A stretch of DNA of 61,865 nucleotides from a virus (IMGVR_UViG_3300027747_000005:1-61865); one strand, 5' to 3'; numbered from the stretch's first letter, positions 1 through 61,865 are shown. A program made the numbers and translations. The notes: generated by a model not told the origin, from the sequence alone.

Positions 1-127
1 TAGGCTGCGGGCGAGCCGAACTTGGCCAGGATGTCTTCACGCTGCTGCGCCGCCTGTTGCTTTTGGCGGTTCAATGCAGCATCCTGAAGTGCCCAATCAT
101 TCTGTTGAATCTGGGCTTGGTTGCGGA
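1..127. repeat. Terminal direct repeat, copy 1 (circular overlap)
   Basis: These 127 bases are identical to 61739-61865. An exact repeat at the two ends of a contig is the usual sign that an assembly walked round a circular, or circularly permuted, molecule. The repeat lies inside one continuous reading frame, so it is an assembly overlap and not a coding duplication. A genuine short terminal repeat is possible but less likely, because it would cut through a gene. Confidence 0.9.
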
Positions 128-1199
128 ACGTGCCCATGTTGCCGATAGAGCGGTCAAACAGGTCGTTCACGCCAGCCGTCGAAGAGTTGTAGATGTTCTT
201 GTTGTCCGACCAGCCAGAGTTCAGGTCGTTCTGCACGCCACCGATGCGATTGGCAGAACTGGTGTAACCACCCGCCAAGGCTTCCAACAAAGACCCAGTG
301 GGGATCTCCTGCCCGGGGCGGTAGCTGCGGGCTTGGGAATCGCGGGCAAAGTCATAAAACTGATTCATGCCGTTGGACGACGCGCCAAGGTTCAGCTTGT
401 TGAAGTCCATCAGTGCGCCATAGGCATCACCTACCATTGTCCGCGGCGTGTTGCGAGCAATGGCTTGGTCGGCATTGAGGGAGTTCAGGCCGGTTGAGTA
501 GTTGCGGTTGAGCGACGAAAGCTCTGCGCCGTTGTTGATGTCGCCACGCAGGCCGTCCAGCATGCCATCTCCGAACCCACCGCCGTAGCTTCCGCCGCCG
601 CCACTGTACGCGCCGTAGTTGCCGCTCCCATTCACGGCACCGGCCAGACTTGGCAGCGCACCGGCCACATCGCGCCCAACGGACATGGCAGCGCCAGCCT
701 TGCCAAGGCCAGCCAGCGCGTTGTAGCGGCCCACTCCAAGCTGGCTCACGGCGTTCTGGTTGCCGACATTCATGTCAGCCAGTGACCGCTGATATCCGTT
801 TTGATTCTGCGCCCACGCCTGCAATCCCTGCCCAGCCACATTGCCGTAGTTGGCCATGGCCGCGGTGCCAAGATTGGACACCGCCGCCTGCCGCGCAGCC
901 TCGGCCGCAGAGGCAGCTTGGTTGTTAGCTTGGGCGTTGTTCCAAGTGTTGCCTAGAGAATTGGCAAGCTGACCAATCCCGCCAGCCATAGCCGCGTAGT
1001 TCTGCGCGTAGCTGTTCCCCAGGCTCGCCAGCCCCTGGTTGTAGGTGCCGTAGCCCTGGTTGTAGGAGCCGTACATATTGCCCAGAGTCTGCCCGAACTG
1101 GGACGGCGCAGCGGCCAATTGGCCACCCACAGCCTGCGCGTATTCCTTGGCGGTGTTCGCGCCCCATGGGGCCAGAAAAGTTCCATCAAATGCGGCCAT
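1..1199 (-). CDS. Gly/Asn/Gln-rich virion protein, 5' part (runs across the contig join)
   Basis: The frame starts with ATG at 1199 behind a good AATAGGAG ribosome site and is open to base 1. It continues from 61738 and stops with TAA at 61711-61713. On the closed circle the product is 408 residues. The protein is rich in Gly, Ala, Asn, Gln and Tyr, with many YNQG/NYG-type runs and a glycine-rich centre, and has no catalytic motif I can see. It lies in the late block between the cysteine-rich membrane protein and a set of similar Gln-rich proteins, which suggests an internal or tail-associated virion component. Function not recognised. Confidence 0.8.
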   Translation of the reverse strand, partial: MAAFDGTFLAPWGANTAKEYAQAVGGQLAAAPSQFGQTLGNMYGSYNQGYGTYNQGLASLGNSYAQNYAAMAGGIGQLANSLGNTWNNAQANNQAASAAEAARQAAVSNLGTAAMANYGNVAGQGLQAWAQNQNGYQRSLADMNVGNQNAVSQLGVGRYNALAGLGKAGAAMSVGRDVAGALPSLAGAVNGSGNYGAYSGGGGSYGGGFGDGMLDGLRGDINNGAELSSLNRNYSTGLNSLNADQAIARNTPRTMVGDAYGALMDFNKLNLGASSNGMNQFYDFARDSQARSYRPGQEIPTGSLLEALAGGYTSSANRIGGVQNDLNSGWSDNKNIYNSSTAGVNDLFDRSIGNMGTFRNQAQIQQNDWALQDAALNRQKQQAAQQREDILAKFGSPAA

Positions 1200-1208
1200 G
1201 CTTGTCTC

Positions 1209-2417
1209 CTATTTGCTATTGCCCCGGAAAGGGCGTTTCAGTGCCGACAGGGAAATAGCCGCTAAAATCAGCGCCGCCCCGGCAGGCGGGAAGAACCACA
1301 AATCCCGCTTCTCAGCCTCTTCTTTAAGCCAGCCGCATATTTCTGGGATGCGTTTCAGGCACTCCCGCTCGCCCCAGACATCCATCTGTGCAGCCCGGGC
1401 GTTGCAGCTACAGGTTTGGGAGGCGACTATTCCGACCTGCCGCAGCAGGGCTTTTAGCTCAGACCCCGGCCCGCAGTGAAGATGTGCCCCCGCGTCAAAC
1501 ACAACCGGATCGCCCACGGATGCGGGGGCGTAGTCTGGGCAGGGATCGTTGGTGACATATCTGACTTCGGCCTCATAAGACCCCGTAAAGCGATCTGTGC
1601 ATGTGCTGTTAGCTCGCAGCCGCAACGCGCCGGACCCCGGCTTGCCCGAATAGCTAGCGCCTACACTGAACGGTGCCCCGCCCACTTCTCCGATCAGGCG
1701 CAGGAGTGGCTCCGAACCCTTCACCTTGCATTCGGAAAACGCGCTCTCTGGTGGCACAGGGGAAGTGCCGTTGGGGCTTGAGCTTATGGGAGCAGTGTTA
1801 CCAGGGCCGGAAGCGCCGCCGGTCGCGGTAATGATCACAGTGGTGTCGTTGGGAATGGTCACACCAGTGTCAACCCACGCATCTTGTCCTACATCGATTG
1901 TCACAGTGACGGTCGCTGATGTCGTAGACCTGGGCTGGCACCCCTCGGCCCCGCAGCACTTCTGGTTGGGCTGGCAGCATGTATAAGCTGTGAAATTGCC
2001 TTGGCAGAAAGTAGTGCCAGTCCCGCACTTGTTCACGCATTCCCCATCAGTGCATCGCTGTTCAATTGGGCAGCAAGTCCCTTCGCAACATTGCCGCGGA
2101 GCATAACACACCGAAACGCAAGATCCTGTGCGCTCGTCACACACCTCGCAGTAACGTGGGCGGCACCCTCCGTGGGCAACGGAAGCCGCCAGGGTGCTGC
2201 AGTTACACGTTGTGAGGTTGATGGTTCTCTTACCCTTAGCGGCGCAGGAGCAGGCGTTTTCTTGGGTGCAGGGCTTCTCGCCCGCGTCGTCAACGCATGT
2301 CAGCGAGGCGCAAGAGGCAGTTGTTGTGCCGCCTGCGGTCGCGCATTGTGACTTTGTCTTTTCCTCACAAGAAGACCCGTTGCAGCACGCAACAGTAGAG
2401 CAGCAATCACATGGCAT
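1209..2417 (-). CDS. Cysteine-rich, lectin-like membrane-anchored virion protein
   Basis: 402 residues in three parts. Residues 1-168 hold about 32 cysteines, many as CC pairs, resembling small disulfide-knot domains. Residues about 168-295 look like a PA-IL/LecA-type sugar-binding beta-sandwich: a WVDTGV strand followed by an LIGEVGGAPFSVGASYSG stretch and a SGALRLRAN strand, the pattern known for galactophilic lectins. The C-terminus has a hydrophobic segment (WFFPPAGAALILAAISLSAL) followed by basic residues. The start overlaps the stop of the upstream fibre gene (TAATG). Sugar binding at the virion tip or cell surface is inferred from the fold resemblance only. Confidence 0.7.
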   Translation of the reverse strand: MPCDCCSTVACCNGSSCEEKTKSQCATAGGTTTASCASLTCVDDAGEKPCTQENACSCAAKGKRTINLTTCNCSTLAASVAHGGCRPRYCEVCDERTGSCVSVCYAPRQCCEGTCCPIEQRCTDGECVNKCGTGTTFCQGNFTAYTCCQPNQKCCGAEGCQPRSTTSATVTVTIDVGQDAWVDTGVTIPNDTTVIITATGGASGPGNTAPISSSPNGTSPVPPESAFSECKVKGSEPLLRLIGEVGGAPFSVGASYSGKPGSGALRLRANSTCTDRFTGSYEAEVRYVTNDPCPDYAPASVGDPVVFDAGAHLHCGPGSELKALLRQVGIVASQTCSCNARAAQMDVWGERECLKRIPEICGWLKEEAEKRDLWFFPPAGAALILAAISLSALKRPFRGNSK

Positions 2418-4540
2418 TAGTCAGGCTTCAAATAAGTGAGGCTTTCAGGTTTGCTGGTAACCGTCACGCTAATCGGCTTGTCCTCATAGACCGTATCCCA
2501 GTCCACTTCGTCACTGGTTAACTCTCCGGTGCCATCCGGGTACAGCACGGATGCTGTTCCCTTCGTTGCGACCTGAACGGCTTGCGTGCCGGGCGTTAGA
2601 TCCACTCCCAGCGCGGGCACGCTGATAGTCACATCTACCTGCTTTGTGCCAGGGGTCAATGCAATAGTGCCGCCAGACACAGAAAGGTTCGCGTCTGCCG
2701 TGCCGTTTGTTTTGTTAAACGTAATGGTCGGCGCTGGGATTGTTACGGTGGCGTTGGCGGAATCCGACAGTTTAATGCTACCCGTCACTGCCAGCGAGGC
2801 GCTCGCGCTGCCAGCAGACTTGTTTAACGTAACGGTCGGCGTGGGAATTGTTACGGTCGCAGTGGCAGCATCCGACAGCGTAATGGTGCCCGTCACGGGG
2901 AGAGACGCATTTGCACTGCCAGCAGACTTAGACAACGTCACTGTCGGCGTGGGAATTGTTACGGTCGCAGTGGCAGCATCCGACAGCGTAATGGTGCCCG
3001 TCACTGGAAGCGAAGCATTCGCGCTGCCAGCAGACTTGGACAACGTCACTGTCGGCGTGGTGATGCTCACAGTCTTTGCACTGGCTCCCCCCAGAGTCAC
3101 TGTGCCAGTTACAGTACCCTGAGACGTTACCTCGCAAGTCGGCGCGCCGGTAAAGGTGACAGTTATCTTTCGGTTTTCCGTAGTCAGCTGCAGCTTGCAG
3201 TCGGCATCCAAGGAGCCTCCAGTCACAACTGGGACGGTCACGGTGGCCGACAGGGATCCGATACTTCCCTTTACAGCAATGCCGCTGGGCGTGGCGGTAA
3301 AAGACCCGCTAGTGGGAACGTCAACAGTGCCGGTTATTTTAGACACGGTAGCACTGTCGTAGACATCGTAGCTTATGGACCCACTGGCCGTGGCATTAGA
3401 TAGACTGCCACCTGTTGGCACGGCCACAGTTCCGGTTAGCTTTGAAACCGTCGCACTGTCGTAGACATCGTAGCTTATAGAGCCACTGGCCTTGGCATTA
3501 GATAGACTGCCACCTGTTGGCACGGGCACAGTGCCGGACAGCTTTGACACAGTAGCACTGTCGTAGACATCGTAGCTTATAGAGCCACTTGCCTTAGCGT
3601 CCGAAAGACTGCCACCTGTTGGCACAGACACAGTGCCGGACAGATTCGACAAAGTGGCACTGTCGTAGACATCGTATTTAATAGATCCGGTAGCCTTCGC
3701 GTCAGACAGGCTTGCACTTGTAACCGTTGGCACTTCGGCCTTGCCCGTGGCGGAAGTAGATTTTGTTGTCGCGCTCGCAACGGTGGGGGCTTGGATCTCT
3801 CCCTTTGTAGTAATATTGACATCGGTGTTTTTTGCATTGACGGTGACGGCTTTATTCTTCACCGTCAGCCCAGAGACATTCGGAATAGACACAGTGCCAG
3901 TGGCAGTTTTATCTACATAGGTAATGATTTTTTGAGTGGAGCGAATCCCGCGAGAACCGCCCCCTCCACCACCATTGGAAAAAATCACCGTCGTAATGCC
4001 ATCTCGGCCAGCTGCTCCCGCCGCACCGTCAACGCCGTCCCGCCCAGATTGCCCCACGTAGGTGTTGTTGATGTAGGAAGCGTTGATGTTGTTTGTGGTC
4101 AGCGTGCTTGTGGTGACGTTGGTGCTGAACGTGTTGCTGAACGTGCTGTCTCCAGCGACGTTGAAAGTGTCGCCGCCAAAGTAGTTGCTGTACTGGAACG
4201 CTTGGTTGATGGGGAAGGCAAACTGATTGCCGTCATAGTTGCTGGAGTTGTTGATCACGCCGCCGCCGCCATATCCGCCACCACCGCCAAGCCCCGGCAT
4301 GTCCACAAACGCATTTTGGCCTGCGGTCGGCAGCAGGTTCCGGTAGTCGGATGTTTTCCACACGCCATTTCTGGCAAGCCCACCTGCGCCGGTTGTGGCT
4401 GGGGGCTGGAGGTTGACCGCACCGCGGTGCGTGAGAGGTTGCTGACAGTTGCCCAGCGACTGCATCAACTGACGCAAGGCCGCTTCGGGAAGCGCGCCAG
4501 AAAGCGCCTGCGCCAGTGCAGGCATGCTTTGCGTAAACAC
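2417..4540 (-). CDS. Repeat-rich tail fibre / appendage protein
   Basis: 707 residues. The N-terminus is followed by a glycine-rich linker, an Asn/Thr-rich region and a short collagen-like stretch (GRDGVDGAAGAAGRDG). Two families of tandem repeats follow. About four copies of a roughly 35-residue unit centred on YDVYDSATVSKL and VPTGGSLS are encoded at about 3340-3690. About four copies of a unit centred on TVTLSKSAGSANASLPVTG are encoded at about 2750-3090. Such beta-strand repeats are typical of fibre shafts. Start is GTG at 4540, overlapping the upstream stop (TAGTG), with ATG at 4525 as an alternative. Its place next to the nozzle gene fits a tail fibre. Confidence 0.75.
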   Translation of the reverse strand: MFTQSMPALAQALSGALPEAALRQLMQSLGNCQQPLTHRGAVNLQPPATTGAGGLARNGVWKTSDYRNLLPTAGQNAFVDMPGLGGGGGYGGGGVINNSSNYDGNQFAFPINQAFQYSNYFGGDTFNVAGDSTFSNTFSTNVTTSTLTTNNINASYINNTYVGQSGRDGVDGAAGAAGRDGITTVIFSNGGGGGGSRGIRSTQKIITYVDKTATGTVSIPNVSGLTVKNKAVTVNAKNTDVNITTKGEIQAPTVASATTKSTSATGKAEVPTVTSASLSDAKATGSIKYDVYDSATLSNLSGTVSVPTGGSLSDAKASGSISYDVYDSATVSKLSGTVPVPTGGSLSNAKASGSISYDVYDSATVSKLTGTVAVPTGGSLSNATASGSISYDVYDSATVSKITGTVDVPTSGSFTATPSGIAVKGSIGSLSATVTVPVVTGGSLDADCKLQLTTENRKITVTFTGAPTCEVTSQGTVTGTVTLGGASAKTVSITTPTVTLSKSAGSANASLPVTGTITLSDAATATVTIPTPTVTLSKSAGSANASLPVTGTITLSDAATATVTIPTPTVTLNKSAGSASASLAVTGSIKLSDSANATVTIPAPTITFNKTNGTADANLSVSGGTIALTPGTKQVDVTISVPALGVDLTPGTQAVQVATKGTASVLYPDGTGELTSDEVDWDTVYEDKPISVTVTSKPESLTYLKPD

Positions 4541-7131
4541 TACTTAGCACCCTCCACAATGACAGTGTGTATCGCAGGGGCATTTGCAGAGGACGACTGA
4601 GTCCCGGCGAAGGCTATGGCAACATGCCTGTCCGCACCGGCGGATCGTTCTTCGTTGCCGCCGTAGAACATCGCCCGGGCCACGCCACTTGCCTCGCCCA
4701 GCGCCGACCGGGAACGCTTCATATTCAGCACCGAATCGGTTCCAGGGGAGGACGGCACAAACCCATCCCCCCGGTCACTGGCAACGGCGTTCTGTCGGGC
4801 GGTGTCTGAGCCATTGAAATAGCGAGACAGGGAGAGTGAGGCATCACCAGAGGTTGGCGTGTACAGCACGCTGACTGCCTGCCGCCCCTCCTCGGTTACT
4901 AGCTCCATGTTTCCCGAGCGGAAGCTGTACGGTATCGCTGTGCCGTTGTCGGAATAGCCAGCCATGCGCACAAACCCGGATCCGGTGGCGGCGTATGCCA
5001 CGCCCTGCTGACCGCCTACGGCGTATGGGGCCGATGCGGTAATCGGGGCTGCATACTGTTCATCCCACCAACACTTAGTGGTGACCGAGTAGCACAGCGC
5101 GCGTGCGGGGTAGGTGTCGGTTGCATTGCAGTAGAAGAAGCGCACAACCTTGGTCGCCAAATCGGCTCGCACAAAGAACTGAGACGATTTGGTAAAGTCG
5201 ATGATGCCGTCGCGGAAGTAGTTATCGACCGGCACGGAGACGGGTTGGTCGTTCTGGCCGTCAAAGACATAGAGGCCGTAGCTATCAGCAATGAACGCCA
5301 CGCCGCCCATCACATCCCAGCACCGGCTGTTCAGCACTCCGCGGTACGCCGCAAGCATGATGCTGGCATCTAGCACGGGCTGAGCCACGTAGCTCAGCTT
5401 ATACAGATGGCGCGATTGCGCGGCTATTAGAAACGAGCCGAGGGGGATGAGGGCAACTACCGCATCGGAGTCGCCAGCGTTCTCTTGGACAACGATCTCG
5501 TTTTCCAGCGGGATGGATTCTGGCTCGTCTACTTCCGAGTAGTACAGACTGTTGGGCTTTTCGCCAGTGGTGTCCACCGCCAACCAGCAGCGGTCTTGGA
5601 ACATGCAGGCCACAGCGAAATTCCCAGGAGGAACACCAAATCGGCGGGCGTTGATCTGGCCGCTAGGCAGGGTTACGGGCAGCAAGCCGTAGCCGTCGCG
5701 CTCCGCATCGGACAGCTGGTCGTCCGTGAGGGTGTCCGTATAGGTTCCCGAGAAGTTCCCGGCAGACCGCAGGATCTTGGCTACCCGAAATAGCAGCACG
5801 CTCTGATCAGAGGTTGTGCGCCACAGTTCAACTGCGTACACGCGGCTGTCCAGGTCAGAGTGAGCCAGAGTCCACGTTAACGAAGAAGCCCCGTTTGCAA
5901 CATCCACCTCAATCAACTCTGAGATTGAGGAACTGATAGGCCCGCGGAACTTTTCGGGCGTGGCATCGATATAGCGGATAGCGCATTTGTATTTGCCGCG
6001 CATCACGTTGGAGATGGTGGAGGATGCGGTGGCGTCGTAGTCTCCAAGCGTCACGGTGGGGGGCAGAGAGTATGACCCGCCCCCACTCACGGTGACTTTG
6101 GTGATGCTGCCTCCAGAGACGGTGGCGGTGGCCGCAGCTGCAGACGCAGTTGTGTCGGTGACATCGGGCTGAAACGCAATGGTCGGCGGCGTGAGAAAAC
6201 CCGTGCCGCCTTTTGTGACTGTCACAGCCGCAACGCCGTACTTCATGCCCACAAGCAGGCTTGCCCCGGTTCCGCCACCACCAGAAATAGTCGCGGTGAC
6301 TGCACCCGTAGCTCCCGTTCCGCCTGACAGAATGTCCACTGACGAGATCGCACCAGCAGACGAGACGCTGACCACCGCGTTGGCCTTAGTGAGTCCTTGG
6401 GCGCTGGAGAAAACAACGGTCGGCGTAGATGTGTAGCCGGTTCCACCGCTGGCAACCGTGACGGCATTCACAGAGCCAGACACGCCAACAGAGAAGGAGG
6501 CTCCTGAAGCGTTGCTGGTGCTGAGCGTCACAACAGGCGCGGAGGTGTAGCCTGCCCCAGGCTCTGAGATGGTGACACCGACCACCCTCCCACCACTCAC
6601 TTCGGCCCGCCCCACCGCGGCCTTTGTTGGTGAGCCTCCCGAAAATGTCACGCTGGGAGCGGTGGAATACCCACTGCCAGGACGCGCCACGTTGACTGCA
6701 TCCACATACCCAGCCATCGCAGTGCTAGCAATTGTGACGGCCGGACCCTTATAGGGCTTCTGCAGGCCAATCGGTTGCATGACGCTCGCCGCCCCATCCC
6801 AGCGCAACCCGCGGCCCATGCCGTCAAACACGTACACATCGTTAAAGCGCGAACGCACAAACGAGGCAGGGATCACGGAGCCGGAATACACGCGCGCCTC
6901 CGCAGCTGCGTTGCCAGCAATGGTTACCGTAGGCGCGGATGTGTAGCCCGTTCCACCATTTGTTATAACCACCGCCTCCACCTGAGTCCCGGCCATGTGG
7001 GCCACACCGACTGCTCCCGCCCCACCACCTCCCGAAAAACTCACCGCGGGAGGGGCTGTGTAACCAGAGCCGCCGGTCGTCAGGGAGATGGAGACGACTT
7101 GGCCCGAACGGCGTTGGGCAAGGTAGGTCAT
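4540..7131 (-). CDS. Tail nozzle / tubular protein B-like, main part (second half of a split gene)
   Basis: 863 residues. The first 360 or so contain at least six copies of a GGxGYTSAPTV repeat found in many phage tail proteins. The first copy starts right at the N-terminus and is followed by FVRSRFNDVYVFDGMGRGL. The remaining 500 residues have the strand pattern of podovirus nozzle proteins (LYKLSYVAQPVL, GLYVFDGQNDQPVSVPVDNYF). The ATG overlaps the stop of the upstream 91-residue gene (TAATG), and that gene carries the usual nozzle N-terminus. The two therefore look like one ancestral protein, now coupled or joined by a -1 frameshift. Confidence 0.75.
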   Translation of the reverse strand: MTYLAQRRSGQVVSISLTTGGSGYTAPPAVSFSGGGGAGAVGVAHMAGTQVEAVVITNGGTGYTSAPTVTIAGNAAAEARVYSGSVIPASFVRSRFNDVYVFDGMGRGLRWDGAASVMQPIGLQKPYKGPAVTIASTAMAGYVDAVNVARPGSGYSTAPSVTFSGGSPTKAAVGRAEVSGGRVVGVTISEPGAGYTSAPVVTLSTSNASGASFSVGVSGSVNAVTVASGGTGYTSTPTVVFSSAQGLTKANAVVSVSSAGAISSVDILSGGTGATGAVTATISGGGGTGASLLVGMKYGVAAVTVTKGGTGFLTPPTIAFQPDVTDTTASAAAATATVSGGSITKVTVSGGGSYSLPPTVTLGDYDATASSTISNVMRGKYKCAIRYIDATPEKFRGPISSSISELIEVDVANGASSLTWTLAHSDLDSRVYAVELWRTTSDQSVLLFRVAKILRSAGNFSGTYTDTLTDDQLSDAERDGYGLLPVTLPSGQINARRFGVPPGNFAVACMFQDRCWLAVDTTGEKPNSLYYSEVDEPESIPLENEIVVQENAGDSDAVVALIPLGSFLIAAQSRHLYKLSYVAQPVLDASIMLAAYRGVLNSRCWDVMGGVAFIADSYGLYVFDGQNDQPVSVPVDNYFRDGIIDFTKSSQFFVRADLATKVVRFFYCNATDTYPARALCYSVTTKCWWDEQYAAPITASAPYAVGGQQGVAYAATGSGFVRMAGYSDNGTAIPYSFRSGNMELVTEEGRQAVSVLYTPTSGDASLSLSRYFNGSDTARQNAVASDRGDGFVPSSPGTDSVLNMKRSRSALGEASGVARAMFYGGNEERSAGADRHVAIAFAGTQSSSANAPAIHTVIVEGAK

Positions 7132-7406
7132 TATGCGCTGCCCGTTTTGACTGAGGAGTAGATGCGACCGCCAGAGTCTTGGTAGATAAGATGCTCAGCC
7201 GTGCCGTTCTGATATCGGAAGGTGGAAACAACAGGCGACGAGGTTGAGTCTGCCGATGTGAACGTGATCGGAGTGAGTCCTGGACGCACCGAGAGCTTGC
7301 CCGGGACCAGGCACTGCAAGTTCACCTGCTGCACTGCCGATCCTGGTGGGATGGAATAGGGCGAAGCGTTGGTCGCCAGACCCGCCCATTTGTCGATAAC
7401 GATCAT
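7131..7406 (-). CDS. Tail nozzle protein, N-terminal piece
   Basis: 91 residues starting MIVIDKWAGLATNASPY, followed by IPPGSAVQQVNLQC and LSVRPGL. This is the pattern seen at the very start of podovirus nozzle/tail stabilisation proteins, which are normally 600-900 residues long. The frame stops at TAATG, where the 863-residue downstream gene begins in the -1 frame. The start overlaps the end of the connector gene by 4 bases. Either two subunits are made, or ribosomes shift frame. On its own it is too short to be a complete nozzle. Confidence 0.7.
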   Translation of the reverse strand: MIVIDKWAGLATNASPYSIPPGSAVQQVNLQCLVPGKLSVRPGLTPITFTSADSTSSPVVSTFRYQNGTAEHLIYQDSGGRIYSSVKTGSA

Positions 7407-8539
7407 GGGTTGCCTCCATCAAAGTTGTCGGACTGCAGCGGCGTTCTCCAAGCCATGGCATCGAAGATCACTCGCTGCGGTTGCTGGAACGGAGTGAGTG
7501 CATCGGACTCCATAGCCAGACGCAAGTCCCTCTGGTACATGGCGAACGCATTGTCCGGCTTGGTGTTGCGGGTTCGCGCCAGCCAGTAGTTCGCGCAGGA
7601 CAAGAAACCGTTGTGCATGCCCGTGGCCATGTCCACAATGTCGGTAACGATGTACTTTGCCGCAGTGGCCGTGAGCGAGGTCGCTAGCGTGCAGGACGTT
7701 GCGCTTGCCACAGACGCTATGACTGCTTCGCCTTGGTACGGGGTCAGGGAGCCGTCACTGCCGGGGGACTCCGAGGAAGTTCCCACGCGCAACACGGATC
7801 CAACCATGGCAGATGTGAAGGCTGTGCCAGAGCCAGTGACGGCAGTCCCAGAAATGGTAACCGTGCCCTGGCGGGAACTGGCCTCATGCCCAGAGATTCG
7901 CAGCCGCCGCGGAAGTCTACGGTAGGTGAAGTCTAGGTTTGAGTTGGCGACCGGATACCCAACGACTTTAATCGCCCAACCCGTTCCCTGCGGATCCTTA
8001 ATGACAGTCCACGCATGCGGTGGGCCTGCTAGGTTATTGGCGTTCTCCAGCTTCATCGCCTGATCAGGTGTGGCATAGATGAACCGCGTCCAAGCCACAT
8101 GGTCAATGGGCGAGTCCAAAGACCGAAAGTCTGAAGGCAGAGGAAATGTGTCTTGGTACAGCGTTGCCGCCGTTGGATTCACCAAGTCTGTGGTGGGTGT
8201 CAGAATCGAATCGCACTGCAAGCGCGTATTGCTGACGCGCGTGGCGATCTTTGTCACCGTGTTGTTCAGGCGCATCCGGCAAAGAGCCGCATTGGTAGGA
8301 AAGGCATCGCCAGAAACTAGGTCGAAGTATCGGGTGCTCTGGGTGTACGTGACGGTTCCCAGCCAGTTGATTGCAAACCGAATGCGGCCGTGCGTCTGGT
8401 AGTAGTTCCAGTCTCGCAAGGTAGACAGTTCGCTGTACGCACGCTGGATAGCGGTGCGGATGTCTGTCTGCTCCGCATCTTGCGGCCCACCAAAACTGCT
8501 GGTGATGAGGTGTTCGACGGCGTCGTAGTAAGTCAGCAT
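7403..8539 (-). CDS. Head-tail connector / tail tubular protein A-like
   Basis: 378 residues with the helical N-terminus typical of podovirus tubular A/adaptor proteins: MLTYYDAVEHLITSSFGG, then IRTAIQRAYSELSTLRDWNYY. Later come LPSDFRSLDSP and YRRLPRRLRISG, and a C-terminal helix ending in a YQRDLRLAMESD segment. A Ser/Thr/Ala-rich beta insertion sits at about 225-300. It ends against the nozzle gene with a 4-base overlap, the usual connector-nozzle order. It is expected to form the ring between portal and nozzle. Assignment rests on sequence pattern and order. Confidence 0.7.
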   Translation of the reverse strand: MLTYYDAVEHLITSSFGGPQDAEQTDIRTAIQRAYSELSTLRDWNYYQTHGRIRFAINWLGTVTYTQSTRYFDLVSGDAFPTNAALCRMRLNNTVTKIATRVSNTRLQCDSILTPTTDLVNPTAATLYQDTFPLPSDFRSLDSPIDHVAWTRFIYATPDQAMKLENANNLAGPPHAWTVIKDPQGTGWAIKVVGYPVANSNLDFTYRRLPRRLRISGHEASSRQGTVTISGTAVTGSGTAFTSAMVGSVLRVGTSSESPGSDGSLTPYQGEAVIASVASATSCTLATSLTATAAKYIVTDIVDMATGMHNGFLSCANYWLARTRNTKPDNAFAMYQRDLRLAMESDALTPFQQPQRVIFDAMAWRTPLQSDNFDGGNP

Positions 8540-8559
8540 GTGTTATAGGCGGATGGGGT

Positions 8560-9678
8560 TTAAGAATCCAAGAAAGCCGCAGATGGCACGGTGAGGCTGG
8601 ACCCTGTGTAGCGCGCCGCCAGCGTCACGCGAAACTCGTCTAGGTATCCGGTAAAGTGACCGGAGGTTGCCTGCGAGATGTCGTCTACGTTAGTGAATAG
8701 AACGAACCTCGTCCCGCCAAAGTCATGCGAGCTAGCCTGGGTTAACGCAAGCGTGCCGTTGATGTAGACGCGGCGTGTTCCCGATGCGCGACAAATAGCT
8801 ATGTGACACCAAGAGTCGAACGGCACGGACGATTCGCTTGTATCCTGAGTATCGCTCCCCTCAAGTATGCGCATTGCGCCGTCGTTGCGAAAACCAACCA
8901 GCAACCTCTGGCCACGGGGGTTGATGTTGCCAGCATTAAAGATGTCAAATAAGATGTCGCCATACCCGGAGTTCCAAGAAGAGTCTTGGAGTCGCATCCA
9001 CCACTCAATGGTGTAGTCGCCAGTGCCAATGACCGGAACGGAAGATATGCCGGTGTCAAAGTTTCGCGATTCAAACAGAAGCCATCCACCTGTGCCTGCA
9101 TCGTACTTACTGCGCGCTCGTATAGAACCCGCGCCATATTTGGGATCCGCACTGCTCGCGGAAACACCAGATGAAGATGTTGGGCTTCGTCCATAGCTGC
9201 TGCTGTCTCCAAGCCCAGTGTTGCCGTGCAGGAGGAGCGTGACGTTGGCAAAGTATGGATCGCCAACAGCTTGGTCTGTGGGGGTTCCCGAGACGAAAGC
9301 GAACGTCCCAGTCCCTGCGGCTGAGTTGACCGCAGCCACGCCGAATAGATACGTTGTGCCGTTGGTTAGTCCGGTGACCGTGAACGTGCGGCCCGAGGTG
9401 TCCAAGTACACTTCTGAACCGTCGTCTGCCACGTAGAAGACTATGTATCCGACCACCGACGCGCTGCCCGCTGTCGTAGGGGCTGACCATGTCAGCGTGA
9501 CTTGGTGATTGCCACCCGTCGCCGCCAAGGAGTTGGGTCCACTAGGGGCCGTGAGCGGGGTGATTGTGCCATCCTGCTCCAGGTACCGATAAGCCTGCGA
9601 TGCCACCGCTGCACCAGCCGCAATGGCATTTGCCGCGGTAATGGCATCGCCTTTGAATCCGTAATTAATCTTCGGCAT
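8560..9678 (-). CDS. Fibronectin III plus LamG-like appendage protein
   Basis: 372 residues. After a short N-terminal region there is a fibronectin type III domain at about 45-130 (VTLTWSAPTTAGSASVVGYIV, then GLTNGTTYLFGVAAVN). A concanavalin/LamG-like domain follows at about 145-365 (TIEWWMRLQD, WCHIAICRASGTRRVYINGTL, GYLDEFRVTLAARYTGS). LamG domains bind glycans, and FN3 modules are common on phage appendages. This suggests a host-surface binding protein. The start overlaps the stop of the next upstream gene. Confidence 0.8.
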   Translation of the reverse strand: MPKINYGFKGDAITAANAIAAGAAVASQAYRYLEQDGTITPLTAPSGPNSLAATGGNHQVTLTWSAPTTAGSASVVGYIVFYVADDGSEVYLDTSGRTFTVTGLTNGTTYLFGVAAVNSAAGTGTFAFVSGTPTDQAVGDPYFANVTLLLHGNTGLGDSSSYGRSPTSSSGVSASSADPKYGAGSIRARSKYDAGTGGWLLFESRNFDTGISSVPVIGTGDYTIEWWMRLQDSSWNSGYGDILFDIFNAGNINPRGQRLLVGFRNDGAMRILEGSDTQDTSESSVPFDSWCHIAICRASGTRRVYINGTLALTQASSHDFGGTRFVLFTNVDDISQATSGHFTGYLDEFRVTLAARYTGSSLTVPSAAFLDS

Positions 9679-10037
9679 TAAGTGATTGCCTCATAGGAGA
9701 CAAACAACGTGAGCGTGTTGGCGGTCGAAGCTGTTTGCTCAAAAATTAAGATATCCCCAGGCTCCAAATACAACGCATCGTCCATGGTCGTTACGTTAAA
9801 TAGATTCTTTGCGTTGACGGTTACGCCAGAGTTGAGTGGGTACATCGTCGCACCGCGATATATCTGCACAGTAAACGTCTGCGCCGCCGACGTTTGATTG
9901 GATACGTAAATCGTTCGCAATCGTATAGTAGTGTTGGCGGGACAAGTCAGAACTCCCGTAGTGCCGGACGTTACCGGCTTGTGCATTAAGAGGCGCGCTT
10001 CGACTCGCGACGGCCTTGCAAGATCGGGAAGTGGCAC
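9678..10037 (-). CDS. Small beta-rich appendage protein
   Basis: 119 residues of alternating Thr/Val/Leu-rich strands, including RTIYVSNQTSAAQTFTVQIYRG. It resembles the fold pattern of three other short genes in this cluster (10274-10645, 12919-13248 and 15078-15452), which share a strand order ending in a YVSYEAIT-like edge. No catalytic motif is visible. It is probably a decoration or fibre-associated beta-sandwich subunit. Confidence 0.65.
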   Translation of the reverse strand: MPLPDLARPSRVEARLLMHKPVTSGTTGVLTCPANTTIRLRTIYVSNQTSAAQTFTVQIYRGATMYPLNSGVTVNAKNLFNVTTMDDALYLEPGDILIFEQTASTANTLTLFVSYEAIT

Positions 10038-10040
10038 GGT

Positions 10041-10277
10041 CTAGCTCCAGTTGTACGGAAGTGTGTCATGGAAATAACCAGGCAGTACGAGTCCCGAAGC
10101 TGCTGGTATAGCTTCAGTCAAGCCATCTAAATCGCGTACGCCTGACCACAGAGGAACAAACGTCCTGTCTCCCAATACGCCGTCATCGTCCGGCGCTTTG
10201 TCCGTTGAGAAAGCGCCGCTGCGGCTCCCCGCATTGACGAAATTGACACCGTCCTTGAGATTCGTTCCGCGGCTCAT
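10041..10277 (-). CDS. Small appendage-cluster protein
   Basis: 78 residues starting MSRGTNLKDGVNFVNAGSR and ending GYFHDTLPYNWS. The stop of the upstream gene overlaps its ATG by 4 bases, so it is translated in the same series as the fibre genes. No motif recognised. It may be a short connector or tip peptide. Confidence 0.6.
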   Translation of the reverse strand: MSRGTNLKDGVNFVNAGSRSGAFSTDKAPDDDGVLGDRTFVPLWSGVRDLDGLTEAIPAASGLVLPGYFHDTLPYNWS

Positions 10278-10645
10278 GCGAACTCCTTCCAGAATGCCGT
10301 GACGGCCAGAGCGCCAGCAACGCTTGCCGTAGCATAAATCGACTGCGCTTCTTTCAGATTCACGCCGTTGCTCTTAGAGATGACCACCAACGTGGACTTG
10401 GCAGGAACCGTGATGGTATTTGCGATGCGGTACGCTGTGCCGGTGTTAGTGGCCGCGGCGTATATAGTGATTGTGATGTCGGCGTTAGCAGCGCTTGTGT
10501 TTGCAACTAGAATGGAGTCAAACAAAAACACTTTGCTACTGGAAGCAGCATTGGCGATGATAAGCGTGTCCGTGGATGTGCCCAACGACAGGAGCGCGTT
10601 GTTCGCAAAACAGGACGACGGTGCGTTAATGTTTGGATTTGCCAT
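10274..10645 (-). CDS. Beta-rich appendage protein (MANPN family, copy 1)
   Basis: 123 residues, taking the ATG that gives MANPNINAPSS. It is clearly paralogous to 15078-15452: both share MANPN, NAASSxKVFLxDxIxVAN, SGTAY/TGTAY, a Leu-Val-Val-rich strand, EAQSIY and a final WKE. The pair probably arose by duplication inside the fibre array. Likely a beta-sandwich subunit of the tail appendage. Confidence 0.7.
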   Translation of the reverse strand: MANPNINAPSSCFANNALLSLGTSTDTLIIANAASSSKVFLFDSILVANTSAANADITITIYAAATNTGTAYRIANTITVPAKSTLVVISKSNGVNLKEAQSIYATASVAGALAVTAFWKEFA

Positions 10646-10652
10646 TTGGAAT

Positions 10653-11717
10653 TCAGCTGAGTGCAAATATGGTCCCGAGCGTCGGACCACCGGATGAGTT
10701 GGAAGAGTTGATTGTGACAGCACCCGTAAGCCCGTTCACGCTTGTCACGGGACCATACTTAGCGGCTTCCGTTGCGAAGTCTGTGATTGTTGACGCGGCC
10801 TGCGTGTGTGCAGTCGGCGTGCGGGCATCCGATAATCTGGAGTCACTTGTCAGGACAACATTGGCGGAAAGACGCGAGTCAGCAAGCGTGCCAGAAACTA
10901 TGTCTGTGGCGGCATGAGTGTGCGCAGTTGGCGTGCGAGCATCTGATAGGCGCGCGTCGTTGCCTTGGCAGAATGAGCCAGAAGTGGTTCCGAAAGCGCC
11001 CGTCGTCAGGACACCGCTAGCGCCGGTCAGGACAGGCAAGCCGGATGTGGAGCCGATGGCCCCGCCATTGGTGATGTTCCCGTGCGCGTGTGAAGTCGGC
11101 GTGCGAGCGTCAGACAGCCGAGAGTCAGACGAGACAACGACCGCGGTGCCTCCAACCGTAAGGCTATTGGAAAAGTTGCTGGCCGTTGGCGTAATCGTAA
11201 ACGCCAAGCCCTGCACGGAACCGTCGCACACGTACATCTCTAGCTGGGTTCGCAGGGCCGCATCGCCCGCAGAAGGCGTTTGAGTGCATACGGATCGAAT
11301 TAACCCCGCTGCTGCCGCGGCACCTGTGGTCGTAACGCTGTGCCACGCGATAGCGCCAAGCGTGTCATTCGTCTGAACGATTGTTGGGCTGGCTGTGCTT
11401 CCGCGAGTGCGTTTAAACCGCAGCGCCGGATTGCCAGCAGAGTCCGCATTGCGCTGAATGGTGACGGCGGCATTTGTGTTGTCGCCTATTACCTGCACGC
11501 TGCCGTCGGGTGCCGCGGGGCCAACTACTGGCTTAACGGTCAGCACACCCGTCATTGTGCTATCGGTGGCCGGGAGGGCGGCAAAATTATCCACGCCCCC
11601 ATCCGCCGTGCGGTAGTACAGCTTGCCGTCTGCCTGGTTAATGGCGATCTCGCCATCCTCCAACGAGGCAGGAGTCTGACCGGCCGTATTGCTGCGTTTC
11701 AGGCGTGGAGGGGGCAT
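10653..11717 (-). CDS. Modular tail fibre protein with SDARTPTAH repeats
   Basis: 354 residues. The N-terminus (RLKRSNTAGQTPASLEDGEI, AINQADGKLYYR) is the virion-attachment module common to many phage fibres and shared here with 15457-15798 and 15799-16572. The second half has several SDSRLSDARTPTAHTHA-type repeats, which are familiar from phage and prophage fibre shafts. The C-terminus is a short SVNGLTGAVTI motif, also typical of fibres. An upstream copy of the minus-strand motif (11737-11753) may be a promoter for it. Confidence 0.8.
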   Translation of the reverse strand: MPPPRLKRSNTAGQTPASLEDGEIAINQADGKLYYRTADGGVDNFAALPATDSTMTGVLTVKPVVGPAAPDGSVQVIGDNTNAAVTIQRNADSAGNPALRFKRTRGSTASPTIVQTNDTLGAIAWHSVTTTGAAAAAGLIRSVCTQTPSAGDAALRTQLEMYVCDGSVQGLAFTITPTASNFSNSLTVGGTAVVVSSDSRLSDARTPTSHAHGNITNGGAIGSTSGLPVLTGASGVLTTGAFGTTSGSFCQGNDARLSDARTPTAHTHAATDIVSGTLADSRLSANVVLTSDSRLSDARTPTAHTQAASTITDFATEAAKYGPVTSVNGLTGAVTINSSNSSGGPTLGTIFALS

Positions 11718-11736
11718 GTAAGTCCTATGAAATGGG

Positions 11737-11753
11737 CCTATAAGCTATTGTCC
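11737..11753 (-). promoter_or_regulatory. Minus-strand repeated motif, copy upstream of a fibre gene
   Basis: Reads GGACAATAGCTTATAGG on the minus strand, 20 bases before the ATG at 11717. It matches copies at 19449-19468, 27583-27599 and 44783-44802. TTATAG could be a -10 hexamer. Role inferred from recurrence in front of minus-strand genes. Confidence 0.35.
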
Positions 11754-11777
11754 GCTCAGTCGGCAACTGGCCCCAAA

Positions 11778-12077
11778 CTAGATCCCAGCCGCCTCCGCCC
11801 ACGCGCCAGTCTCCCCATCTAGCGTCCATCCCTCTCCTGGGCTTGGTGGGATAAATCCCTGCAAGTCATCTCGCCAGACAAAACCAATCCCAGCGTAATT
11901 CAGCCGAAACTTTCCGTTGTATGACGTTTGCTTCCAGCGCCTGTGCCCAGTGATCGACTCCATGAGGTCAACGCCTCTCTCTTCAACCTCAACGCCGTCA
12001 GCACGCAGCACCTCATTGGCGACCACTGCTACAGATGTGACGACATTGTTCTCGTCCAACTCGGCGAAGTGTGCCAT
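11778..12077 (-). CDS. Conserved small phage protein of the MAHFAELDENN type
   Basis: 99 residues: MAHFAELDENNVVTSVAVV, then WKQTSYNGKFRLNYAGIGF, WRDDLQGFIPPSP and WTLDGETGAW. This signature is very common in tailed phages, especially those of aquatic bacteria, nearly always beside tail fibre genes. Its biochemical role is not established to my knowledge. It overlaps the upstream gene by one base. Confidence 0.75.
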   Translation of the reverse strand: MAHFAELDENNVVTSVAVVANEVLRADGVEVEERGVDLMESITGHRRWKQTSYNGKFRLNYAGIGFVWRDDLQGFIPPSPGEGWTLDGETGAWAEAAGI

Positions 12078-12922
12078 TAGAAGGTGATACTCCCCGATCC
12101 GGTGAATGTGTAAACGTAATCGCTGCCAACTGGGGTGACCGTTGGCGAGCCTGTGGTTGAAATTGCTGGCGAAGGACTGCGGATGATGACAACGCCGCTG
12201 CCCCCATTTCCTCCCGCACCGCCGCCGCCGCCGCGATTCGCGGCACCCTGCGAGGCGGCTTGATTTGATGGCGATGTGTTTCGACCACTGCCGCCGCCGT
12301 CTGTTGCAGTGCCACCCGTGGCAGACAGGTAGTTCGCGCCGCTGCCGCCGCCGCAGTAACCTAATGAACTGCCTGTTATGTTGCTGCTGACACCCGACCC
12401 GCCATTTCCGGCGGCAGACGTTGTTGCGCTGCCTCCGGCACCCCCGGCACCACCACCGCCTCCGGTCGCATAGACACCGCCTGCGTATCCATAACCTCCG
12501 TTAAAGCCTTGAGTACCTTGCGAACCAAATCCAAACGCCGCAGACCCATATGATCCGCCGCCGCTCGCGCCGGAACCACCAGCAGGAGTGCCGTCTCCAC
12601 CTCCTCCAAACCCGCCGCCAATTGCCGTTAGGCCGAGAGCAGTTGTTGATGTTCCTGTTGTTCCGGGTGTTGAGGAGCTTGCGCCGTAGGCATAGGCAAG
12701 AGTGCCACCGCCGCCGACAACGAACGAATAGGTCACGCCAACGACCGCTGGGAATGTGCCGGTAAGAAATCCGCCAGCCCCGCCAGCCCCACCGCGAGGG
12801 CCAGCCCCACCACTGCCGCCACCACCAGCAATTAGGTACTGCACAGCAATGCGAGACGGCCAAATTGCCGACGACAGCGCAGCACCTCGCAGCGATGTCC
12901 CGCTAGTCAGTCGCCTGCTCAT
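12077..12922 (-). CDS. Glycine-rich appendage / adhesin-like protein
   Basis: 281 residues. A short N-terminus leads into VQYLIAGGGGSGG and a long region in which more than a third of residues are glycine, arranged as GGGGG loops between short strands. It ends in SGVVIIRSPSP and a small C-terminal beta unit. This pattern is known in glycine-rich phage tip adhesins and related surface proteins. It shares the style of the C-terminal half of 14077-15078. Confidence 0.7.
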   Translation of the reverse strand: MSRRLTSGTSLRGAALSSAIWPSRIAVQYLIAGGGGSGGAGPRGGAGGAGGFLTGTFPAVVGVTYSFVVGGGGTLAYAYGASSSTPGTTGTSTTALGLTAIGGGFGGGGDGTPAGGSGASGGGSYGSAAFGFGSQGTQGFNGGYGYAGGVYATGGGGGAGGAGGSATTSAAGNGGSGVSSNITGSSLGYCGGGSGANYLSATGGTATDGGGSGRNTSPSNQAASQGAANRGGGGGAGGNGGSGVVIIRSPSPAISTTGSPTVTPVGSDYVYTFTGSGSITF

Positions 12923-13248
12923 GTGATCTCCACTCCAAACGCGCCGAACGACAGAGTGGATGAGCTTGCGTAGACGCTGATCACATCTGTTGCAGCGAGA
13001 GTTATCCCGAGAGTGAGAGTGATTGTGTCGTTGGCCGGAATCGCCGAGTCGTACACCAGATAGTGCTGCGCCGCCACCGTCGCACCCGCAGGCCGAATGG
13101 CGACTCTATACGTTGCTGACGTTGCGGCTTGGTTGCATATCGACAATGTCGAAACGATGGTGCTGGTAGACGCCGCCACCGTGTACAGCGTCGTCAGCGT
13201 CGTAGCTGATGGGTTGAGTTGTCCAAGAACCTTATGTGTCTGTGGCAT
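12919..13248 (-). CDS. Beta-rich appendage protein
   Basis: 109 residues, mostly Ser/Thr/Ala/Val. It shows the strand sequence of a small beta-sandwich, for example TIVSTLSICNQAATSATYRV and LTLGITLAATDVISVYASS. It belongs to the same loose family as 9678-10037, 10274-10645 and 15078-15452. ATGA-type overlap with the glycine-rich gene downstream. Probable structural subunit. Confidence 0.65.
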   Translation of the reverse strand: MPQTHKVLGQLNPSATTLTTLYTVAASTSTIVSTLSICNQAATSATYRVAIRPAGATVAAQHYLVYDSAIPANDTITLTLGITLAATDVISVYASSSTLSFGAFGVEIT

Positions 13249-13249
13249 C

Positions 13250-13528
13250 TCAGCCTCCCATCAATAGAAACGGATGAATCGGGATGAAATCTAGGCGGGC
13301 CTGCAAGAGCGTCCCGCTTGTGATGTCGCTTGCCGCGTGCGAGTGGCTTGTCGCAGCCGCACCAATGGCTGCGGGAGTAATCGGATCGCCGCCGCTTGAA
13401 CCGTGCGACGACGCATGCGCTGCGACGTTGGTTGTCAACTCCCACGCATAGCCGCTCCATGTGTATGTGCGGCCATTTTGAACGGATAGTTGACCGACTG
13501 TCGGTGATGCTGGGAGGGAGAGTGCCAT
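13250..13528 (-). CDS. Short fibre protein
   Basis: 92 residues. MALSLPASPTVGQLSVQNGR and YTWSGYAWEL form a small attachment module often seen at fibre N-termini. A SHGSSGGDPITPAAIGA collar and SHSHAASDITSGTL follow. The sequence ends shortly afterwards, so it is a stub compared with usual fibres. It may co-assemble with neighbouring short fibre genes. Confidence 0.65.
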   Translation of the reverse strand: MALSLPASPTVGQLSVQNGRTYTWSGYAWELTTNVAAHASSHGSSGGDPITPAAIGAAATSHSHAASDITSGTLLQARLDFIPIHPFLLMGG

Positions 13529-13530
13529 GG

Positions 13531-13584
13531 TTAAAAGCTAGTGAACTCCTCTGCCGGGACGGTGACGGTTTCGTTGTCTGTCAC
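13531..13584 (-). CDS. Possible 17-residue peptide
   Basis: GTG at 13584 overlaps the stop of the sulfotransferase gene (GTGA). It has GGGAG eight bases upstream and encodes VTDNETVTVPAEEFTSF before TAA. The strong ribosome site and tight coupling are the only support, and the peptide could be spurious. Confidence 0.3.
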   Translation of the reverse strand: MTDNETVTVPAEEFTSF

Positions 13585-14063
13585 TGCAACGACTCCCACA
13601 ATGAGATGTCTGCCGCGTAGATTTCACGCACGCGAGCCTCCTGCTCTGGCGTGAGGATCGGCTTGTCGGCCTCGTTTGTGGCGTCCTCCAACGGCAGCGG
13701 CGTCGGCAGGCCAAGCCATTCGGCAGCAGCGTCAAATTGATCCTCAAAACGAAAGTGGCGAGCAAACTCACCTTGCGGCAGTGGTCTGTATAGTGGGCCG
13801 CTGAGATGCTCCTCTAAGGCCCGAGACGGCATGTGCGCGCATGCCGATCGAAAGCGTTCGATTGGATTTCTGACAATTATCCCAAGACCTTTCTGATCAA
13901 CAAAAATCTCAGTTGGCAATACGCTGGCTGGGTGTGCATTTTCTGGCACCTCAATAGAGGGATACCAAGCCGCGACGGCTGCGCGTGCAAGCGAATGACT
14001 CCCGCTCCTAGGCGTTAGCAGGATTGCATTTCCGTTAATTGGTGATCGAACAATGTCGCTCAA
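13581..14063 (-). CDS. Sulfotransferase-like enzyme
   Basis: 160 residues from TTG at 14063, chosen because AGGAG and GAGGT precede it and because it avoids overlap with the fibre gene ending at 14077. The N-terminal ILLTPRSGSHSLARA matches the PAPS 5'-phosphosulfate loop. IIVRNPIERFRSA matches the 3'-phosphate motif of the sulfotransferase family. It is shorter than most sulfotransferases (about 250 residues) and may be minimal. It lies inside the fibre array, so it may sulfate a host surface glycan or a virion component; that substrate is inferred. Confidence 0.75.
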   Translation of the reverse strand: MSDIVRSPINGNAILLTPRSGSHSLARAAVAAWYPSIEVPENAHPASVLPTEIFVDQKGLGIIVRNPIERFRSACAHMPSRALEEHLSGPLYRPLPQGEFARHFRFEDQFDAAAEWLGLPTPLPLEDATNEADKPILTPEQEARVREIYAADISLWESLQ

Positions 14064-14076
14064 GGCAACCTCACTC

Positions 14077-15078
14077 CTAAGAGAAATACAGAACCACAGC
14101 ACCAGCACCAGCAACGGGACTATTTGGGTCTGTTCCGCAGCCTGCGCCATATCCGCCGTTGGCTGTTATCGTTCTCGGGTCGTACTTACTGCGACCGCCA
14201 GACCCAAACGCTGGCGTTGCTCCGCAGTCCTCCGTTGTTTTCCCACCAGCGAGAGCGACTGCTGCTTTTAGTCCAGACACATCTGTCATCTGGACTCTGC
14301 CACATGATGCCGTCGTTCCGTTGCCACCCACGGCCCCGCCGCGATTGTTTTGACCGGCTCCACCGTTCGCACCGCCATCACCTCCTGAGTAACTTCCACC
14401 AGCACTGAACGCAGAAGCACCCAATCCTCTGATTGTCACGCCGCCATATGTAACAGTTGTGTCAGTATGAACGCTCCCTGTGGTTGTCGGAGCAGGCCCA
14501 GTGCTGTAACCGACCGTTGCTCCGCCAGAAACTGACCACGTTTTGTAGGCAACACCGCCAGCGTTCTGGTATATGTTGCCCGCCCCCACCGCCCACGCCT
14601 TCATCGTTGTCGCTCCGCTTGGCACCGTGTAACTGGTGCCGCTGGTGAGCAGAACGGCCATCGCCGCAAAGCTGGCCGGTGTGACGCTGGAACTTGCCGA
14701 CGAATATGGCCCCGTTCCCAAAGATGTAACGGCAGCAACTCTGAATATGTAGCTTGTCCCAGAAGTCAAACCCGTCACTGTCGCGCTGGCCGAGGACGAC
14801 GCGGAGTGCGAGAACGTAGACCAATTACTTCCGCTATCGCTGGAATACTGCACAATGTAATCAGTGACCTCATACCCGCCGTTGGATGCTGGTGCAGTCC
14901 AAGTCAACGCGACGCTGCCAGAAGAATTGCTTCCCGTCACGCCCGTAGGCGCACCGGGGAGCGCAGGCCAGACGCCTGAACGCTTGTATGCCTCTGCCTC
15001 GCGGGGCGTCCAAATGCCGCTCGCCGCCGACTGCGTTGGCGTGACGCTTGCGCCGATAATCCCGCCGCGTGGACGCAT
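14077..15078 (-). CDS. Fibronectin III plus glycine-rich appendage protein
   Basis: 333 residues. The N-terminus (SAASGIWTPREAEAYKRSG) is a module seen at the start of phage fibre proteins. A clear FN3 domain lies at about 40-135 (GSVALTWTAPASNGGYEVTD, GLTSGTSYIFRVAAV). A glycine-rich C-terminal region follows, ending GAGAVVLYFS, similar to 12077-12922. Likely a surface-exposed appendage. The start overlaps the upstream stop by one base. Confidence 0.75.
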   Translation of the reverse strand: MRPRGGIIGASVTPTQSAASGIWTPREAEAYKRSGVWPALPGAPTGVTGSNSSGSVALTWTAPASNGGYEVTDYIVQYSSDSGSNWSTFSHSASSSASATVTGLTSGTSYIFRVAAVTSLGTGPYSSASSSVTPASFAAMAVLLTSGTSYTVPSGATTMKAWAVGAGNIYQNAGGVAYKTWSVSGGATVGYSTGPAPTTTGSVHTDTTVTYGGVTIRGLGASAFSAGGSYSGGDGGANGGAGQNNRGGAVGGNGTTASCGRVQMTDVSGLKAAVALAGGKTTEDCGATPAFGSGGRSKYDPRTITANGGYGAGCGTDPNSPVAGAGAVVLYFS

Positions 15079-15452
15079 TAGGAGAGTTCCTTCCAGCTTG
15101 CGTTCACTTTGAGCTTTGACGCCGTGCCCGCCGTGACATAAATGCTCTGAGCCTCAAGCAGAGATATGCCCTGCGCCTTATCCACAACGATTAAGGCCGC
15201 GTTCGCGGGTACGCTGACCGTAGAGGCCAATTCGTATGCCGTGCCCGAGTTGTCGGCGGTTCGATAGAGCGTCACAGTCACTGTCACGGCGTTAGAAGTA
15301 TCGATGTTTGCCACAGTGATTCCGTCAAGCAAGAAAACCTTGCCAGATGAAGCCGCGTTGCTGACAAGCTGAGTCGCAGCTGTCGCCGTCAAGGACAAGG
15401 AAGCGTTGTTGTAATAGACGTTCTGAGCCGTCCCTGCATTTGGATTTGCCAT
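15078..15452 (-). CDS. Beta-rich appendage protein (MANPN family, copy 2)
   Basis: 124 residues from the ATG giving MANPNAGTAQN. Paralogue of 10274-10645 with the same order of motifs (NAASSGKVFLLDGITVAN, NSGTAYELA, EAQSIYVTAG, WKE). Duplication within the fibre array is the simplest explanation. Function is probably structural. Confidence 0.7.
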   Translation of the reverse strand: MANPNAGTAQNVYYNNASLSLTATAATQLVSNAASSGKVFLLDGITVANIDTSNAVTVTVTLYRTADNSGTAYELASTVSVPANAALIVVDKAQGISLLEAQSIYVTAGTASKLKVNASWKELS

Positions 15453-15456
15453 ATCA

Positions 15457-15798
15457 CTAAACTCCAAAAACGATTGAGCGAATGACAGGGTTCATCCCAG
15501 TCACACCACCGAGAGGGCCAATCTCTATGTAAGCCGCACCCGTCCAGCGATAGACTCGCCCCGTGTCAGTCGCAATCACCAACTGAGCCGCACTGCCAGT
15601 GGCAGGGAAATTTGCAGTCGTTGCGTACTCGTAGATTTCAGTTGCGCCACCACTTCCGGTAGCCAGTGCCGTCACAACGCCAGACGAGTTCCGATAGAAC
15701 AGCTTGCCATCGGCCTCGTTGATTGCGATCTGCCCAGTGGACAGCGAGGACGGCGTGTTACCGGCGGTAGTAGATCGAAGTATCCTGACAGTTGCCAA
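15457..15798 (-). CDS. Short fibre protein with attachment module
   Basis: 113 residues. VRILRSTTAGNTPSSLSTG and QIAINEADGKLFYRN form the same N-terminal attachment module as in 10653-11717. A small YRWTGAAYIEIGPLG domain follows, and the chain ends. It lacks a shaft and a receptor-binding domain. Confidence 0.7.
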   Translation of the reverse strand: MATVRILRSTTAGNTPSSLSTGQIAINEADGKLFYRNSSGVVTALATGSGGATEIYEYATTANFPATGSAAQLVIATDTGRVYRWTGAAYIEIGPLGGVTGMNPVIRSIVFGV

Positions 15799-16572
15799 CT
15801 AAAATGAACCCCCATCGATATCAGAACTGGGCGCGAGATAATCGGTTCCGGCAACTGCCGCCGAATACGCGGAGCCGTTTCCTTTGAGAAGGCCAGAGAC
15901 AGCCGATGTCAGTCCCGTCCCGCCATAGCCAACTGCTACAGCCGTACCCTGCCAGACACCCGTGGAAAGCGTCCCTACGCTTGTCAGGCTGGACGCTGTC
16001 ACGCCGGACCCGAGAGTGGTAGCCGACAGAACATTCGTACCGGCGATCTTGTAGGTCTTCCCGGTGAGGATGTTGAAGTTCTCGCTGCTCGTCCAAGAAG
16101 ATGAGGCAGAAACCCAATTCAGCGTGTAGTCCGCGGTGCCGTGCAACGTGATGCCGCCACCGTCTGCCGCAGCATCGGTTGTCGAACCCTTGGCCAGTTC
16201 GATGTTTTTATCGGCTACGGAGATGGTGGTTGACGAGATGGTGGTTGTGGTTCCGTTGACCACAAGGTTGCCGCCGACAGTCACGTTGCCGCTAAATGAA
16301 GCGCCCGAGAGCAGGGCATAGTTCGCCAGTTGCGTCGATACCGCAGAAGCCACGCCGGACGAGATTGAACTGTCTACATAGGAGGTGGTCGCAAACGCGC
16401 CCGAACCACCAATGGCGATGATGCTAGTAGCCGTGCCGCCCGCGCCGCCGGTGCCGGTTCCATAGTACAACACGTTTGACTGCTCATTGAAGCAGAGTTC
16501 CGCGTTGGCCAGACTGCTTGGGGCACCAGCGCCGCCGCCGCTTGCCCGCCGTTTGATACGAAGTGTTGCCAT
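15799..16572 (-). CDS. Tail fibre protein
   Basis: 257 residues. The N-terminal module LRIKRRASGGGAGAPSSLA plus ELCFNEQSNVLYYG is followed by a long Ser/Thr/Gly beta-helix-like shaft containing GNVTVGGNLVVNGTTTTISS, a motif common in phage fibres and spikes. It ends DIDGGSF, and the next upstream gene ends LLDGGNF, so these short chains share a C-terminal tail. Probably part of a multi-chain fibre. Confidence 0.75.
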   Translation of the reverse strand: MATLRIKRRASGGGAGAPSSLANAELCFNEQSNVLYYGTGTGGAGGTATSIIAIGGSGAFATTSYVDSSISSGVASAVSTQLANYALLSGASFSGNVTVGGNLVVNGTTTTISSTTISVADKNIELAKGSTTDAAADGGGITLHGTADYTLNWVSASSSWTSSENFNILTGKTYKIAGTNVLSATTLGSGVTASSLTSVGTLSTGVWQGTAVAVGYGGTGLTSAVSGLLKGNGSAYSAAVAGTDYLAPSSDIDGGSF

Positions 16573-16929
16573 TTAAAAATTACCCCCGTCTAAAAGTTGT
16601 GTCTCCGAATAATTGCGCCACTTACCGTTTGACCAGCGCAGCACATCCCCCGTCTTTATGTCGGTCATCTCCACATCACTGGAGGATGGAAGAGAGAACC
16701 GCAAAGAATTCAGTAGGTACGGCAGGTTGCTCCACCTCGTTACGCCGTCACCAATTTTGATTGCACCCGAGCCAAAGGCGGGATCGGAGTAGCTGAACGT
16801 GTCCGTGGATGTTTCCGTACCGGACGGCACATCACGCTCATAGCCAATCTCTCCTGCCTCTAGGATTGGATTTGCAGCCGCCCACTCTGCGGCGGTTCCA
16901 CGCCGAAACTGGACGAGCTTGTAGCTCAC
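16573..16929 (-). CDS. Tail fibre attachment protein (Mtd N-terminal-like)
   Basis: 118 residues. YKLVQFRRGTAAEWAAANPI, LEAGEIGYERD and IKIGDGVTRWSNLPYL match the N-terminal domain shared by major tropism determinants and many fibres (QFRRGT...W......L..GE.g.e.D......iGDG.t.W..LpY). Only this domain and a short tail are present, so it may be an adaptor that docks other fibre chains. ATGA-type overlap with the gene upstream. Confidence 0.75.
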   Translation of the reverse strand: MSYKLVQFRRGTAAEWAAANPILEAGEIGYERDVPSGTETSTDTFSYSDPAFGSGAIKIGDGVTRWSNLPYLLNSLRFSLPSSSDVEMTDIKTGDVLRWSNGKWRNYSETQLLDGGNF

Positions 16930-17459
16930 ACATCCCTCCCTTTGACGCGGTAGGCATGCTTCTCAATGACCTTCTCTCGCAGATCCGCAGTCTTCGCAGA
17001 CGGGTTGAGCTTCTTGGCCTTGGCTACTTCCTCCCGCACAATCGACTCACTGATCAGCTTGCGCTTGGGGGCATCCACGCCCGGGTCGTAGTTCACAGTT
17101 CCGCTCACGGCTAGGCGGCGCTTGTGGGCGACTTTGAGGATGTCGTCATTGTTGGACACCCAGGCTTCGGGATCACGCCAGCCGCGGTTGTCGGCAATGC
17201 CGCCGACATAGTGCTTGCCCGAGATGTTGATGCCTGCCCGCTTAGCCTCCGCGGCCACGTACCTTGCCTGCCGGACGGGCATGCCGTCCAGCTGCTGGTT
17301 GTTCATGCGGCCCTCCATGAACGCACGGTCGGTGCCGGACGTTCCAGGTGGAGTCTGCGTTGCGACCATAGCGGCCCACTTCTCGCCGTATGGCAGGGCA
17401 CGCTTGTAGGCGGCGACGGCTTCGGGACCGGCGCGTTTAACTTCAACTGGGATTTGCAT
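16926..17459 (-). CDS. Conserved phage protein downstream of portal
   Basis: 177 residues from the ATG giving MQIPVEVKRAGPEAVAAYKR; AGGA lies eight bases upstream. The N-terminus overlaps the proline-rich end of the portal gene by 17 bases. The protein is basic and mixed helical, with an AEAKRAGINISGKHYVGGIA segment and a C-terminal VREEVAKAKKLNPSAKTADL helix. No enzyme motif seen. Position suggests a head-completion or adaptor role, but this is unproven. Confidence 0.6.
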   Translation of the reverse strand: MQIPVEVKRAGPEAVAAYKRALPYGEKWAAMVATQTPPGTSGTDRAFMEGRMNNQQLDGMPVRQARYVAAEAKRAGINISGKHYVGGIADNRGWRDPEAWVSNNDDILKVAHKRRLAVSGTVNYDPGVDAPKRKLISESIVREEVAKAKKLNPSAKTADLREKVIEKHAYRVKGRDV

Positions 17460-19443
17460 TGGGCGGTCCTGGGGGTGGGCCTTGCGGGGGACCAGGCGGC
17501 GGGCCTGGAGGAGGGGGTGGGGGAGGCGGCACCATGTACCGTGCGACATCCACGTTCATCGCCTTGCCCCAGTCTTCCAAGAGCGAGTTGAACAGTTCTG
17601 GGCGACCGGCTTGCAGCAAGCCCTGACTGATCGGTGCAAGGATCTGCATCGCATTGGTGATGTTCTCAATGCGGGTGGCGTTGTTGGGCTTCTTCACAGA
17701 CCCAGCCTCAACGCGGTACGAATACTCGCGCACCACAGACTCTGGGTCTTCGCCCTGAACGTGCATCTGCCACGCCTGTGCAGCCATCGGCCCCAAGAGA
17801 GGCGCAACGTCCTGCGGGCCAATCAACCAGCGAGCAAGGAGAGCTTCCTTGCGTGCGACAAGAGACAGAGCGTCTTCCAAAATATTTGCATAGTCATCCG
17901 GCCTGACCGAAATTTGCTCAGCCTTCACCTGCGCTTCTGCAGCTGACCGGAACTGATTGCGGGTCATGCCATAAATTAGCTCTGTCAAACCGACGCGCCT
18001 GTCAAACAGCGCGGTGACCTCGGAGATAATCTGATACATGTCCGATGTGACACCAGGCATCTGGAAGACAGAGATCACATCGTTGACCGACCGGCCGATG
18101 GCTTCAGAAATCTCTACGATCTTAAAGCCACCCTCGTCCTTCTCCAAAATCTTGGCTTTTATATCTGGGTCGGCTGACTTCGCTACACCAATCAGCACCT
18201 GCGAACTGGTCGCAATGCGCGTGGCGAGGAAACTCATTGCCCAGTTAATAAATCGAAGCTCTCCGATACCTGGGCGAATGATGCTGATAGGCCAGCTGTA
18301 CCCGGGCTTGCCGTGCCACACCAGCGGAGTGAACGGCCAGCCATTCGGTTCTGCCCAGAAAGGGATAGGCCACTGCGCCGCCATAAACATCGACTGCGGG
18401 ACACCCGTCTCGTCCACTTCTTCCTGCAGCATCTGCTCTGGCATGTTCAACGGGAAGTCAATGCCATCCGCCACAACGATGTAGCAGTTTGGGCCAAACG
18501 CATCGAACTTGCCGCGGAGGTCTTTGTCGGCGTTCTTGAGCCGGTCACCAAACCCCGTCTTGGAATAGATTTCCCAATAGACGATGAGGTCGTTGGTCTT
18601 CCCCATCTTCTTCTTGTACTCAAACCCGCGCTCGTTGTTGTCGCCGCGAGACGAGTAGCTTTCCATGTGACCCTTCAGATCATCACGGGACAGACCAAAC
18701 TTTGCGGCTACCTCATCCAACGGCTGGACGCGCTTGCGAGCGGCCCAGCGAATGTCTTCAAACTCGTCCGCATCGGGATCCCAGACGAGGTTGTCGATAG
18801 AGTCGTAGAAGCTCCCAGCCATCTTCAGCTGCGATCCAGGCGGCGAATAAAGCTCATGCCACCAGACACCAGCGCCCTTAATGAACGCTTCCTCAACCAC
18901 CTTCCGAGAATGCTTCTTCAGGTCTAGCTCGTTGGGCGTGTAGTTCAGATAGTCTTCTAGGAGCCGGGAGACGAGCTTACGCCGCTCCAGAAGCATCTGC
19001 TGATTCTGCAAGCCCTGCTGGTACATCTGCATGCCCGGGTCTGGCATCATCACCGGCTGGCCATCCGGTCCAATGATCGGCTGACCGTCCGGCCCCATTG
19101 CCGGTACGGGGGGCTGGGGCTGGATGCCAAGGAGCGCAGGCCCAATGATCGGGTACTCCTTGGGGGTCACCGCGCGGTTTGGGTTCCGGTGGTGGATGAC
19201 CGCGGTAAAGAGACGCACGGCCTCCCACACGCGGTTGACCTGCATGCGGAACGCCGGGGGTGTCATGCCCTTGTTGTAGCCCCGCTCCCCGCGGGCATAC
19301 CCATCTTTCCACATGAAATCCGGGTCGCCCGCAAAGAAGTTCATCGCCTCGTCAGCGTCCTCTGTGAACGGACGCTTGTGGGCAGTCGCCTGCTTAATGC
19401 ACTCTAACCAGCGCGACACTATCGGACGAAGCGGTTTATCCAT
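17443..19443 (-). CDS. Portal protein
   Basis: 666 residues, a usual size for podovirus portals. Visible hallmarks are an N-terminal MNFFAGDPDFMWKDG region, a central SIDNLVWDPDADEFEDIRWA segment of the kind found in portal clip/wing regions, WPFTPLVWHGKPG, and a helical RSAAEAQVKAEQISVRPDD near the C-terminus. It ends in a long Pro/Gly-rich tail. It forms the dodecameric DNA entry ring. It lies just downstream of the large terminase in the expected order. A motif copy at 19449-19468 sits in front of its ribosome site. Confidence 0.85.
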   Translation of the reverse strand: MDKPLRPIVSRWLECIKQATAHKRPFTEDADEAMNFFAGDPDFMWKDGYARGERGYNKGMTPPAFRMQVNRVWEAVRLFTAVIHHRNPNRAVTPKEYPIIGPALLGIQPQPPVPAMGPDGQPIIGPDGQPVMMPDPGMQMYQQGLQNQQMLLERRKLVSRLLEDYLNYTPNELDLKKHSRKVVEEAFIKGAGVWWHELYSPPGSQLKMAGSFYDSIDNLVWDPDADEFEDIRWAARKRVQPLDEVAAKFGLSRDDLKGHMESYSSRGDNNERGFEYKKKMGKTNDLIVYWEIYSKTGFGDRLKNADKDLRGKFDAFGPNCYIVVADGIDFPLNMPEQMLQEEVDETGVPQSMFMAAQWPIPFWAEPNGWPFTPLVWHGKPGYSWPISIIRPGIGELRFINWAMSFLATRIATSSQVLIGVAKSADPDIKAKILEKDEGGFKIVEISEAIGRSVNDVISVFQMPGVTSDMYQIISEVTALFDRRVGLTELIYGMTRNQFRSAAEAQVKAEQISVRPDDYANILEDALSLVARKEALLARWLIGPQDVAPLLGPMAAQAWQMHVQGEDPESVVREYSYRVEAGSVKKPNNATRIENITNAMQILAPISQGLLQAGRPELFNSLLEDWGKAMNVDVARYMVPPPPPPPPGPPPGPPQGPPPGPPNANPS

Positions 19444-19448
19444 GGAGA

Positions 19449-19468
19449 CTCCTATTAGCTAGTGTCCC
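19449..19468 (-). promoter_or_regulatory. Minus-strand repeated motif upstream of portal
   Basis: Reads GGGACACTAGCTAATAGGAG on the minus strand and fills the gap between the 105-residue gene and portal. The final AATAGGAG doubles as the portal ribosome site. TAATAG matches the -10 hexamer of the early promoters. Role as a promoter is inferred from recurrence. Confidence 0.4.
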
Positions 19469-19785
19469 TACTTGCCCCGGCGGGCTTCCAAGTCGGCCAC
19501 CTTGCGCTCAAGAAGTGCCACTTTTTCCGCCAAGATCGCATTCTTCTGGGGCTTGTGTTCCCAGAATCCATAGTCCTTCCACGCCGGGAACTCAGCTACG
19601 CCAGGGTCCGTAACGTGGTGGACGCTCTGCTTTTCGGTCCCACCGTACCCGGGGGCCAAGGCCCACATGGTCAGGGTCCGCTGGGAGACTTTGGTCACCA
19701 GCGCCGGGACGGGGTCGGCACCCTCATGGGCGCGGAAGAACACCCAGTCACCAAGCTCCGCTGTCGGCATCGCGTAATCGCTCAT
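19468..19785 (-). CDS. Small conserved protein between terminase and portal
   Basis: 105 residues. The N-terminal half (LGDWVFFRAHEGADPVPALV, VHHVTDPGVAEFPAWKDYG) looks like a small beta-barrel. The C-terminus (ILAEKVALLERKVADLEARR) is a coiled coil. It overlaps the terminase stop by 4 bases. Not recognised; it could assist packaging or head assembly. Confidence 0.65.
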   Translation of the reverse strand: MSDYAMPTAELGDWVFFRAHEGADPVPALVTKVSQRTLTMWALAPGYGGTEKQSVHHVTDPGVAEFPAWKDYGFWEHKPQKNAILAEKVALLERKVADLEARRGK

Positions 19786-21467
19786 TGTCGTCTACTCCCC
19801 ATTGGCCCGAGAACTATGCAGTTGTCTTCGGACGACTGCTGCCTGCGGCGTTTCTCCGCGAGGTAACGCACCCACCATGGATCGGGGCCATAGGTCTTTG
19901 GTGGTGCGTGGTATTTGGGTTCGTAGGCGCAGAGGTACTCCACGCTCTGAATGGCGTGGACTTCCCCGCGGCTCTGCGGCTCATCGGTCACATAGATTTG
20001 ACCGTTGACGCTCGTTGTCTTCTTGCGGTAGCGGCGGATCTCGCGCATGAGATTCGGACACGCACCGTCCAGAAACTTCAGCTTGGTCGTCCCGTCGCCC
20101 CGGATGTGCATCATCTGCCGGACGAGGGCGGTGCGGGCCGGGATGTCGTCTGAGCCTGGGATGAATCCGTACCCGCTCATCTGCGACTTAATGCCGCGCT
20201 TCTTCAGTTCTTCGGAGTACAGTTCATGGGGAAGCCGACCAGACCCTAAGTCTCTGAGCATGCCGCCGTGCATGTCGATGATGAACGTCCGGTAGCTCTG
20301 GCCATCGGCCTTCTGGGCGAACTGGTCGCCAAAGATCAGCGCATTGGCTTGGCGGATATACAACTCGTCGTAGATGAGAAGGAACTTTTCATCTGGGGGA
20401 ACCGCTCCAAACACGCACGCAAGGACCGTGTGGCCAGGATCGATTGCAACATAGCGCGTCCAGTCGGCCGGAACCCGTCCATCGGGTAGATCCTCTCGCC
20501 GCAGAACATGCACACCAGGATTGAACGACGGGTACATGAGCGTGCTTTCCGTGGTGAACTCGCCCTCCGCTCGCATGCGAAGCTCGTCCATCCCCAGGGC
20601 AGACCACCGCTCAATGTTTTTGGCTTTCTCTTCCTTGTCGATGTGGTCGTTATCCAAGAAGCGCAGGGTGAACTTCTTAATAATGGAGTTCTCACGCCCC
20701 TCTTCCTCTGCCTTGTCCGCACGTTCACACAATCCCAGCAACGCATCGTTTTTACTATGCGGCATAGCCGACCAAACAAACCGGCCTTTGCGGTCTGCAA
20801 GCCGCGCCTGCATCTCGCCGACCCACCGTTCATTATTAATATCCTCATCAATGTGAACTAAGTCGGCCTGAAAACCTTGGGGCGGTTCGCCTTCTGACGA
20901 GAAGCAATTGATAGTCCACCCATTGGTAAGCTCTGCCTTGTTTAGGTAGCCTGCGTTTTTCAATACCCAACTCATCTCTTTGACCATGCGAGGCGGGATG
21001 AGGGGCGGTGCTGGTTTTGCTTTGGAGGGGTCGTCCGCCCCGGGCTTAAAGGCCCGCCACTGATTCGTCGTCTCGTCTTTGATCATTTTGAAGGCACCGG
21101 CACGGAACAGCATTGGCACAACCACAAGGCCGATGTGGGGCCAGTTCCTGCCGATGATCACTAGGTTCCCGCCCTCCTTCGGATATTTCCCGTACGGGTC
21201 TTGTCCTGTGGCCGCGCGAGCGTCCTCTATGAAACTTGCGGCGCTCTTGCCTGACCGATTGCCGCCGATCAGCAGGCGTTCGCTCGCCATGCACTTGTGG
21301 AACTCCTCCTGCTTGGGCATCGGGACATAAAGCCGCAGGGCTTCGATCCGGCGTTCCGCAAGCTCCAACTGCACATCGCGCAGCTGATTGAGCGCGTGCT
21401 GCGTGATGCCTTGGACGGCCGGTTCTTCAGGTGGCGGCGGTGGGGGGATCTGTGGGTGCTTTTTCAT
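19782..21467 (-). CDS. terL: Terminase large subunit
   Basis: 561 residues. Walker A is GGNRSGKS at about 68-75. Walker B is LVHIDEDI near residue 210, followed by an MQARLADRKGRFVWSAMPHS coupling region. The C-terminal nuclease has YVAIDPGHTVLACV and a second acidic motif, FIIDMHGG. This is the ATP-driven packaging motor with RNase H-like endonuclease. The N-terminus carries a poly-proline stretch. Its neighbours, a zinc-ribbon protein upstream and portal downstream, fit a packaging operon. Confidence 0.92.
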   Translation of the reverse strand: MKKHPQIPPPPPPEEPAVQGITQHALNQLRDVQLELAERRIEALRLYVPMPKQEEFHKCMASERLLIGGNRSGKSAASFIEDARAATGQDPYGKYPKEGGNLVIIGRNWPHIGLVVVPMLFRAGAFKMIKDETTNQWRAFKPGADDPSKAKPAPPLIPPRMVKEMSWVLKNAGYLNKAELTNGWTINCFSSEGEPPQGFQADLVHIDEDINNERWVGEMQARLADRKGRFVWSAMPHSKNDALLGLCERADKAEEEGRENSIIKKFTLRFLDNDHIDKEEKAKNIERWSALGMDELRMRAEGEFTTESTLMYPSFNPGVHVLRREDLPDGRVPADWTRYVAIDPGHTVLACVFGAVPPDEKFLLIYDELYIRQANALIFGDQFAQKADGQSYRTFIIDMHGGMLRDLGSGRLPHELYSEELKKRGIKSQMSGYGFIPGSDDIPARTALVRQMMHIRGDGTTKLKFLDGACPNLMREIRRYRKKTTSVNGQIYVTDEPQSRGEVHAIQSVEYLCAYEPKYHAPPKTYGPDPWWVRYLAEKRRRQQSSEDNCIVLGPMGSRRQ

Positions 21468-21481
21468 ATTCTCCGCACCAA

Positions 21482-22111
21482 TCAGTCTGGTCGGTGATCG
21501 GGTGCGTGTCCTCCTCCACAGTCACCTGCGGAGGGTATCTCCTGCACCGGCCCCACGTTGCCACTGTCGGATCCCACCACCGGCACGTTTGACACTCCAT
21601 GCTGCATCTCCTTCAAAGGAATTCCTTGGATCGTAATTGTTGTGGCCGCTTCCATGATCCGCTGGCGAAGCTCGTCCTCTAGCTCCTCTTCGCTCCAGGC
21701 CGTGAGGGGTTTCTTGGCACCACCCATTGCTGTGTTGGCAGAGACGAGGCGCACAACGGTGTCCAGCATCTTGGTGCGAAACGCGCCGCCGGAAGGGGAG
21801 TCGAACAGCTGCTTCATGTATGCGTTCGCGAAACCTCGCACCCCGCCGAAGTATTCCATCAGAACCTCTAAGAGTTCCGATGAGTGGGGGATGTTGGCTC
21901 CTCCGATCCTTGCGGAGGCTACGAACAGATCGACCGCGCCCTTCTCAATCTCGGCGAGCTTCTTGTTGGTCTTCTTCTTGCGGGCCTTCTTCTCATGGGC
22001 GTTGCGGCATCGGCGGCAGCGCGCATGGAACCCGTCCTTCGACTTGTGCCAGTTTGCGGGTGTCAACTCATAAGAGGTGCCGCACTGGATGCAGGCTTTG
22101 TACTCAGCCAG
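21482..22111 (-). CDS. Zinc-ribbon protein, putative small terminase subunit
   Basis: 209 residues if translation starts at CTG 22111, which has GGAG eight bases upstream. The later TTG at 22066 would give 194 residues and remove the first Cys pair. With the CTG start the N-terminus reads AEYKACIQCGTSYE and then CRRCRN, a CxxC-x21-CxxC zinc ribbon. A lysine-rich helix and a mostly helical body follow (LLEVLMEYFGGVRGFANAYM, EEELEDELRQRIMEA). Its place immediately before terL and its DNA-binding look suggest a small terminase. This is inference, because zinc ribbons are not the usual TerS fold. Confidence 0.6.
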   Translation of the reverse strand: MAEYKACIQCGTSYELTPANWHKSKDGFHARCRRCRNAHEKKARKKKTNKKLAEIEKGAVDLFVASARIGGANIPHSSELLEVLMEYFGGVRGFANAYMKQLFDSPSGGAFRTKMLDTVVRLVSANTAMGGAKKPLTAWSEEELEDELRQRIMEAATTITIQGIPLKEMQHGVSNVPVVGSDSGNVGPVQEIPSAGDCGGGHAPDHRPD

Positions 22112-22970
22112 GTTTCACACTCCACTTTGGCCGAAGATCCATCAGCTTCACACTGTGGTCGTAGTTGGCCTGCCAGCACTGCTTGAGCTTGGCGCTGATG
22201 TCCACGGCCTGGACGATCTGGGGCTTGCCAACGCACTTGGGCTTCCAGTGACCGGCCCACGCATCCCAGTTGCAGAACACAGGGTTGTAGCCCAGCTTCT
22301 GCGTCCCGGCGAGAGACAGGTCGCGGGTCATCGTCACATCTTCTGTGGATGACTTCTCCGACTGATACTTGTCGGGGTATTCGTAATAAAACCAAGGGTT
22401 GTCGCTGGAGTCCTTCGGCTCAGTCACCTCAAACGCCCGCATGTCGTACATGATCAGTCCGGTGGGGAGGGCAGCGCACTCTTGGATGCCAGCCATCTTG
22501 GCCCCGGTGTCACGGTCGTACATCTCCAGCTTAAAGTCTGGGTTGGCGTTGGCCGACTGGTGGGCCTGCCAGCGGAACACGTAGACGTTCTCATGGGGCG
22601 GCGGGCCGCAATAGGGCGCGCCGATGACCACCGGACCCTTGGGGTAATGCTCCACCAAGAAGTCGAAGGAGGAAGACAGGAACGGCTTTGCGTCCGGCTG
22701 GCCCGAGTACATGTCAGGCTTCATGTCGGAATCAATCATCACCAAGACATCCACGCCATACTCGCGGGCCATCAGCACGGCCCGATTGCGAGTCATGGTG
22801 ATCGGCGTGTCTGAGAGATTCCAGACTTGGATTCGGGCTACGCGCGGATCCTGAGACAGGCCGGTTGTGGCCGGAAGCATCCACTCCCGAATGTCCGGGT
22901 GTTCCGAAGAGATGCCGCCATTCCCGCCATAGGAGAACGTGCAGAAACCGATAGTGAACTTCTGTTGCAT
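22104..22970 (-). CDS. GT-A-type glycosyltransferase
   Basis: 288 residues. TRNRAVLMAREYGVDVLVMI leads into the DxD motif (D80-S-D82), the metal/nucleotide-sugar site of GT-A enzymes. Later GAPYCGPPPHENVYVF and STEDVTMTRDLSLAG match acceptor-side features of phage GT2-like enzymes. It lies between structural and packaging genes, so it may glycosylate a virion protein or the host surface; the acceptor is unknown. Confidence 0.75.
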   Translation of the reverse strand: MQQKFTIGFCTFSYGGNGGISSEHPDIREWMLPATTGLSQDPRVARIQVWNLSDTPITMTRNRAVLMAREYGVDVLVMIDSDMKPDMYSGQPDAKPFLSSSFDFLVEHYPKGPVVIGAPYCGPPPHENVYVFRWQAHQSANANPDFKLEMYDRDTGAKMAGIQECAALPTGLIMYDMRAFEVTEPKDSSDNPWFYYEYPDKYQSEKSSTEDVTMTRDLSLAGTQKLGYNPVFCNWDAWAGHWKPKCVGKPQIVQAVDISAKLKQCWQANYDHSVKLMDLRPKWSVKPG

Positions 22971-23019
22971 TTCACACCCCGGGGTAGGTGTACAAGTCTA
23001 CAGTATTACGACGCGCGTG

Positions 23020-24561
23020 TCAACGAGCGCGCCACGGCATTGGCGTGCGGGTGTAAGCTCCGCGCTTGGAGGGCGGCGCTTCACTGCGCGGTTGTTGGAC
23101 GGGAGCCTGCTGGTACTGGCTGGGATTCTGCTTGGCTCTATTGAGATCACTGAAATACTTGCGAACGCCAGCCACGTTTTCTGGAGTGCCCTGTCCTGTG
23201 CCCCGAAGATCCATCACGGCCGACCGCTCTTGCTCACGGGCGCGGTCGGCTCTGTAGTCCGCTTGCGTCTTGTTGGGGTTGACCGCCTTGCCAGTTTCCA
23301 AGTCGTAATCAACGATGGGCCTCATGTTGGTGTAGTCTTGCTTTGGTCGCAGGTTGGGGTGCTGGCGATACAAGTCTTCCTGCGTCGGTTCGCTGCGAGG
23401 CAACGAGATGTTGTTCTTGGCGCGATATTCCTCTGCCCTCTTCTGGCTGTCCAGCTGCGATTTGATTGGGTCAACCGGAGGCAGCGAAGGATTCTGTTGC
23501 GTCGGGTTGTAGGTTGTTCCCTGAGAAGGGCTTGGCTTGGGCTGCGCGGCACCCGGGGTGACCCAGCTTGGGGCCGGGGAGGGGGGGTTGGCGTATTGGG
23601 GCGTACCACCAGGATTAAACGGCTGCGGAAGCGGAATTGGGGATTCGGGTCGGGTCCACGCGCTGCCGGTGGACTGCAGCGCGGGCTGGCCCTGACTGGA
23701 CGTGTTAATCACTGGCGGCTGACCGCCCACCCCAAAGGACGGCATAAATGGCCCTGACGGTGGACGCTGCGATTCGCTTTGAGGCGGGCTGGCGGTTGAC
23801 CGCGCAGCGGTCTGATTCGGATTGGAAGTGTTCTGCACTGGAGGCTGGCCACCAACTCCGAAAGACGGTGTGTTGGCCTGCGGGCCGAACGGGTTCTGCC
23901 ATTGAGTGCCGGTCGCAAACTGGCTCGCCCCACCCATGGCGCGCTGAACATCGGGGTTCTGTTGGCCGAATGGGTTGTAGAACGTGCCGTTGGCAAGTTG
24001 GTCGTTTGCCTGCCCAAGCAATTGGTTGGGGTCAAAGGCAACCGGACCAGTCAGCTGGCCGCCTGTGTACTGATTCAGCCGGTCGGAGAGGTTACCGACA
24101 AACGCTTCACGCTGAGCCAAGGAATCCTGCCACTGCATGGGGTTCCCGCCAACGCCTGTTGCAGAAGCCTGGATCGGGCCTGGGCGCTGGTCGATGGCGT
24201 TATAGGCCATGTTGCCGTCCCAACTTTGTCCACCAGTGGGCTGGCCGTATTGCCCAGTTGTCGGGTTGTAGCCCTGCGTGGAGTATGAACCAGGCATCGT
24301 CCAAGACTGAGCCTGCGTGTTGCCGCCGTACTGGTTAGACGCTTGGTTGTACGCCTGACCCCAGATTTGATTCGACGGCACCTGACCCGAGAGGTCGTTT
24401 GTTCGCGCATTTTTCGGAGGAGTGCGCGGCCCTGTGTAGGGCTGGTACGACGACATGTCAGGAGCCTTGTACGGCGAAGCCTGCTGCTGCGGCGCTGTCT
24501 GTTGCTGATACGGAGGTTGCTGGGAGGTCGGGTTTGGTTTGGCAAGATAGTCGTTTGCCAT
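23020..24561 (-). CDS. Pro/Gln-rich low-complexity virion protein
   Basis: 513 residues dominated by Pro, Gln, Asn, Gly and Ser. PSFGVGGQPPV occurs twice, followed by QNTS or INTS, so there is an internal duplication. Only the C-terminal 120 residues look ordered (helical SQLDSQKRAEEYRAKNN, TQADYRADRAREQERSAVMD). No catalytic motif. Situated between capsid and terminase genes, it may be a disordered head or internal protein. The start overlaps the stop of the small upstream gene (TGATG). Confidence 0.65.
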   Translation of the reverse strand: MANDYLAKPNPTSQQPPYQQQTAPQQQASPYKAPDMSSYQPYTGPRTPPKNARTNDLSGQVPSNQIWGQAYNQASNQYGGNTQAQSWTMPGSYSTQGYNPTTGQYGQPTGGQSWDGNMAYNAIDQRPGPIQASATGVGGNPMQWQDSLAQREAFVGNLSDRLNQYTGGQLTGPVAFDPNQLLGQANDQLANGTFYNPFGQQNPDVQRAMGGASQFATGTQWQNPFGPQANTPSFGVGGQPPVQNTSNPNQTAARSTASPPQSESQRPPSGPFMPSFGVGGQPPVINTSSQGQPALQSTGSAWTRPESPIPLPQPFNPGGTPQYANPPSPAPSWVTPGAAQPKPSPSQGTTYNPTQQNPSLPPVDPIKSQLDSQKRAEEYRAKNNISLPRSEPTQEDLYRQHPNLRPKQDYTNMRPIVDYDLETGKAVNPNKTQADYRADRAREQERSAVMDLRGTGQGTPENVAGVRKYFSDLNRAKQNPSQYQQAPVQQPRSEAPPSKRGAYTRTPMPWRAR

Positions 24562-24716
24562 CAGCGATCCCCCTGTTGAACTGTCAGGCCGTCCGTACCA
24601 ACGCCCGTTCCGTAGTACATGCGGAGCCGGTCAGCGTCTTCCTGCGGCAGCGATTTGATCTCAGCGATCAGCTGCCGCAAGAAGTCCAGGTTCTGTATTG
24701 CTGGTGGTTGATCCAT
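24561..24716 (-). CDS. Small helical protein after the capsid terminator
   Basis: 51 residues: MDQPPAIQNLDFLRQLIAEI, KSLPQEDADRLRMYYGTG and a short tail. The stop overlaps the next ATG (TGATG). It starts a few bases after the terminator hairpin and has no obvious Shine-Dalgarno, so the start is uncertain. Confidence 0.55.
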   Translation of the reverse strand: MDQPPAIQNLDFLRQLIAEIKSLPQEDADRLRMYYGTGVGTDGLTVQQGDR

Positions 24717-24724
24717 CTAGAAAA

Positions 24725-24754
24725 CGGGGCCAGGATGTTTCCACCCTGGCCCCG
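24725..24754 (-). terminator. Rho-independent terminator after the capsid genes
   Basis: CGGGGCCAGG and CCTGGCCCCG form a 10-bp GC stem with a 10-base loop. On the minus strand the stem is followed by TTTTCT. It lies 26 bases past the decoration gene stop, so it probably limits transcription from scaffold-capsid-decoration into the packaging genes. Confidence 0.8.
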
Positions 24755-24779
24755 CCCCCGAAAGCCCGTGAAGGGCAAA

Positions 24780-25394
24780 TTACGAAGCCCGAGTCTTGAT
24801 CAGCGCGAGAACGGCCGAGCCGGTCGTCGCCCCGGCACTCGCCGCAAACCCGATGACACCGATGCCGTTGTCGTTCGCACCAGCCGTGCTGGACGACAGC
24901 GGAGACACCGTCACGCGGCCCGCCGTCGTCGCACCGCTGGTAGCGGCGGTGACAACCGACAAGCGGTCACGGACGGCAACGTCCGAACCGGAGAGCGCCA
25001 CCGACACTTCGGTCGGGCCGTCCACGGTCACCCAGAACACATCGTTGCTGGCAACGCCCGCGGCAGGGAGGAACTCGTCCACCACACCAACGAGCGAATC
25101 GTTGGTAACCGCAGCGTAGCCGTCAGCCGCACCGAACAGAGCCGTGCCACTGCCTGCCAGACGCACAACCCGCTTGGGCAGCAGGGCCGCACCGGAGGTG
25201 TTACGGACAGCGATGCAGACCTTGCGACGATTGCTGCGGACCTGGCCGGTGGTGGCGTTCACATCGGTGAACTCCTTCACAGCGCCAACCCAGTTATCGC
25301 CATACGAACCAGAAATACCGTACAGACTGTCGTTGGGCGTGGTAACGCCAAGCGTCTGACCAAGACCGAACGGAGGATCAACTTGCAGTCCCAT
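24780..25394 (-). CDS. Capsid decoration-like protein
   Basis: 204 residues: N-terminal MGLQVDPPFGLGQTLGV, then a beta-rich Ala/Gly/Ser/Thr body with VDGPTEVSVALSGSDVAVRD and a C-terminal GIGVIGFAASAGATTGSAVL stretch. This resembles small head-decoration proteins encoded next to HK97-fold capsid genes. It sits directly after the major capsid gene and before a terminator, as expected for a highly expressed head protein. Confidence 0.65.
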   Translation of the reverse strand: MGLQVDPPFGLGQTLGVTTPNDSLYGISGSYGDNWVGAVKEFTDVNATTGQVRSNRRKVCIAVRNTSGAALLPKRVVRLAGSGTALFGAADGYAAVTNDSLVGVVDEFLPAAGVASNDVFWVTVDGPTEVSVALSGSDVAVRDRLSVVTAATSGATTAGRVTVSPLSSSTAGANDNGIGVIGFAASAGATTGSAVLALIKTRAS

Positions 25395-25412
25395 TGTGAC
25401 TATAGTCCTTTC

Positions 25413-26531
25413 TCAGGCGAGAGTAAGAAGTTTGAAGAAGTTGCGCGGCGACTTGAACTTCAGGTTGCCGAGGGTGGACACCACGTAGCGGTACTGCTGC
25501 GTGATTTCGTCATAGAACGGACCTTCTGAATTCAGCAGCTGGCCTTCCATGCACAGGAGTTCGATATTGCCTACAGACAGGCCGTATCCGACACCTGCAG
25601 GAACAGAATTTTCACTGCTGATTTCCACCCCGTCCAGCTCAAAAACATCAGTGAAACCATAGGAGCGGAGGCCGTTTGCGCGGCTGACAATCACTCGCTC
25701 CTTGGAGTCCAGCGTGTTCAGGAAGTCGATGAACAGGCGGCGGTCAAGCAACACCATGTCCACTTGATCTTCCTTGCTGTCGTTGCGGCGGGTCTGGTGA
25801 ATCGCCTCACGCACCGCCTTCACGCAGTTGTCCTTCCACGTTGCCGTCGCACCACCGAAGTAAGTGCTGGTGTAGTTCACCTGGACCGGCGTGAAGAAAT
25901 CGTACTCCGGGTCCGCGTAGCCGTTGGGCCACACGTTGCCCGAAGCCTGCGAGCCACCGTACGCACCCAGCACAGTCGAAAGACCAGCGTAGGTATCGGT
26001 CGGGTAGCAGAACGGGTCGGCCGCATTGGCCGTCCGCTGGGCACCGCTAGTAATGTTAACAGTGCCGTTGCTTCCCATGAAACTTTCGATGCCGTGGAAG
26101 CGCAGTTCGTTGCCAGAGGCATAGCCGTCAACAATCCACTCCTTGGCAAGGTACTGTTCCATGCTGGTAAGCAGTCGGCTGGCCATCTTACCAGCGACGT
26201 TTACAAGAGCCTGGGCCGAGCGGTTCTCCAGCATCTCCTTTTTGTAAATCGCGTCACTAGCTTGCGCACCCCTGAATTCAAGCTCCGCTCGCTTCCAGAG
26301 GTTCTGACGAGCGAAGGTCCGCGGCGTCTCACCATTGTTGCCGGAAGGCGTGTGATTACGGTACTGCAATTCCCAGTCGAAACCCCTGCCTGCCATGTTG
26401 GTGCGGATCTGGCCCGAGCCTTCCAGAGCGGCAAACAACTTGTACTTACGAAGCGATGCAATTTCCTCAACGGCGAGGTGGTTTACAATCGTTGTGGCAA
26501 TAGACCTTGCCCAGTCAGTCGAACTGCTCAT
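25413..26531 (-). CDS. Major capsid protein
   Basis: 372 residues, with features common to HK97-fold capsids: a helical N-arm (RSIATTIVNHLAVEEIASLR), an E-loop-like region (RGFDWELQYRNHTPSGNNGE), a spine helix region (LLTSMEQYLAKEWIVDG) and a C-terminal strand region with YRYVVSTLGNLKFKSPRNFF. It follows a scaffold-like gene with a one-base overlap and precedes the decoration-like protein. The assignment rests on order, size and pattern. Confidence 0.85.
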   Translation of the reverse strand: MSSSTDWARSIATTIVNHLAVEEIASLRKYKLFAALEGSGQIRTNMAGRGFDWELQYRNHTPSGNNGETPRTFARQNLWKRAELEFRGAQASDAIYKKEMLENRSAQALVNVAGKMASRLLTSMEQYLAKEWIVDGYASGNELRFHGIESFMGSNGTVNITSGAQRTANAADPFCYPTDTYAGLSTVLGAYGGSQASGNVWPNGYADPEYDFFTPVQVNYTSTYFGGATATWKDNCVKAVREAIHQTRRNDSKEDQVDMVLLDRRLFIDFLNTLDSKERVIVSRANGLRSYGFTDVFELDGVEISSENSVPAGVGYGLSVGNIELLCMEGQLLNSEGPFYDEITQQYRYVVSTLGNLKFKSPRNFFKLLTLA

Positions 26532-27559
26532 CAGATAACTCCATCGTTAACGAGTTGGCTTCGCAGCCGGTCCTCAAAACTCATCCGCGAGCGCGGTGCC
26601 CGCGGTTCCGTAGTTCCAGCACTTCGATTCGGGGTGCGTGTTGCGCGCTCCCGAAGGAACTGCATGTTCTGTTCTGCCACTGGATCTGCCGGGGGAGCAG
26701 GAGGGGCGGGGGGTGCAGGCGGGGCATAGCCTTGCTGGGGCATCTGCTGCATCTGCTGGTAGCGCATGTTCAGGAGATCCCTCTGGAGCATGCCGGTCGC
26801 ATACTTCCAGCGAGACTCTGCGGACTGGATGCCCAGTTCCTGCGCCTGTGCGATGTACTGCGAGATCGCCTGGCCTTCCCGGGTGGGATTGCCAGCTTGG
26901 TCGTACAACCAGTCGGCGTTCTGTCGCTCCAAGTCAGAAACGTAGTTCTGGGTCTTGTAGGTGTTAAGATGGTTCTGAACCATCTCCTGCGCCTTCTGGA
27001 TTGCGACCTGCTCAACGAAGGGCTTCAGCGTGTTCTCTGGATCAGTGACCAGCTTGCGGGCGAAGTCCGCGGTGTAGCTCTGGTATTCCCTGAGAGCCTG
27101 CTGGGCCTCATACGGAGCGTCGGGGGCGATGACTTCCTTGCCCGTGGCGGGATCTCTGACGATGAAGCTCCTCCAGGTGTCTTTGACCTGGGGAGGGTTC
27201 CACCACTTCGGAGCTTCCGGTTCCTTGGGCTTGGCAGCTTCGGCCTGAGACTTCTTCCAGTTCTCAAACTCCCGCTGGTTGCGCAGGTACTCTTGGGCGT
27301 AGGGAACGACCGATTGGTACTGCTGCAGCTGCCGCTGGGTTTCACCGTAGCCGTTGTAGGCCCGATACAAGTTCTGGGCGATTGAGAGATCGTCCTGACC
27401 CTGGAAGTCGGGGAGATGGCGGAACGCAGCGTAGGGGGTATCAAAGCCGGGAGAAGAAGTCTCCGTACCGGCCGAACTCTCGGCTGGAGAGTCATAGCTC
27501 GCCGTCTGCTCTGTGACGGGAGCGTCCTGCGTCTGGATGTCTGGTGTTTCTTCTGACAT
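26531..27559 (-). CDS. Scaffold-like protein
   Basis: 342 residues, acidic and Gln/Glu-rich with long helices. It has a disordered N-terminus (MSEETPDIQTQDAPVTEQTA), a helical centre (AQNLYRAYNGYGETQRQLQQ, KAQEMVQNHLNTYKTQNYV) and a basic C-terminus (RAPRSRMSFEDRLRSQLVND), which is where scaffolds contact the capsid protein. It lies immediately upstream of the capsid gene, as scaffolds usually do. Confidence 0.75.
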   Translation of the reverse strand: MSEETPDIQTQDAPVTEQTASYDSPAESSAGTETSSPGFDTPYAAFRHLPDFQGQDDLSIAQNLYRAYNGYGETQRQLQQYQSVVPYAQEYLRNQREFENWKKSQAEAAKPKEPEAPKWWNPPQVKDTWRSFIVRDPATGKEVIAPDAPYEAQQALREYQSYTADFARKLVTDPENTLKPFVEQVAIQKAQEMVQNHLNTYKTQNYVSDLERQNADWLYDQAGNPTREGQAISQYIAQAQELGIQSAESRWKYATGMLQRDLLNMRYQQMQQMPQQGYAPPAPPAPPAPPADPVAEQNMQFLRERATRTPNRSAGTTEPRAPRSRMSFEDRLRSQLVNDGVI

Positions 27560-27582
27560 GTAAATCCTTTCGGGGGAAGGGT

Positions 27583-27599
27583 CTACATAGTCAGTGTCC
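27583..27599 (-). promoter_or_regulatory. Minus-strand repeated motif upstream of scaffold
   Basis: Reads GGACACTGACTATGTAG, a variant of the motif at 19449-19468 and 44783-44802, in the 69-base gap before the scaffold-capsid genes. It may drive head gene expression; inferred from recurrence. Confidence 0.3.
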
Positions 27600-27628
27600 T
27601 ATTCCTCGTATTTTGTTACGGGGTAGGG

Positions 27629-28144
27629 TCATCGACGCATTAGCACTTCGATCAGCGGAGCCTGCTTAGTGCCGCCCACGCGCCTTGGATCTGCGTCAAA
27701 CACTTGCCGAGCAGCGTCCATCACATCGTCTGCTCTTCCATCAAAATATCTTGGAGACGATGGGAAATTGAAGACGGCGCGGCGGTTAGTGGATCCACGC
27801 ATTTGCTCTAAGGTCTTCAACAGCATGTCGATGTCCGACTGCGTATTAAGGACATTTGAAGCCATAACAGTGTCGTACTGCTTGGCAAGAGCGTCGTTGC
27901 CGACAGCGTTTCGGCCGAAGTCGTATTCGCTTACATCGCCGCCCGCTCGCCGCAACAACTCAGAATGGTCGTATAGGCCCGTGTGCGGGTTGGGTTTGCC
28001 AGCGCCGAAGTTGAGGATCGTCTCCCCCGGCCGCAACGTGTCGGCAACATACCGCGGAGTAATGGCCTTGCCGCTCACAGCCCCAAGAGAACGTGCCGAA
28101 CGGTTGGCGCGCGCGACCGCTTCCAGAACATCGTCTAGTCCCAT
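27629..28144 (-). CDS. SAM-dependent methyltransferase-like protein
   Basis: 171 residues. ILNFGAGKPNPHTGLYDHSE has the position and shape of the SAM-binding loop. DVSEYDFGRNAV resembles the acidic second strand, and YDTVMASNVLNTQSDIDMLL the strand-4 and following helix. MTases of this kind occur in phages with a VLxFGxGxG loop, and here the loop is less glycine-rich. Target unknown. It lies between virion genes and may be virion-associated or modify DNA or protein. Confidence 0.6.
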   Translation of the reverse strand: MGLDDVLEAVARANRSARSLGAVSGKAITPRYVADTLRPGETILNFGAGKPNPHTGLYDHSELLRRAGGDVSEYDFGRNAVGNDALAKQYDTVMASNVLNTQSDIDMLLKTLEQMRGSTNRRAVFNFPSSPRYFDGRADDVMDAARQVFDADPRRVGGTKQAPLIEVLMRR

Positions 28145-28172
28145 AAAGGACTAGTGCCCTGCTAGCAACGAT

Positions 28173-28763
28173 TTACTGCGCTCCGTACCCACCCCACGCC
28201 GCGCCGCCCATAGCAGCAGAGGCTTTGATGGGGTTGTTGTTTGCCGCGTTGAGAAGCTGCCGAATGGCATGGGTTGCATCATCGGCGCGTGAGGCACCTT
28301 TGAGCATGCGGCCCGCCATGCCGATCCCCATGTACGTGCCTGGGTCGGTCAGCACATCCAGAGTCATTGCAGTGCCTGGTTGGGCGTACTTGCGCCAGTC
28401 GTCAGGCGAATCCATTGTGCCCGCGGCCAACTGTGGCATCAGCGCAGAGGGAAGTGCCCGCAAAGCCAGACCACCGGCCTGCCCGTAGTTGCCCTTCCCC
28501 AGTTCTTGGGCTGAACGGACGAGCGTGTCCCGCGGGCGGCTGGTCATATCCATCACGTACAAGCCAGCATTGTAGGCATCGCTGGCGGCATCGCTGGTGC
28601 GAGTCGGTGTGAGGTTGTTTTGCTGGACGGCCATCCGCTGCTCTGGTGTCATGTAGTCCCAGAACGGACCCTTGTTCTTCTCAAAGCTGGCGCGCTGCGC
28701 CTCCAAGTCGGCCATCTGCTGCGCAGGAGATCCCTGCCAGTATTCGTAGAAGTTGTCAGCCAT
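28173..28763 (-). CDS. Putative virion-internal protein
   Basis: 196 residues. The N-terminus MADNFYEYWQGSPAQQMADL is helical. LDVLTDPGTYMGIGMAGRML resembles VTDPLTYLNPLAILGKGALN in the 1217-residue protein at 54460-58113, suggesting a shared short domain. The C-terminus is Ala/Gly/Asn-rich. Probably a head-internal or ejected component; inferred from that similarity. Confidence 0.55.
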   Translation of the reverse strand: MADNFYEYWQGSPAQQMADLEAQRASFEKNKGPFWDYMTPEQRMAVQQNNLTPTRTSDAASDAYNAGLYVMDMTSRPRDTLVRSAQELGKGNYGQAGGLALRALPSALMPQLAAGTMDSPDDWRKYAQPGTAMTLDVLTDPGTYMGIGMAGRMLKGASRADDATHAIRQLLNAANNNPIKASAAMGGAAWGGYGAQ

Positions 28764-29058
28764 TCTTAGCCTTCTCTATCTTGGCCCGATAGCGCACGCA
28801 GTCTTCCCGTACTTCGGGGTTCGCACGGGTCCATGCCATTAAGTGTCCGTGGACAAGGTGACAAGGATCCGCACATAGCGTGATAAGATTAGTGGGGTCC
28901 AATTCCCGCTTGGGGTCTGTGTGGTACGGGACAATGTGGTGGACATTTAGCCCCTCGGCCTTTCCGCAGGCAACACACTCTGGTTCTTGGAGAAGGTGTT
29001 CCCGTCTTACCTTTGCCCATCCCCCGGCCCGAAGTGGAAAGAACAGCCACCGGAACAT
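28756..29058 (-). CDS. HNH endonuclease
   Basis: 100 residues from ATG 29058, which overlaps the upstream stop (TGATG). CVACGKAEGLNVHHIVPYHT, DPTNLITLCADPCHLVHGHL is a complete HNH motif with the zinc-binding cysteines. A short HNH protein near the packaging genes often acts in DNA cleavage during packaging, but free-standing homing-type nucleases look similar. Confidence 0.85.
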   Translation of the reverse strand: MFRWLFFPLRAGGWAKVRREHLLQEPECVACGKAEGLNVHHIVPYHTDPKRELDPTNLITLCADPCHLVHGHLMAWTRANPEVREDCVRYRAKIEKAKNG

Positions 29059-29285
29059 CACTTGTAACACCACCCCGCAACCGCCCCGCACACAAAATTA
29101 ACGCACCAAACCCAAGGAGCCATAGCTGCGAGCGTGCGATACGATTCGTAGATGTACGCCGGATCATGCGCCATCAATTCGCAGTACCAAGAATTCTCCA
29201 GCACGTACATCTGCCCCAAGGGAACTGAGACTCCGACCCACGCAAACAGATAGGCACCCAGAATAGCGCGCGCCCATCTTTGCAT
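29058..29285 (-). CDS. Small membrane protein
   Basis: 75 residues with two hydrophobic segments (AILGAYLFAWVGVSVPLG and WVWCVNFVCGAVAGWCY) separated by an acidic, tyrosine-rich linker. This topology is compatible with a holin or other inner-membrane protein, but no family is recognised. Stop overlaps the HNH start. Confidence 0.55.
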   Translation of the reverse strand: MQRWARAILGAYLFAWVGVSVPLGQMYVLENSWYCELMAHDPAYIYESYRTLAAMAPWVWCVNFVCGAVAGWCYK

Positions 29286-29319
29286 AGTGACTCATTCCAT
29301 TCGTCTTCAGAGGGAACAA

Positions 29320-29742
29320 TCAACACCCGCTTGCTGAACTGAGAGATCCACCCCACCGCGGCGTGCATTCCCCGCAAGCACAGCGACCTTCCAGATACAA
29401 AGCAGCAAACCGCAGCAACTCCGGGTCATCGCGGAAATGCCCCAAGCCCAGATTGCAACGGCTGCACAGCGCGCCGCGAACCTCGCCTGTTTTGTGGTTA
29501 TGGTCGATAGCCAACTGAATCGATTGCGTCTCACCGCAGATAATGCACTCGCGTATCTGCCGCGCCTCGGCAAACGAAACAACGTCGCTCACGCCGGGGG
29601 GCATGCGAGTCGCCTTTCGGTACTCGCTGCGGCATTGCTTGCACCAAGAATCCAAGCCATTCTTCTTGCGAGCGTTCTTGGGGAAGAAGGTTGCGGTGGC
29701 TTCTTTAGCCTCGCCGCACTTAGTGCAGGTCAGCAGTTCCAC
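29320..29742 (-). CDS. Recombination endonuclease VII-like nuclease
   Basis: 140 residues. The N-terminal zinc ribbon is CTKCGEAKEATATFF with CKQCRSEYRK. Then come CIICGETQSIQLAIDHNHKT and GEVRGALCSRCNLGLGHF, DDPELLRFAALYLEG, which is the endonuclease VII His-Me finger signature. It resolves branched DNA, for example before packaging. A second, longer member of the family is at 42168-42821. Confidence 0.88.
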   Translation of the reverse strand: MELLTCTKCGEAKEATATFFPKNARKKNGLDSWCKQCRSEYRKATRMPPGVSDVVSFAEARQIRECIICGETQSIQLAIDHNHKTGEVRGALCSRCNLGLGHFRDDPELLRFAALYLEGRCACGECTPRWGGSLSSASGC

Positions 29743-29999
29743 GCCCGCCTCGCCTTTCGCAAACGGCTATCGGGATCCGCGGCGGCTTCGGGCCACATCT
29801 TCATCTGACCAGCACTTCGGGCGCAGAAGGAATCCCTCCTCGGCCCGCCTTCTGGCTGGGGTGCTTGGAGATGGGCACCATTGGCGCGGTTGTAACTCTC
29901 CCGGCCACGCTCATTCAGCCCGCCTTCAGGATCCTGCCCCTCCTTGCGGCTCCATGCACCAGCCTTCAACTGGCGGATCTTGTCACCCTCTCTGTCCAC
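29730..29999 (-). CDS. Conserved small phage protein (RRDSFCAR...RKARRAWNC type)
   Basis: 89 residues from GTG 29999, with GGAAGG five bases upstream. GGLNERGRESYNRANGAHLQ, RRDSFCARSAGQM and RLRKARRAWNC form a signature very common in tailed phages (a domain of unknown function, DUF6321 if I recall the number correctly), often near head or packaging genes. Role unknown. Overlaps the upstream small gene. Confidence 0.8.
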   Translation of the reverse strand: MDREGDKIRQLKAGAWSRKEGQDPEGGLNERGRESYNRANGAHLQAPQPEGGPRRDSFCARSAGQMKMWPEAAADPDSRLRKARRAWNC

Positions 30000-30138
30000 T
30001 GACCTTCCTCCATTGCTTGGAATCGGGGTAGTCCTTGTCACCAGGCTTAGCCGGTGCCTCGCCCCGTTCACGCTTGGCGTGGATGTTGGCCCACAAGCCC
30101 TTCTTCAATTCCCGAATCTTCCCACCTTCTTTGTCCAT
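29983..30138 (-). CDS. Small basic protein
   Basis: 51 residues: MDKEGGKIRELKKGLWANIH, AKRERGEAPAKPGDKDYPDS. Its N-terminus (MDKEGGKIRELK) resembles the N-terminus of the next gene (VDREGDKIRQLK), so the two may have arisen by duplication, the downstream copy carrying the extra conserved domain. ATG follows GGGACGAGTA. No function recognised. Confidence 0.6.
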   Translation of the reverse strand: MDKEGGKIRELKKGLWANIHAKRERGEAPAKPGDKDYPDSKQWRKVSGQRG

Positions 30139-30168
30139 TACTCGTCCCAGTCGTCATCAAAGAGGAAG

Positions 30169-30690
30169 TCAAACATCGACCCACCGACCGTCAACGAATT
30201 GGCGATTAGTAACACCAGACGTTAACTGCTTCTGGAGCATGCGATCCTTCTCCCGCTCCTGCTGCTCCGCGGCCAGCCGCTGAAGGAGAGCCTCTTGGCG
30301 CATGGCCTCCATCTCTGTCTCATGCTCCATCCGGCGCTGTTCACGCAGCTGAGCTACCCGGGAGTCGTTCTCGTCCTGGTAGGCGTTCTGAACGTCATCG
30401 ACCATCCCGCCCAGGTGCTGTGCCTGCGCAGCGGGTCCAAAATCGTTTATAAAGCCTTGTTGCATCGAATGGCTCTGGGAGTAGGGCTGCATATTGAACG
30501 GCCGTCTAATCGCTTGCTGGGGCGCTTCCTGCGCATCTGGCTCGTCCTGGTCGTTGCTGAGTACCTGCTGGCGATCACTGAGGTACTTGGCGCGCTCAGC
30601 TGGAGTCAGGGTTCCCAGGTACTGGCGCATCTGGGTGTCGCCCTGCTTGGCGAGGAAATTGCGCGCGCGTTGCTGTTCGTAGCTAGTGGC
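30169..30690 (-). CDS. Gln-rich helical protein
   Basis: 173 residues from the ATG with TAGGAGGG six bases upstream (MATSYEQQRARNFLAKQGDT). Rich in Gln, Glu, Arg and Met with long coiled-coil-like stretches (REQRRMEHETEMEAMRQEAL, LQRLAAEQQEREKDRMLQKQ). No enzyme motif. It starts the operon that runs into the head genes. Confidence 0.6.
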   Translation of the reverse strand, partial: ATSYEQQRARNFLAKQGDTQMRQYLGTLTPAERAKYLSDRQQVLSNDQDEPDAQEAPQQAIRRPFNMQPYSQSHSMQQGFINDFGPAAQAQHLGGMVDDVQNAYQDENDSRVAQLREQRRMEHETEMEAMRQEALLQRLAAEQQEREKDRMLQKQLTSGVTNRQFVDGRWVDV

Positions 30691-31128
30691 CATCTGGACC
30701 CTCCTACAAGGCAAGTGCCCCGCGGCGACAGCGGGCACGCAGAGGGCGCAGAAACAAGGCCCAGATGGCTGGCGACACGCAGCCGGTTTCAGCTTTCGGG
30801 CTTTGGGAAACGCGGAAAAAGCGACATGTGGGGGCTAGAGGGTGGAAAAAATCCAGGGGTGGATATGACTGAATACCGCTATCGATCTGGGGGTGGGAGG
30901 GGGGTATTCGGCATGTCGCCTACCCTCCCTCCCGTTCCCTAAGCCTATGGCCTGCATAGACTTAGCTCACTCTCTCCGATTACGCACAGGAAACCTGCGA
31001 AGCTTACGTTTTCGTAAGGCGACGTTTTTTTCCGGCGGCGGCTTGGGATGCATCGCCGCCCCCCCAAACGCGACCGGCCCCGCGTCCATCTAAGGAAGCG
31101 GGGCCGGTCCATCGTCGCCTGCCTTGCC
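30691..31128. other. Non-coding gap with G-runs and hairpins
   Basis: No convincing gene. It holds a G-quadruplex-like run on the plus strand (30889-30904, G5TG3AG6) and a matching run on the minus strand (30919-30933). A CTTACG-TTTT-CGTAAG hairpin follows, with a T7 run a few bases further on the plus strand (about 31003-31028), and a GGCGGCG/CGCCGCC hairpin lies near 31035-31060. A terminator for the gene to the right is at 31072-31109. A packaging or replication site is possible but not shown. Confidence 0.5.
31072..31109 (-). terminator. Strong hairpin terminator after the divergent gene
   Basis: GACCGGCCCCGC and GCGGGGCCGGTC form a perfect 12-bp stem with a 14-base loop, 20 bases past the stop of the 250-residue gene. 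The T-run after it on the minus strand is short (GTTT), so efficiency is uncertain. Confidence 0.6.
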
Positions 31129-31881
31129 TTACTCTGCCTTCGCACGCCATGTGGTACGGTTCGCAAGGTCATCCGTTGTCCATGGGCTGGCCGTCACGGG
31201 TTCGCGGTTCGGTACAAACCGGCCCCGCTCGTCCCGGCCGAGCATCGCCCATGCTGCGATATCGGCTGACACTGGCACTGTCCGGCTCTTGCCGATATCC
31301 CGGTTTGCTACTGTACCCTTGTGCAGCACGCCATGGATGGTGACCGTCTCCCAACGGATGGCCGTATGAGTGTCGTAGCGTCCCTCCACAACTAGGATAC
31401 GCTCCCGGCGATTCCGGCCCCGTACGGCCTTCCTGCGGCTTTTACGTTGCCTATCGGAAACGTAGCGTAGCCCCTGCTGTGCTGCCTCTTTAGCCAAGAG
31501 AATGGCGAGCGGAGAGGGAGTGCGGGAATCCTCACTGGTGCCGGTTGACGGGGTAGCATCCCATCCCTCCGCCTGCTGCTGCTTTGCCAGTTTGGCAACT
31601 TTCCTGCGCTCCCTGTGATCGTCTGCCGTTTGGCCGAACCATCCTCGCATTCTCCATTTGCGAGCGTGCGAGGCTGCGGCGTGTTGGTGGCTTTCGGGAG
31701 TCCATTCCGAATAGTCTGCCGTTTGCCAGTCATAGATGATTCTCGCTACTACCTCTTCTCGCCCATCAAGAGAGAGGGGGGCCGGACAATCCGGCTGCGA
31801 ATGTTTGGACACGTACCGTCGAACGAAAAGCATCGTCTGCTTGGCGACGATATTGGACACGGTAAGAGGATTGTAAGACAT
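31129..31881 (-). CDS. Unknown protein, single gene divergent from the early operon
   Basis: 250 residues, basic, with Arg/Lys-rich segments in the middle (SDRQRKSRRKAVRGRNRRER) and no recognised domain. It starts at ATG 31881 with GGAG eight bases upstream, directly below a copy of the early promoter, and ends before a strong hairpin, so it is probably monocistronic. Its position opposite the early operon would suit a regulator or a host-takeover protein; this is inference only. Confidence 0.65.
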   Translation of the reverse strand: MSYNPLTVSNIVAKQTMLFVRRYVSKHSQPDCPAPLSLDGREEVVARIIYDWQTADYSEWTPESHQHAAASHARKWRMRGWFGQTADDHRERRKVAKLAKQQQAEGWDATPSTGTSEDSRTPSPLAILLAKEAAQQGLRYVSDRQRKSRRKAVRGRNRRERILVVEGRYDTHTAIRWETVTIHGVLHKGTVANRDIGKSRTVPVSADIAAWAMLGRDERGRFVPNREPVTASPWTTDDLANRTTWRAKAE

Positions 31882-31897
31882 GGTTCGTTCTCCGTTG

Positions 31898-31925
31898 CTA
31901 TTACTACTGCGTTGGGCCGGAACAA
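31898..31925 (-). promoter_or_regulatory. Repeated early promoter, copy 1
   Basis: Minus strand TTGTTC, 16-base spacer, TAATAG, with AACGCAGTAG conserved at the 3' end of the spacer. It lies 16 bases above the ATG at 31881 and overlaps no gene. The same elements recur at 32000-32027 and 32169-32196, and partly at 33528-33554. Confidence 0.65.
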
Positions 31926-31999
31926 TTCCTGCCGCACGCCACTATTTCTATCGTCTCTATATAGCCATGTCAATAAAAATCTTTCGCCCTTCCCAAGAT

Positions 32000-32027
32000 T
32001 TGTTCTAGGGTAACGCAGTAGTAATAG
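32000..32027 (+). promoter_or_regulatory. Repeated early promoter, copy 2
   Basis: TTGTTC, 16-base spacer ending AACGCAGTAG, TAATAG, then GTGTCAACGAA. It would give a leader of about 250 bases before the first well-supported early gene, containing two hairpins (32110-32127 and 32147-32169). Confidence 0.65.
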
Positions 32028-32109
32028 TGTCAACGAAAAACACTCACCAAGTGTAATCGATGACAGTGCCGATACTGTGCGGCGACACTATAAGCCGTGC
32101 AATCAGCGA

Positions 32110-32169
32110 TGGAGCAAGACTGCTCCATACTCTGCGCCCAGTGAACATTCCCGATAATTTTTCGGGAAT
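32110..32169 (+). other. Two hairpins between early promoters
   Basis: TGGAGCA-AGAC-TGCTCCA (32110-32127) is a 7-bp stem with a 4-base loop. ATTCCCGA-TAATTTT-TCGGGAAT (32147-32169) is an 8-bp stem whose end touches the -35 of promoter copy 3. They could be an operator or an attenuator; no T-run follows. A 40-codon frame across them (32058-32180) lacks a ribosome site. Confidence 0.4.
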
Positions 32170-32196
32170 TGTTCTCTGGTAACGCAGTAGTAATTC
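32169..32196 (+). promoter_or_regulatory. Repeated early promoter, copy 3
   Basis: TTGTTC, 16-base spacer ending AACGCAGTAG, TAATTC. It is the nearest promoter to the early operon, and its -35 abuts the 8-bp hairpin at 32147-32169, which suggests regulation there. Confidence 0.65.
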
Positions 32197-32284
32197 GCTC
32201 AACAAATGACGAACAATTCGCCGCACATCGCACGCAGGATGCGTGTTGCTACTGTGCATGCGGGCAGCGCAGGGAGGCGCTACA

Positions 32285-32362
32285 ATGGAACGACATATTA
32301 CCGTGTTCGGTATTGCGGTCTGCATGTTCATCTGCTGGGTGTCCCAGCTGTGGGCGTGGTGA
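32285..32362 (+). CDS. 25-residue single-pass membrane peptide
   Basis: ATG at 32285 is preceded by GGGAGG at a good distance and encodes MERHITVFGIAVCMFICWVS plus QLWAW before TGA. Almost the whole peptide is one hydrophobic helix. As the first coding unit after the early promoters it may be a small host-membrane effector; too short for family assignment. Confidence 0.45.
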   Translation: MERHITVFGIAVCMFICWVSQLWAW

Positions 32363-32480
32363 CGACATCCGATCACGGGCAGGTGGCACTAGGTGACTAG
32401 GTCAAATATAGGTGACCAAGTCCAGCCGCCTGCCCGCGTTCCGGTGCCGTTGTGGTTCCGGTTTCTTTCAGGAGGTGCGT

Positions 32481-33272
32481 ATGGTCGCAAGATCACGCAC
32501 CGTCAAGCCACTGGGTGTCATTCTGCACCGTGGTCAGTCTGCCTTCGATGGTTCGCCCTACGTGGTGATCATGCCACTGGGCAAGCCATCCAAGAATGGC
32601 AAGACGGGCAAGATGCTTCAGACCTACATTCTTAGGTCACATGTGCATCCAGTGGTGGCGGTGCGCAATGGGGGCGACGTTGGTATCTGCAACGATTGCC
32701 CTATGCGTGGTCTGGATGGACGCAAGCGGTTCCGTGCTTGCTATGTGAACGTCGGGCAGGGGCCGACAATGGTCTACGATGCGTTCAAGCGTGGGCGCTA
32801 CGTTGACTATGTTCCCTCCCTGCATGATGAATTCATCCGGGGCCGTAAGGTGCGGTTCGGCACCTACGGAGAGCCGGTGCTTATTCCCTTGGAGTTGGTG
32901 CAGCATCTGGTCAGCCTTTCATCGGGCTGGACGGGCTACACCCACCAATGGGCGAACCTGCACTTTGCAGGCTATCGGCAGTATCTCATGGCCAGTGTGC
33001 ATGGTCTTACGGGGCCGTGGTCACGGGAGCATGCAAAGTCTCTTGGCTGGCGCACCTTCCGCACCAAGCGTGCAGGTGAACCGGCTGCGGGTGAGATTCT
33101 CTGCCCAGCCTCTCTGGAAGCTGGCAAGCGACTGACCTGCGAGCAGTGCCGTCTGTGTGACGGTGCCGGTACTCGCAAGGCCGGTCTGCAGATGGTGGAT
33201 ATCTACATACCTGGGCATGGTGGCAAGGCGATTATGTCTGCCGTTGCCAACCTGCCCATTCTCCAAGGATGA
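32481..33272 (+). CDS. Conserved phage protein with Cys-rich motifs (DUF7227-like)
   Basis: 263 residues from ATG 32481, which follows CAGGAGGT. The order LGVILHRGQSAFDGSPYVVI, YILRSHVHPVVAVRNGGDVG, CNDCPMRG, CYVNVGQGP, SGWTGYTHQW, ILCPAS...RLTCEQCRLCDGAG marks a family widespread in phages and plasmids (DUF7227 if I recall the number correctly). The clustered cysteines suggest metal binding. Biochemical role unknown. First large gene of the early operon. Confidence 0.8.
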   Translation: MVARSRTVKPLGVILHRGQSAFDGSPYVVIMPLGKPSKNGKTGKMLQTYILRSHVHPVVAVRNGGDVGICNDCPMRGLDGRKRFRACYVNVGQGPTMVYDAFKRGRYVDYVPSLHDEFIRGRKVRFGTYGEPVLIPLELVQHLVSLSSGWTGYTHQWANLHFAGYRQYLMASVHGLTGPWSREHAKSLGWRTFRTKRAGEPAAGEILCPASLEAGKRLTCEQCRLCDGAGTRKAGLQMVDIYIPGHGGKAIMSAVANLPILQG

Positions 33273-33280
33273 GGTGTGAT

Positions 33281-33409
33281 ATGTGGGCCGTTCGTACCGC
33301 GCGTCGATATCTGGCGGTGTTCAATGACCGCTGGGAAGCAGAGCAGTGGTTGCGTGATTGGGTGTCCATCCATGGGCACCGCGCCTACCTCGCAAGAACG
33401 GAGGTCTGA
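33281..33409 (+). CDS. Small early protein
   Basis: 42 residues: MWAVRTARRYLAVFNDRWEA, EQWLRDWVSIHGHRAYLART. GAGGTG sits just upstream of the ATG. Helical and Trp/Arg-rich; no family recognised. Same operon as the amidotransferase pair. Confidence 0.6.
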   Translation: MWAVRTARRYLAVFNDRWEAEQWLRDWVSIHGHRAYLARTEV

Positions 33410-33410
33410 C

Positions 33411-33548
33411 ATGCGCAAGACCCCAGGCGCTAGCAAGGCGCATGGTAGCTGCGGCTACTGGAAACATCTGCGGAAGTTCGGCAAGCGGCTCGCCAACAAG
33501 GCGGGCCGTAAGTTTTTCCGGCGGGATTTGTCCCGGCTGAGTGAGTAG
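33411..33548 (+). CDS. Small basic early peptide
   Basis: 45 residues: MRKTPGASKAHGSCGYWKHL, RKFGKRLANKAGRKFFRRDL. Strong ribosome site (GGAGG). Very Lys/Arg-rich, resembling short basic peptides common in phage early regions. It lies close to the amidotransferase and amidoligase genes, so it is a conceivable substrate; that is speculation. Its 3' end contains the -35 and spacer of promoter copy 4. Confidence 0.6.
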   Translation: MRKTPGASKAHGSCGYWKHLRKFGKRLANKAGRKFFRRDLSRLSE

Positions 33549-33554
33549 TAACAG
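33528..33554 (+). promoter_or_regulatory. Repeated early promoter, diverged copy 4
   Basis: TTGTCC, 15-base spacer, TAACAG, followed by TGTCAACCAA, which matches the sequence after copy 2. It lies at the end of the small basic gene and could drive 33579-34004 and the genes beyond. Confidence 0.45.
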
Positions 33555-33578
33555 TGTCAACCAACAACGGAGGGTTCA

Positions 33579-34004
33579 ATGTCGATCCGACAACGGTTCA
33601 ATGCGTGGATCCAAGGCAAGGTGGATGCCGCCGTGGCAAGGTACATGCCGAGCGGCGAGGCGGTGATTATCAGCGCCATCAACGGCATCGACCGGAAGGA
33701 TTTGGCGTGGCATGTGGATACGCCTGACTTCCGCAAGAACGTCGCCCAGTTTGTGAAGGAGGAGCTAGAGGGTGACATCGATACTGACGAGATCGTCCGC
33801 AAGGTAGTGCGGGAGATCGATGCGTCAGAGGTTGCGTCCTACATGGACACTTCCGATGTCGCATCCAATCTGGACATCGAACCCTCTGAGATCGCAGAGC
33901 GTGTGCTGGATGACCTGGACATGTCCTCGCTGGCCGAGGAACTGGACTACGACAAGCTGGCAGTGGCACTGGTGTGCAAGTTGAAGGAAGCGTTGACTAA
34001 CTAA
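33579..34004 (+). CDS. Acidic helical early protein
   Basis: 141 residues starting MSIRQRFNAWIQGKVDAAVA after a GGAGGG ribosome site. The second half is strongly acidic, with repeated short helices (DTDEIVRKVVREIDASEVAS, LDIEPSEIAERVLDDLDMSS). No family recognised. Immediately upstream of the amidotransferase gene. Confidence 0.6.
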   Translation: MSIRQRFNAWIQGKVDAAVARYMPSGEAVIISAINGIDRKDLAWHVDTPDFRKNVAQFVKEELEGDIDTDEIVRKVVREIDASEVASYMDTSDVASNLDIEPSEIAERVLDDLDMSSLAEELDYDKLAVALVCKLKEALTN

Positions 34005-34021
34005 CCAAAGGGGTGATGCGT

Positions 34022-34810
34022 ATGTGTCTAGCAATCTACAAGCCTTCTAAGGTAAAGCCTGACTGGGATGCCTTGGAGGAGGGGTTTAAGAGCAACTCGC
34101 ACGGTGCGGGGTTTGCTGTGGTGATGGATGGTTCCATCCAGATCCACAAGGGGTTCTTCAACTTCGATGACTTTGCCCGTGCGTACATGCCTTTGGAGGA
34201 CAAGCAGGCGCTTATCCACTTCAGGCTGGCTACGCACGGTGCGCGTGATGCTGAGATGTGCCACCCGTTTAGCGTGACCGATGAGACGGCCATGATCCAC
34301 AACGGCATCCTTAACATCAGCACCGATGACGACAAGACCAAGTCTGATACGTGGCATTACGTGGAGTACATCCTCAAGCCGCTAGCTGAGCGGGACCGGG
34401 ACTTCTACTCCGACAATTCCATCCGGTTCCTGGGTGAGTCTGCGATCAGCGGCTCCAAGTTCTGCTTCCTGCGAGCAGACGGTGACTGGCAGATTTGGAA
34501 CAGCGAGGACGGTCACTGGGGTGGCGATGCGTGGTACTCCAACCGGAGCTACGTCAAAAGCATCGGGTACACGCGGTGGCCGAAAGAGAAAGAGAAGGAA
34601 GAGACGCCGGTAGACCTGCATGCTTACGAAGCTGCGGACGAGAGCCGGTACTACCACTCGCTCACCACATCTGCGAAGTGGGAGTACGAGGACTTGCTAG
34701 AGGATGGGTACACCGCAGCTGACCTGGACGACTATATCCAGAACGACGGGGTGATTGCGTTGCGTTATCTGAATCGACAGCACAGCAAGTACGACGAGGA
34801 GAATGTATGA
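34022..34810 (+). CDS. Class II glutamine amidotransferase
   Basis: 262 residues if translation starts at ATG 34022 (AGGGG eight bases upstream). This places the catalytic cysteine at position 2 (MCLAIYKP), as in all N-terminal-nucleophile amidotransferases. GFAVVMDG, LIHFRLATHG, CHPFSVTDETAMIHNGILN are the glutaminase signature. It releases ammonia from glutamine for a partner enzyme. The gene overlaps the amidoligase start by 4 bases, so the pair is translationally coupled and the amidoligase is the likely partner. Confidence 0.85.
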   Translation: MCLAIYKPSKVKPDWDALEEGFKSNSHGAGFAVVMDGSIQIHKGFFNFDDFARAYMPLEDKQALIHFRLATHGARDAEMCHPFSVTDETAMIHNGILNISTDDDKTKSDTWHYVEYILKPLAERDRDFYSDNSIRFLGESAISGSKFCFLRADGDWQIWNSEDGHWGGDAWYSNRSYVKSIGYTRWPKEKEKEETPVDLHAYEAADESRYYHSLTTSAKWEYEDLLEDGYTAADLDDYIQNDGVIALRYLNRQHSKYDEENV

Positions 34811-35973
34811 CCACAACAAATACTGAGGCGGAAGTCCTTTGCGAGGACGGGGAAACCCGTCCTCTTTCTGTTTGTGTGCAGGATCATGCCGGTCGATGGA
34901 ATGATACCGATGACTGCGTCGATATTGAAGGCAGCTACTACAACTTCAACGATGCCCTCATCTGCTATGTGGAGTCGCGTGATGAGTGGTTCCTGCGGGA
35001 AGACTGCATGCGTGTCGGCTCTGATTGGGTGCATGAGAACGATGCCTTTCACTGCCACATGTGCAACCGCGGTGGCCATGACGATGACTCTTGCACCGAT
35101 CCCGATGGCGGGACACTCTGTCGGCGGTGCTATGAGTACAACGTCTGCAACTGCGCAAATTGCGGCGACGAGCAGTGGTGCGACGAGAGCAACCTGGATG
35201 AGGACGGGTACTGCACGGATTGCGCCGAGCCGCCTAGTCTGATCTCCGGGTACAGCGACAGGTCTGCCAACCGTCTGAAGCCCGAGACAAAGGACAAGCT
35301 GCGGTTCGGTGTGGAGCTGGAGGTGGAGGGATACGAGTCTGCCGAGCAGGCAGCGGAGTACATCCGACAACACCTGCCCACTACCTACTGCACGCTCAAA
35401 AGTGACGGTAGTTTGGGCGAGGCTGGCGTGGAGATTGTGACAAGGCCGGACAGTATCGCAGTCCACAAGCGTATGTTCGGTGCGCTGTTTGCTGATTCTC
35501 CCGGCAAGGCGTTGTCTAGCTGGACAAATGGACGGTGCGGCATGCACGTTCACATCTCCAAGGATGCCCTGTCTCAACTGCAGATCGGCAAGATGTTGTG
35601 CTTCCTCAACGAGCCTGCTGCTGAGAATTTCATCAGCAAGGTCGCTGGTCGCAGGCCGTGCAGCTGGTGCAAGGTACACAAGAAGAAGCTGACCGATGTG
35701 CGGAAGGAGCATGACCGCTACACCGCGCTCAATGTGACCAACCGTCACACCGTAGAGGTGCGCATCTTCAAAGGCACGCTGGCCGAGGCTGGGTTTATGA
35801 AGAACCTGGAGTTTGTGCAGGCATTGGTTGAGTTCACTGCACCTGCGAGCCGGTCAATCTCGCAGGCTACATCGCACCGTGCATTCTGCGAGTGGCTCCC
35901 CAAGAAAGCCTATCCGCACCTGCATGCGTTTCTGGTTGCCAAGGGTTTCATTCGTCGCCGCAATGCGGCATAA
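34807..35973 (+). CDS. Amidoligase (COOH-NH2 ligase, glutamine-synthetase-like)
   Basis: 388 residues. The C-terminal two thirds carry the amidoligase signature: RFGVELEVEGYE, CTLKSDGSLGEAGVEIVTRP, CGMHVHISKDALSQLQIGKM, RYTALNVTNRHTVEVRIFKG. The N-terminal region (about 80-140) has a dense set of Cys/His pairs (CHMCNRGGHDDDSC, CRRC, CNCANCGDEQWC, CTDC) that should bind zinc and may hold the substrate. Comparative genomics has linked these ligases with class II amidotransferases, which is the arrangement here. Likely reaction: ATP-dependent amide bond formation on a peptide or small molecule. Confidence 0.82.
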   Translation: MTTTNTEAEVLCEDGETRPLSVCVQDHAGRWNDTDDCVDIEGSYYNFNDALICYVESRDEWFLREDCMRVGSDWVHENDAFHCHMCNRGGHDDDSCTDPDGGTLCRRCYEYNVCNCANCGDEQWCDESNLDEDGYCTDCAEPPSLISGYSDRSANRLKPETKDKLRFGVELEVEGYESAEQAAEYIRQHLPTTYCTLKSDGSLGEAGVEIVTRPDSIAVHKRMFGALFADSPGKALSSWTNGRCGMHVHISKDALSQLQIGKMLCFLNEPAAENFISKVAGRRPCSWCKVHKKKLTDVRKEHDRYTALNVTNRHTVEVRIFKGTLAEAGFMKNLEFVQALVEFTAPASRSISQATSHRAFCEWLPKKAYPHLHAFLVAKGFIRRRNAA

Positions 35974-35988
35974 GCAAGGAGGTTGATT

Positions 35989-36279
35989 ATGGCTAAGGTA
36001 AATGAAGACAAGTTTCTCCGCACCATTACCCGTCACTGGCTGAAGGGTAGCACTCTCACTGCTGCGGCGCGTGAGATGGGTATCACGGTAGCGTCCGCAT
36101 GCAGCAGGCTGCGTGCGCTGCGTGAGCGTGGGGTAGGCAATCTCAGCGGCTGGGGTATCCCGCGCCGCAAGAAGCATGTGGCTGCACGCAAGTCACATGC
36201 ACCTGCGAGGGTGGCCAAGCCGCCCAAGCACGCAGCCAAGGCGTGGGTCTTGTATGTCGGTCACCCTACAGCCGTGTGA
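35989..36279 (+). CDS. Putative helix-turn-helix DNA-binding protein
   Basis: 96 residues from ATG 35989 with AAGGAGG six bases upstream. FLRTITRHWLKGSTLTAAAR, EMGITVASACSRLRALRERG fits a helix-turn-helix. The C-terminal 45 residues are very basic (RRKKHVAARKSHAPARVAK). Could regulate early genes; target unknown. Confidence 0.6.
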   Translation: MAKVNEDKFLRTITRHWLKGSTLTAAAREMGITVASACSRLRALRERGVGNLSGWGIPRRKKHVAARKSHAPARVAKPPKHAAKAWVLYVGHPTAV

Positions 36280-36309
36280 AGCTGTACACTTTTACACTGG
36301 AGGAAGATC

Positions 36310-36648
36310 ATGCGACTAGGATCTGAGACTGGTAGTGCGATGAACCATGTGTACACAACCGGCACCCAGCCCAACCCAGAGGTTGGCATGGGGGCGACGA
36401 TGTGTTCATGGACTGACCGGCATGCCGGAACCATTGTCAAAGTCACGCCGTGTCAGGTGCATGTTCAGCAGGACACGGCTAAGAGGACAGACGAGAACGG
36501 CATGAGCGAGTGTCAGAGGTATGAGTACACCCCCAATCCGCATGCGCAGATCACCATCTTTCGACATACCAAGCGAGGGTGGCGCAGTAAGTGCGGGAAG
36601 AGGCTGATGATTGGCGTGCGCATGGAATACTACGACTACTCTTTCTAA
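36310..36648 (+). CDS. Conserved small phage protein
   Basis: 112 residues. MGATMCSWTDRHAGTIVKVT, VHVQQDTAKRTDENGMSECQ, YEYTPNP and MIGVRMEYYDYSF form a pattern found in many phage early regions. Function not established. GGAGG ribosome site upstream. Confidence 0.65.
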   Translation: MRLGSETGSAMNHVYTTGTQPNPEVGMGATMCSWTDRHAGTIVKVTPCQVHVQQDTAKRTDENGMSECQRYEYTPNPHAQITIFRHTKRGWRSKCGKRLMIGVRMEYYDYSF

Positions 36649-36658
36649 GGAGCGAGCG

Positions 36659-36865
36659 ATGAAGAAGCGAGCGGGTGATCTGAAGGAAGAGGACCGCGTC
36701 GATGCAACGTCCTGCCCCTACCTGCATGACCACACCATGGCCGATATGGAGTGGTTTACCGTGCAGGAGGTGGAGATAGAGGGCAACGAATGCGTCTGCG
36801 TGTACTACGACTATGAGACCTGCGGTTATCCGCCTGACACCATGTTGGAGGTTGACGATGAGTGA
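36659..36865 (+). CDS. Small acidic early protein
   Basis: 68 residues, MKKRAGDLKEEDRVDATSCP, then FTVQEVEIEGNECVCVYYDY. AAGGAG lies upstream of the ATG. Beta-strand-rich and acidic; family not recognised. Overlaps the next start by 8 bases. Confidence 0.6.
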   Translation: MKKRAGDLKEEDRVDATSCPYLHDHTMADMEWFTVQEVEIEGNECVCVYYDYETCGYPPDTMLEVDDE

Positions 36866-37154
36866 GCATACACCAGGACCGTGGGCAGTGGGCGAACACC
36901 GTGGCGTGTGGGTGGGGCCAGTGATCAGCGCCGAGGGTGGCAAGAAGGGGGTGGCGTTTGTGTGCGGTGAGTCCGATGCGAACGCTCGCCTCATTGCCAG
37001 TGCCCCGGAGTTGCTGGCCGCGCTGCACATAGCGGCGGATGCGCTGGACTATGCGCAGGCTCAAGTTGATTCGGAGAACGATGCACACAACCTGCGTGTA
37101 CGGTTGGTGCAGGTGAAGAGAGTGATTGCCAAGGCAGAGGGGAAGGGTGAGTGA
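36858..37154 (+). CDS. HTPGPW-type phage protein, copy 1
   Basis: 98 residues. MSEHTPGPWAVGEHRGVWVG and the ANARLIASAPELLAALHIAA helix define a very common phage family of unknown function. A second, diverged member is at 37363-37668, giving tandem paralogues in the early operon. Confidence 0.7.
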   Translation: MSEHTPGPWAVGEHRGVWVGPVISAEGGKKGVAFVCGESDANARLIASAPELLAALHIAADALDYAQAQVDSENDAHNLRVRLVQVKRVIAKAEGKGE

Positions 37155-37363
37155 TGCCGAAAAAGCGGAGCAAGATGGGGCAGTTGTCCCGCTCGTACCA
37201 TGCCGATGTGGCGTGGTGCGCCGAGGACATCCAGGAGTTGCGGCCGGAATGGTCGGCCAAGAAGTGCAATGCGTTCCTCATGGATAATGAGGACGAGATT
37301 CAATGCCGGATGATTGAAGAGGGATGGGAAGCAATCAAAGATTTACTACCGAGGGAGGAATGA
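37154..37363 (+). CDS. Small early protein
   Basis: 69 residues: MPKKRSKMGQLSRSYHADVA, WCAEDIQELRPEWSAKKCNA, FLMDNEDEIQCRMIEEGWEA. The start overlaps the upstream stop (TGATG). Helical, mixed charge; no family recognised. Confidence 0.6.
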   Translation: MPKKRSKMGQLSRSYHADVAWCAEDIQELRPEWSAKKCNAFLMDNEDEIQCRMIEEGWEAIKDLLPREE

Positions 37364-37668
37364 TGGCACATACACCCGGGCGGTGGGAGTTGGTGTGGTT
37401 TCGCGGCAAAGGCAGCGTAGCCCGCATCCGGCTGAACGGATCGACGGTCTACCAAGTAAGCGATGTGACTGACCCGGAGTTCCCATCCGGCACGCCCCGC
37501 TACAACTTAGATGACTTGCGATTGATGGCAGCAGCACCTGAGTTGCTGGAGGCGTGCAGGAACTTGTTGCGCATGTGTGATGGCGAGGTCGAATACGAGT
37601 CAGAGACCAAGCCGATACTTGCTCGCGCGCGTCAGGCGATCCGGCAGGCAGAAGGACGGGCTGGCTAA
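37363..37668 (+). CDS. HTPGPW-type phage protein, copy 2
   Basis: 101 residues. MAHTPGRWELVWFRGKGSVA and LRLMAAAPELLEACRNLLRM match copy 1 at 36858-37154. GGAGG precedes two adjacent ATG codons at 37360 and 37363; either could be used. Function unknown. Confidence 0.65.
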   Translation: MAHTPGRWELVWFRGKGSVARIRLNGSTVYQVSDVTDPEFPSGTPRYNLDDLRLMAAAPELLEACRNLLRMCDGEVEYESETKPILARARQAIRQAEGRAG

Positions 37669-37689
37669 CCCTTAACAAGGAGGACAGGG

Positions 37690-37845
37690 ATGTCTATGAT
37701 TGACGCTTGGACTGACGAGAAGATAGAGACGGCCATTCGCCTGTTGGTCTGCGCCGAGGGGTTGTTGGAACCCTTCCGTGACCAGGAGGGTGATTGGGGT
37801 AGGGTGTACGAACAGATCCACAAGTTTTTGAAGGAGGACTGCTGA
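37690..37845 (+). CDS. Small acidic early protein
   Basis: 51 residues: MSMIDAWTDEKIETAIRLLV, CAEGLLEPFRDQEGDWGRVY. AAGGAGGA upstream of the ATG and a TGATG junction with the next gene. Helical; no family recognised. Confidence 0.6.
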   Translation: MSMIDAWTDEKIETAIRLLVCAEGLLEPFRDQEGDWGRVYEQIHKFLKEDC

Positions 37846-38114
37846 TGGCAGCACCGAGGCGTAAGATTTCCAAGGAGGAACGTCAGCACAGGGACGAGTT
37901 GATGAGCAGCTGCAATTGGGTTGTGGTGTGGGTGATACGACGATTGTTTGATAAGGGGTGGACTACCGATGAGGTGGCCCCACAGTTTGAGCGCATACAG
38001 CGTGAGGCTGGGCGGATTTGCGTGGAGGAGGACGCTATCTGCGGAAACGCTTTAGATGAACTGATGATTGCTGGAGAAGTGATCCGTTTACTTTCACGGG
38101 GAGACAAGCGATGA
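37845..38114 (+). CDS. Small helical early protein
   Basis: 89 residues: MAAPRRKISKEERQHRDELM, SSCNWVVVWVIRRLFDKGWT, then an acidic helix. No transmembrane length is reached by the VVVWVI stretch. ATGA overlap with the next gene. Function unknown. Confidence 0.55.
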   Translation: MAAPRRKISKEERQHRDELMSSCNWVVVWVIRRLFDKGWTTDEVAPQFERIQREAGRICVEEDAICGNALDELMIAGEVIRLLSRGDKR

Positions 38115-38506
38115 CAGACGCACAGATTATCCAAGAGTTCTTTGACGTTCCCGGCATCGGCAAGAAGATGGGTTCGCCTATCTCTGTCGATGATCTAGTG
38201 ATGGCAGCAGCTGCACTGCGTGATCTCGGCAAGCAGGAGGGCACCACTGGCCGCTACATCATCGGTGCCCTGGAGCGTCTGCTGCTGGGCATCGGCCCGC
38301 ACAACCTGCAGATCCTGGCCGATGTGCCAATTAAGTGCGACGACTACTGGGCTGAGTGGTGCCCATCACCGCAGCCCTTGCACAGCGCCACCTGCCCAGC
38401 TGGTACGACGCCGCTGTGGTCGAACGGCACGGAGACTGTGTTCTATCGGATGACCAAGGATAAGCATGGCAACGATGTCATGGGGTTCGGCATTCACACC
38501 GCGTGA
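38111..38506 (+). CDS. Early protein of unknown function
   Basis: 131 residues starting MTDAQIIQEFFDVPGIGKKM, with a helical centre (YIIGALERLLLGIGPHNLQI) and a Cys/Trp-rich segment (WAEWCPSPQPLHSATCPAG). No motif recognised. Co-transcribed with its neighbours. Confidence 0.55.
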   Translation: MTDAQIIQEFFDVPGIGKKMGSPISVDDLVMAAAALRDLGKQEGTTGRYIIGALERLLLGIGPHNLQILADVPIKCDDYWAEWCPSPQPLHSATCPAGTTPLWSNGTETVFYRMTKDKHGNDVMGFGIHTA

Positions 38507-38516
38507 TGGAGATACC

Positions 38517-38624
38517 ATGTACAAGGATGTACTTCAGGTGATGCACGTTCTGGCGACTGCTATACTGATGATGTTGGCAGGCCAGTTGAAGGAGATGTGT
38601 TTGAAGATACTGGGAGGTGAGTGA
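38517..38624 (+). CDS. 35-residue hydrophobic peptide
   Basis: MYKDVLQVMHVLATAILMML, AGQLKEMCLKILGGE. GGAGAT lies shortly before the ATG, and the stop overlaps the next start (TGATG). One hydrophobic helix; possible small membrane protein. Confidence 0.4.
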   Translation: MYKDVLQVMHVLATAILMMLAGQLKEMCLKILGGE

Positions 38625-38875
38625 TGGCTGTACGCCTGACCAATAGATGGAAGACGGTTTGCATTGTCGGATACCAGAGCATTGCCACGCAGTACCAGAA
38701 CCCGTCAGCCCACGGCAGCGTGTGCCTGTGCCAAGCCCGCATCAGCGGGAAGAACGGGAGGCGTGGGCGCAAGGTGAATTCAAACGGGCGGCACCAAGAG
38801 ATCGGCTATGCGTTTGCCTTAGACGATCAGATGCTCGCTCACTGGGAGTACTTGGACAAGCAGGAAGGGAGGTGA
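38624..38875 (+). CDS. Small early protein
   Basis: 83 residues: MAVRLTNRWKTVCIVGYQSI, ATQYQNPSAHGSVCLCQARI, then a basic stretch and FALDDQMLAHWEYLDKQEGR. GGGAGGT ribosome site. No family recognised. Confidence 0.55.
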   Translation: MAVRLTNRWKTVCIVGYQSIATQYQNPSAHGSVCLCQARISGKNGRRGRKVNSNGRHQEIGYAFALDDQMLAHWEYLDKQEGR

Positions 38876-38878
38876 GTG

Positions 38879-39118
38879 ATGGCTATTGATCCACGGGAGT
38901 ACAAGATTCTGTGCGAGTGCGATGTCGGCAGGCGCGCTGGCGAACGAATGGACAGCGACTTCGCACACTTCGATAGCCTGGCCCGCAAGGCGGGGTATGC
39001 GTCCGGCGTTGAGGCGGCAAACAACTGCGTGCTTTGGGGCGACACGGTCGCGATGGCAGTGAAGTTCTTGGAAGGTCAGCTGAATGAGGAGGAGGTGCCC
39101 GATGATTGCAATGAGTGA
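38879..39118 (+). CDS. Small early protein
   Basis: 79 residues from the ATG preceded by GGGAGGTG: MAIDPREYKILCECDVGRRA and VEAANNCVLWGDTVAMAVKF. Helical; no family recognised. It is overlapped at its 3' end by the next small gene. Confidence 0.55.
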   Translation: MAIDPREYKILCECDVGRRAGERMDSDFAHFDSLARKAGYASGVEAANNCVLWGDTVAMAVKFLEGQLNEEEVPDDCNE

Positions 39119-39188
39119 GACGATGGACTTTCTAATCGGTGGCACTGGCGTTCTGCTGCTGTTGTGGTGGTCTTCGGGAGGTCGCTGA
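39102..39188 (+). CDS. 28-residue membrane peptide
   Basis: ATG at 39102 follows GAGGAGGTG and encodes MIAMSETMDFLIGGTGVLLL then LWWSSGGR. The good ribosome site and single hydrophobic helix support it. It ends two bases before the serine recombinase start. Confidence 0.4.
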   Translation: MIAMSETMDFLIGGTGVLLLLWWSSGGR

Positions 39189-39190
39189 CC

Positions 39191-39964
39191 ATGCTGTATG
39201 GATATGCCCGTGTTTCTACAGACAAGCAGGAGAACTCAGCTGATGCCCAGGCTATACGCCTGCGGGCCTACGCTGAGCAGTCGGGCGTGGAGTTCGGTGG
39301 CGTGTTCGTTGACGAGGATCAGTCGGCCTTTAAGATCCCCCTGCATAAGCGCAGGCAGGGCAGGGTGCTATGGGACAAGCTGAAGGCCGGTGATGTGGTG
39401 GTCTTCTGTACGTTCGACCGTGTGTTCAGGTCGGTGCTGGATGCGGCGCAGACTCTAGCCAAGTGCAAGGAGCTTGGCATCGGGCTGAAGTTTCTGGACA
39501 ACAGCATGGATGTGATGACCAGCCAAGGGGAGTTGTCATTCAACATCCTGTCTACCGTTGCGCAGTACAGCAGTCAGATCGCAGGCCAGAGGCAGCGGGA
39601 GATCCAGTCCTACCTGCGGTCAGCCGGTCGCCCGTATGGAAAGTTCAGGCCGTACGGCTGGCAAGCCAATGGGAAAGCGTTCGTTCCATACCCAGCCGAG
39701 CGTGAGATCGGTGACATGGTGGTGGCCATGCGGCGTGACGGCAAGCCGTTCACCGCCATCTGCCTGCACCTGTGCAAGAAGGAACTGCGCAAGCCACCCA
39801 ACAAGAAGGGTGTCAGGGGGTACTACGGCCTGTCCGACACAGTGGCTCTGCATCGGGCAGCTGCAGCTGGATATCCAAAGCTCCCGCCAAGGTTGCCGCA
39901 AGCGCAGTGGCACGCCGAGATGCAGCGCGTAGAGAAATCTCATGCGACTCAGCCAGCGCTCTGA
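39191..39964 (+). CDS. Serine recombinase (resolvase/invertase family)
   Basis: 257 residues from ATG 39191, preceded by GGGAGGT. YGYARVSTDKQENSADAQAI has the catalytic serine at residue 9. LKAGDVVVFCTFDRVFRSVL carries the conserved arginines, and a LDNSMDVMTSQGELSFNILS segment is the usual dimer/E-helix approach. The C-terminus is short and lacks the large recombinase domain, so it is resolvase/invertase-sized. It could resolve dimers or invert DNA. The last 152 bases overlap the opposite-strand sigma gene. Confidence 0.85.
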   Translation: MLYGYARVSTDKQENSADAQAIRLRAYAEQSGVEFGGVFVDEDQSAFKIPLHKRRQGRVLWDKLKAGDVVVFCTFDRVFRSVLDAAQTLAKCKELGIGLKFLDNSMDVMTSQGELSFNILSTVAQYSSQIAGQRQREIQSYLRSAGRPYGKFRPYGWQANGKAFVPYPAEREIGDMVVAMRRDGKPFTAICLHLCKKELRKPPNKKGVRGYYGLSDTVALHRAAAAGYPKLPPRLPQAQWHAEMQRVEKSHATQPAL

Positions 39965-40379
39965 GAGTCTTGCCGTTGATGAACCTGTCGGTGGCTAGCT
40001 CCTGCTCCCACTCAGGGAGATCAGCTATGGCCAACCGGATGTGGTCAACGTGATCGAACTCTGGCAGCAGGTCGGCCGCCTCTTCTAGCGTGATGCGAAC
40101 TTCCCCTGGCTGGCGGGCTAGCTTCTTGATCGCTTTGTACATCGCGTTCAGCACAGCCCGTGCGAAGTATGCCTTTGGGTATGGCAACCTCTTTTGATCG
40201 TAGGTTCGGGCAGCTTTGACAAGCGCCAGATACCCTTCGCTTTGCAGGTCTTCGACCAGCACGGATCGCTGCCACCCCGGTCGGTTCTGCAGGAAATACT
40301 TTGCGAGTATCTGCGCCAGCGGCAGGTACTCAACGACTAAGCGTTGACGCTTGGCCGAGAGCTTCAATCTTCTTGTCAT
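39813..40379 (-). CDS. Phage RNA polymerase sigma factor
   Basis: 188 residues. VVEYLPLAQILAKYFLQNRP, VLVEDLQSEGYLALVKAART and PKAYFARAVLNAMYKAIKKL form sigma-70 region 2. LPEWEQELATDRFINGKTLR and ALAESHEISLRAASRRATAL form region 4 with its helix-turn-helix. It would direct host RNA polymerase to phage promoters, perhaps the repeated sequences described here. It is the last gene of its operon and overlaps the serine recombinase end by 152 bases on the opposite strand. Confidence 0.78.
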   Translation of the reverse strand: MTRRLKLSAKRQRLVVEYLPLAQILAKYFLQNRPGWQRSVLVEDLQSEGYLALVKAARTYDQKRLPYPKAYFARAVLNAMYKAIKKLARQPGEVRITLEEAADLLPEFDHVDHIRLAIADLPEWEQELATDRFINGKTLRALAESHEISLRAASRRATALAATLAGALDIQLQLPDAEPLCRTGRSTP

Positions 40380-40557
40380 GCTGGTTCAGGCGAACCTCAT
40401 GTTCCTCAATGGTCTGGCGCAGTTCGTCCAGCATGCGGGGCAATGACTCCACGCTGCTAGCTATGACTGCGACCTTGGCATGCAGGCTGAAAGCCCACGG
40501 GACTACCGCTGCGGCAACCGAAATGCCCAGCATCCACAGTTCTGTTTCAGGCGACAT
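40330..40557 (-). CDS. Holin-like / XhlA-type membrane protein
   Basis: 75 residues. An N-terminal hydrophobic helix (WMLGISVAAAVVPWAFSL) is followed by a coiled coil (MLDELRQTIEEHEVRLNQHD, KKIEALGQ). This topology is known from small phage membrane proteins near lysis genes. It overlaps the sigma gene by 50 bases and lies in the protease/membrane protein block. The lysis role is inferred. Confidence 0.6.
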   Translation of the reverse strand: MSPETELWMLGISVAAAVVPWAFSLHAKVAVIASSVESLPRMLDELRQTIEEHEVRLNQHDKKIEALGQASTLSR

Positions 40558-40786
40558 CGTTCCCCCTAACCAGTGCGATCAACATTAGTCCCGCGTACGG
40601 GTGCAGCTGCCCTTCTTCCACATGCAACTTAATCATGCGTGTGGCTTTGAAGGCTTCGGTGTCGGGGTATCTGTACATATGAGTCTGCCCGTTGTAGCGG
40701 GCTAAGACTTCAAAGCGGACATCGCTTCCAGCTTCAGATGCTCTAGGCTTGTTGGGGGTTCTTTGAAAATCCATTTGGCTAGCCAT
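40547..40786 (-). CDS. Small unknown protein
   Basis: 79 residues from ATG 40786 (alternative ATG at 40774); neither has a clear ribosome site. FEVLARYNGQTHMYRYPDTE, AFKATRMIKLHVEEGQLHPY looks like a compact alpha/beta domain. It overlaps the genes on both sides. Confidence 0.5.
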   Translation of the reverse strand: MASQMDFQRTPNKPRASEAGSDVRFEVLARYNGQTHMYRYPDTEAFKATRMIKLHVEEGQLHPYAGLMLIALVRGNDVA

Positions 40787-41007
40787 GCACTGATGAGGTT
40801 GACGATGATGGGGATGAGGATCATTAGCAGGATCGATCCGCATTCCTGGTGACGCGCGCGGAAGGTGCTGCGAATCTCCTTGCGCCATGCCTTCATGTCT
40901 GGGTTGGCCGTGGCGATGGCGATCAGAGCCACCTCTTCGCCGTGCTTGGACATGCGGGCAGTGCCCGTCTCATCCGCACACCGCTGCGCTATTTGATTGG
41001 CAAGCAA
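40702..41007 (-). CDS. Small membrane protein
   Basis: 101 residues from TTG 41007, chosen because AGGAG lies eight bases upstream; ATG 40953 is an alternative. One strong transmembrane segment (ILLMILIPIIVNLISAWLAK) is near the C-terminal third, with a basic helix before it. Part of the protease/membrane block; function unknown. Confidence 0.55.
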   Translation of the reverse strand: MLANQIAQRCADETGTARMSKHGEEVALIAIATANPDMKAWRKEIRSTFRARHQECGSILLMILIPIIVNLISAWLAKWIFKEPPTSLEHLKLEAMSALKS

Positions 41008-41231
41008 TCTTTGCACTCCTTCAGCACAGACTTGGTGCGACACAGGCAGTCAGGCGGGCAGGGGCAGTCGGTCACATGGCCGTCGCCGTGCGTGATCTTC
41101 CCGTTCTTGCATGCGCCACAGCACTTGGACTTGGGCGCGGCGTAGGTGGTGACAACGTACGCTGCCTCCACTGCGATGCGTTCAGGGAATGACGGGACGG
41201 GGAACAGCAATGAGAAGATGATTGAGATCAT
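40989..41231 (-). CDS. Cys-rich exported small protein
   Basis: 80 residues starting with ATG 41231, which overlaps the papain-like gene stop (ATGA). A hydrophobic N-terminus (MISIIFSLLFPVP) precedes KSKCCGACKNGKITHGDGHV, DCPCPPDCLC and CKDC. This CxxC-rich pattern with GDG and CPCPPDC is common in phages, usually next to lysis-like or peptidase genes. Probably secreted or membrane-attached; role unknown. Confidence 0.65.
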   Translation of the reverse strand: MISIIFSLLFPVPSFPERIAVEAAYVVTTYAAPKSKCCGACKNGKITHGDGHVTDCPCPPDCLCRTKSVLKECKDCLPIK

Positions 41232-42175
41232 GTCTGCAGTAATCCGATGGTGCCGTAGTCGGGCAGCTTCTGAGGGGGGAACCCATCGACATTGCCGTAC
41301 GCATAGCAATCGCCACCGCGGATGCAGACTTCCCAGTCTTCAGCTTTGGTTACGATCATCCCGGGCACCCACGGCGGGAGGTCGGTTGGCCATTCTTTGG
41401 GAGGCTGGTTCCACGCACCCCAAGAATTTTGGATGAAGAACACATCGAACGGCCAGAACTTGCGGGTGAAATCCATACCGACCGTGGCCATTGAGTGCGA
41501 CCAGCCGCCTGCCGTGCGCGGATGGATGTGGTCTTTGCTGGGGTGCTGCGACCAAGAGGCGAACTGCCCAGAGGCTATCGCGTATCCGTTGAACAAAGCA
41601 TCCACCGCATCGCTCATCCTGGTCAGCTGTCGGATGATGCCAACCTTATGGTTTCGGCACAGACTTCTGACGGCCTCTGGCACACCACTGCCACCCCAGT
41701 TTGTTCCGATTGTGCTGTTGTATTTTGTAAGATCGACTGGGTCGTACTTCTTTCGGAGGAGATAGCCAGTCTCGTTAACAAACATGGCCGCTCGCGCGGG
41801 CGACATACCTTCGCCAGAGTGACCGCGCCCACCGTACGTGGGTTCCGTTGCGCTTCGGACAACAAAACTTTCCGGCCGGTTCTCAATGCAGATTTGCGTG
41901 GCCCTGGTCGTATCGATAGCGTTGCGCGAGCAATGCGAGGTGCAGTCCCCAGTCGTCTGAACCTCAGTGAAAGACAGGGGATCTAGCTTTTGCGTGTACG
42001 CCCACAGCGCGGCACGCTGGCCTTCTCCGCTACCCATTGTATTCGGCTCATAATACACCGACTGTTTCTGCGAGTCACCAAACAGGGCACGTTCCCTCGG
42101 ACTGTCAACATAACCTTGCAGCCCCGCTTCGTATGCAGCCAATGGCTGGAACACGTTGTCGTTTTTGTCAGCCAC
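41228..42175 (-). CDS. Papain-like cysteine protease (C1A family)
   Basis: 315 residues. Q73-TTGD-C78 gives the oxyanion Gln and nucleophile. GGWSHSMATVGMDF places the histidine at 227, and FFIQNSWGAWN places the asparagine at 250, in the canonical order C-H-N with the typical NSWG motif. No clear pro-domain or signal peptide is seen. It is unusual for a phage and shares an operon with a subtilisin and several membrane proteins. Possible roles: cell-envelope degradation at lysis, or processing of phage or host proteins. Confidence 0.8.
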   Translation of the reverse strand: MADKNDNVFQPLAAYEAGLQGYVDSPRERALFGDSQKQSVYYEPNTMGSGEGQRAALWAYTQKLDPLSFTEVQTTGDCTSHCSRNAIDTTRATQICIENRPESFVVRSATEPTYGGRGHSGEGMSPARAAMFVNETGYLLRKKYDPVDLTKYNSTIGTNWGGSGVPEAVRSLCRNHKVGIIRQLTRMSDAVDALFNGYAIASGQFASWSQHPSKDHIHPRTAGGWSHSMATVGMDFTRKFWPFDVFFIQNSWGAWNQPPKEWPTDLPPWVPGMIVTKAEDWEVCIRGGDCYAYGNVDGFPPQKLPDYGTIGLLQT

Positions 42176-42821
42176 AGAATGCCTCCTGAGAAGTTGCTCT
42201 CAGATAGCTTGCTGCCGTTTCCAAGACAGCCGGATTATCTCTTGCGCTGCCCAGCATTCGGTTGCAAAGATTGCACAACGTGCCGCGCACCACTCCAGTG
42301 GCGTGGCAGTGATCGATGTTGCGGTCACGCGCAGTGGAGAACGATGACCCGCATATGTCGCATGCTTCTACGCTGCACATCTCTCGCACTTCTTCCAATG
42401 TCAGTGCATAAAGCTGAGCGCGGTTGCGGATGCTTGCGCAGTCCTTGCATTCTTTTCGGATGCCGGACACTCTCTTAGTTGCGCGGGGGAATTCCGATGC
42501 TGGCTTTTCCGTGCCGCAGTCGCAGCACACTTGCGACACCACCGAAACTTCGTAATGAACCGCTGACTTGCGTGCGCTGGTGCAGAGCTTGCACTCTTTC
42601 TGAAGGCCGCTTTTCCGCCCCTTCGACCGATTAAATTCTGCCGCTGACTTGGTCTGCTTGCACGCCGTACAGCGTTGTTCGCTCACAGTAACAGCGATGT
42701 TTTTTGCTACTGCCTTATGATTGCGGCACGCCTTGCAGGACGGCTGGAATCCATTCCGGCACGGGCTGTAGTCAGTCAGCGGCTTCGCGATGCCGCAGAC
42801 GGTGCAAGACCTATCACTCAC
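42168..42821 (-). CDS. Endonuclease VII-like nuclease with three zinc ribbons
   Basis: 217 residues. Three successive ribbons are present (CTVCGIAK...CKAC, CTACKQTK...CKLC, CCDCGTEK...CKDC). The endonuclease VII core follows: CDICGSSFSTARDRNIDHCH, GVVRGTLCNLCNRMLGSARD. The family usually has one ribbon or none; three suggests internal duplication and extended DNA contact. It would cleave branched DNA. It sits between a membrane protein gene and the papain-like gene, overlapping both. Confidence 0.85.
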   Translation of the reverse strand: MSDRSCTVCGIAKPLTDYSPCRNGFQPSCKACRNHKAVAKNIAVTVSEQRCTACKQTKSAAEFNRSKGRKSGLQKECKLCTSARKSAVHYEVSVVSQVCCDCGTEKPASEFPRATKRVSGIRKECKDCASIRNRAQLYALTLEEVREMCSVEACDICGSSFSTARDRNIDHCHATGVVRGTLCNLCNRMLGSARDNPAVLETAASYLRATSQEAFCG

Positions 42822-43203
42822 TTTGCTTGGCGACCTCCCGGCATGCGGCTGCGATTTGGTTCACTAGCGAGGCGCTAAGTGGTGCATCATCTAGTGGGAA
42901 CTTGTCGGCCATCACCTTCTCAACGGCAACGTCCAGGCCAGCGTACTTGCCTCGCATGTCGGACGCAGCCAGCTTCAGGGTGTTGACATGCAGCTGTCGC
43001 CACATGCCCACGGTGCTGATGAGTGTGCCGTTGTCCTTCTCGGTTACATCGGCCAGCGATAGGTAGATGCCTTTCAGATGAGATCGATCTGATCGGCTAG
43101 CACCTATCAACGCAGTAGCTACTGGGCCTTCGGGTTTCTTGGAGGCGGGGAGGAATGACAGGGCCGCAACCAGGACTGCGACGATTACGGGTAGGTGTTT
43201 CAT
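42814..43203 (-). CDS. Exported protein with N-terminal signal/anchor
   Basis: 129 residues from ATG 43203, which overlaps the upstream stop (ATGA). MKHLPVIVAVLVAALSFLPA is a signal or anchor. The rest is helical (HLKGIYLSLADVTEKDNGTL, MRGKYAGLDVAVEKVMADKF). Its N-terminus shares IVAVLVAALxxLP with the neighbour at 43200-43421, as if duplicated. Family seen near phage lysis or peptidase genes; function unknown. Confidence 0.6.
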   Translation of the reverse strand: MKHLPVIVAVLVAALSFLPASKKPEGPVATALIGASRSDRSHLKGIYLSLADVTEKDNGTLISTVGMWRQLHVNTLKLAASDMRGKYAGLDVAVEKVMADKFPLDDAPLSASLVNQIAAACREVAKQSE

Positions 43204-43421
43204 GCCTTCACCTGCAGTAGGGCGGATAGAAGTGCGTTGCATGCGGTGATGACGGCGGCATCAGCGTTTGCTTCCTTCACTTCTACGATGGCTTCGATCT
43301 GCTTTAGGATCGACGGCTTGGACTTGCTGATGGACGGGAGTCTGATTGCATGGAGGGGGAGGTACGTGAGTGCCGCCGCTACCAGCACAGCGACGATGGC
43401 GAGGATCTGAACTGTCGTCAT
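43200..43421 (-). CDS. Small membrane protein
   Basis: 73 residues. N-terminal transmembrane helix (ILAIVAVLVAAALTYLPL), then a short helical C-terminus (KPSILKQIEAIVEVKEANAD). The start overlaps the subtilisin stop (ATGA), so it is coupled to the protease. It could be a holin or spanin-like partner; inferred from position. Confidence 0.6.
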   Translation of the reverse strand: MTTVQILAIVAVLVAAALTYLPLHAIRLPSISKSKPSILKQIEAIVEVKEANADAAVITACNALLSALLQVKA

Positions 43422-44359
43422 AGAACTTTGGCTCCGGGGATGAAGATGGTTACGCCGCCAATGTTTGCCTGCATGGTGTAGTTCATCAGCTTGTGCGGAT
43501 CGACCAAGCCCCAGCCGTAGACGTTGTCTCTGCCCTGTTCGCCAACGTCCTTGCAGGTAGTGGCTAGTGCCTTCATCACATCGCTGTGGTTGACGGTGCG
43601 ATCCAGCTTGTGCTGCGCGCTGATGTACAATGCCAGCACACCGGAGACAAATGGTGCGGCCATGCTCGTCCCACTCACAGTTGCATAGCCATCGTTCAGC
43701 CAGCAGCTTGTGATGTCCTGCCCTGGTGCGGCGACTGCAATCTCCTTGCCGCGGCTGGAGAATTCACAGGCAGCGCCGTGGCTATCCACCGCACCAACAG
43801 CAATCGTTTCCTGGTAGGCAGCAGGGTAGTTCACAGAACCCCCGTCGTTACCCGCGGCACAGACAACAATGATCCCGGCTGCAGCTGCCTCGCGGATCGC
43901 AGTGTGTACCCCATCGTCCGTGCGGCTAGAGCCAAGGGACATGGAGATGATGTTCACCTTTGCTTCGGTGGCATGACGCACAGCTTGCGTTACCCACTCG
44001 TTGCTCCCCATCCCGCTGTGTCCTAGCACTTTGAGGGAGAGGATTCGGGAGGCAGGAGCAATGCCCTTCGCCAGCCCGTCACGGGCGGCGATGATGCCAC
44101 TCACATGGGTGCCGTGCCCCAAGGTGTCATGCGCATCGGAGTCGCTTGTGAAGTTGCGGTAGTCGATGACGGCTGCGTCTAGGGCAGGGTGCTTGGCAAC
44201 ACCACTGTCGATCACGGCCACCGTCACTCCCTCGCCCTGCGACTTCTGCCAGAGGGAAGGGATTCCGTATGAGCAGACACCCCAATCAACTCCGTGCTGG
44301 AGCGCGCGCGGTGCGTCTAGGTTAACCCGATAGGGTGGAAGGTGGACGAACCCGCTCAC
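43418..44359 (-). CDS. Subtilisin-like serine protease (S8 family)
   Basis: 313 residues with a full catalytic triad: AVIDSGV (D51), GHGTHVSGI (H82) and GTSMAAPFVSG (S232), plus the oxyanion Asn in CAAGNDGG (N171). No signal peptide or pro-domain is visible, so it may act inside the cell or be released by a holin. Overlaps the next membrane protein gene by 4 bases. A phage subtilisin beside a papain-like protease is unusual. Confidence 0.9.
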   Translation of the reverse strand: MSGFVHLPPYRVNLDAPRALQHGVDWGVCSYGIPSLWQKSQGEGVTVAVIDSGVAKHPALDAAVIDYRNFTSDSDAHDTLGHGTHVSGIIAARDGLAKGIAPASRILSLKVLGHSGMGSNEWVTQAVRHATEAKVNIISMSLGSSRTDDGVHTAIREAAAAGIIVVCAAGNDGGSVNYPAAYQETIAVGAVDSHGAACEFSSRGKEIAVAAPGQDITSCWLNDGYATVSGTSMAAPFVSGVLALYISAQHKLDRTVNHSDVMKALATTCKDVGEQGRDNVYGWGLVDPHKLMNYTMQANIGGVTIFIPGAKVL

Positions 44360-44715
44360 TTATCTTCCTGGCCCGCGGCCAACGCTTTGAGAATGGACAG
44401 GACAATGGGCAGGATCACATCGACCAAGAGCTTCCAATCCACTCCCAGTGCAGCGAACTCTGCGCCAGCACCAAAGGCCATGGCCTCATAGTTCTGGTCT
44501 TCATAGTCCTCGTCATGGAAGCGGTGCTTGGTCAGCGCCTTGGGTGCAACGGCCTGGGCCTCCAACACAGGGATCAGAATCCGTGCGATGGAATCAACCA
44601 GCGCCCATTGCTCCACGTACGGAAGATCCTTGCGCCAAGACTTGGCGATCTCCACAACCTTCAGCAGGACGGCTTGGTTGGCGAGCAAGAACTTCACCAC
44701 TTTCATATTAACCAT
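44356..44715 (-). CDS. Unknown protein upstream of the subtilisin
   Basis: 119 residues from ATG 44715, preceded by GGGAGA. Hydrophobic N-terminal helix (VVKFLLANQAVLLKVVEIAK), a charged centre (KHRFHDEDYEDQNYEAMA) and a hydrophobic C-terminus (LLVDVILPIVLSILKALAAG). It may be membrane-associated. Stop overlaps the protease start (ATGA). Confidence 0.55.
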   Translation of the reverse strand: MVNMKVVKFLLANQAVLLKVVEIAKSWRKDLPYVEQWALVDSIARILIPVLEAQAVAPKALTKHRFHDEDYEDQNYEAMAFGAGAEFAALGVDWKLLVDVILPIVLSILKALAAGQEDK

Positions 44716-45094
44716 GATCTTCTCCCGTATGGTCATTGATTGCGATTGCCACAATGGCGTGGCCTGCGATGTCAGCGAGTGTCTCTCTAATAGCTAGTGT
44801 CCGGTCGGAGCCGATCATCCCCCGGAGGCGGCGGCACTTCTCCCCGATGCGGGCCAGCTGGTAGACCCACGGTTCGATGCCGTCCTCTGCAACGCCTAGC
44901 GCGTTCTCTAAGGGGCTTTCGTCTGGGCACCCGTAGTACCCCCGCTTCCGGCTCAGAAGCCGCCATAGCTCAACGCAGACGGGTAGGTAGGGATCGTCGG
45001 GGAACATGGCCAGAGCCTCACCAAGTGCGCTCTCGGCAAGCCTTAACGATTCGTCCGAACTCTGCCCAGAAGGAAGGGTGGTGGTAGGGGTCAT
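44708..45094 (-). CDS. Possible MazG/DUF1599-like phage protein
   Basis: 128 residues. YYGCPDESPLENALGVAEDG, WVYQLARIGEKCRRLRGMIG and TLADIAGHAIVAIAIN resemble the YG.pe.nf...KiaRl...Di.GYa.la layout of phage nucleotide-metabolism-like helical proteins. The similarity is loose, so the function is uncertain. A copy of the minus-strand motif lies in its 3' part. Confidence 0.5.
   Translation of the reverse strand: MTPTTTLPSGQSSDESLRLAESALGEALAMFPDDPYLPVCVELWRLLSRKRGYYGCPDESPLENALGVAEDGIEPWVYQLARIGEKCRRLRGMIGSDRTLAIRETLADIAGHAIVAIAINDHTGEDHG
44783..44802 (-). promoter_or_regulatory. Minus-strand repeated motif ahead of the protease block
   Basis: Reads GGACACTAGCTATTAGAGAG, sharing GGACACTAGCTA with the portal copy. 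It is inside a gene but 68 bases before the start of the block with the subtilisin, so it could be an internal promoter. The coding constraint there weakens the case. Confidence 0.3.
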
Positions 45095-45371
45095 CGGTAT
45101 CTAGCTCCTCCTCGTCACAAAGAAATGCCGTGCGGGCATGCGCCCACTCCTCCGCAAAAGTCTCAACCAGTGCGTCCCGATCTAGGCTGTCTCGTAGGGC
45201 GATCACCCCGCGGTCTGCGTCGTCGTTCAATAGGAAATAACCCAGGTGTTCCGGCATCTGCGCCGCCGGTCGGACGCACACCCTGACCGGGAACATCACA
45301 GGGAATCGGTCTTCCGCCCACACCTTCAGCTTGCGGACCAGCGACCGCCTCCAGCAGGAACTTCGGGGCAT
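45018..45371 (-). CDS. Metallopeptidase-like protein with an altered zinc motif
   Basis: 117 residues. LVETFAEEWAHARTAFL and DPYHHPSFWAEFGRIVKACR follow the layout of a phage HExxH peptidase-like family in which a distal His on a second helix also binds zinc, but the first His is Glu here (EEWAH). It may be inactive as a peptidase or use other ligands. It overlaps the upstream nuclease frame by 209 bases and the gene downstream by 77 bases. Confidence 0.5.
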   Translation of the reverse strand: MPRSSCWRRSLVRKLKVWAEDRFPVMFPVRVCVRPAAQMPEHLGYFLLNDDADRGVIALRDSLDRDALVETFAEEWAHARTAFLCDEEELDTDDPYHHPSFWAEFGRIVKACRERTW

Positions 45372-45666
45372 CGGATAACTCCATGATCAGTAGCCAGGGC
45401 TGGTTGTTCCGGCGGTGCAGGACGAGAGGGCACTTCCCCTTGGCATCTCGGCGGGCCTGGGCCAGCCAGTCATAGGGGTTGCCGCGCTCGCATCGCTTCA
45501 CCTCTAAGTGAATGCCCGGGTAGTCGCTGACCACATCCGGCGAGTCGTTTCCCCCGGAAAATTGCTGGCCGCGGCGGGCCTTGCCGCCCATCACATGCGC
45601 CCAGACCTTGGACGCTTCCAGTTCCCCACGGCAACCCTTGGCACGGGACTGTGTCATTTCTGCCAC
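45163..45666 (-). CDS. PD-(D/E)XK nuclease (Holliday junction resolvase-like)
   Basis: 167 residues. The core lies in the first 100: SRAKGCRGELEASKVWAHVM, GGNDSPDVVS and HLEVKRCERG give the E, D and ExK catalytic residues. RNNQPWLLIMEL completes the fold. The last 65 residues are Gly/Pro/Arg-rich and overlap the next gene in another frame, so the C-terminus may be a run-on. Probable role: resolving recombination intermediates. Confidence 0.75.
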   Translation of the reverse strand: MAEMTQSRAKGCRGELEASKVWAHVMGGKARRGQQFSGGNDSPDVVSDYPGIHLEVKRCERGNPYDWLAQARRDAKGKCPLVLHRRNNQPWLLIMELSDAPKFLLEAVAGPQAEGVGGRPIPCDVPGQGVRPTGGADAGTPGLFPIERRRRPRGDRPTRQPRSGRTG

Positions 45667-45899
45667 CTCGCCAACAGGCCATTGGAATGTCGGGATTCAA
45701 CGAGCGTGAGCGTAGGGAACTGCTCAGTCATTAGTTTGATGGCATCCATCCCCACCTTCAGCTTGTCGATGGCCTTCTCATTTTGGCTAACCCACCGGCC
45801 CAGCCTGCCGCCCATGTTCAGGTCGGTGGTGGAACCAGCTGGCTCCCAATAAATAAGGAACGTGTAGCTGGAAGTGCGGAGCATGGTGCCTGTGTTCAT
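45654..45899 (-). CDS. Small unknown protein
   Basis: 81 residues from ATG 45899, which overlaps the HNH gene stop (ATGA). MNTGTMLRTSSYTFLIYWEP, then a helical QNEKAIDKLKVGMDAIKLMT. No family recognised. Confidence 0.5.
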   Translation of the reverse strand: MNTGTMLRTSSYTFLIYWEPAGSTTDLNMGGRLGRWVSQNEKAIDKLKVGMDAIKLMTEQFPTLTLVESRHSNGLLARWQK

Positions 45900-46294
45900 G
45901 GTGATCTTGCCGTCCATGAGGTGAGGTTCTGCTGGCGTTCGCGTGTGTAGTAATCCGGCAGAGGTTCCGGGTCGTAGCCCAGGTGCTTCTTGTGCTTTAG
46001 AGATGCAAGAAACACAGGGTCATAGTTATCGGGGTCGCACTCTTGCTTAACGCCAAGCAGTATACGCTTGTCCAGGTTGGCTCGTCCACTGAAAATCTTG
46101 CCGCTGTGGTACACCCCATGGCAGTGCGAGCAGAGGCGCAGGTAATTGCGGATGTCATGCTTGCGACCGGCACCACCGATGATGTGGTGAACCTCCAGGC
46201 TGCGGCGACCATCAGACTCAGGCCACCAGCACACCGCACAGCAGCGGTGCAGTTCAACCCACGCCAGCAATTCCTTTTGCTCAGCCCTATTCAT
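45896..46294 (-). CDS. HNH endonuclease
   Basis: 132 residues from ATG 46294 (GCGGAATGAA context). CAVCWWPESDGRRSLEVHHI, IGGAGRKHDIRNYLRLCSHC and HGVYHSG form the HNH motif with zinc cysteines. It is followed by a basic C-terminus. Could be a free-standing nuclease or take part in recombination. Confidence 0.82.
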   Translation of the reverse strand: MNRAEQKELLAWVELHRCCAVCWWPESDGRRSLEVHHIIGGAGRKHDIRNYLRLCSHCHGVYHSGKIFSGRANLDKRILLGVKQECDPDNYDPVFLASLKHKKHLGYDPEPLPDYYTRERQQNLTSWTARSP

Positions 46295-46565
46295 TCCGCA
46301 AAGTATAAGGCTGTGCATCTTCCAGCGCCACAGCTTCTTTTACCCACGCTTTAATGTCGTATCTCTCAGGGTGGCACAGAGAACACAGCTGCGTCATCGG
46401 CTCGCTGGTGACCTTGTACTTCTTGTCACTCTCAGACAAACCCGTTGACCACAAGCGGCAGGCAGTATCACTCCCGGTCCACAGATGGGACTTGCCGTTG
46501 ACGTTCCCAAACTGCGTACACCTGACCAAGAAGCCCTTGTGATTCGGCAATCTACGCTGATCCAT
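46287..46565 (-). CDS. Cys/His-containing small protein
   Basis: 92 residues from ATG 46565, preceded by GGGGG; the frame is open further upstream, but that part overlaps the candidate RNA and looks non-coding. It contains CTQFGNVNGKSHLWTGSDTA, CRLW and LCSLCHPERYDIKAW. Possible metal site; no family recognised. Confidence 0.55.
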   Translation of the reverse strand: MDQRRLPNHKGFLVRCTQFGNVNGKSHLWTGSDTACRLWSTGLSESDKKYKVTSEPMTQLCSLCHPERYDIKAWVKEAVALEDAQPYTLRNE

Positions 46566-46951
46566 AAAACCCCCAGTCTGTTTCGGTACGGTGAACTGGA
46601 CCGACTCCCTGGAAAATCCCGCAATGGAAAATTCCAAGGAGTCAGCAAAAGCCTGTTTCGGTTGGAGCCACAGACCTCTACCCCAAGTGTGATCTTTGGT
46701 GACGCAGTTCTCTTGGTTCAACCCTGACACTGCGCTGCGATTGGCTTATGCCTCGGTGGACGCGGAGTCGGAAGACATCGCACCTTTACCGCAGAGAAAC
46801 CCATTCAGCCGCGGGATTGCCTGTCGGCGCGTCTCCGCGGGGTTGCCCCCTCTTCGCCATTCCATGGCAGCGACTAGCCTTGCACAGCTAGCCTTCGGCG
46901 GGGGGCCGATCTTCAGGCCGGTTGCCAATCCAGTGGCTATGTGTGTCAGAG
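46566..46951 (-). ncRNA. Candidate structured non-coding RNA
   Basis: 386 bases with no convincing gene. On the minus strand there is a run of short hairpins: GGCUAGC/GCUAGUC with an 8-base loop (46872-46893), GCCAU-GGA-AUGGC (46856-46868), GGGG-GCAA-CCCC (46839-46850), CGCG-GAGA-CGCG (46828-46839) and GCC-GACA-GGC (46819-46828). GCAA, GAGA and GACA are GNRA-type loops. A CCGC/GCGG pairing encloses 46789-46814. Further on are GCGCAGU/ACUGCGU and a 14-bp stem at 46601-46645. Not recognised as tmRNA, RNase P or an intron; the folding is by eye. Confidence 0.45.
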
Positions 46952-47098
46952 TTATTTACTGGCCATCATCCAAAGCCCAGCGTTCGCTACGGCATATGCA
47001 CCGTAAGTAATTGACATGGCTAGGTTTCCGTGCATGGCCTGCTCGCAGGACACGTACAAGTAAATGACGCCGGTCATAATGATCAGTGTCCCACTCAT
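46952..47098 (-). CDS. 48-residue membrane protein
   Basis: ATG 47098 overlaps the stop of the upstream gene (ATGA). Two hydrophobic stretches, MSGTLIIMTGVIYLYVSC and ITYGAYAVANAGLWMMAS, before TAA. A small inner-membrane protein; no family. Confidence 0.5.
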   Translation of the reverse strand: MSGTLIIMTGVIYLYVSCEQAMHGNLAMSITYGAYAVANAGLWMMASK

Positions 47099-47670
47099 CG
47101 CTTCTCCAGTTCAGCCATAAGGCGGGCGATTATATTCTGTTGAATCTTGGCTCGCCACCGAGTTGCGTGTAATTCCTTTCGCACCTCTTGGGCAAGCCGA
47201 TCTGGCAGAGCTTGCAACCGCATGTCGATACTAAGGGGAGTGTCAGGCATCCAATGGGTGATGGGTGCCGCACCCTTCTCCACCAAGAACTCTTGGTCGA
47301 AGTCGCAGTAGTACCACATGGCACCCTCTGGCCGCGCCACATAACGCCCAGGCTTTGATGGCAGCTGCTCTGTCACCGGGATCCATTCGCCGGTCGGCTC
47401 GCCGTTGACACAGCGGTCATGCAGGTCTTGGCACTCGCCCACCAAGATCCCAATGGATTCGCCGTCCAGCTTTCTGCCTTCTTGCAGGCGTTCGATCTCA
47501 TCCGCGGCCTCCAGCACAAGCGCTCTAGCAGCGTCCATCAGTGCAAAGTGCGAGGCCGCACGCAGCCGGTCGGTGAGTGCCCCACTCATATGCGAAACAC
47601 CTCGTTCTGCGGGTGGTTTCTCATATGATTCGGCGGCGTACTCTCTCGCTTGCGCGTCCCGCTTAGTCAT
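47095..47670 (-). CDS. DUF551-domain protein
   Basis: 191 residues from ATG 47670 (MTKRDAQAREYAAESYEKPP). EWIPVTEQLPSKPGRYVA and APITHWMPDTPL match the DUF551 signature (W..v...LP......V......ITHWmp), common in phages and of unknown function. A helical EALVLEAADEIERLQ-like region precedes it. Confidence 0.7.
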   Translation of the reverse strand: MTKRDAQAREYAAESYEKPPAERGVSHMSGALTDRLRAASHFALMDAARALVLEAADEIERLQEGRKLDGESIGILVGECQDLHDRCVNGEPTGEWIPVTEQLPSKPGRYVARPEGAMWYYCDFDQEFLVEKGAAPITHWMPDTPLSIDMRLQALPDRLAQEVRKELHATRWRAKIQQNIIARLMAELEKR

Positions 47671-47738
47671 GGTGTCACTTTCTGGAATATGAAGAATAGG
47701 GTTTTTGGTAAACCGGAACCCAGCAAAACCGGGAGTCA

Positions 47739-48035
47739 TTACCAGTAGCGGACGCAGGCGAACCAGCCGCGGGCACCGCGGGACACGGCGACTTCCTTCA
47801 CCTTCCGCTGGCCCCAGTAACAAGAGGCGCGGCACGCCGCATCTCCACTGACGGTGGAGAAACCTATCCCCTCATAGCCTTGGCCACCCCGGTGTCGGAG
47901 GATGCCAGTGCGGGCCATCTCGTTGGCATCGTCCTGGGCAGAGCGGTAGACGGTGACCGTCCGCGTGCGGTAGCTGCTGTCAGCGTTGGCGGTAGCGGCA
48001 GTCAGGAGCAGGGCAAGGAACACAAAGTAACGCAT
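47739..48035 (-). CDS. Secreted small phage protein
   Basis: 98 residues from ATG 48035, preceded by AAAGGA. MRYFVFLALLLTAATANADS is a clear signal peptide with cleavage expected after ANA. The mature part (ILRHRGGQGYEGIGFSTVSG, CYWGQRKVKEVAVSRGARGW) is a pattern seen in periplasmic proteins encoded by many phages. Function unknown. Confidence 0.7.
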   Translation of the reverse strand: MRYFVFLALLLTAATANADSSYRTRTVTVYRSAQDDANEMARTGILRHRGGQGYEGIGFSTVSGDAACRASCYWGQRKVKEVAVSRGARGWFACVRYW

Positions 48036-48084
48036 ACGAATCCTTTCGTAGGGGGCATCAATCAACCAGCACTGTGCTGGAATG

Positions 48085-48330
48085 TTAATTATCGGACGGG
48101 TCAGACAAGAGCTTTCGGCCATTAGCATGGGCGACCAGCGTGTACAACGTGCGCAAGTAACCAGCAACCCGGGCGCAATCGTCCTCACTTTCTTGTGTCA
48201 TAGCAGCGTCCGCTTTCAATCCGGCCTCGCCATACTCCTGCGCAAGCTAGGCCATCTCGGCTGAGTAGCTATCTAAAGCATCCAGCACCAAATCCAAGTC
48301 ATCCAGCGTTAGCTGTGCTGTAATAATCAT
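48085..48330 (-). pseudogene. Small gene interrupted by an in-frame TAG
   Basis: The frame starts at ATG 48330 (overlapping the upstream stop as ATGA) and codes for MIITAQLTLDDLDLVLDALD and SYSAEMA. It then meets TAG at 48247-48249 and continues without another stop for 53 codons (LAQEYGEAGLKADAAMTQES, then RVAGYLRTLYTLVAHANG) to TAA at 48085-48087. The two halves together look like one helical protein of about 80 residues. TAG ends other genes here, so general recoding is unlikely; a mutation, readthrough or assembly error could explain it. Confidence 0.6.
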
Positions 48331-48623
48331 GTCCACCTCGGGTAGATAAGGACACCGTTCGTCTTACTGCCGTTCATTACTTCCACTGCACAGATGCGGG
48401 GGAAAGCCTTAGTCAACATCTCGGCCGTGTCGATCATTGCCTGCAGGTCAATCGTCTGCCTGTGTTCTTGGATGTAGGCGTTGATCTCTTTGTAATCTTC
48501 TTGGTCGTACGGGCCGCTCTTGTCACGCTCAACCCAGGTGCGGATGACCGTGTTCAAAGTGCGGAACGCCAAGATGTTTTCGTACAAGCGTTGCGGCTTG
48601 GAGAACAGGGGTAGAAAGCTCAC
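48327..48623 (-). CDS. Small unknown protein
   Basis: 98 residues starting at GTG 48623, which overlaps the stop of the coiled-coil gene (GTGA). MSFLPLFSKPQRLYENILAF, then helical segments and a C-terminal KTNGVLIYPRWT. No family recognised. Confidence 0.55.
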   Translation of the reverse strand: MSFLPLFSKPQRLYENILAFRTLNTVIRTWVERDKSGPYDQEDYKEINAYIQEHRQTIDLQAMIDTAEMLTKAFPRICAVEVMNGSKTNGVLIYPRWT

Positions 48624-48709
48624 GCTTCACCCCACATTCCGATCAGCTTTGCCTGGAGCCTTGCGACCTCTGCCTCTAGCTGCCGGATCCGATCTATCAA
48701 TTTCTTCAC
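48620..48709 (-). CDS. 29-residue coiled-coil peptide
   Basis: GTG at 48709 follows GGAGGAGGAG and encodes MKKLIDRIRQLEAEVARLQA, KLIGMWGEA. A very strong ribosome site and a clean heptad pattern support it, although it overlaps the end of the nuclease-like gene in another frame. Confidence 0.5.
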   Translation of the reverse strand: MKKLIDRIRQLEAEVARLQAKLIGMWGEA

Positions 48710-49238
48710 TGTCTCCTCCTCCGTGTGTAAAGAGTCCCGTGTCACCGTCCACCATCTCCAATAGTGTATGTGGGTACAGTAGTTGAATTAATTCGTCAGC
48801 CGAACGCAAGTGACTTTTTGGAGCAACCAATGTCTGCACATGGTGGTTGCGCCCGCGGTCAAAAACATTCTCTTCAAACCAGCTTTCATCCCGATCCAGT
48901 GCGGAGATCCACACCCACTGCCCTGTCGGCTTACTCTTAAAGACATAAGCGAAATGCTTCAGTCGTTCCTTGGCCATGCCGTGCATGTCATCAACGAACA
49001 CTGTGTCGTAGGGGTAATCCTCTGGGCAGGTAAATGAGATGCTCCGTTCCTTAATCTCCAGGCTTAGCATCACCACTGCGTCTGGTGTCTCGCAGTGGTC
49101 TGTGTTCTTGTTGTGGCCTTTGATCACCAGCTTCCGACCATGAGCCGCCGACCGGCCAGCGGAGCGCAGGTCATCGACCCACGCCCGCTCGGCGCGGTGG
49201 CCATTACTCAATGCCGATTGGAAAGAACGATGCGCCAC
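48627..49238 (-). CDS. PD-(D/E)XK-like nuclease
   Basis: 203 residues from GTG 49238, which follows GGAGG at a short distance. GHRAERAWVDDLRSAGRSAA and TPDAVVMLSLEIKERSISFT give E, D and ExK residues of the restriction-endonuclease fold. CPEDYPYDTVFVDDMHGM follows, as in related phage nucleases. The last 30 residues overlap a coiled-coil gene and are Arg/Gly-rich. Activity unproven. Confidence 0.6.
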   Translation of the reverse strand: MAHRSFQSALSNGHRAERAWVDDLRSAGRSAAHGRKLVIKGHNKNTDHCETPDAVVMLSLEIKERSISFTCPEDYPYDTVFVDDMHGMAKERLKHFAYVFKSKPTGQWVWISALDRDESWFEENVFDRGRNHHVQTLVAPKSHLRSADELIQLLYPHTLLEMVDGDTGLFTHGGGDSEEIDRSDPAARGRGRKAPGKADRNVG

Positions 49239-49725
49239 GTGGCCTCCATGCGTAAGTGCGAATCCCGGGTTGGGCATCGCGGCGGTCCATGCCTTTCACC
49301 AAGCGAACCTCCAAGGCTCGCCGCAGGATTTCGTCGGGCGTGGGGTCGAACGGCTTCAGGCCGTCGTCGTACCACTCCAGGCTCGCCTCCATCGGCTCAG
49401 CCTCGCGGATGAGAGCGGTGTGTCGGCGCACGCTGGCCGACCACTCCGCGCTCTCCCCAAACACCTCGCCCACATCGCGGTCGTTGTAGCCGGGGTCAAG
49501 CTGACAGATGACCGCGAGGCGCTCACGGCTTGGCACCCTGCCCACGGCCTTCATCATTCGCACCAGCCCGCGGCACACCTCGGGGCACAGCCCCAGTTGC
49601 TTTGCCACCCGGGCCAGTTGTTCCTGGTTGATGACCACGCGGTGCCACAGCTGACCGGCGAAAGCCAAGGGGTGTGTTGAGCCAAGACCACAGTCGTTTC
49701 CAGAAACCAACTTTGCGTTGTTCAT
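49204..49725 (-). CDS. Unknown protein with a helical core
   Basis: 173 residues from ATG 49725, preceded by AAGGAGG. QLARVAKQLGLCPEVCRGLV and RMMKAVGRVPSRERLAVICQ could form a DNA-binding helical domain. The C-terminal half has VKGMDRRDAQPGIRTYAWRP. No family recognised. Confidence 0.55.
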   Translation of the reverse strand: MNNAKLVSGNDCGLGSTHPLAFAGQLWHRVVINQEQLARVAKQLGLCPEVCRGLVRMMKAVGRVPSRERLAVICQLDPGYNDRDVGEVFGESAEWSASVRRHTALIREAEPMEASLEWYDDGLKPFDPTPDEILRRALEVRLVKGMDRRDAQPGIRTYAWRPRGASFFPIGIE

Positions 49726-49837
49726 CCGAACCTCCTTGTGAAAAAGCATGCTCCGGGGGGAAGGCATGCGGGACATCAAATCTCCAAAGGATCTCCGTTA
49801 CCGTCTCATCAACTAACAAATCTTTGTTCTCTTCCAT
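49523..49837 (-). CDS. Small unknown protein
   Basis: 104 residues starting MEENKDLLVDETVTEILWRF. The first 60 residues look coding (FWKRLWSWLNTPLGF); the last 40 are Gly/Pro/Arg-rich and overlap the downstream gene, so the true end or importance is unclear. Confidence 0.4.
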   Translation of the reverse strand: MEENKDLLVDETVTEILWRFDVPHAFPPEHAFSQGGSDEQRKVGFWKRLWSWLNTPLGFRRSAVAPRGHQPGTTGPGGKATGAVPRGVPRAGANDEGRGQGAKP

Positions 49838-50867
49838 GGCGTCTACCCAGTTCCTTTCTGAACATTGACCGGATCCAGCCGTTGAGCTTTTCGTTACCCG
49901 CGGCCCAATGAACGTAGTGATCGGGCAACTCGCTCAGCTTGTAGCCCGCGTACTTGCCCTTCAGTGGGTTGTTATAAGTGCCGACCGACCGGACGCCCTT
50001 CCACGTAATGTCAACGTCCTTGCCGTGAATGCGGCCCTCCCCGCGGCCATGTGTGTTGCGGCGCATCTCCTCAATGAGCTTGGCACTGGCGATCTTCTCG
50101 GCCTTCTTCGCCGCCTCTGCCGCAGCCAGTTCGTCTATCTCTTTCTGCGAGAGTGGAGACTGCGCCGCTGCTTTACGGACTTGCGCTTTGACTTCCTCGT
50201 CTTGCGAGGTGCAGAACATGTCCACGCTTGTGATGACTGTGTGATCCAGAGTTCCTGCTGTGCAGTCAACAATTTTGAAATGAGGTTTATCCGAACGCGC
50301 GATTGCAGCAATTCTGTCGGCAGCGGTGAGAAGATGTTCCCCGTCAACAACACCGGGGAGTGGACGAGTGGCTCGCCCAACGCACTGAAGCCAGAAGGAT
50401 CGGGAGCGTGTTGGTCGGGCAAGGATGAGGGTGGCTGTTGGGGGATAGTCGAATCCAACGGCAACCACTTGGCAGTTGACCAAGACTCTGGCCTGCCGGG
50501 ATTTGAAGGCTGCGAGTGCATCGGCTCTCTCCTCGTCAGGCATGGTGCCCCAGACACAGACGGCTGGGATTCCGTAGTTGCGGGTTAGGTATTCAGTCGC
50601 ACCCTTGGCTGCGAACACGCTGCCGGTGAAGAGGACGGTCTGCCCCTCCATCTCCTCGGCGGTGATCATGCAGGCGCGATGCAAATTACTTTCCTTGTTC
50701 AGTTCAGCGGCGAGCTTGGTCTGGTTGAAATCACCGCCGACAATGTTGACCTTGCTGAGATCCAGCGACTCCACCCTGCTCAGCTTGCAGATAGGCGGAA
50801 CTGACCATCCGTTGGCAATGGCCCATTGGAGGTCGTAGTTGCAGACTGACTCTTCGTAGAATTGCAT
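49809..50867 (-). CDS. SF2 helicase, second RecA domain (separate gene)
   Basis: 352 residues. VLFTGSVFAAKGATEYL (motif IV region), VLVNCQVVAVGFDYPPTATL (motif V) and QCVGRATRPLPG (motif VI, arginine fingers). ATG 50867 has AGGAG six bases upstream and lies within the end of the N-terminal helicase gene, in the -1 frame. The two products together make one UvsW/RecG-like SF2 helicase. Expected role: branch migration or restart in recombination-based replication. Confidence 0.8.
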   Translation of the reverse strand: MQFYEESVCNYDLQWAIANGWSVPPICKLSRVESLDLSKVNIVGGDFNQTKLAAELNKESNLHRACMITAEEMEGQTVLFTGSVFAAKGATEYLTRNYGIPAVCVWGTMPDEERADALAAFKSRQARVLVNCQVVAVGFDYPPTATLILARPTRSRSFWLQCVGRATRPLPGVVDGEHLLTAADRIAAIARSDKPHFKIVDCTAGTLDHTVITSVDMFCTSQDEEVKAQVRKAAAQSPLSQKEIDELAAAEAAKKAEKIASAKLIEEMRRNTHGRGEGRIHGKDVDITWKGVRSVGTYNNPLKGKYAGYKLSELPDHYVHWAAGNEKLNGWIRSMFRKELGRRHGREQRFVS

Positions 50868-51370
50868 GCTTCACTCCTAAGCATGGGTTTGCCATCCATA
50901 CGGAATGGAGTGGCGGTGAAACCAGCGACCATCGCTCCTTGGTCCTGGTAGAACTTCAGCATCTCAATCACAGGCTCGCTGCACTGCATGTGCGCTTCGT
51001 CAACTATGACGAGCGAGAATCCGTTAAACCGCTTGTATCGCTTCTCGCCACCGCGGCTGGACAGAAGCGTCTGCTTACTGGCGACCACAACCTTGGCGGG
51101 CCAGTAGTCACGCTCGGCAACGAAGTCAGCCATCTCAATGTCTGGGTCTGAGTCTGTGACCTGACGCACCTTGTCAGCTGCTTGCCAGACAAGCTCACGC
51201 ATCGGAGCGATGATCAGCGTGCGTCCTTCAATGCGGTCGGCCAATGAGGTGAAGATGACGGTCTTTCCCGCGCCAGTGAACAGGCCAACGAGCGTGGACT
51301 TCACACCGCGGCGCATGGCGTCCAGCAGCGATTCGATCACTTCAGTTTGGTAGGCGCGCAGTCTGAGCAT
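50780..51370 (-). CDS. SF2 helicase, first RecA domain (separate gene)
   Basis: 196 residues from ATG 51370 (AAGGA upstream). LRAYQTEVIESLLDAMRRGV is motif Q, GLFTGAGKTVIF motif I, VIVDEAHM motif II (DEAH) and AGFTATPFRMDG motif III. The last 30 residues overlap the start of the second helicase gene and are an out-of-frame tail, so the domain stops just after motif III. It cannot work as a helicase without the other gene. Confidence 0.8.
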   Translation of the reverse strand: MLRLRAYQTEVIESLLDAMRRGVKSTLVGLFTGAGKTVIFTSLADRIEGRTLIIAPMRELVWQAADKVRQVTDSDPDIEMADFVAERDYWPAKVVVASKQTLLSSRGGEKRYKRFNGFSLVIVDEAHMQCSEPVIEMLKFYQDQGAMVAGFTATPFRMDGKPMLRSEACNSTKSQSATTTSNGPLPTDGQFRLSAS

Positions 51371-51455
51371 GAAACGTCCTTGTGTTAAGAAGCCCGGGGG
51401 AGGGCGGGTCGGAGGTTCCCGCCCTCCACCCCAGGCGGCGCGGAGCAGCGCGCCA

Positions 51456-51800
51456 TCAACCAAACTCTGAGACGAACTCTTCTTCTCGGGCCGGTTCCTT
51501 CTTGCCACCAACAAGCTGGATGGCATTGACGTTCAAAACGATCTTCGACCGCTTCTGGCCGTCACGCTCCCACACCTGCTGATCCAACTCACCTTCGACC
51601 AGGACAGAGGTGCCCTTGTTCAGGTAGTTAACGACAGCGCCGCCCTTCCAGTATTCGCAGTCCAGGAACAGCACCTTGCCCTCGCGGTACGGGTTGTTCA
51701 CGGCTACTGAAAACTTCACAACATCCTTCTCACCGACACGCCGAATGTCGGGGTCAGCTGTGATGTTGCCCATCAGAATCGTCCGGTTGTAACTAGCCAT
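51456..51800 (-). CDS. ssb: Single-stranded DNA-binding protein
   Basis: 114 residues with an OB fold: MASYNRTILMGNITADPDIR, KFSVAVNN, EYWKGGAVVNYLNKGTSVLV, EGELDQQVWERDGQKRSKI. The C-terminus is acidic (EEEFVSEFG) rather than the usual DDDIPF. It coats ssDNA for replication and ERF annealing. Directly follows the ERF gene with an 8-base overlap. Confidence 0.88.
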   Translation of the reverse strand: MASYNRTILMGNITADPDIRRVGEKDVVKFSVAVNNPYREGKVLFLDCEYWKGGAVVNYLNKGTSVLVEGELDQQVWERDGQKRSKIVLNVNAIQLVGGKKEPAREEEFVSEFG

Positions 51801-52452
51801 TCGTCACCTCCTTGGTTTCCCAGCACTTGGTAAATTCCGCCTTGCAGCGGTCGTAGCACCCACGGTCAATCGCCTTCTCGCGAAGACGAAGTTCAACTGT
51901 CTTCATCACGTTCACTGCGGTGAAGCGATCCTCCGCGTTGGCGATCTCTGTCTTCCACATGGCCTCCAGCTGGAGGTTCTTGGGACTCACGCCAGTGGGC
52001 CGCTGCGGTGATCGCTGCGGAGCGGACTCCACCTTCACCGAATCACCGTCATCGTCGGACTCACCAGAGAACCCGCCTGTCAGTGCCATCAGCAGGGTCC
52101 GCTTGGCGTAGGTCATCGCCGCACCGAAACCCTGCATGTCACCCTTGGGGTTCACCAGCGGGGCGATCCCCGTGATGTATTGCCCCGTCTTGTGCCGCAA
52201 GGTTCCGACAAGCACCCACTGACCGGCGACCAGCCCAGGCCGGAAGTCCGGCAAGGCAAGTCCGTTCTTGGTCAGCGGCCCACGCAACGCATCGCAGCAG
52301 GTCGCATAGGACGAGAACCGGCTTTTGAAATGCGGGTTCGCAGCGTCTAGTTCAACGTGCTTGTATTCCGCCTGCGCCTTGGCCAACGCCTCTGTGAGTG
52401 CGCTGGTATCGGGCGAACAGCTTGGTCCGAGAATGTCATGCGAATCATTCAT
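51793..52452 (-). CDS. ERF-family single-strand annealing protein
   Basis: 219 residues. LTEALAKAQAEYKHVELDAA, NPHFKSRFSSYATCCDALRG, LTKNGLALPDF and GFGAAMTYAKRTLLMALTG match the ERF core. The C-terminal part is acidic. ERF anneals complementary strands and substitutes for RecA in phage recombination. Lies between the RecE-like nuclease and SSB. Confidence 0.85.
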   Translation of the reverse strand: MNDSHDILGPSCSPDTSALTEALAKAQAEYKHVELDAANPHFKSRFSSYATCCDALRGPLTKNGLALPDFRPGLVAGQWVLVGTLRHKTGQYITGIAPLVNPKGDMQGFGAAMTYAKRTLLMALTGGFSGESDDDGDSVKVESAPQRSPQRPTGVSPKNLQLEAMWKTEIANAEDRFTAVNVMKTVELRLREKAIDRGCYDRCKAEFTKCWETKEVTNG

Positions 52453-53303
52453 ACTGTGATTACCTCCTCCTCCTGACGCTTCGCCCAGGCTGGGAACTGA
52501 AGCTCCGTGATCTCACCGGCATCTGCCGATTCGTACACGCCCGTCTCCCGGCGAAGGCGAACCTCCTCCATCACGCGGGTCATACGCAGACCAGCCTCCT
52601 CAACGATCTCTGTCGGCAGATAGAAAACGTGGACACCGTACGGAGCCATCGTCTGGACGAAGACGAACGGCATGCGGAAGTGAGGCATGCCGACAGCCTT
52701 GGCACCCTGCACGTACAGCCACTCCTGCTCCGCATATCCGAAGTCCACCGCACTGCGGTACACCTTGTCCCAAGTGGACGAGGTGGTCTTTAAGTCCCAC
52801 CACAAGCTGGGCGTGCAGCCGTCCGGTCGCACCTTGCAGCGATGTCCGTTCAACTCAAAGAACACCGACACCTGAGTCTCAGTGGTCTGCTCCACCAACG
52901 CCTTGGCGGCGGGGTTCGCAAGCAGATGATCCAGCATGATCTCCAGCTGCCAGCCTTCTTCTTGGTTGCAGTCGATCAGTCCCTTCCGGTCAGCCTCTTC
53001 CTTCCAAGCGTCGTAGGCTTTGCCCCGGCGGTGGCCGTTGCTGGCCAGCACCTCGGCGGGCGGGATGGCGAGAACGTCACTCAACTTCTTCCCCTCACAG
53101 ACAGCAGTGACGATGGTGTCGAACTTGCTGCCGGTGCGGGTTCCGGCGTTCCCTCCAAAGAGGGAGTAGCCTTGATCCATCCACCGCTGCGCCTCGCCCC
53201 CAAAGCGGGCGACTGAGTGCAGGTAGGACCGACCAAGGAAATCGTTCTGGCTGTGGTAGTCCGCATTGCTCATGCCCACTACCTTCCGTGGCAAACTGCT
53301 CAT
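52449..53303 (-). CDS. RecE/Cas4-like PD-(D/E)XK exonuclease
   Basis: 284 residues from ATG 53303 with AAGGAGG ahead. CKVRPDGCTPSLWWDLKTTS holds the D and DxK catalytic residues, YAEQEWLYVQG is the conserved QxxxY-like motif, and the N-terminal NADYHSQNDFLGRSYL is typical of these nucleases. It should resect dsDNA ends for ERF. The start overlaps the stop of a small membrane gene (ATGA). Confidence 0.82.
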   Translation of the reverse strand: MSSLPRKVVGMSNADYHSQNDFLGRSYLHSVARFGGEAQRWMDQGYSLFGGNAGTRTGSKFDTIVTAVCEGKKLSDVLAIPPAEVLASNGHRRGKAYDAWKEEADRKGLIDCNQEEGWQLEIMLDHLLANPAAKALVEQTTETQVSVFFELNGHRCKVRPDGCTPSLWWDLKTTSSTWDKVYRSAVDFGYAEQEWLYVQGAKAVGMPHFRMPFVFVQTMAPYGVHVFYLPTEIVEEAGLRMTRVMEEVRLRRETGVYESADAGEITELQFPAWAKRQEEEVITV

Positions 53304-53452
53304 CTGTACACCTCCTTAAAAGAAGCCGCCTCCGTGCGGCGAACAGACTCCCTCCGAAAAGAACGGCGGAACAAAACCGCCGCCCGTGCGAACTGTCCAA
53401 TGGCAAGAAGGGTGAGCAGAGTGCCCAAGCCATGGAGAAAAATGATGGCCAC
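53300..53452 (-). CDS. Small membrane protein leading the recombination operon
   Basis: 50 residues from GTG 53452: MAIIFLHGLGTLLTLLAIGQ, FARAAVLFRRSFRRESVRR. The stop overlaps the exonuclease start (ATGA) and the exonuclease ribosome site is in its end, which supports real translation. It lacks a good ribosome site of its own. Confidence 0.5.
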   Translation of the reverse strand: MAIIFLHGLGTLLTLLAIGQFARAAVLFRRSFRRESVRRTEAASFKEVYR

Positions 53453-53480
53453 TAGAAAAGCTAGCGTTGCCCCCCCTACA

Positions 53481-53541
53481 ATTCGGTGGAGCCACCCGCT
53501 TGGGGGGCTACGACGACCGATCCTATCCAATTGAGCTAGGG
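53481..53541. promoter_or_regulatory. Candidate attP (tRNA 5'-end-like sequence)
   Basis: On the minus strand 53517-53540 reads like the acceptor and D-arm of a bacterial tRNA: GCACCCC, then TAGCTCAATTGGATAG. The rest of the cloverleaf cannot be folded. GGTGG/CCACC and other short inverted repeats are nearby. Position directly before the integrase gene is the usual place for attP, so integration near or in a host tRNA gene is likely. The core boundaries are not known. Confidence 0.5.
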
Positions 53542-53548
53542 GTGCCTT

Positions 53549-54463
53549 GTGGTCCGCAAGTATAGCGTGGGGCTTGATGGATCCCAAAGTGGGGGTAATC
53601 TGACCCCCCTCAACCAGATCCACAGATTTTCCGAAACTAACATGACTCTCAGAGAGTTCGCGGAGGCTTACGCCCTCCAATCGGGGGCTAGCCCCGGATA
53701 CCGGGAGCAACTCGTTGTGCTGACCAAGCGACTCCCTTGGGGGGTGGCCGACTTGACCGTCAGCAACATCGACGCTTACCTGACCCAAGCTCTGAATCAT
53801 CTCGCCGCCTCCACGGTTCACAACCACCGCAGGATGCTGTCCACCCTGCGACGAGCCGCCCTCCGAGACGGCCTTGTAGTGGACGATTGTACACGCCCGA
53901 TCCGGCGTGTCAAGCACACCTTGCCGATGGTCCGCGCGTGGACTCATGACGAGATGCGACATTTGCTTTCTGTAGCCTCTGAGATGCCGGGGGGTACGCT
54001 CTACTGCCCGCACCGAATCCTGCTGCCTGCGTGGATTCTGGTCGGTTACAGTAGCGGCCTGCGGCTGGGTGACCTGCTGACCATTACCTACGACTCCCTG
54101 CGAGGGGATCGCTTGGCTACGGTTCTGCAGAAAACTCGCCAGCCGCATGTTGTCGTCCTTGACACAAACGCTTTGGAATCCATTCGCTCCCTACCTCGCC
54201 GCGGCCCGAAAATCTTCGGGGGCTTGGTCGGTCGGTCGCGGATCATAGTGGCTATGCGCACAGTCGTCAAGCGCGCGGGACTCACGGGTTCAGGCAAGTA
54301 CCTGCGGAGAGCTAGTGCCACTTACGCCCAATTAGCGGGCATTGATGCCACTGGACACCTGGGACATTTGACCCCGGGCATGAAGCGCCACTACCTAGAT
54401 CCAGTCATTCTGTCGGATCTGAAGCGTGCTGTGCCCAGCCTTCCCCTCGGGGGGGGGCTTTAG
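53549..54463 (+). CDS. int: Tyrosine recombinase (phage integrase)
   Basis: 304 residues from GTG 53549 (AGGGG upstream); ATG 53642 is an alternative that removes 31 residues. ILVGYSSGLRLGDLLTI has box I Arg. VLQKTRQPHVVVLD has the hairpin Lys. KYLRRASATYAQLAG is box II with Lys in place of the usual His. HLGHLTPGMKRHYLDP has the box II His and the catalytic Tyr. It is the only plus-strand gene in this part and converges with the 1217-residue gene (stops overlap). It would insert the genome at attB. Confidence 0.85.
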   Translation: MVRKYSVGLDGSQSGGNLTPLNQIHRFSETNMTLREFAEAYALQSGASPGYREQLVVLTKRLPWGVADLTVSNIDAYLTQALNHLAASTVHNHRRMLSTLRRAALRDGLVVDDCTRPIRRVKHTLPMVRAWTHDEMRHLLSVASEMPGGTLYCPHRILLPAWILVGYSSGLRLGDLLTITYDSLRGDRLATVLQKTRQPHVVVLDTNALESIRSLPRRGPKIFGGLVGRSRIIVAMRTVVKRAGLTGSGKYLRRASATYAQLAGIDATGHLGHLTPGMKRHYLDPVILSDLKRAVPSLPLGGGL

Positions 54464-57400
54464 AACTGTTGGGTAACCCCTAGAACCTGGAGGGGATCCA
54501 GTGCCGCCTTCTTCTTGTCCCGGGCACGCTTGGCGGCTTCGCTCTGGACGATCTTGTACAAGAGGTACATGTCCCGCTGCTGCTTGGGCATGGCCCGCAG
54601 GACTTCGTCTGGGACGGTGACGTTTTCGTAGGTTCGTACACCTGGAGTGGACTCCAGCATCTTGTTCAGCATTTGGCGAGCGGCAAGCTGTTTCGTCCTC
54701 TCGCTGTCAACGTCAGTGAGTTTGAAGCCAGCGAGCAGGTTGATTGCTGCCTTGGCGTAGCGGTCGGCTGGGTCTAGCCGCTCGTCCCGCAACTGTCGCA
54801 TGGTTCCCAGAGCGCGAGATCCGAACGGCACAAGATTGGTGATCGCATTCTCCAACGGTCGCCCAATTGGCCCGATGTCTTGCTCAAGCGTGGAGTAGAG
54901 GTCCGACAGCTGCCGTCCGCTATACAGCTGCCGGTTGGTTGTGGACTCAATAAGGTACTTAGCCAGCGGGTTCAGCTGGCCCGCAAAGTTCATCCCGGTC
55001 TTCTGGATGGAATCCATCACGCGGGAGGTTGGTGTCGCCCCAACTCCGGGGGTGAACATGTTGAACGTAGACTCAAACGGAAGGTCGATGTTGGTGATGT
55101 ACCGCGTCAGGCCGTCCTTGGGCTGGAGCGGGAAGTCGGCTGGCAGAGGGATGGCAGCGGACTGACGAAGATGCTCTGGAACAAAGTTTTCTTCGCTTGG
55201 CTCTGACCCTCTCGTCACGGTGCGGATCAGCTGACCCTGCAAGCCACCAGGCTGGTACAGCACGTTGGTGGCGATGGACGGCAGAATGCCTTTCTGGAAA
55301 CTATAGAAGGGCACCAGCCGCTTCATCACGTTTCGCTCAAAGGATGTGAAGGCAGACGGGCTATAGTCCACTTGGCTCATGCGGGTAAGGTCAGCAGCCT
55401 GCCCGGGATCGACGCCCTTGCGGACTTGGTTGAGGAACGTGCCTGTGCGGAGGGCATCTTCGACTGAGTTGCCTACAGCATCGTTGAGAACAAGCAGTGG
55501 GTTAGTGTTTCGGTTCAGCGGGTTGCGAGTGATGCCAACCCCACGCATTGAGAAGAAGTCGCTAGCCCGATTCAAAATCCCCCGGCGGTTCGCAGGGAGC
55601 ATGCGGTCCAGCAATCCCTCGCCTGTGTTTGCCCCCGTGTACATGCCCTTAATCGACTGCTCGGGGAGGTCGGACACATCGTCCACAAGGTTGCCGCTGC
55701 CGATGCGGTTCCCGCCGGTCATATCCAAGAACGTGTTAATGCGTTCCTGTGGACTCATGCCGACAAACCCGGGAGCGTTTTCCAGTTGGCTGGCGATTCC
55801 TGAGTAATCTCCCCAGCTGGCCCGCAGCCCAGCGAGCCAGTCCATTGGATTGAAAGCGCCGTGCGTGGCCGCATTGATCTGGCCACTGTAAGTGTTGCGC
55901 ACATTGAATGCGGGGCTGGCAAGCGCACCGCCCTTAAACGCAGCCGTGAACTGATCTAGTGCGCCAAGCAGCCCCTTCTCGGGGAGGCTGGCCCGGGAAG
56001 GCGTGGCGAGCGTCTTCAGGGAATCTAGCAAGCGCTCTGGTACAGAGAAGTTGGCAACGTCTTGGCCGGTGCGAGCCTGCCACATCTGCCGGAAGTTATC
56101 TGGGTCAAAGTTTAACTTGCGGGCGGCTTCCTCTAACGGCACCACTGCGCCACCGACTACGCTCCTAGCGGAGACGTTCTGAACGCCGTTCAACAACTGA
56201 TTGATGACTTGGTCTGTGTTGGCGCGGACGCGGTTCTGACCAAGCTCATAGGTCAGAGCGTTCTGCCACGCGGGGGTATCGAACGCCCCGGTGTTGTTGG
56301 CGGCGAACTGTGTGTCTAGGCTGCGAAGGAGTTCAGCAAGGTCGCCCTTGTTCTCCCTGATCGTCCGCACGGCGGGGCGCAGCAGTGCCATGCGCCCTGC
56401 GGGATCAGCAGCCAGATACTCTGGGCTGGCCATAATTCTTTCAGCCTCGCCGCTGTAGGGCCTCGCGCGTGTTCGTAAACGCGGCGGTCCCGGCGGAAGC
56501 TCCAAGCCTAGCTGAGTAAAAGCATCATCGATGAGATTGCGGGACTGGCGAGCATCGGCAGCGAGGAGGCTCTGCTGGAATCCTGCCGAGTCAAACGTCC
56601 CGCCGCCCGGGAGCGGACCATTGCCAGTAAGGGCGCGGAACGTCCTGCGTCCACCTTCGATGTCGGTGTAAGGCTGTCGGCTTCGGGCAAAGTTGTCCTC
56701 TGTCCCCAGCACAAGCTCGCCTTGCGTCCAAGGCTTCTCAGTGTATGGCGAAGCGTTGGGCCGAACCGGAGCCGCATCCTGTTCCCACCACTTCAGCTGG
56801 CGTGGGAACCAGTTAGTGCCGTGATCTCTGCTGCGCCAGTTAGGTCCAGCACGGCCTTGCGCTTCAGCGATCTGGCGGGCTCGGTCACCCAGGTTAGTGA
56901 AGTTGTCTCTAATGTCGCGGAACTCAGGCACATTTTCCATAACCCAGTCGGCTAACGGGTCGCCGCTGGTCTTCTGCATGGGGCCGAACTGACCGGGGGC
57001 AAGCAGATCGCCGGGAGATTCAACGAAGTCAGCAAGAGCGTTCTGGAAGCGGGTGCTTTGGTATTGCCGAAGATCATTTGGAATCGCTCCCATCGGAGAC
57101 ATGTCGGGAACGTCTGCTTGCAGTGCCCGTCTCTGCAAGCGTGTTCGATCCCGCAGCAGAGCTTCATCTAGCCGCTGGTTGTCTGCCCTGGCTATCCGGC
57201 TAGCCCACTGCAGATCGGGATCCAGCACCTCGCCAGATGGCTTGTGGAACAACGCTGCGGCACCGCTAACGATAGGTCCGGTGATAGGGTTGCGCTTCGC
57301 TCCTTCGCCAAGGGCATCCAAGCCCTCTGCTAACGTGTCGCCCAACTGACCGCCGCGGATATTGAATCCGAGATTGGTGCCAGGGACACGGAAGTCCATC

Positions 57401-58113
57401 AGACCAGCAATAGGTTCGTCCAAGGCGGCTGGGTCTGCTCCCCATCGACGCGCCTGCTGCTGAAACCTTTGCAACGCATCGGCAGGGTCAGCGGCTTCTG
57501 CGATTAGTTGGCGTGGTGTCTGGGTACGGTAGTATGAGCGCACTCCTTGCCCAGCCTCACGCGCCTGCCCGCCAAGGAATGCCTGTGCAGCGTCGGGAGT
57601 GAATCCACGGTAGGCATCAGTGGCGGCGTGGCGAAGCAGGCCAGTGTCTCGCACCGCCCGCCCCAAAGGATTCAACGCGCCCTTGCCAAGGATGGCGAGC
57701 GGATTGAGGTACGTGAGCGGGTCCGTAACGATCTCGGTAGCCAATCCACCAAAGAAGTTGAGCCACGTATCTTCGTCGCTTGCCAGACCGTATTTGCGAT
57801 TAAGGTCACGCCCACTAATTCGCTCGCTGCCCAGAGGATCGCCCGCAAGCATCCCGCGCACCCATGCACCAGGCGTGTCTAGGATGTGCCCAGCAATAGC
57901 TAAGCCTGACGTTCCAGTCTCCGCCAAGGACTGAAGCATGCCCTGCTTCTCCTCCTCGGGCATGAGGTCAGAGAGTTGCGGCTTGCGAGTGCCTAGCGAG
58001 GCGATGCCTAATGGATCAAGCTCAGCGCCGGTGCTTGGCAGCATTCCGTACTGCGCTTGCTGGGCAAGCTCGCCGTACGGGTCGTAGAGATCAAAGAGTG
58101 GGGAGCGAGGCAT
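54460..58113 (-). CDS. Large putative virion-internal protein
   Basis: 1217 residues, the longest gene here. The N-terminus (MPRSPLFDLYDPYGELAQQA) leads to AGHILDTPGAWVRGMLAGDP and LNFFGGLATEIVTDPLTYLN, a pattern common in large internal or ejected proteins of podoviruses. Long helical and Asn/Arg/Gln-rich regions follow, then FTSFERNVMKRLVPFYSFQK and a basic C-terminus (RARDKKKAALDPLQVLGVTQ). No lysozyme or polymerase motif was seen. It ends the late block. Confidence 0.65.
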   Translation of the reverse strand: MPRSPLFDLYDPYGELAQQAQYGMLPSTGAELDPLGIASLGTRKPQLSDLMPEEEKQGMLQSLAETGTSGLAIAGHILDTPGAWVRGMLAGDPLGSERISGRDLNRKYGLASDEDTWLNFFGGLATEIVTDPLTYLNPLAILGKGALNPLGRAVRDTGLLRHAATDAYRGFTPDAAQAFLGGQAREAGQGVRSYYRTQTPRQLIAEAADPADALQRFQQQARRWGADPAALDEPIAGLMDFRVPGTNLGFNIRGGQLGDTLAEGLDALGEGAKRNPITGPIVSGAAALFHKPSGEVLDPDLQWASRIARADNQRLDEALLRDRTRLQRRALQADVPDMSPMGAIPNDLRQYQSTRFQNALADFVESPGDLLAPGQFGPMQKTSGDPLADWVMENVPEFRDIRDNFTNLGDRARQIAEAQGRAGPNWRSRDHGTNWFPRQLKWWEQDAAPVRPNASPYTEKPWTQGELVLGTEDNFARSRQPYTDIEGGRRTFRALTGNGPLPGGGTFDSAGFQQSLLAADARQSRNLIDDAFTQLGLELPPGPPRLRTRARPYSGEAERIMASPEYLAADPAGRMALLRPAVRTIRENKGDLAELLRSLDTQFAANNTGAFDTPAWQNALTYELGQNRVRANTDQVINQLLNGVQNVSARSVVGGAVVPLEEAARKLNFDPDNFRQMWQARTGQDVANFSVPERLLDSLKTLATPSRASLPEKGLLGALDQFTAAFKGGALASPAFNVRNTYSGQINAATHGAFNPMDWLAGLRASWGDYSGIASQLENAPGFVGMSPQERINTFLDMTGGNRIGSGNLVDDVSDLPEQSIKGMYTGANTGEGLLDRMLPANRRGILNRASDFFSMRGVGITRNPLNRNTNPLLVLNDAVGNSVEDALRTGTFLNQVRKGVDPGQAADLTRMSQVDYSPSAFTSFERNVMKRLVPFYSFQKGILPSIATNVLYQPGGLQGQLIRTVTRGSEPSEENFVPEHLRQSAAIPLPADFPLQPKDGLTRYITNIDLPFESTFNMFTPGVGATPTSRVMDSIQKTGMNFAGQLNPLAKYLIESTTNRQLYSGRQLSDLYSTLEQDIGPIGRPLENAITNLVPFGSRALGTMRQLRDERLDPADRYAKAAINLLAGFKLTDVDSERTKQLAARQMLNKMLESTPGVRTYENVTVPDEVLRAMPKQQRDMYLLYKIVQSEAAKRARDKKKAALDPLQVLGVTQQF

Positions 58114-58116
58114 TCG

Positions 58117-59655
58117 CTACAAGTCGCCGCGAGTCGGAATGGGAGGGGTTGGCGATCCGGCACCAGCACTCGCCCCAGCAGTGGGCGATGCAGGACTAGC
58201 AGGCCGAATGGGAAGGTGAGCGACAGCCGCATCACCCATGCCCGGGTGTTGCTTTTCAACAGCCTGACGCACAGCCTCCACATCGGCAGCGTCGTACTTG
58301 TTATCCCAGCCACGCGGGTACTTAGAAATCAATGCGTCTGCCCGCGCAATCGCCCTATCGCGCGCTGCCTGTTCGGCCATTGGGTTGTTGGCTCCCAGCA
58401 CCCCAGCAGCGCCAAGGTTAATTCCGTTCAGTAAGCGCATGGCGTTTTGCGCGCCCATTGCGTCGGCCGTCAGCGGAGTGGTGTTGTCCATGTCGGGCCG
58501 CAGCGCATTGGCCATCACTGCCCGCTGCCAGTCGTTGACGCTGGGGTCGTTCAACTGGTTGTAGGCGTTGGCCGCGTTCTTCGCAGGGTTACGCCCAGCC
58601 AGCATCATCTGCGAACGCCACTGGTCTTCACGTTTGCTAGCAGCAGCCTGCCGTGCGCCTTCGTTCGCCGCCCTCGCACCTACGCGATCCCTCTGGCCAC
58701 CGGCAGTAAGGTCGCCGTAGTCTCCTGGGTTCGCAGCCAGAAGCGCAGCCGGCGACACTCCTTGGATCTGGGCATCGCGGTACAGCTGCCGCTCTTTCAT
58801 ATACGCGGCCTGCTTGGCCTTGGCCTCATTGGACTGAACGTACACAGAATTGTTTTCGGCCAACGGCCCAGGCATGCTTTCTACGCGGAAGCGCCGGATC
58901 GGGTTGCCATTCGCATCCACCATAGGCGTGCCATCCGCCTTCATCATCTGAGCTTCCAAGTCTTCACGCCAACCGCCACGCCCGGGAGTGCCAGGCAAGC
59001 CATCGACCTCGCCGCCTGGGCCGAGACGATACGACACCGTGCCGTCTGGGTTCATAACGGGCACATATCCGCGGGCCATCATCGCTTCGTCGCGGCCGGA
59101 TGGCTTATACCACCCCGGCCCATTCTGCTCGCGCGTGTTGTAGGCGGCGGCTTCGCTCTCAGTCATAAGCTGCCGTGGCCGCGCCGCACGGGTGCCATCG
59201 GGCATGTTGACCCCAGGCTCCGTGTATGGGTTGTAGCCCATATCTCTCAGTTGCTGGGCAGTCAGCGGAACTTGGTCGGGAGCCATCTGTGGCGGTGCAA
59301 TATCTGGCTTGGCGGGGGCACCTGTCGCCGCGTTGTAGTTGTCCTCAAAGATGCCCATCCGGCGCTCGCTAGCACGCTGATTAGCAATGCCCTGCCGCAG
59401 GTTGGCCATCCCAGCGGGACTGTTGTCCTGTGCCCACATGCCTTCGGGCCTCGGCCCGCTGCGCGCAAGCTCTGCGTCCACAGCCTTGGCGGCTTCCGCG
59501 GCCGTATAGCCAGCCGCGACAAGGCGAGCAATCATTGCCTCGCGTGTTGCGTAGCCCTTAGACGAACCCTTCGCACCGAGAGGTGGGTCTGGGGTAATCG
59601 GAGTATCGGCGGCGAAGACGGGATCAACTCTACTGGGCCTAAGATCGACTGCCAT
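58117..59655 (-). CDS. Virion-associated protein, Ala/Asn/Arg-rich
   Basis: 512 residues. VDLRPSRVDPVFAADTPITP and AMIARLVAAGYTAAEAAKAV at the N-terminus, a helical middle (ASERRMGIFEDNYNAATGAP), repeated short helices with PLAENNSVYVQSNEAKAKQA, and an Ala/Pro C-terminus. No enzyme motif. Between other internal-type proteins, so probably a virion component. Confidence 0.55.
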   Translation of the reverse strand: MAVDLRPSRVDPVFAADTPITPDPPLGAKGSSKGYATREAMIARLVAAGYTAAEAAKAVDAELARSGPRPEGMWAQDNSPAGMANLRQGIANQRASERRMGIFEDNYNAATGAPAKPDIAPPQMAPDQVPLTAQQLRDMGYNPYTEPGVNMPDGTRAARPRQLMTESEAAAYNTREQNGPGWYKPSGRDEAMMARGYVPVMNPDGTVSYRLGPGGEVDGLPGTPGRGGWREDLEAQMMKADGTPMVDANGNPIRRFRVESMPGPLAENNSVYVQSNEAKAKQAAYMKERQLYRDAQIQGVSPAALLAANPGDYGDLTAGGQRDRVGARAANEGARQAAASKREDQWRSQMMLAGRNPAKNAANAYNQLNDPSVNDWQRAVMANALRPDMDNTTPLTADAMGAQNAMRLLNGINLGAAGVLGANNPMAEQAARDRAIARADALISKYPRGWDNKYDAADVEAVRQAVEKQHPGMGDAAVAHLPIRPASPASPTAGASAGAGSPTPPIPTRGDL

Positions 59656-59663
59656 CGTAACTC

Positions 59664-60779
59664 CTAGCGGGTCTGTGCTGCGTTGCGCTGTTGGTCGCCA
59701 AGAGACTGGAGCCTCCTGACTTCTGCCATGATCTGCTGGGCCTGCGGTACTTCGCCGCCTGCCTTCTGCCGCATCTGATTCAGCTGGGCGATGAGAGCCT
59801 GGGCTTGGATGTGCGGATCACTGGATCCCTGCGCCTGTTGCGGAGTCATGGCGTTACGGCTCTGGTTGCTCATCGCCATGAGCCGATTGATCTCCTGCAT
59901 CATCTGTGCCGCCTCGGGCACTTCGCCGCCTGCTGCCCGTCGCATCTGGTTTAGCTGAGCAATAAGAGCTTGGGCCTGGTCACGCGGGCTGACCTGGGTG
60001 GCTTCCACCTTGGGAGCAGGGCGACTCTCTTCAACGAGATCCGCGGTGCCATCGGTGCTGTCCAACTCGCCAATGGCCTCCGACTCCTTGGCTCGCATTC
60101 CCTTGGGCATCATGTTGTAAGCAGTAGCCCCGGCACCGATTAGGCCAGCACCTGCCGCAGCCTTGGCCCACGCGGGTATGCCACCAGTGCTTGGGGCGAG
60201 CGTTGGTGCAGCAGTCGGGGCACGCCCACCCATCACGTTGTCAAACTGGCTGGCAATCTCATCGACTGCCTGCCGGTCACGCACCGCAGTAGGTGCCGGG
60301 AGGCTACGCTGAGCCGGTGCCGGGAGGCCAGCCCTAGATGGCGACGGCAGGCCGCGGGCAGCGGGTCCGGTGATTCGGGGCACGCCACTGGGGTCACCGG
60401 ACAAAGTGCCAGCGGTCGTACCGATTCTTTTTTGCGATGGCCCGCCCAGACCAACAAGGTCAGTGGGGATCATTTCCCTCCCAGGAGACATGCCAAGGGC
60501 AGGGGTGGTGGTTGTGTTCGCGCCCATTTGAAACCCGCGGGCACCGTTGTCGTACGGGATCAATGAGCGGACGCTATCGCCAGCATCGTCGCCGCGGAGA
60601 GGAAGCTGCATCTGGCGGGCAGGAGCAGGTGCCGCCATGCCAGCGACGGCGCGGTGAATCTCGTCTGCGGACATTCCCGGCTTAATTAGGCCAGCGTCAG
60701 CGGCACGCTTCAGCCAGACAGAGTTCACGCCGCTTGCGCCGCTGGAAATCAGATCGTCCAACCATCGCACAGGATTAGC
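59664..60779 (-). CDS. Virion-associated protein with two tandem helical repeats
   Basis: 371 residues from GTG 60779. The C-terminus has two near-identical units (QAQALIAQLNQMRRAAGGEV, PEAAQMMQEINRLM and QAQALIAQLNQMRQKAGGEV, PQAQQIMAEVRRLQ) separated by about 40 residues. The centre is Pro/Ala-rich with a GIPAWAKAAAGAGLIGAGAT hydrophobic stretch that could enter a membrane. Structural role inferred. Confidence 0.6.
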   Translation of the reverse strand, partial: ANPVRWLDDLISSGASGVNSVWLKRAADAGLIKPGMSADEIHRAVAGMAAPAPARQMQLPLRGDDAGDSVRSLIPYDNGARGFQMGANTTTTPALGMSPGREMIPTDLVGLGGPSQKRIGTTAGTLSGDPSGVPRITGPAARGLPSPSRAGLPAPAQRSLPAPTAVRDRQAVDEIASQFDNVMGGRAPTAAPTLAPSTGGIPAWAKAAAGAGLIGAGATAYNMMPKGMRAKESEAIGELDSTDGTADLVEESRPAPKVEATQVSPRDQAQALIAQLNQMRRAAGGEVPEAAQMMQEINRLMAMSNQSRNAMTPQQAQGSSDPHIQAQALIAQLNQMRQKAGGEVPQAQQIMAEVRRLQSLGDQQRNAAQTR

Positions 60780-61071
60780 CACGCTTCTTCCCCTTGGGTA
60801 CATCCGGCAGTTCGTCGTCGCCCTTAAACGGCATATCGTCTTCGGTCACCATCGGCGTGTTGGGCTTGCCGTGCATCTCTTCGTCTAGGTCGGCAAGGTC
60901 GTTCTTCTGCTTGTGGGGCTTGCCCTCGGCCTTCTCTTCGGAGGCACTCTGCTTGCCCAGCTTGGCGACGATCTTCTTTTCGTCTTCGTCGCTGGCTGCG
61001 AGAAGCTGCTTCACAAGGCGCTTCAGTCCGGCCTGCGTCAGGTCGTCTAGGTCAAAGTCGATGCGAGCCAT
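60775..61071 (-). CDS. Small acidic/basic charged protein
   Basis: 98 residues, very charged: MARIDFDLDDLTQAGLKRLV, then KKIVAKLGKQSASEEKAEGK and a C-terminal DDELPDVPKGKKRG. Overlaps the next gene start. No family recognised. Confidence 0.6.
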   Translation of the reverse strand: MARIDFDLDDLTQAGLKRLVKQLLAASDEDEKKIVAKLGKQSASEEKAEGKPHKQKNDLADLDEEMHGKPNTPMVTEDDMPFKGDDELPDVPKGKKRG

Positions 61072-61448
61072 TAGTTAAGCAAGCCTCCAAGGATCGAAGT
61101 CGCAAAATTCATCGCAGAATTCTGTCTCTGCTGTGCGGCCATCTGGTTGTTGTATTGCTGCTGCTGGAGAAGACCTTGCAGTGCCTGCTGCTGAGTGTCG
61201 TCGGCCTGCTGGTTCTGCAAGGTGTAAGCGTTGTTGTAGTCCTGCGCCTGCTGCTTGGTGCTGTACGCTTGCGCAATACCATCGGCAATCTTCTGCGCGC
61301 CCTGCATGCCAGCGTTGCTCAGCTGACCAGCCCCGCGTGACATGCCTCCGCGATCCATCTGCTTCATCTGCAAACGAGGATCGCCCATCGCAATGGCGTT
61401 GGCGTAGTCATTGTTGAAGTTGGCGTTGATCTTTGGTTGTGAGATCAA
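61071..61448 (-). CDS. Gln/Asn-rich virion protein
   Basis: 125 residues: MISQPKINANFNNDYANAIA, then coiled-coil-like Gln-rich stretches (QQADDTQQQALQGLLQQQQY, NNQMAAQQRQNSAM). Similar in style to the genes on both sides. Probably a structural or ejected protein. ATGA overlap upstream. Confidence 0.6.
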   Translation of the reverse strand: MISQPKINANFNNDYANAIAMGDPRLQMKQMDRGGMSRGAGQLSNAGMQGAQKIADGIAQAYSTKQQAQDYNNAYTLQNQQADDTQQQALQGLLQQQQYNNQMAAQQRQNSAMNFATSILGGLLN

Positions 61449-61711
61449 GTGGATAGCCCCCGCAAAATGTTGCCAGCTGGACCGAAGACACCATCCAAGC
61501 GGGCCTGCATCAGATTGTTGCGCTGGCCTTGCGACTGAATGTCATTCTGCAATCCCTGCAAGGCATACTGCTGGGCGAACTGCTTGGCCTGCTTACCAAG
61601 CTCCGACTGCCGCTTCGCCACGGCCATGTCCTCCGCTGCCTGCGAACCCTGCAGGAGAGCGTTCAGAACGTCTTGGTGCCCGCCGGGGTATTGCGTGTAT
61701 GGCGACTGCAT
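61445..61711 (-). CDS. Gln-rich virion protein
   Basis: 88 residues: MQSPYTQYPGGHQDVLNALL, QGSQAAEDMAVAKRQSELGK, then a Gln-rich helix. The start overlaps the stop of the gene that spans the contig join (TAATG). Structural role inferred from neighbours. Confidence 0.6.
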   Translation of the reverse strand: MQSPYTQYPGGHQDVLNALLQGSQAAEDMAVAKRQSELGKQAKQFAQQYALQGLQNDIQSQGQRNNLMQARLDGVFGPAGNILRGLST

Positions 61712-61865
61712 TAGGCGTATCCGTTGAGGGCGCGAGAGTAGGCTGCGGGCGAGCCGAACTTGGCCAGGATGTCTTCACGCTGCTGCGCCGCCTGTTGCTT
61801 TTGGCGGTTCAATGCAGCATCCTGAAGTGCCCAATCATTCTGTTGAATCTGGGCTTGGTTGCGGA
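61711..61865 (-). CDS. Gly/Asn/Gln-rich virion protein, 3' part
   Basis: The C-terminal end of the gene that begins at 1199. The frame is open to 61865 and stops with TAA at 61711-61713; bases 61739-61865 duplicate the start of the window. On the closed genome both parts form one 408-residue protein. Confidence 0.8.
   Translation of the reverse strand, partial: RNQAQIQQNDWALQDAALNRQKQQAAQQREDILAKFGSPAAYSRALNGYA
61739..61865. repeat. Terminal direct repeat, copy 2 (circular overlap)
   Basis: Identical to 1-127. Removing one copy closes the genome at 61,738 bp with no break in the reading frame. Confidence 0.9.

Follow-up and report, generated by a model that had tools for sequence, protein, structure and literature searches.

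Here we describe a phage gene module centred on a papain-like cysteine protease, encoded in a 61,865-nucleotide stretch of viral DNA (IMGVR_UViG_3300027747_000005:1-61865; the window) and present in relatives on 60 other viral contigs. The protease is intact, adopts a papain fold, lies in a conserved gene set and is naturally fused to its partners in some relatives, and known families of peptidoglycan hydrolase are absent from the records in which they were sought. We propose that the module is directed at the envelope and that, in phages infecting Planctomycetota-type bacteria, it most likely lyses the host, replacing a peptidoglycan hydrolase; we give this reading a probability of about 0.45. 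More tentative is the wider claim that protease-based lysis is a new strategy, in which many Planctomycetota-type phages would use a membrane-tethered papain with secreted redox or Cys-rich partners and no hydrolase. A subtilisin-like protease is encoded beside the papain, and it probably acts inside the cell.

Bases 1–127 of the window are identical to bases 61739–61865, a pattern expected when an assembly is circular or terminally redundant; the genome is therefore probably complete. Both proteases lie in a minus-strand series of tightly overlapping genes (39813–44754), as the initial annotation had described. Contig counts below refer to the 33 relatives that carry a subtilisin, unless stated otherwise.

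1..127, no strand: direct terminal repeat, left copy, identical to the right copy
39813..40379, minus strand: sigma-70-like factor, which closes the series (Pfam Sigma70_r2, 2e-07; 31 of 33 contigs)
40330..40557, minus strand: g75, N-terminal transmembrane (TM) segment and coiled coil, weak XhlA/holin similarity (32 of 33)
40547..40888, minus strand: g113a, soluble and conserved, overlapping g113b in another frame (32 of 33)
40702..41043, minus strand: g113b, one strong TM helix (17 of 33)
40989..41309, minus strand: g106, Cys-rich with a hydrophobic N terminus, probable start 41237 (32 of 33, and 18 of the 27 contigs with no subtilisin)
41228..42175, minus strand: papain-like cysteine protease, 315 aa, GTG start, C78/H227/N250, lacking its own TM segment and signal peptide in the window clade (triad conservation, AlphaFold2 model, pN/pS)
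42168..42821, minus strand: endonuclease VII, an optional member (Pfam E=1e-18; 13 of 33)
42814..43242, minus strand: g142, signal or anchor helix and all-alpha domain, probable start 43203 (33 of 33)
43200..43421, minus strand: g73, N-terminal TM helix and short soluble domain (27 of 33)
43418..44359, minus strand: subtilisin-like serine protease, 313 aa, GTG start, N-terminal HLPPY leader (Pfam S8, 7e-55)
44356..44754, minus strand: g132, small protein with a C-terminal hydrophobic helix, tail-anchored, holin candidate (33 of 33)
61739..61865, no strand: direct terminal repeat, right copy, identical to the left copy

A strong hydrophobic segment is found in all copies of g132, g73, g142, g113b and g75, in the window and its relatives, and in no copy of endonuclease VII, g113a or the sigma factor. 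The membrane proteins that had been reported in the series therefore hold up in relatives, as does the endonuclease VII by its Pfam match. Several products of the series are TM proteins, and the sole holin profile match among them is weak: g75, earlier described as a holin-like coiled-coil protein, does have the TM segment and coiled coil, and matches a PHROG holin at E=0.005 and XhlA at E=0.09. The description of the cassette as ‘late’ was not borne out: in the window clade the series ends a replication-side operon and stops at the sigma factor.

The catalytic residues proposed for the papain-like protease are well supported: across 30 sequences C78 and H227 never vary and N250 is retained in at least 90%; C82 was ruled out as the nucleophile because it is not conserved. 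The AlphaFold2 model (pLDDT 85.7, pTM 0.87) has a papain fold and most closely matches xylellain, a bacterial C1 cysteine protease (PDB 3ois; Z 21.5, rmsd 3.0 over 231 residues) with the same Cys-His-Asn triad. Cathepsins are also among the closest folds, and Z scores to many C1 enzymes are 17–21. Xylellain nevertheless shares only 16% identity with the phage enzyme, is not found in a phage and has no g142 or g106 partners. Uncharacterized Peptidase_C1 proteins of uncultured phages (BFVD) likewise have the papain fold, but are only 10–17% identical to the window papain. At the sequence level the enzyme has no match in Pfam, PHROG or NCBIfam, neither nucleotide nor protein searches of 50,697 phage records found one, and its family profile reached only E=0.02–0.04 against the PDB. 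The Cys-His-Asn order, the fold and an NSWG motif are of C1 type; the oxyanion Gln, which in C1 enzymes lies six residues before the Cys, is five before it in window-type papains and six in the L029 and L045 types. Because no sequence profile matched, we call the enzyme papain-like by fold and do not file it as a member of the C1 family. It is under purifying selection (pN/pS 0.10–0.13 against two relatives), as is the subtilisin (0.09–0.21, which is also the range for both enzymes together).

The subtilisin covers the full Pfam Peptidase_S8 profile (E=7e-55) and has the triad D50, H81 and S231 with oxyanion residue N170. The initial annotation was right to call it complete, and its residue numbers (D51, H82, S232) were off by one because the GTG counts as residue 1. 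The closest solved relatives are intracellular subtilisins (PDB 7y6m, 7xr8, 6f9m and 2x8j), with which it shares the absence of a signal peptide and a PY motif in a short leader at the N terminus; it has no N-terminal hydrophobic segment. Intracellular subtilisins carry a LIPY/F leader that blocks the active site, and its published pattern is [LVI]-[IFLV]-P-[YFH] (PMC6220982). The window leader, LPPY, is kept in all 33 subtilisin-type contigs and departs from this pattern by its Pro at position 2; the window enzyme also differs in being phage-encoded and part of a conserved cassette. Because LPPY lies outside the published pattern, we describe the enzyme only as intracellular-subtilisin-like, and by analogy its leader may be of the inhibitory type and hold its own enzyme inactive. 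With no signal peptide, an LPPY leader and no counterpart in many papain phages, the subtilisin is probably intracellular, and a cytoplasmic role is more likely for it than lysis. The two proteases had been proposed either to replace an endolysin or to act in host takeover. Host takeover or another intracellular role fits the subtilisin better, and its absence from 27 of 60 papain contigs, together with its missing signal peptide and intracellular-like leader, speaks against it as an endolysin; the papain is favoured at the envelope, where the replacement idea has gained support from absent hydrolases, recurrent partners, fusions and a lysis-like gene position.

The earlier observation that the window holds no peptidoglycan hydrolase was borne out, as Pfam scans of its main ORFs listed none. 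We then sought nine hydrolase families in 25 viral records, namely the window and 24 further carriers of the papain: Amidase_2, Phage_lysozyme and SLT in these 25 records only, and M23, M15_3, NlpC/P60, GH108, Amidase_3 and CHAP in these and in the plasmid-prophage pPLIM01. None of the nine gave a match over the cut-off in the 25 viral records, nor did the latter six in pPLIM01; one GH108 match, in G017, fell below it. Positive controls matched in eight of the nine scans, the exception being GH108. Compared with all of Pfam, G019 (which likewise carries a 127-base terminal repeat) had no hydrolase among the best 25 of 26 families, and pPLIM01 none among the best 25 of 39. The absence covers known families, and these phages may encode a hydrolase of an undescribed family.

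A survey of related phages for the same gene set, as the initial annotation had suggested, showed that the cassette (tail-anchored protein, subtilisin, TM proteins, g142, papain, g106, g75 and sigma factor) is kept in 33 of the 60 papain contigs. The subtilisin gene lies 0.4–1.2 kb upstream of the papain in these 33, and 30 of them have a convergent serine recombinase. The 27 contigs that have papain and no subtilisin again place small TM proteins beside it, along with secreted or Cys-rich ones, and g106-type genes accompany papain in 50 of the 60; some of the subtilisin-free contigs are short, and a gene absent from them may sit past the end. The papains of the window, L026, L027, L060 and L065 have no signal peptide or TM segment of their own, and those of L029, L045, L048, L028, L053 and pPLIM01 have an N-terminal TM segment.

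Natural fusions link the papain to its partners. In L053 a 913-aa ORF runs from a TM segment through a g142 domain (profile E=5e-24) and the papain to a Cys-rich motif resembling that of g106, with an intein exactly at the catalytic Cys (Hint match E=3e-4); inteins favour conserved active sites. A single 651-aa ORF in L028 combines an N-terminal TM segment, a g142-like domain (called from alignment with L053), the papain and a CPPC domain, for which the thioredoxin match is weak (E=0.27). In L026 the papain is preceded by a secreted trypsin-like protease and followed by a secreted thioredoxin-like protein, and the g106 relative in L060 has a lipobox. The model of g142 (pLDDT 89.7) comprises an anchor helix and a helical domain, with no Foldseek match at E<=0.001 and a best second-look Z of 6.9. 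That g142 is a split papain propeptide was an attractive idea because its domain directly precedes papain in the fusions, but the all-alpha model matched nothing and the idea was not supported.

A tblastn search of 72,556 plasmids with two distant papains returned one record, the same for both: pPLIM01, a complete, phage-like plasmid-prophage of 37,010 bases from Planctopirus limnophila DSM 3776 and the only cultivated relative found. Two papain queries against genome contigs for hosts found no relative. The pPLIM01 papain (hhalign probability 99.5% to the family profile) is flanked by a TM/lipobox protein on one side and a secreted protein on the other (PLIM_RS21795-RS21805), followed by genes for HNH, terminase, portal, a ClpP-type protease and capsid. 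A lysis block just before the terminase is familiar from lambda-like phages, and the L027 papain also sits just before the terminase. Unlike the window, pPLIM01 has no subtilisin among its annotated genes, and profile comparison gave no support for its upstream protein being g142. At 25–29% papain identity the link to a host is remote, and we infer from it a planctomycete-type host for the window phage. The protein-rich envelope that had been suggested for the host agrees only in part with this link to Planctomycetota, since planctomycetes have a peptidoglycan sacculus that is disrupted by lysozyme (PMC4432640), and proteolysis of wall proteins alone may for this reason not lyse them.

The papain module resembles the holin–endolysin–spanin cassettes of tailed phages in its small TM proteins and one enzyme gene, in the lipobox protein of one relative and in its place before HNH and terminase in pPLIM01; it differs in that the enzyme has a C1-protease fold and no peptidoglycan hydrolase of a known family is recognized. 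We propose that the small TM proteins (g132, g73, g113b and g75) would sit in the inner membrane, at least one of them as the holin, and that the papain would reach, or be held at, the outer side of that membrane; relatives with an N-terminal TM segment would use it for this, and in the window clade the enzyme would lie beside the membrane-anchored g142. Together with a Cys-rich or thioredoxin-like partner, g142 could aid papain folding, keep the enzyme inactive or aim it; once released, the papain would open the cell by cleaving peptide links or envelope proteins. The subtilisin would be a separate, clade-specific, leader-inhibited cytoplasmic enzyme for host takeover or for processing another cassette protein.

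Support for the papain as a lysin comes from the absence of any hydrolase match over the cut-off (in the window, the 24 records and pPLIM01 as tested), from the probable completeness of the window, from the recurrent membrane or secreted partners and TM-anchored fusions, and from a gene position that in pPLIM01 and L027 resembles that of lysis genes. Doubt comes from the missing export signal of the window papain, from the window series ending a replication-side operon and not lying beside structural genes, from the location of the papain genes of L029 and L060 within the head module, and from a YiiX-like protein in L026 (E=0.001), which could be a wall amidase.

The same gene context and lack of other hydrolases would suit an ordinary endolysin, in which the papain-fold peptidase attacks the cross-links of peptidoglycan in the manner of NlpC/P60 and CHAP enzymes. 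Those enzymes belong to the same clan as papain, clan CA, which includes wall peptidases, and planctomycetes do possess lysozyme-sensitive peptidoglycan. However, the enzyme is closest in fold to true C1 proteases (xylellain, cathepsins), the NSWG motif is of C1 type and the NlpC_P60 and CHAP profiles found no match, and we consider this reading unlikely. Less probable again is surface remodelling or superinfection exclusion, in which a membrane-tethered protease trims the infected cell's receptors or its envelope proteins: tethering, the secreted and lipobox partners and accessory genes that differ among phage groups would all agree with it, but the phages would then have no identified lysis gene, and the pre-terminase position in pPLIM01 and L027 better suits late lysis genes.

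We give still less weight to a role of the proteases in the virion or its maturation, in which they would process head proteins or be ejected along with the DNA. An action on virion proteins, named in the initial annotation as grounds against lysis, draws on the head-module location in L029 and L060; against it stand the separate capsid proteases of papain-carrying phages (ClpP-type in pPLIM01, S78 in two L029-type records), which make the papain an improbable head protease, as well as the recurring TM and signal segments and the distance of the window set from structural genes. That both enzymes act solely inside the cell, in host takeover or counter-defence, is very improbable. In its favour, the window papain lacks an export signal, the subtilisin leader is of intracellular type and phage-encoded subtilisins are known, but papain relatives with an N-terminal TM segment and secreted partners point outward for the papain; for the subtilisin considered by itself, intracellular action remains the preferred reading.

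These phage papain-fold proteases form a new family whose natural fusions reveal its partners. As far as the searched literature shows, the lysis of planctomycete cells by phages is undescribed, and P. limnophila DSM 3776, which is in culture and carries pPLIM01, offers a way to test the question. If the proposed role of the papain module in lysis is true, tailed phages can swap a wall hydrolase for a protease.

The minus-strand cassette that carries the papain-like protease and the subtilisin is closed by a sigma-70-like factor gene, which meets a gene on the opposite strand:

39164–39964, plus strand, serine recombinase, its 3′ end overlapping the sigma-factor gene tail to tail

This arrangement is retained in 30 of the 33 viral contigs with a subtilisin-type cassette. 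Inside the cassette, the genes for a soluble protein (g113a) and a protein with one transmembrane segment (g113b) share 187 bases, which each gene reads in a frame of its own (40547–41043, minus strand), and each product is kept at the protein level in many relatives. Endonuclease VII (42168–42821, minus strand), encoded between the papain-like protease and g142, a protein with an anchor helix and an all-alpha domain, is variably present in otherwise similar cassettes: it was matched in 13/33 contigs, and some contigs hold a related gene at another place.

Two other viral contigs with a papain relative have features of their own. The catalytic cysteine of the phage papain-like protease in L053 is the exact insertion point of an intein (5233–6021), called from a Hint-domain match (E = 3e-4). 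The 170-kb phage contig L026 encodes, beside its papain, a protein resembling YiiX as well as a trypsin/HtrA-like protease that is secreted (1531–4688).

The structural region of the window (1–32000) contains an Mtd_N (major tropism determinant) domain; scans of the window gave no reverse-transcriptase match. The related genome G019 carries a reverse transcriptase and a MoxR–vWA gene set. Beyond the structural region lies a gene pair:

32412–35973, plus strand, glutamine amidotransferase and amidoligase

The same two genes have been reported among the auxiliary genes of the planctomycete Phage-ZRK32 (PMC10945688).
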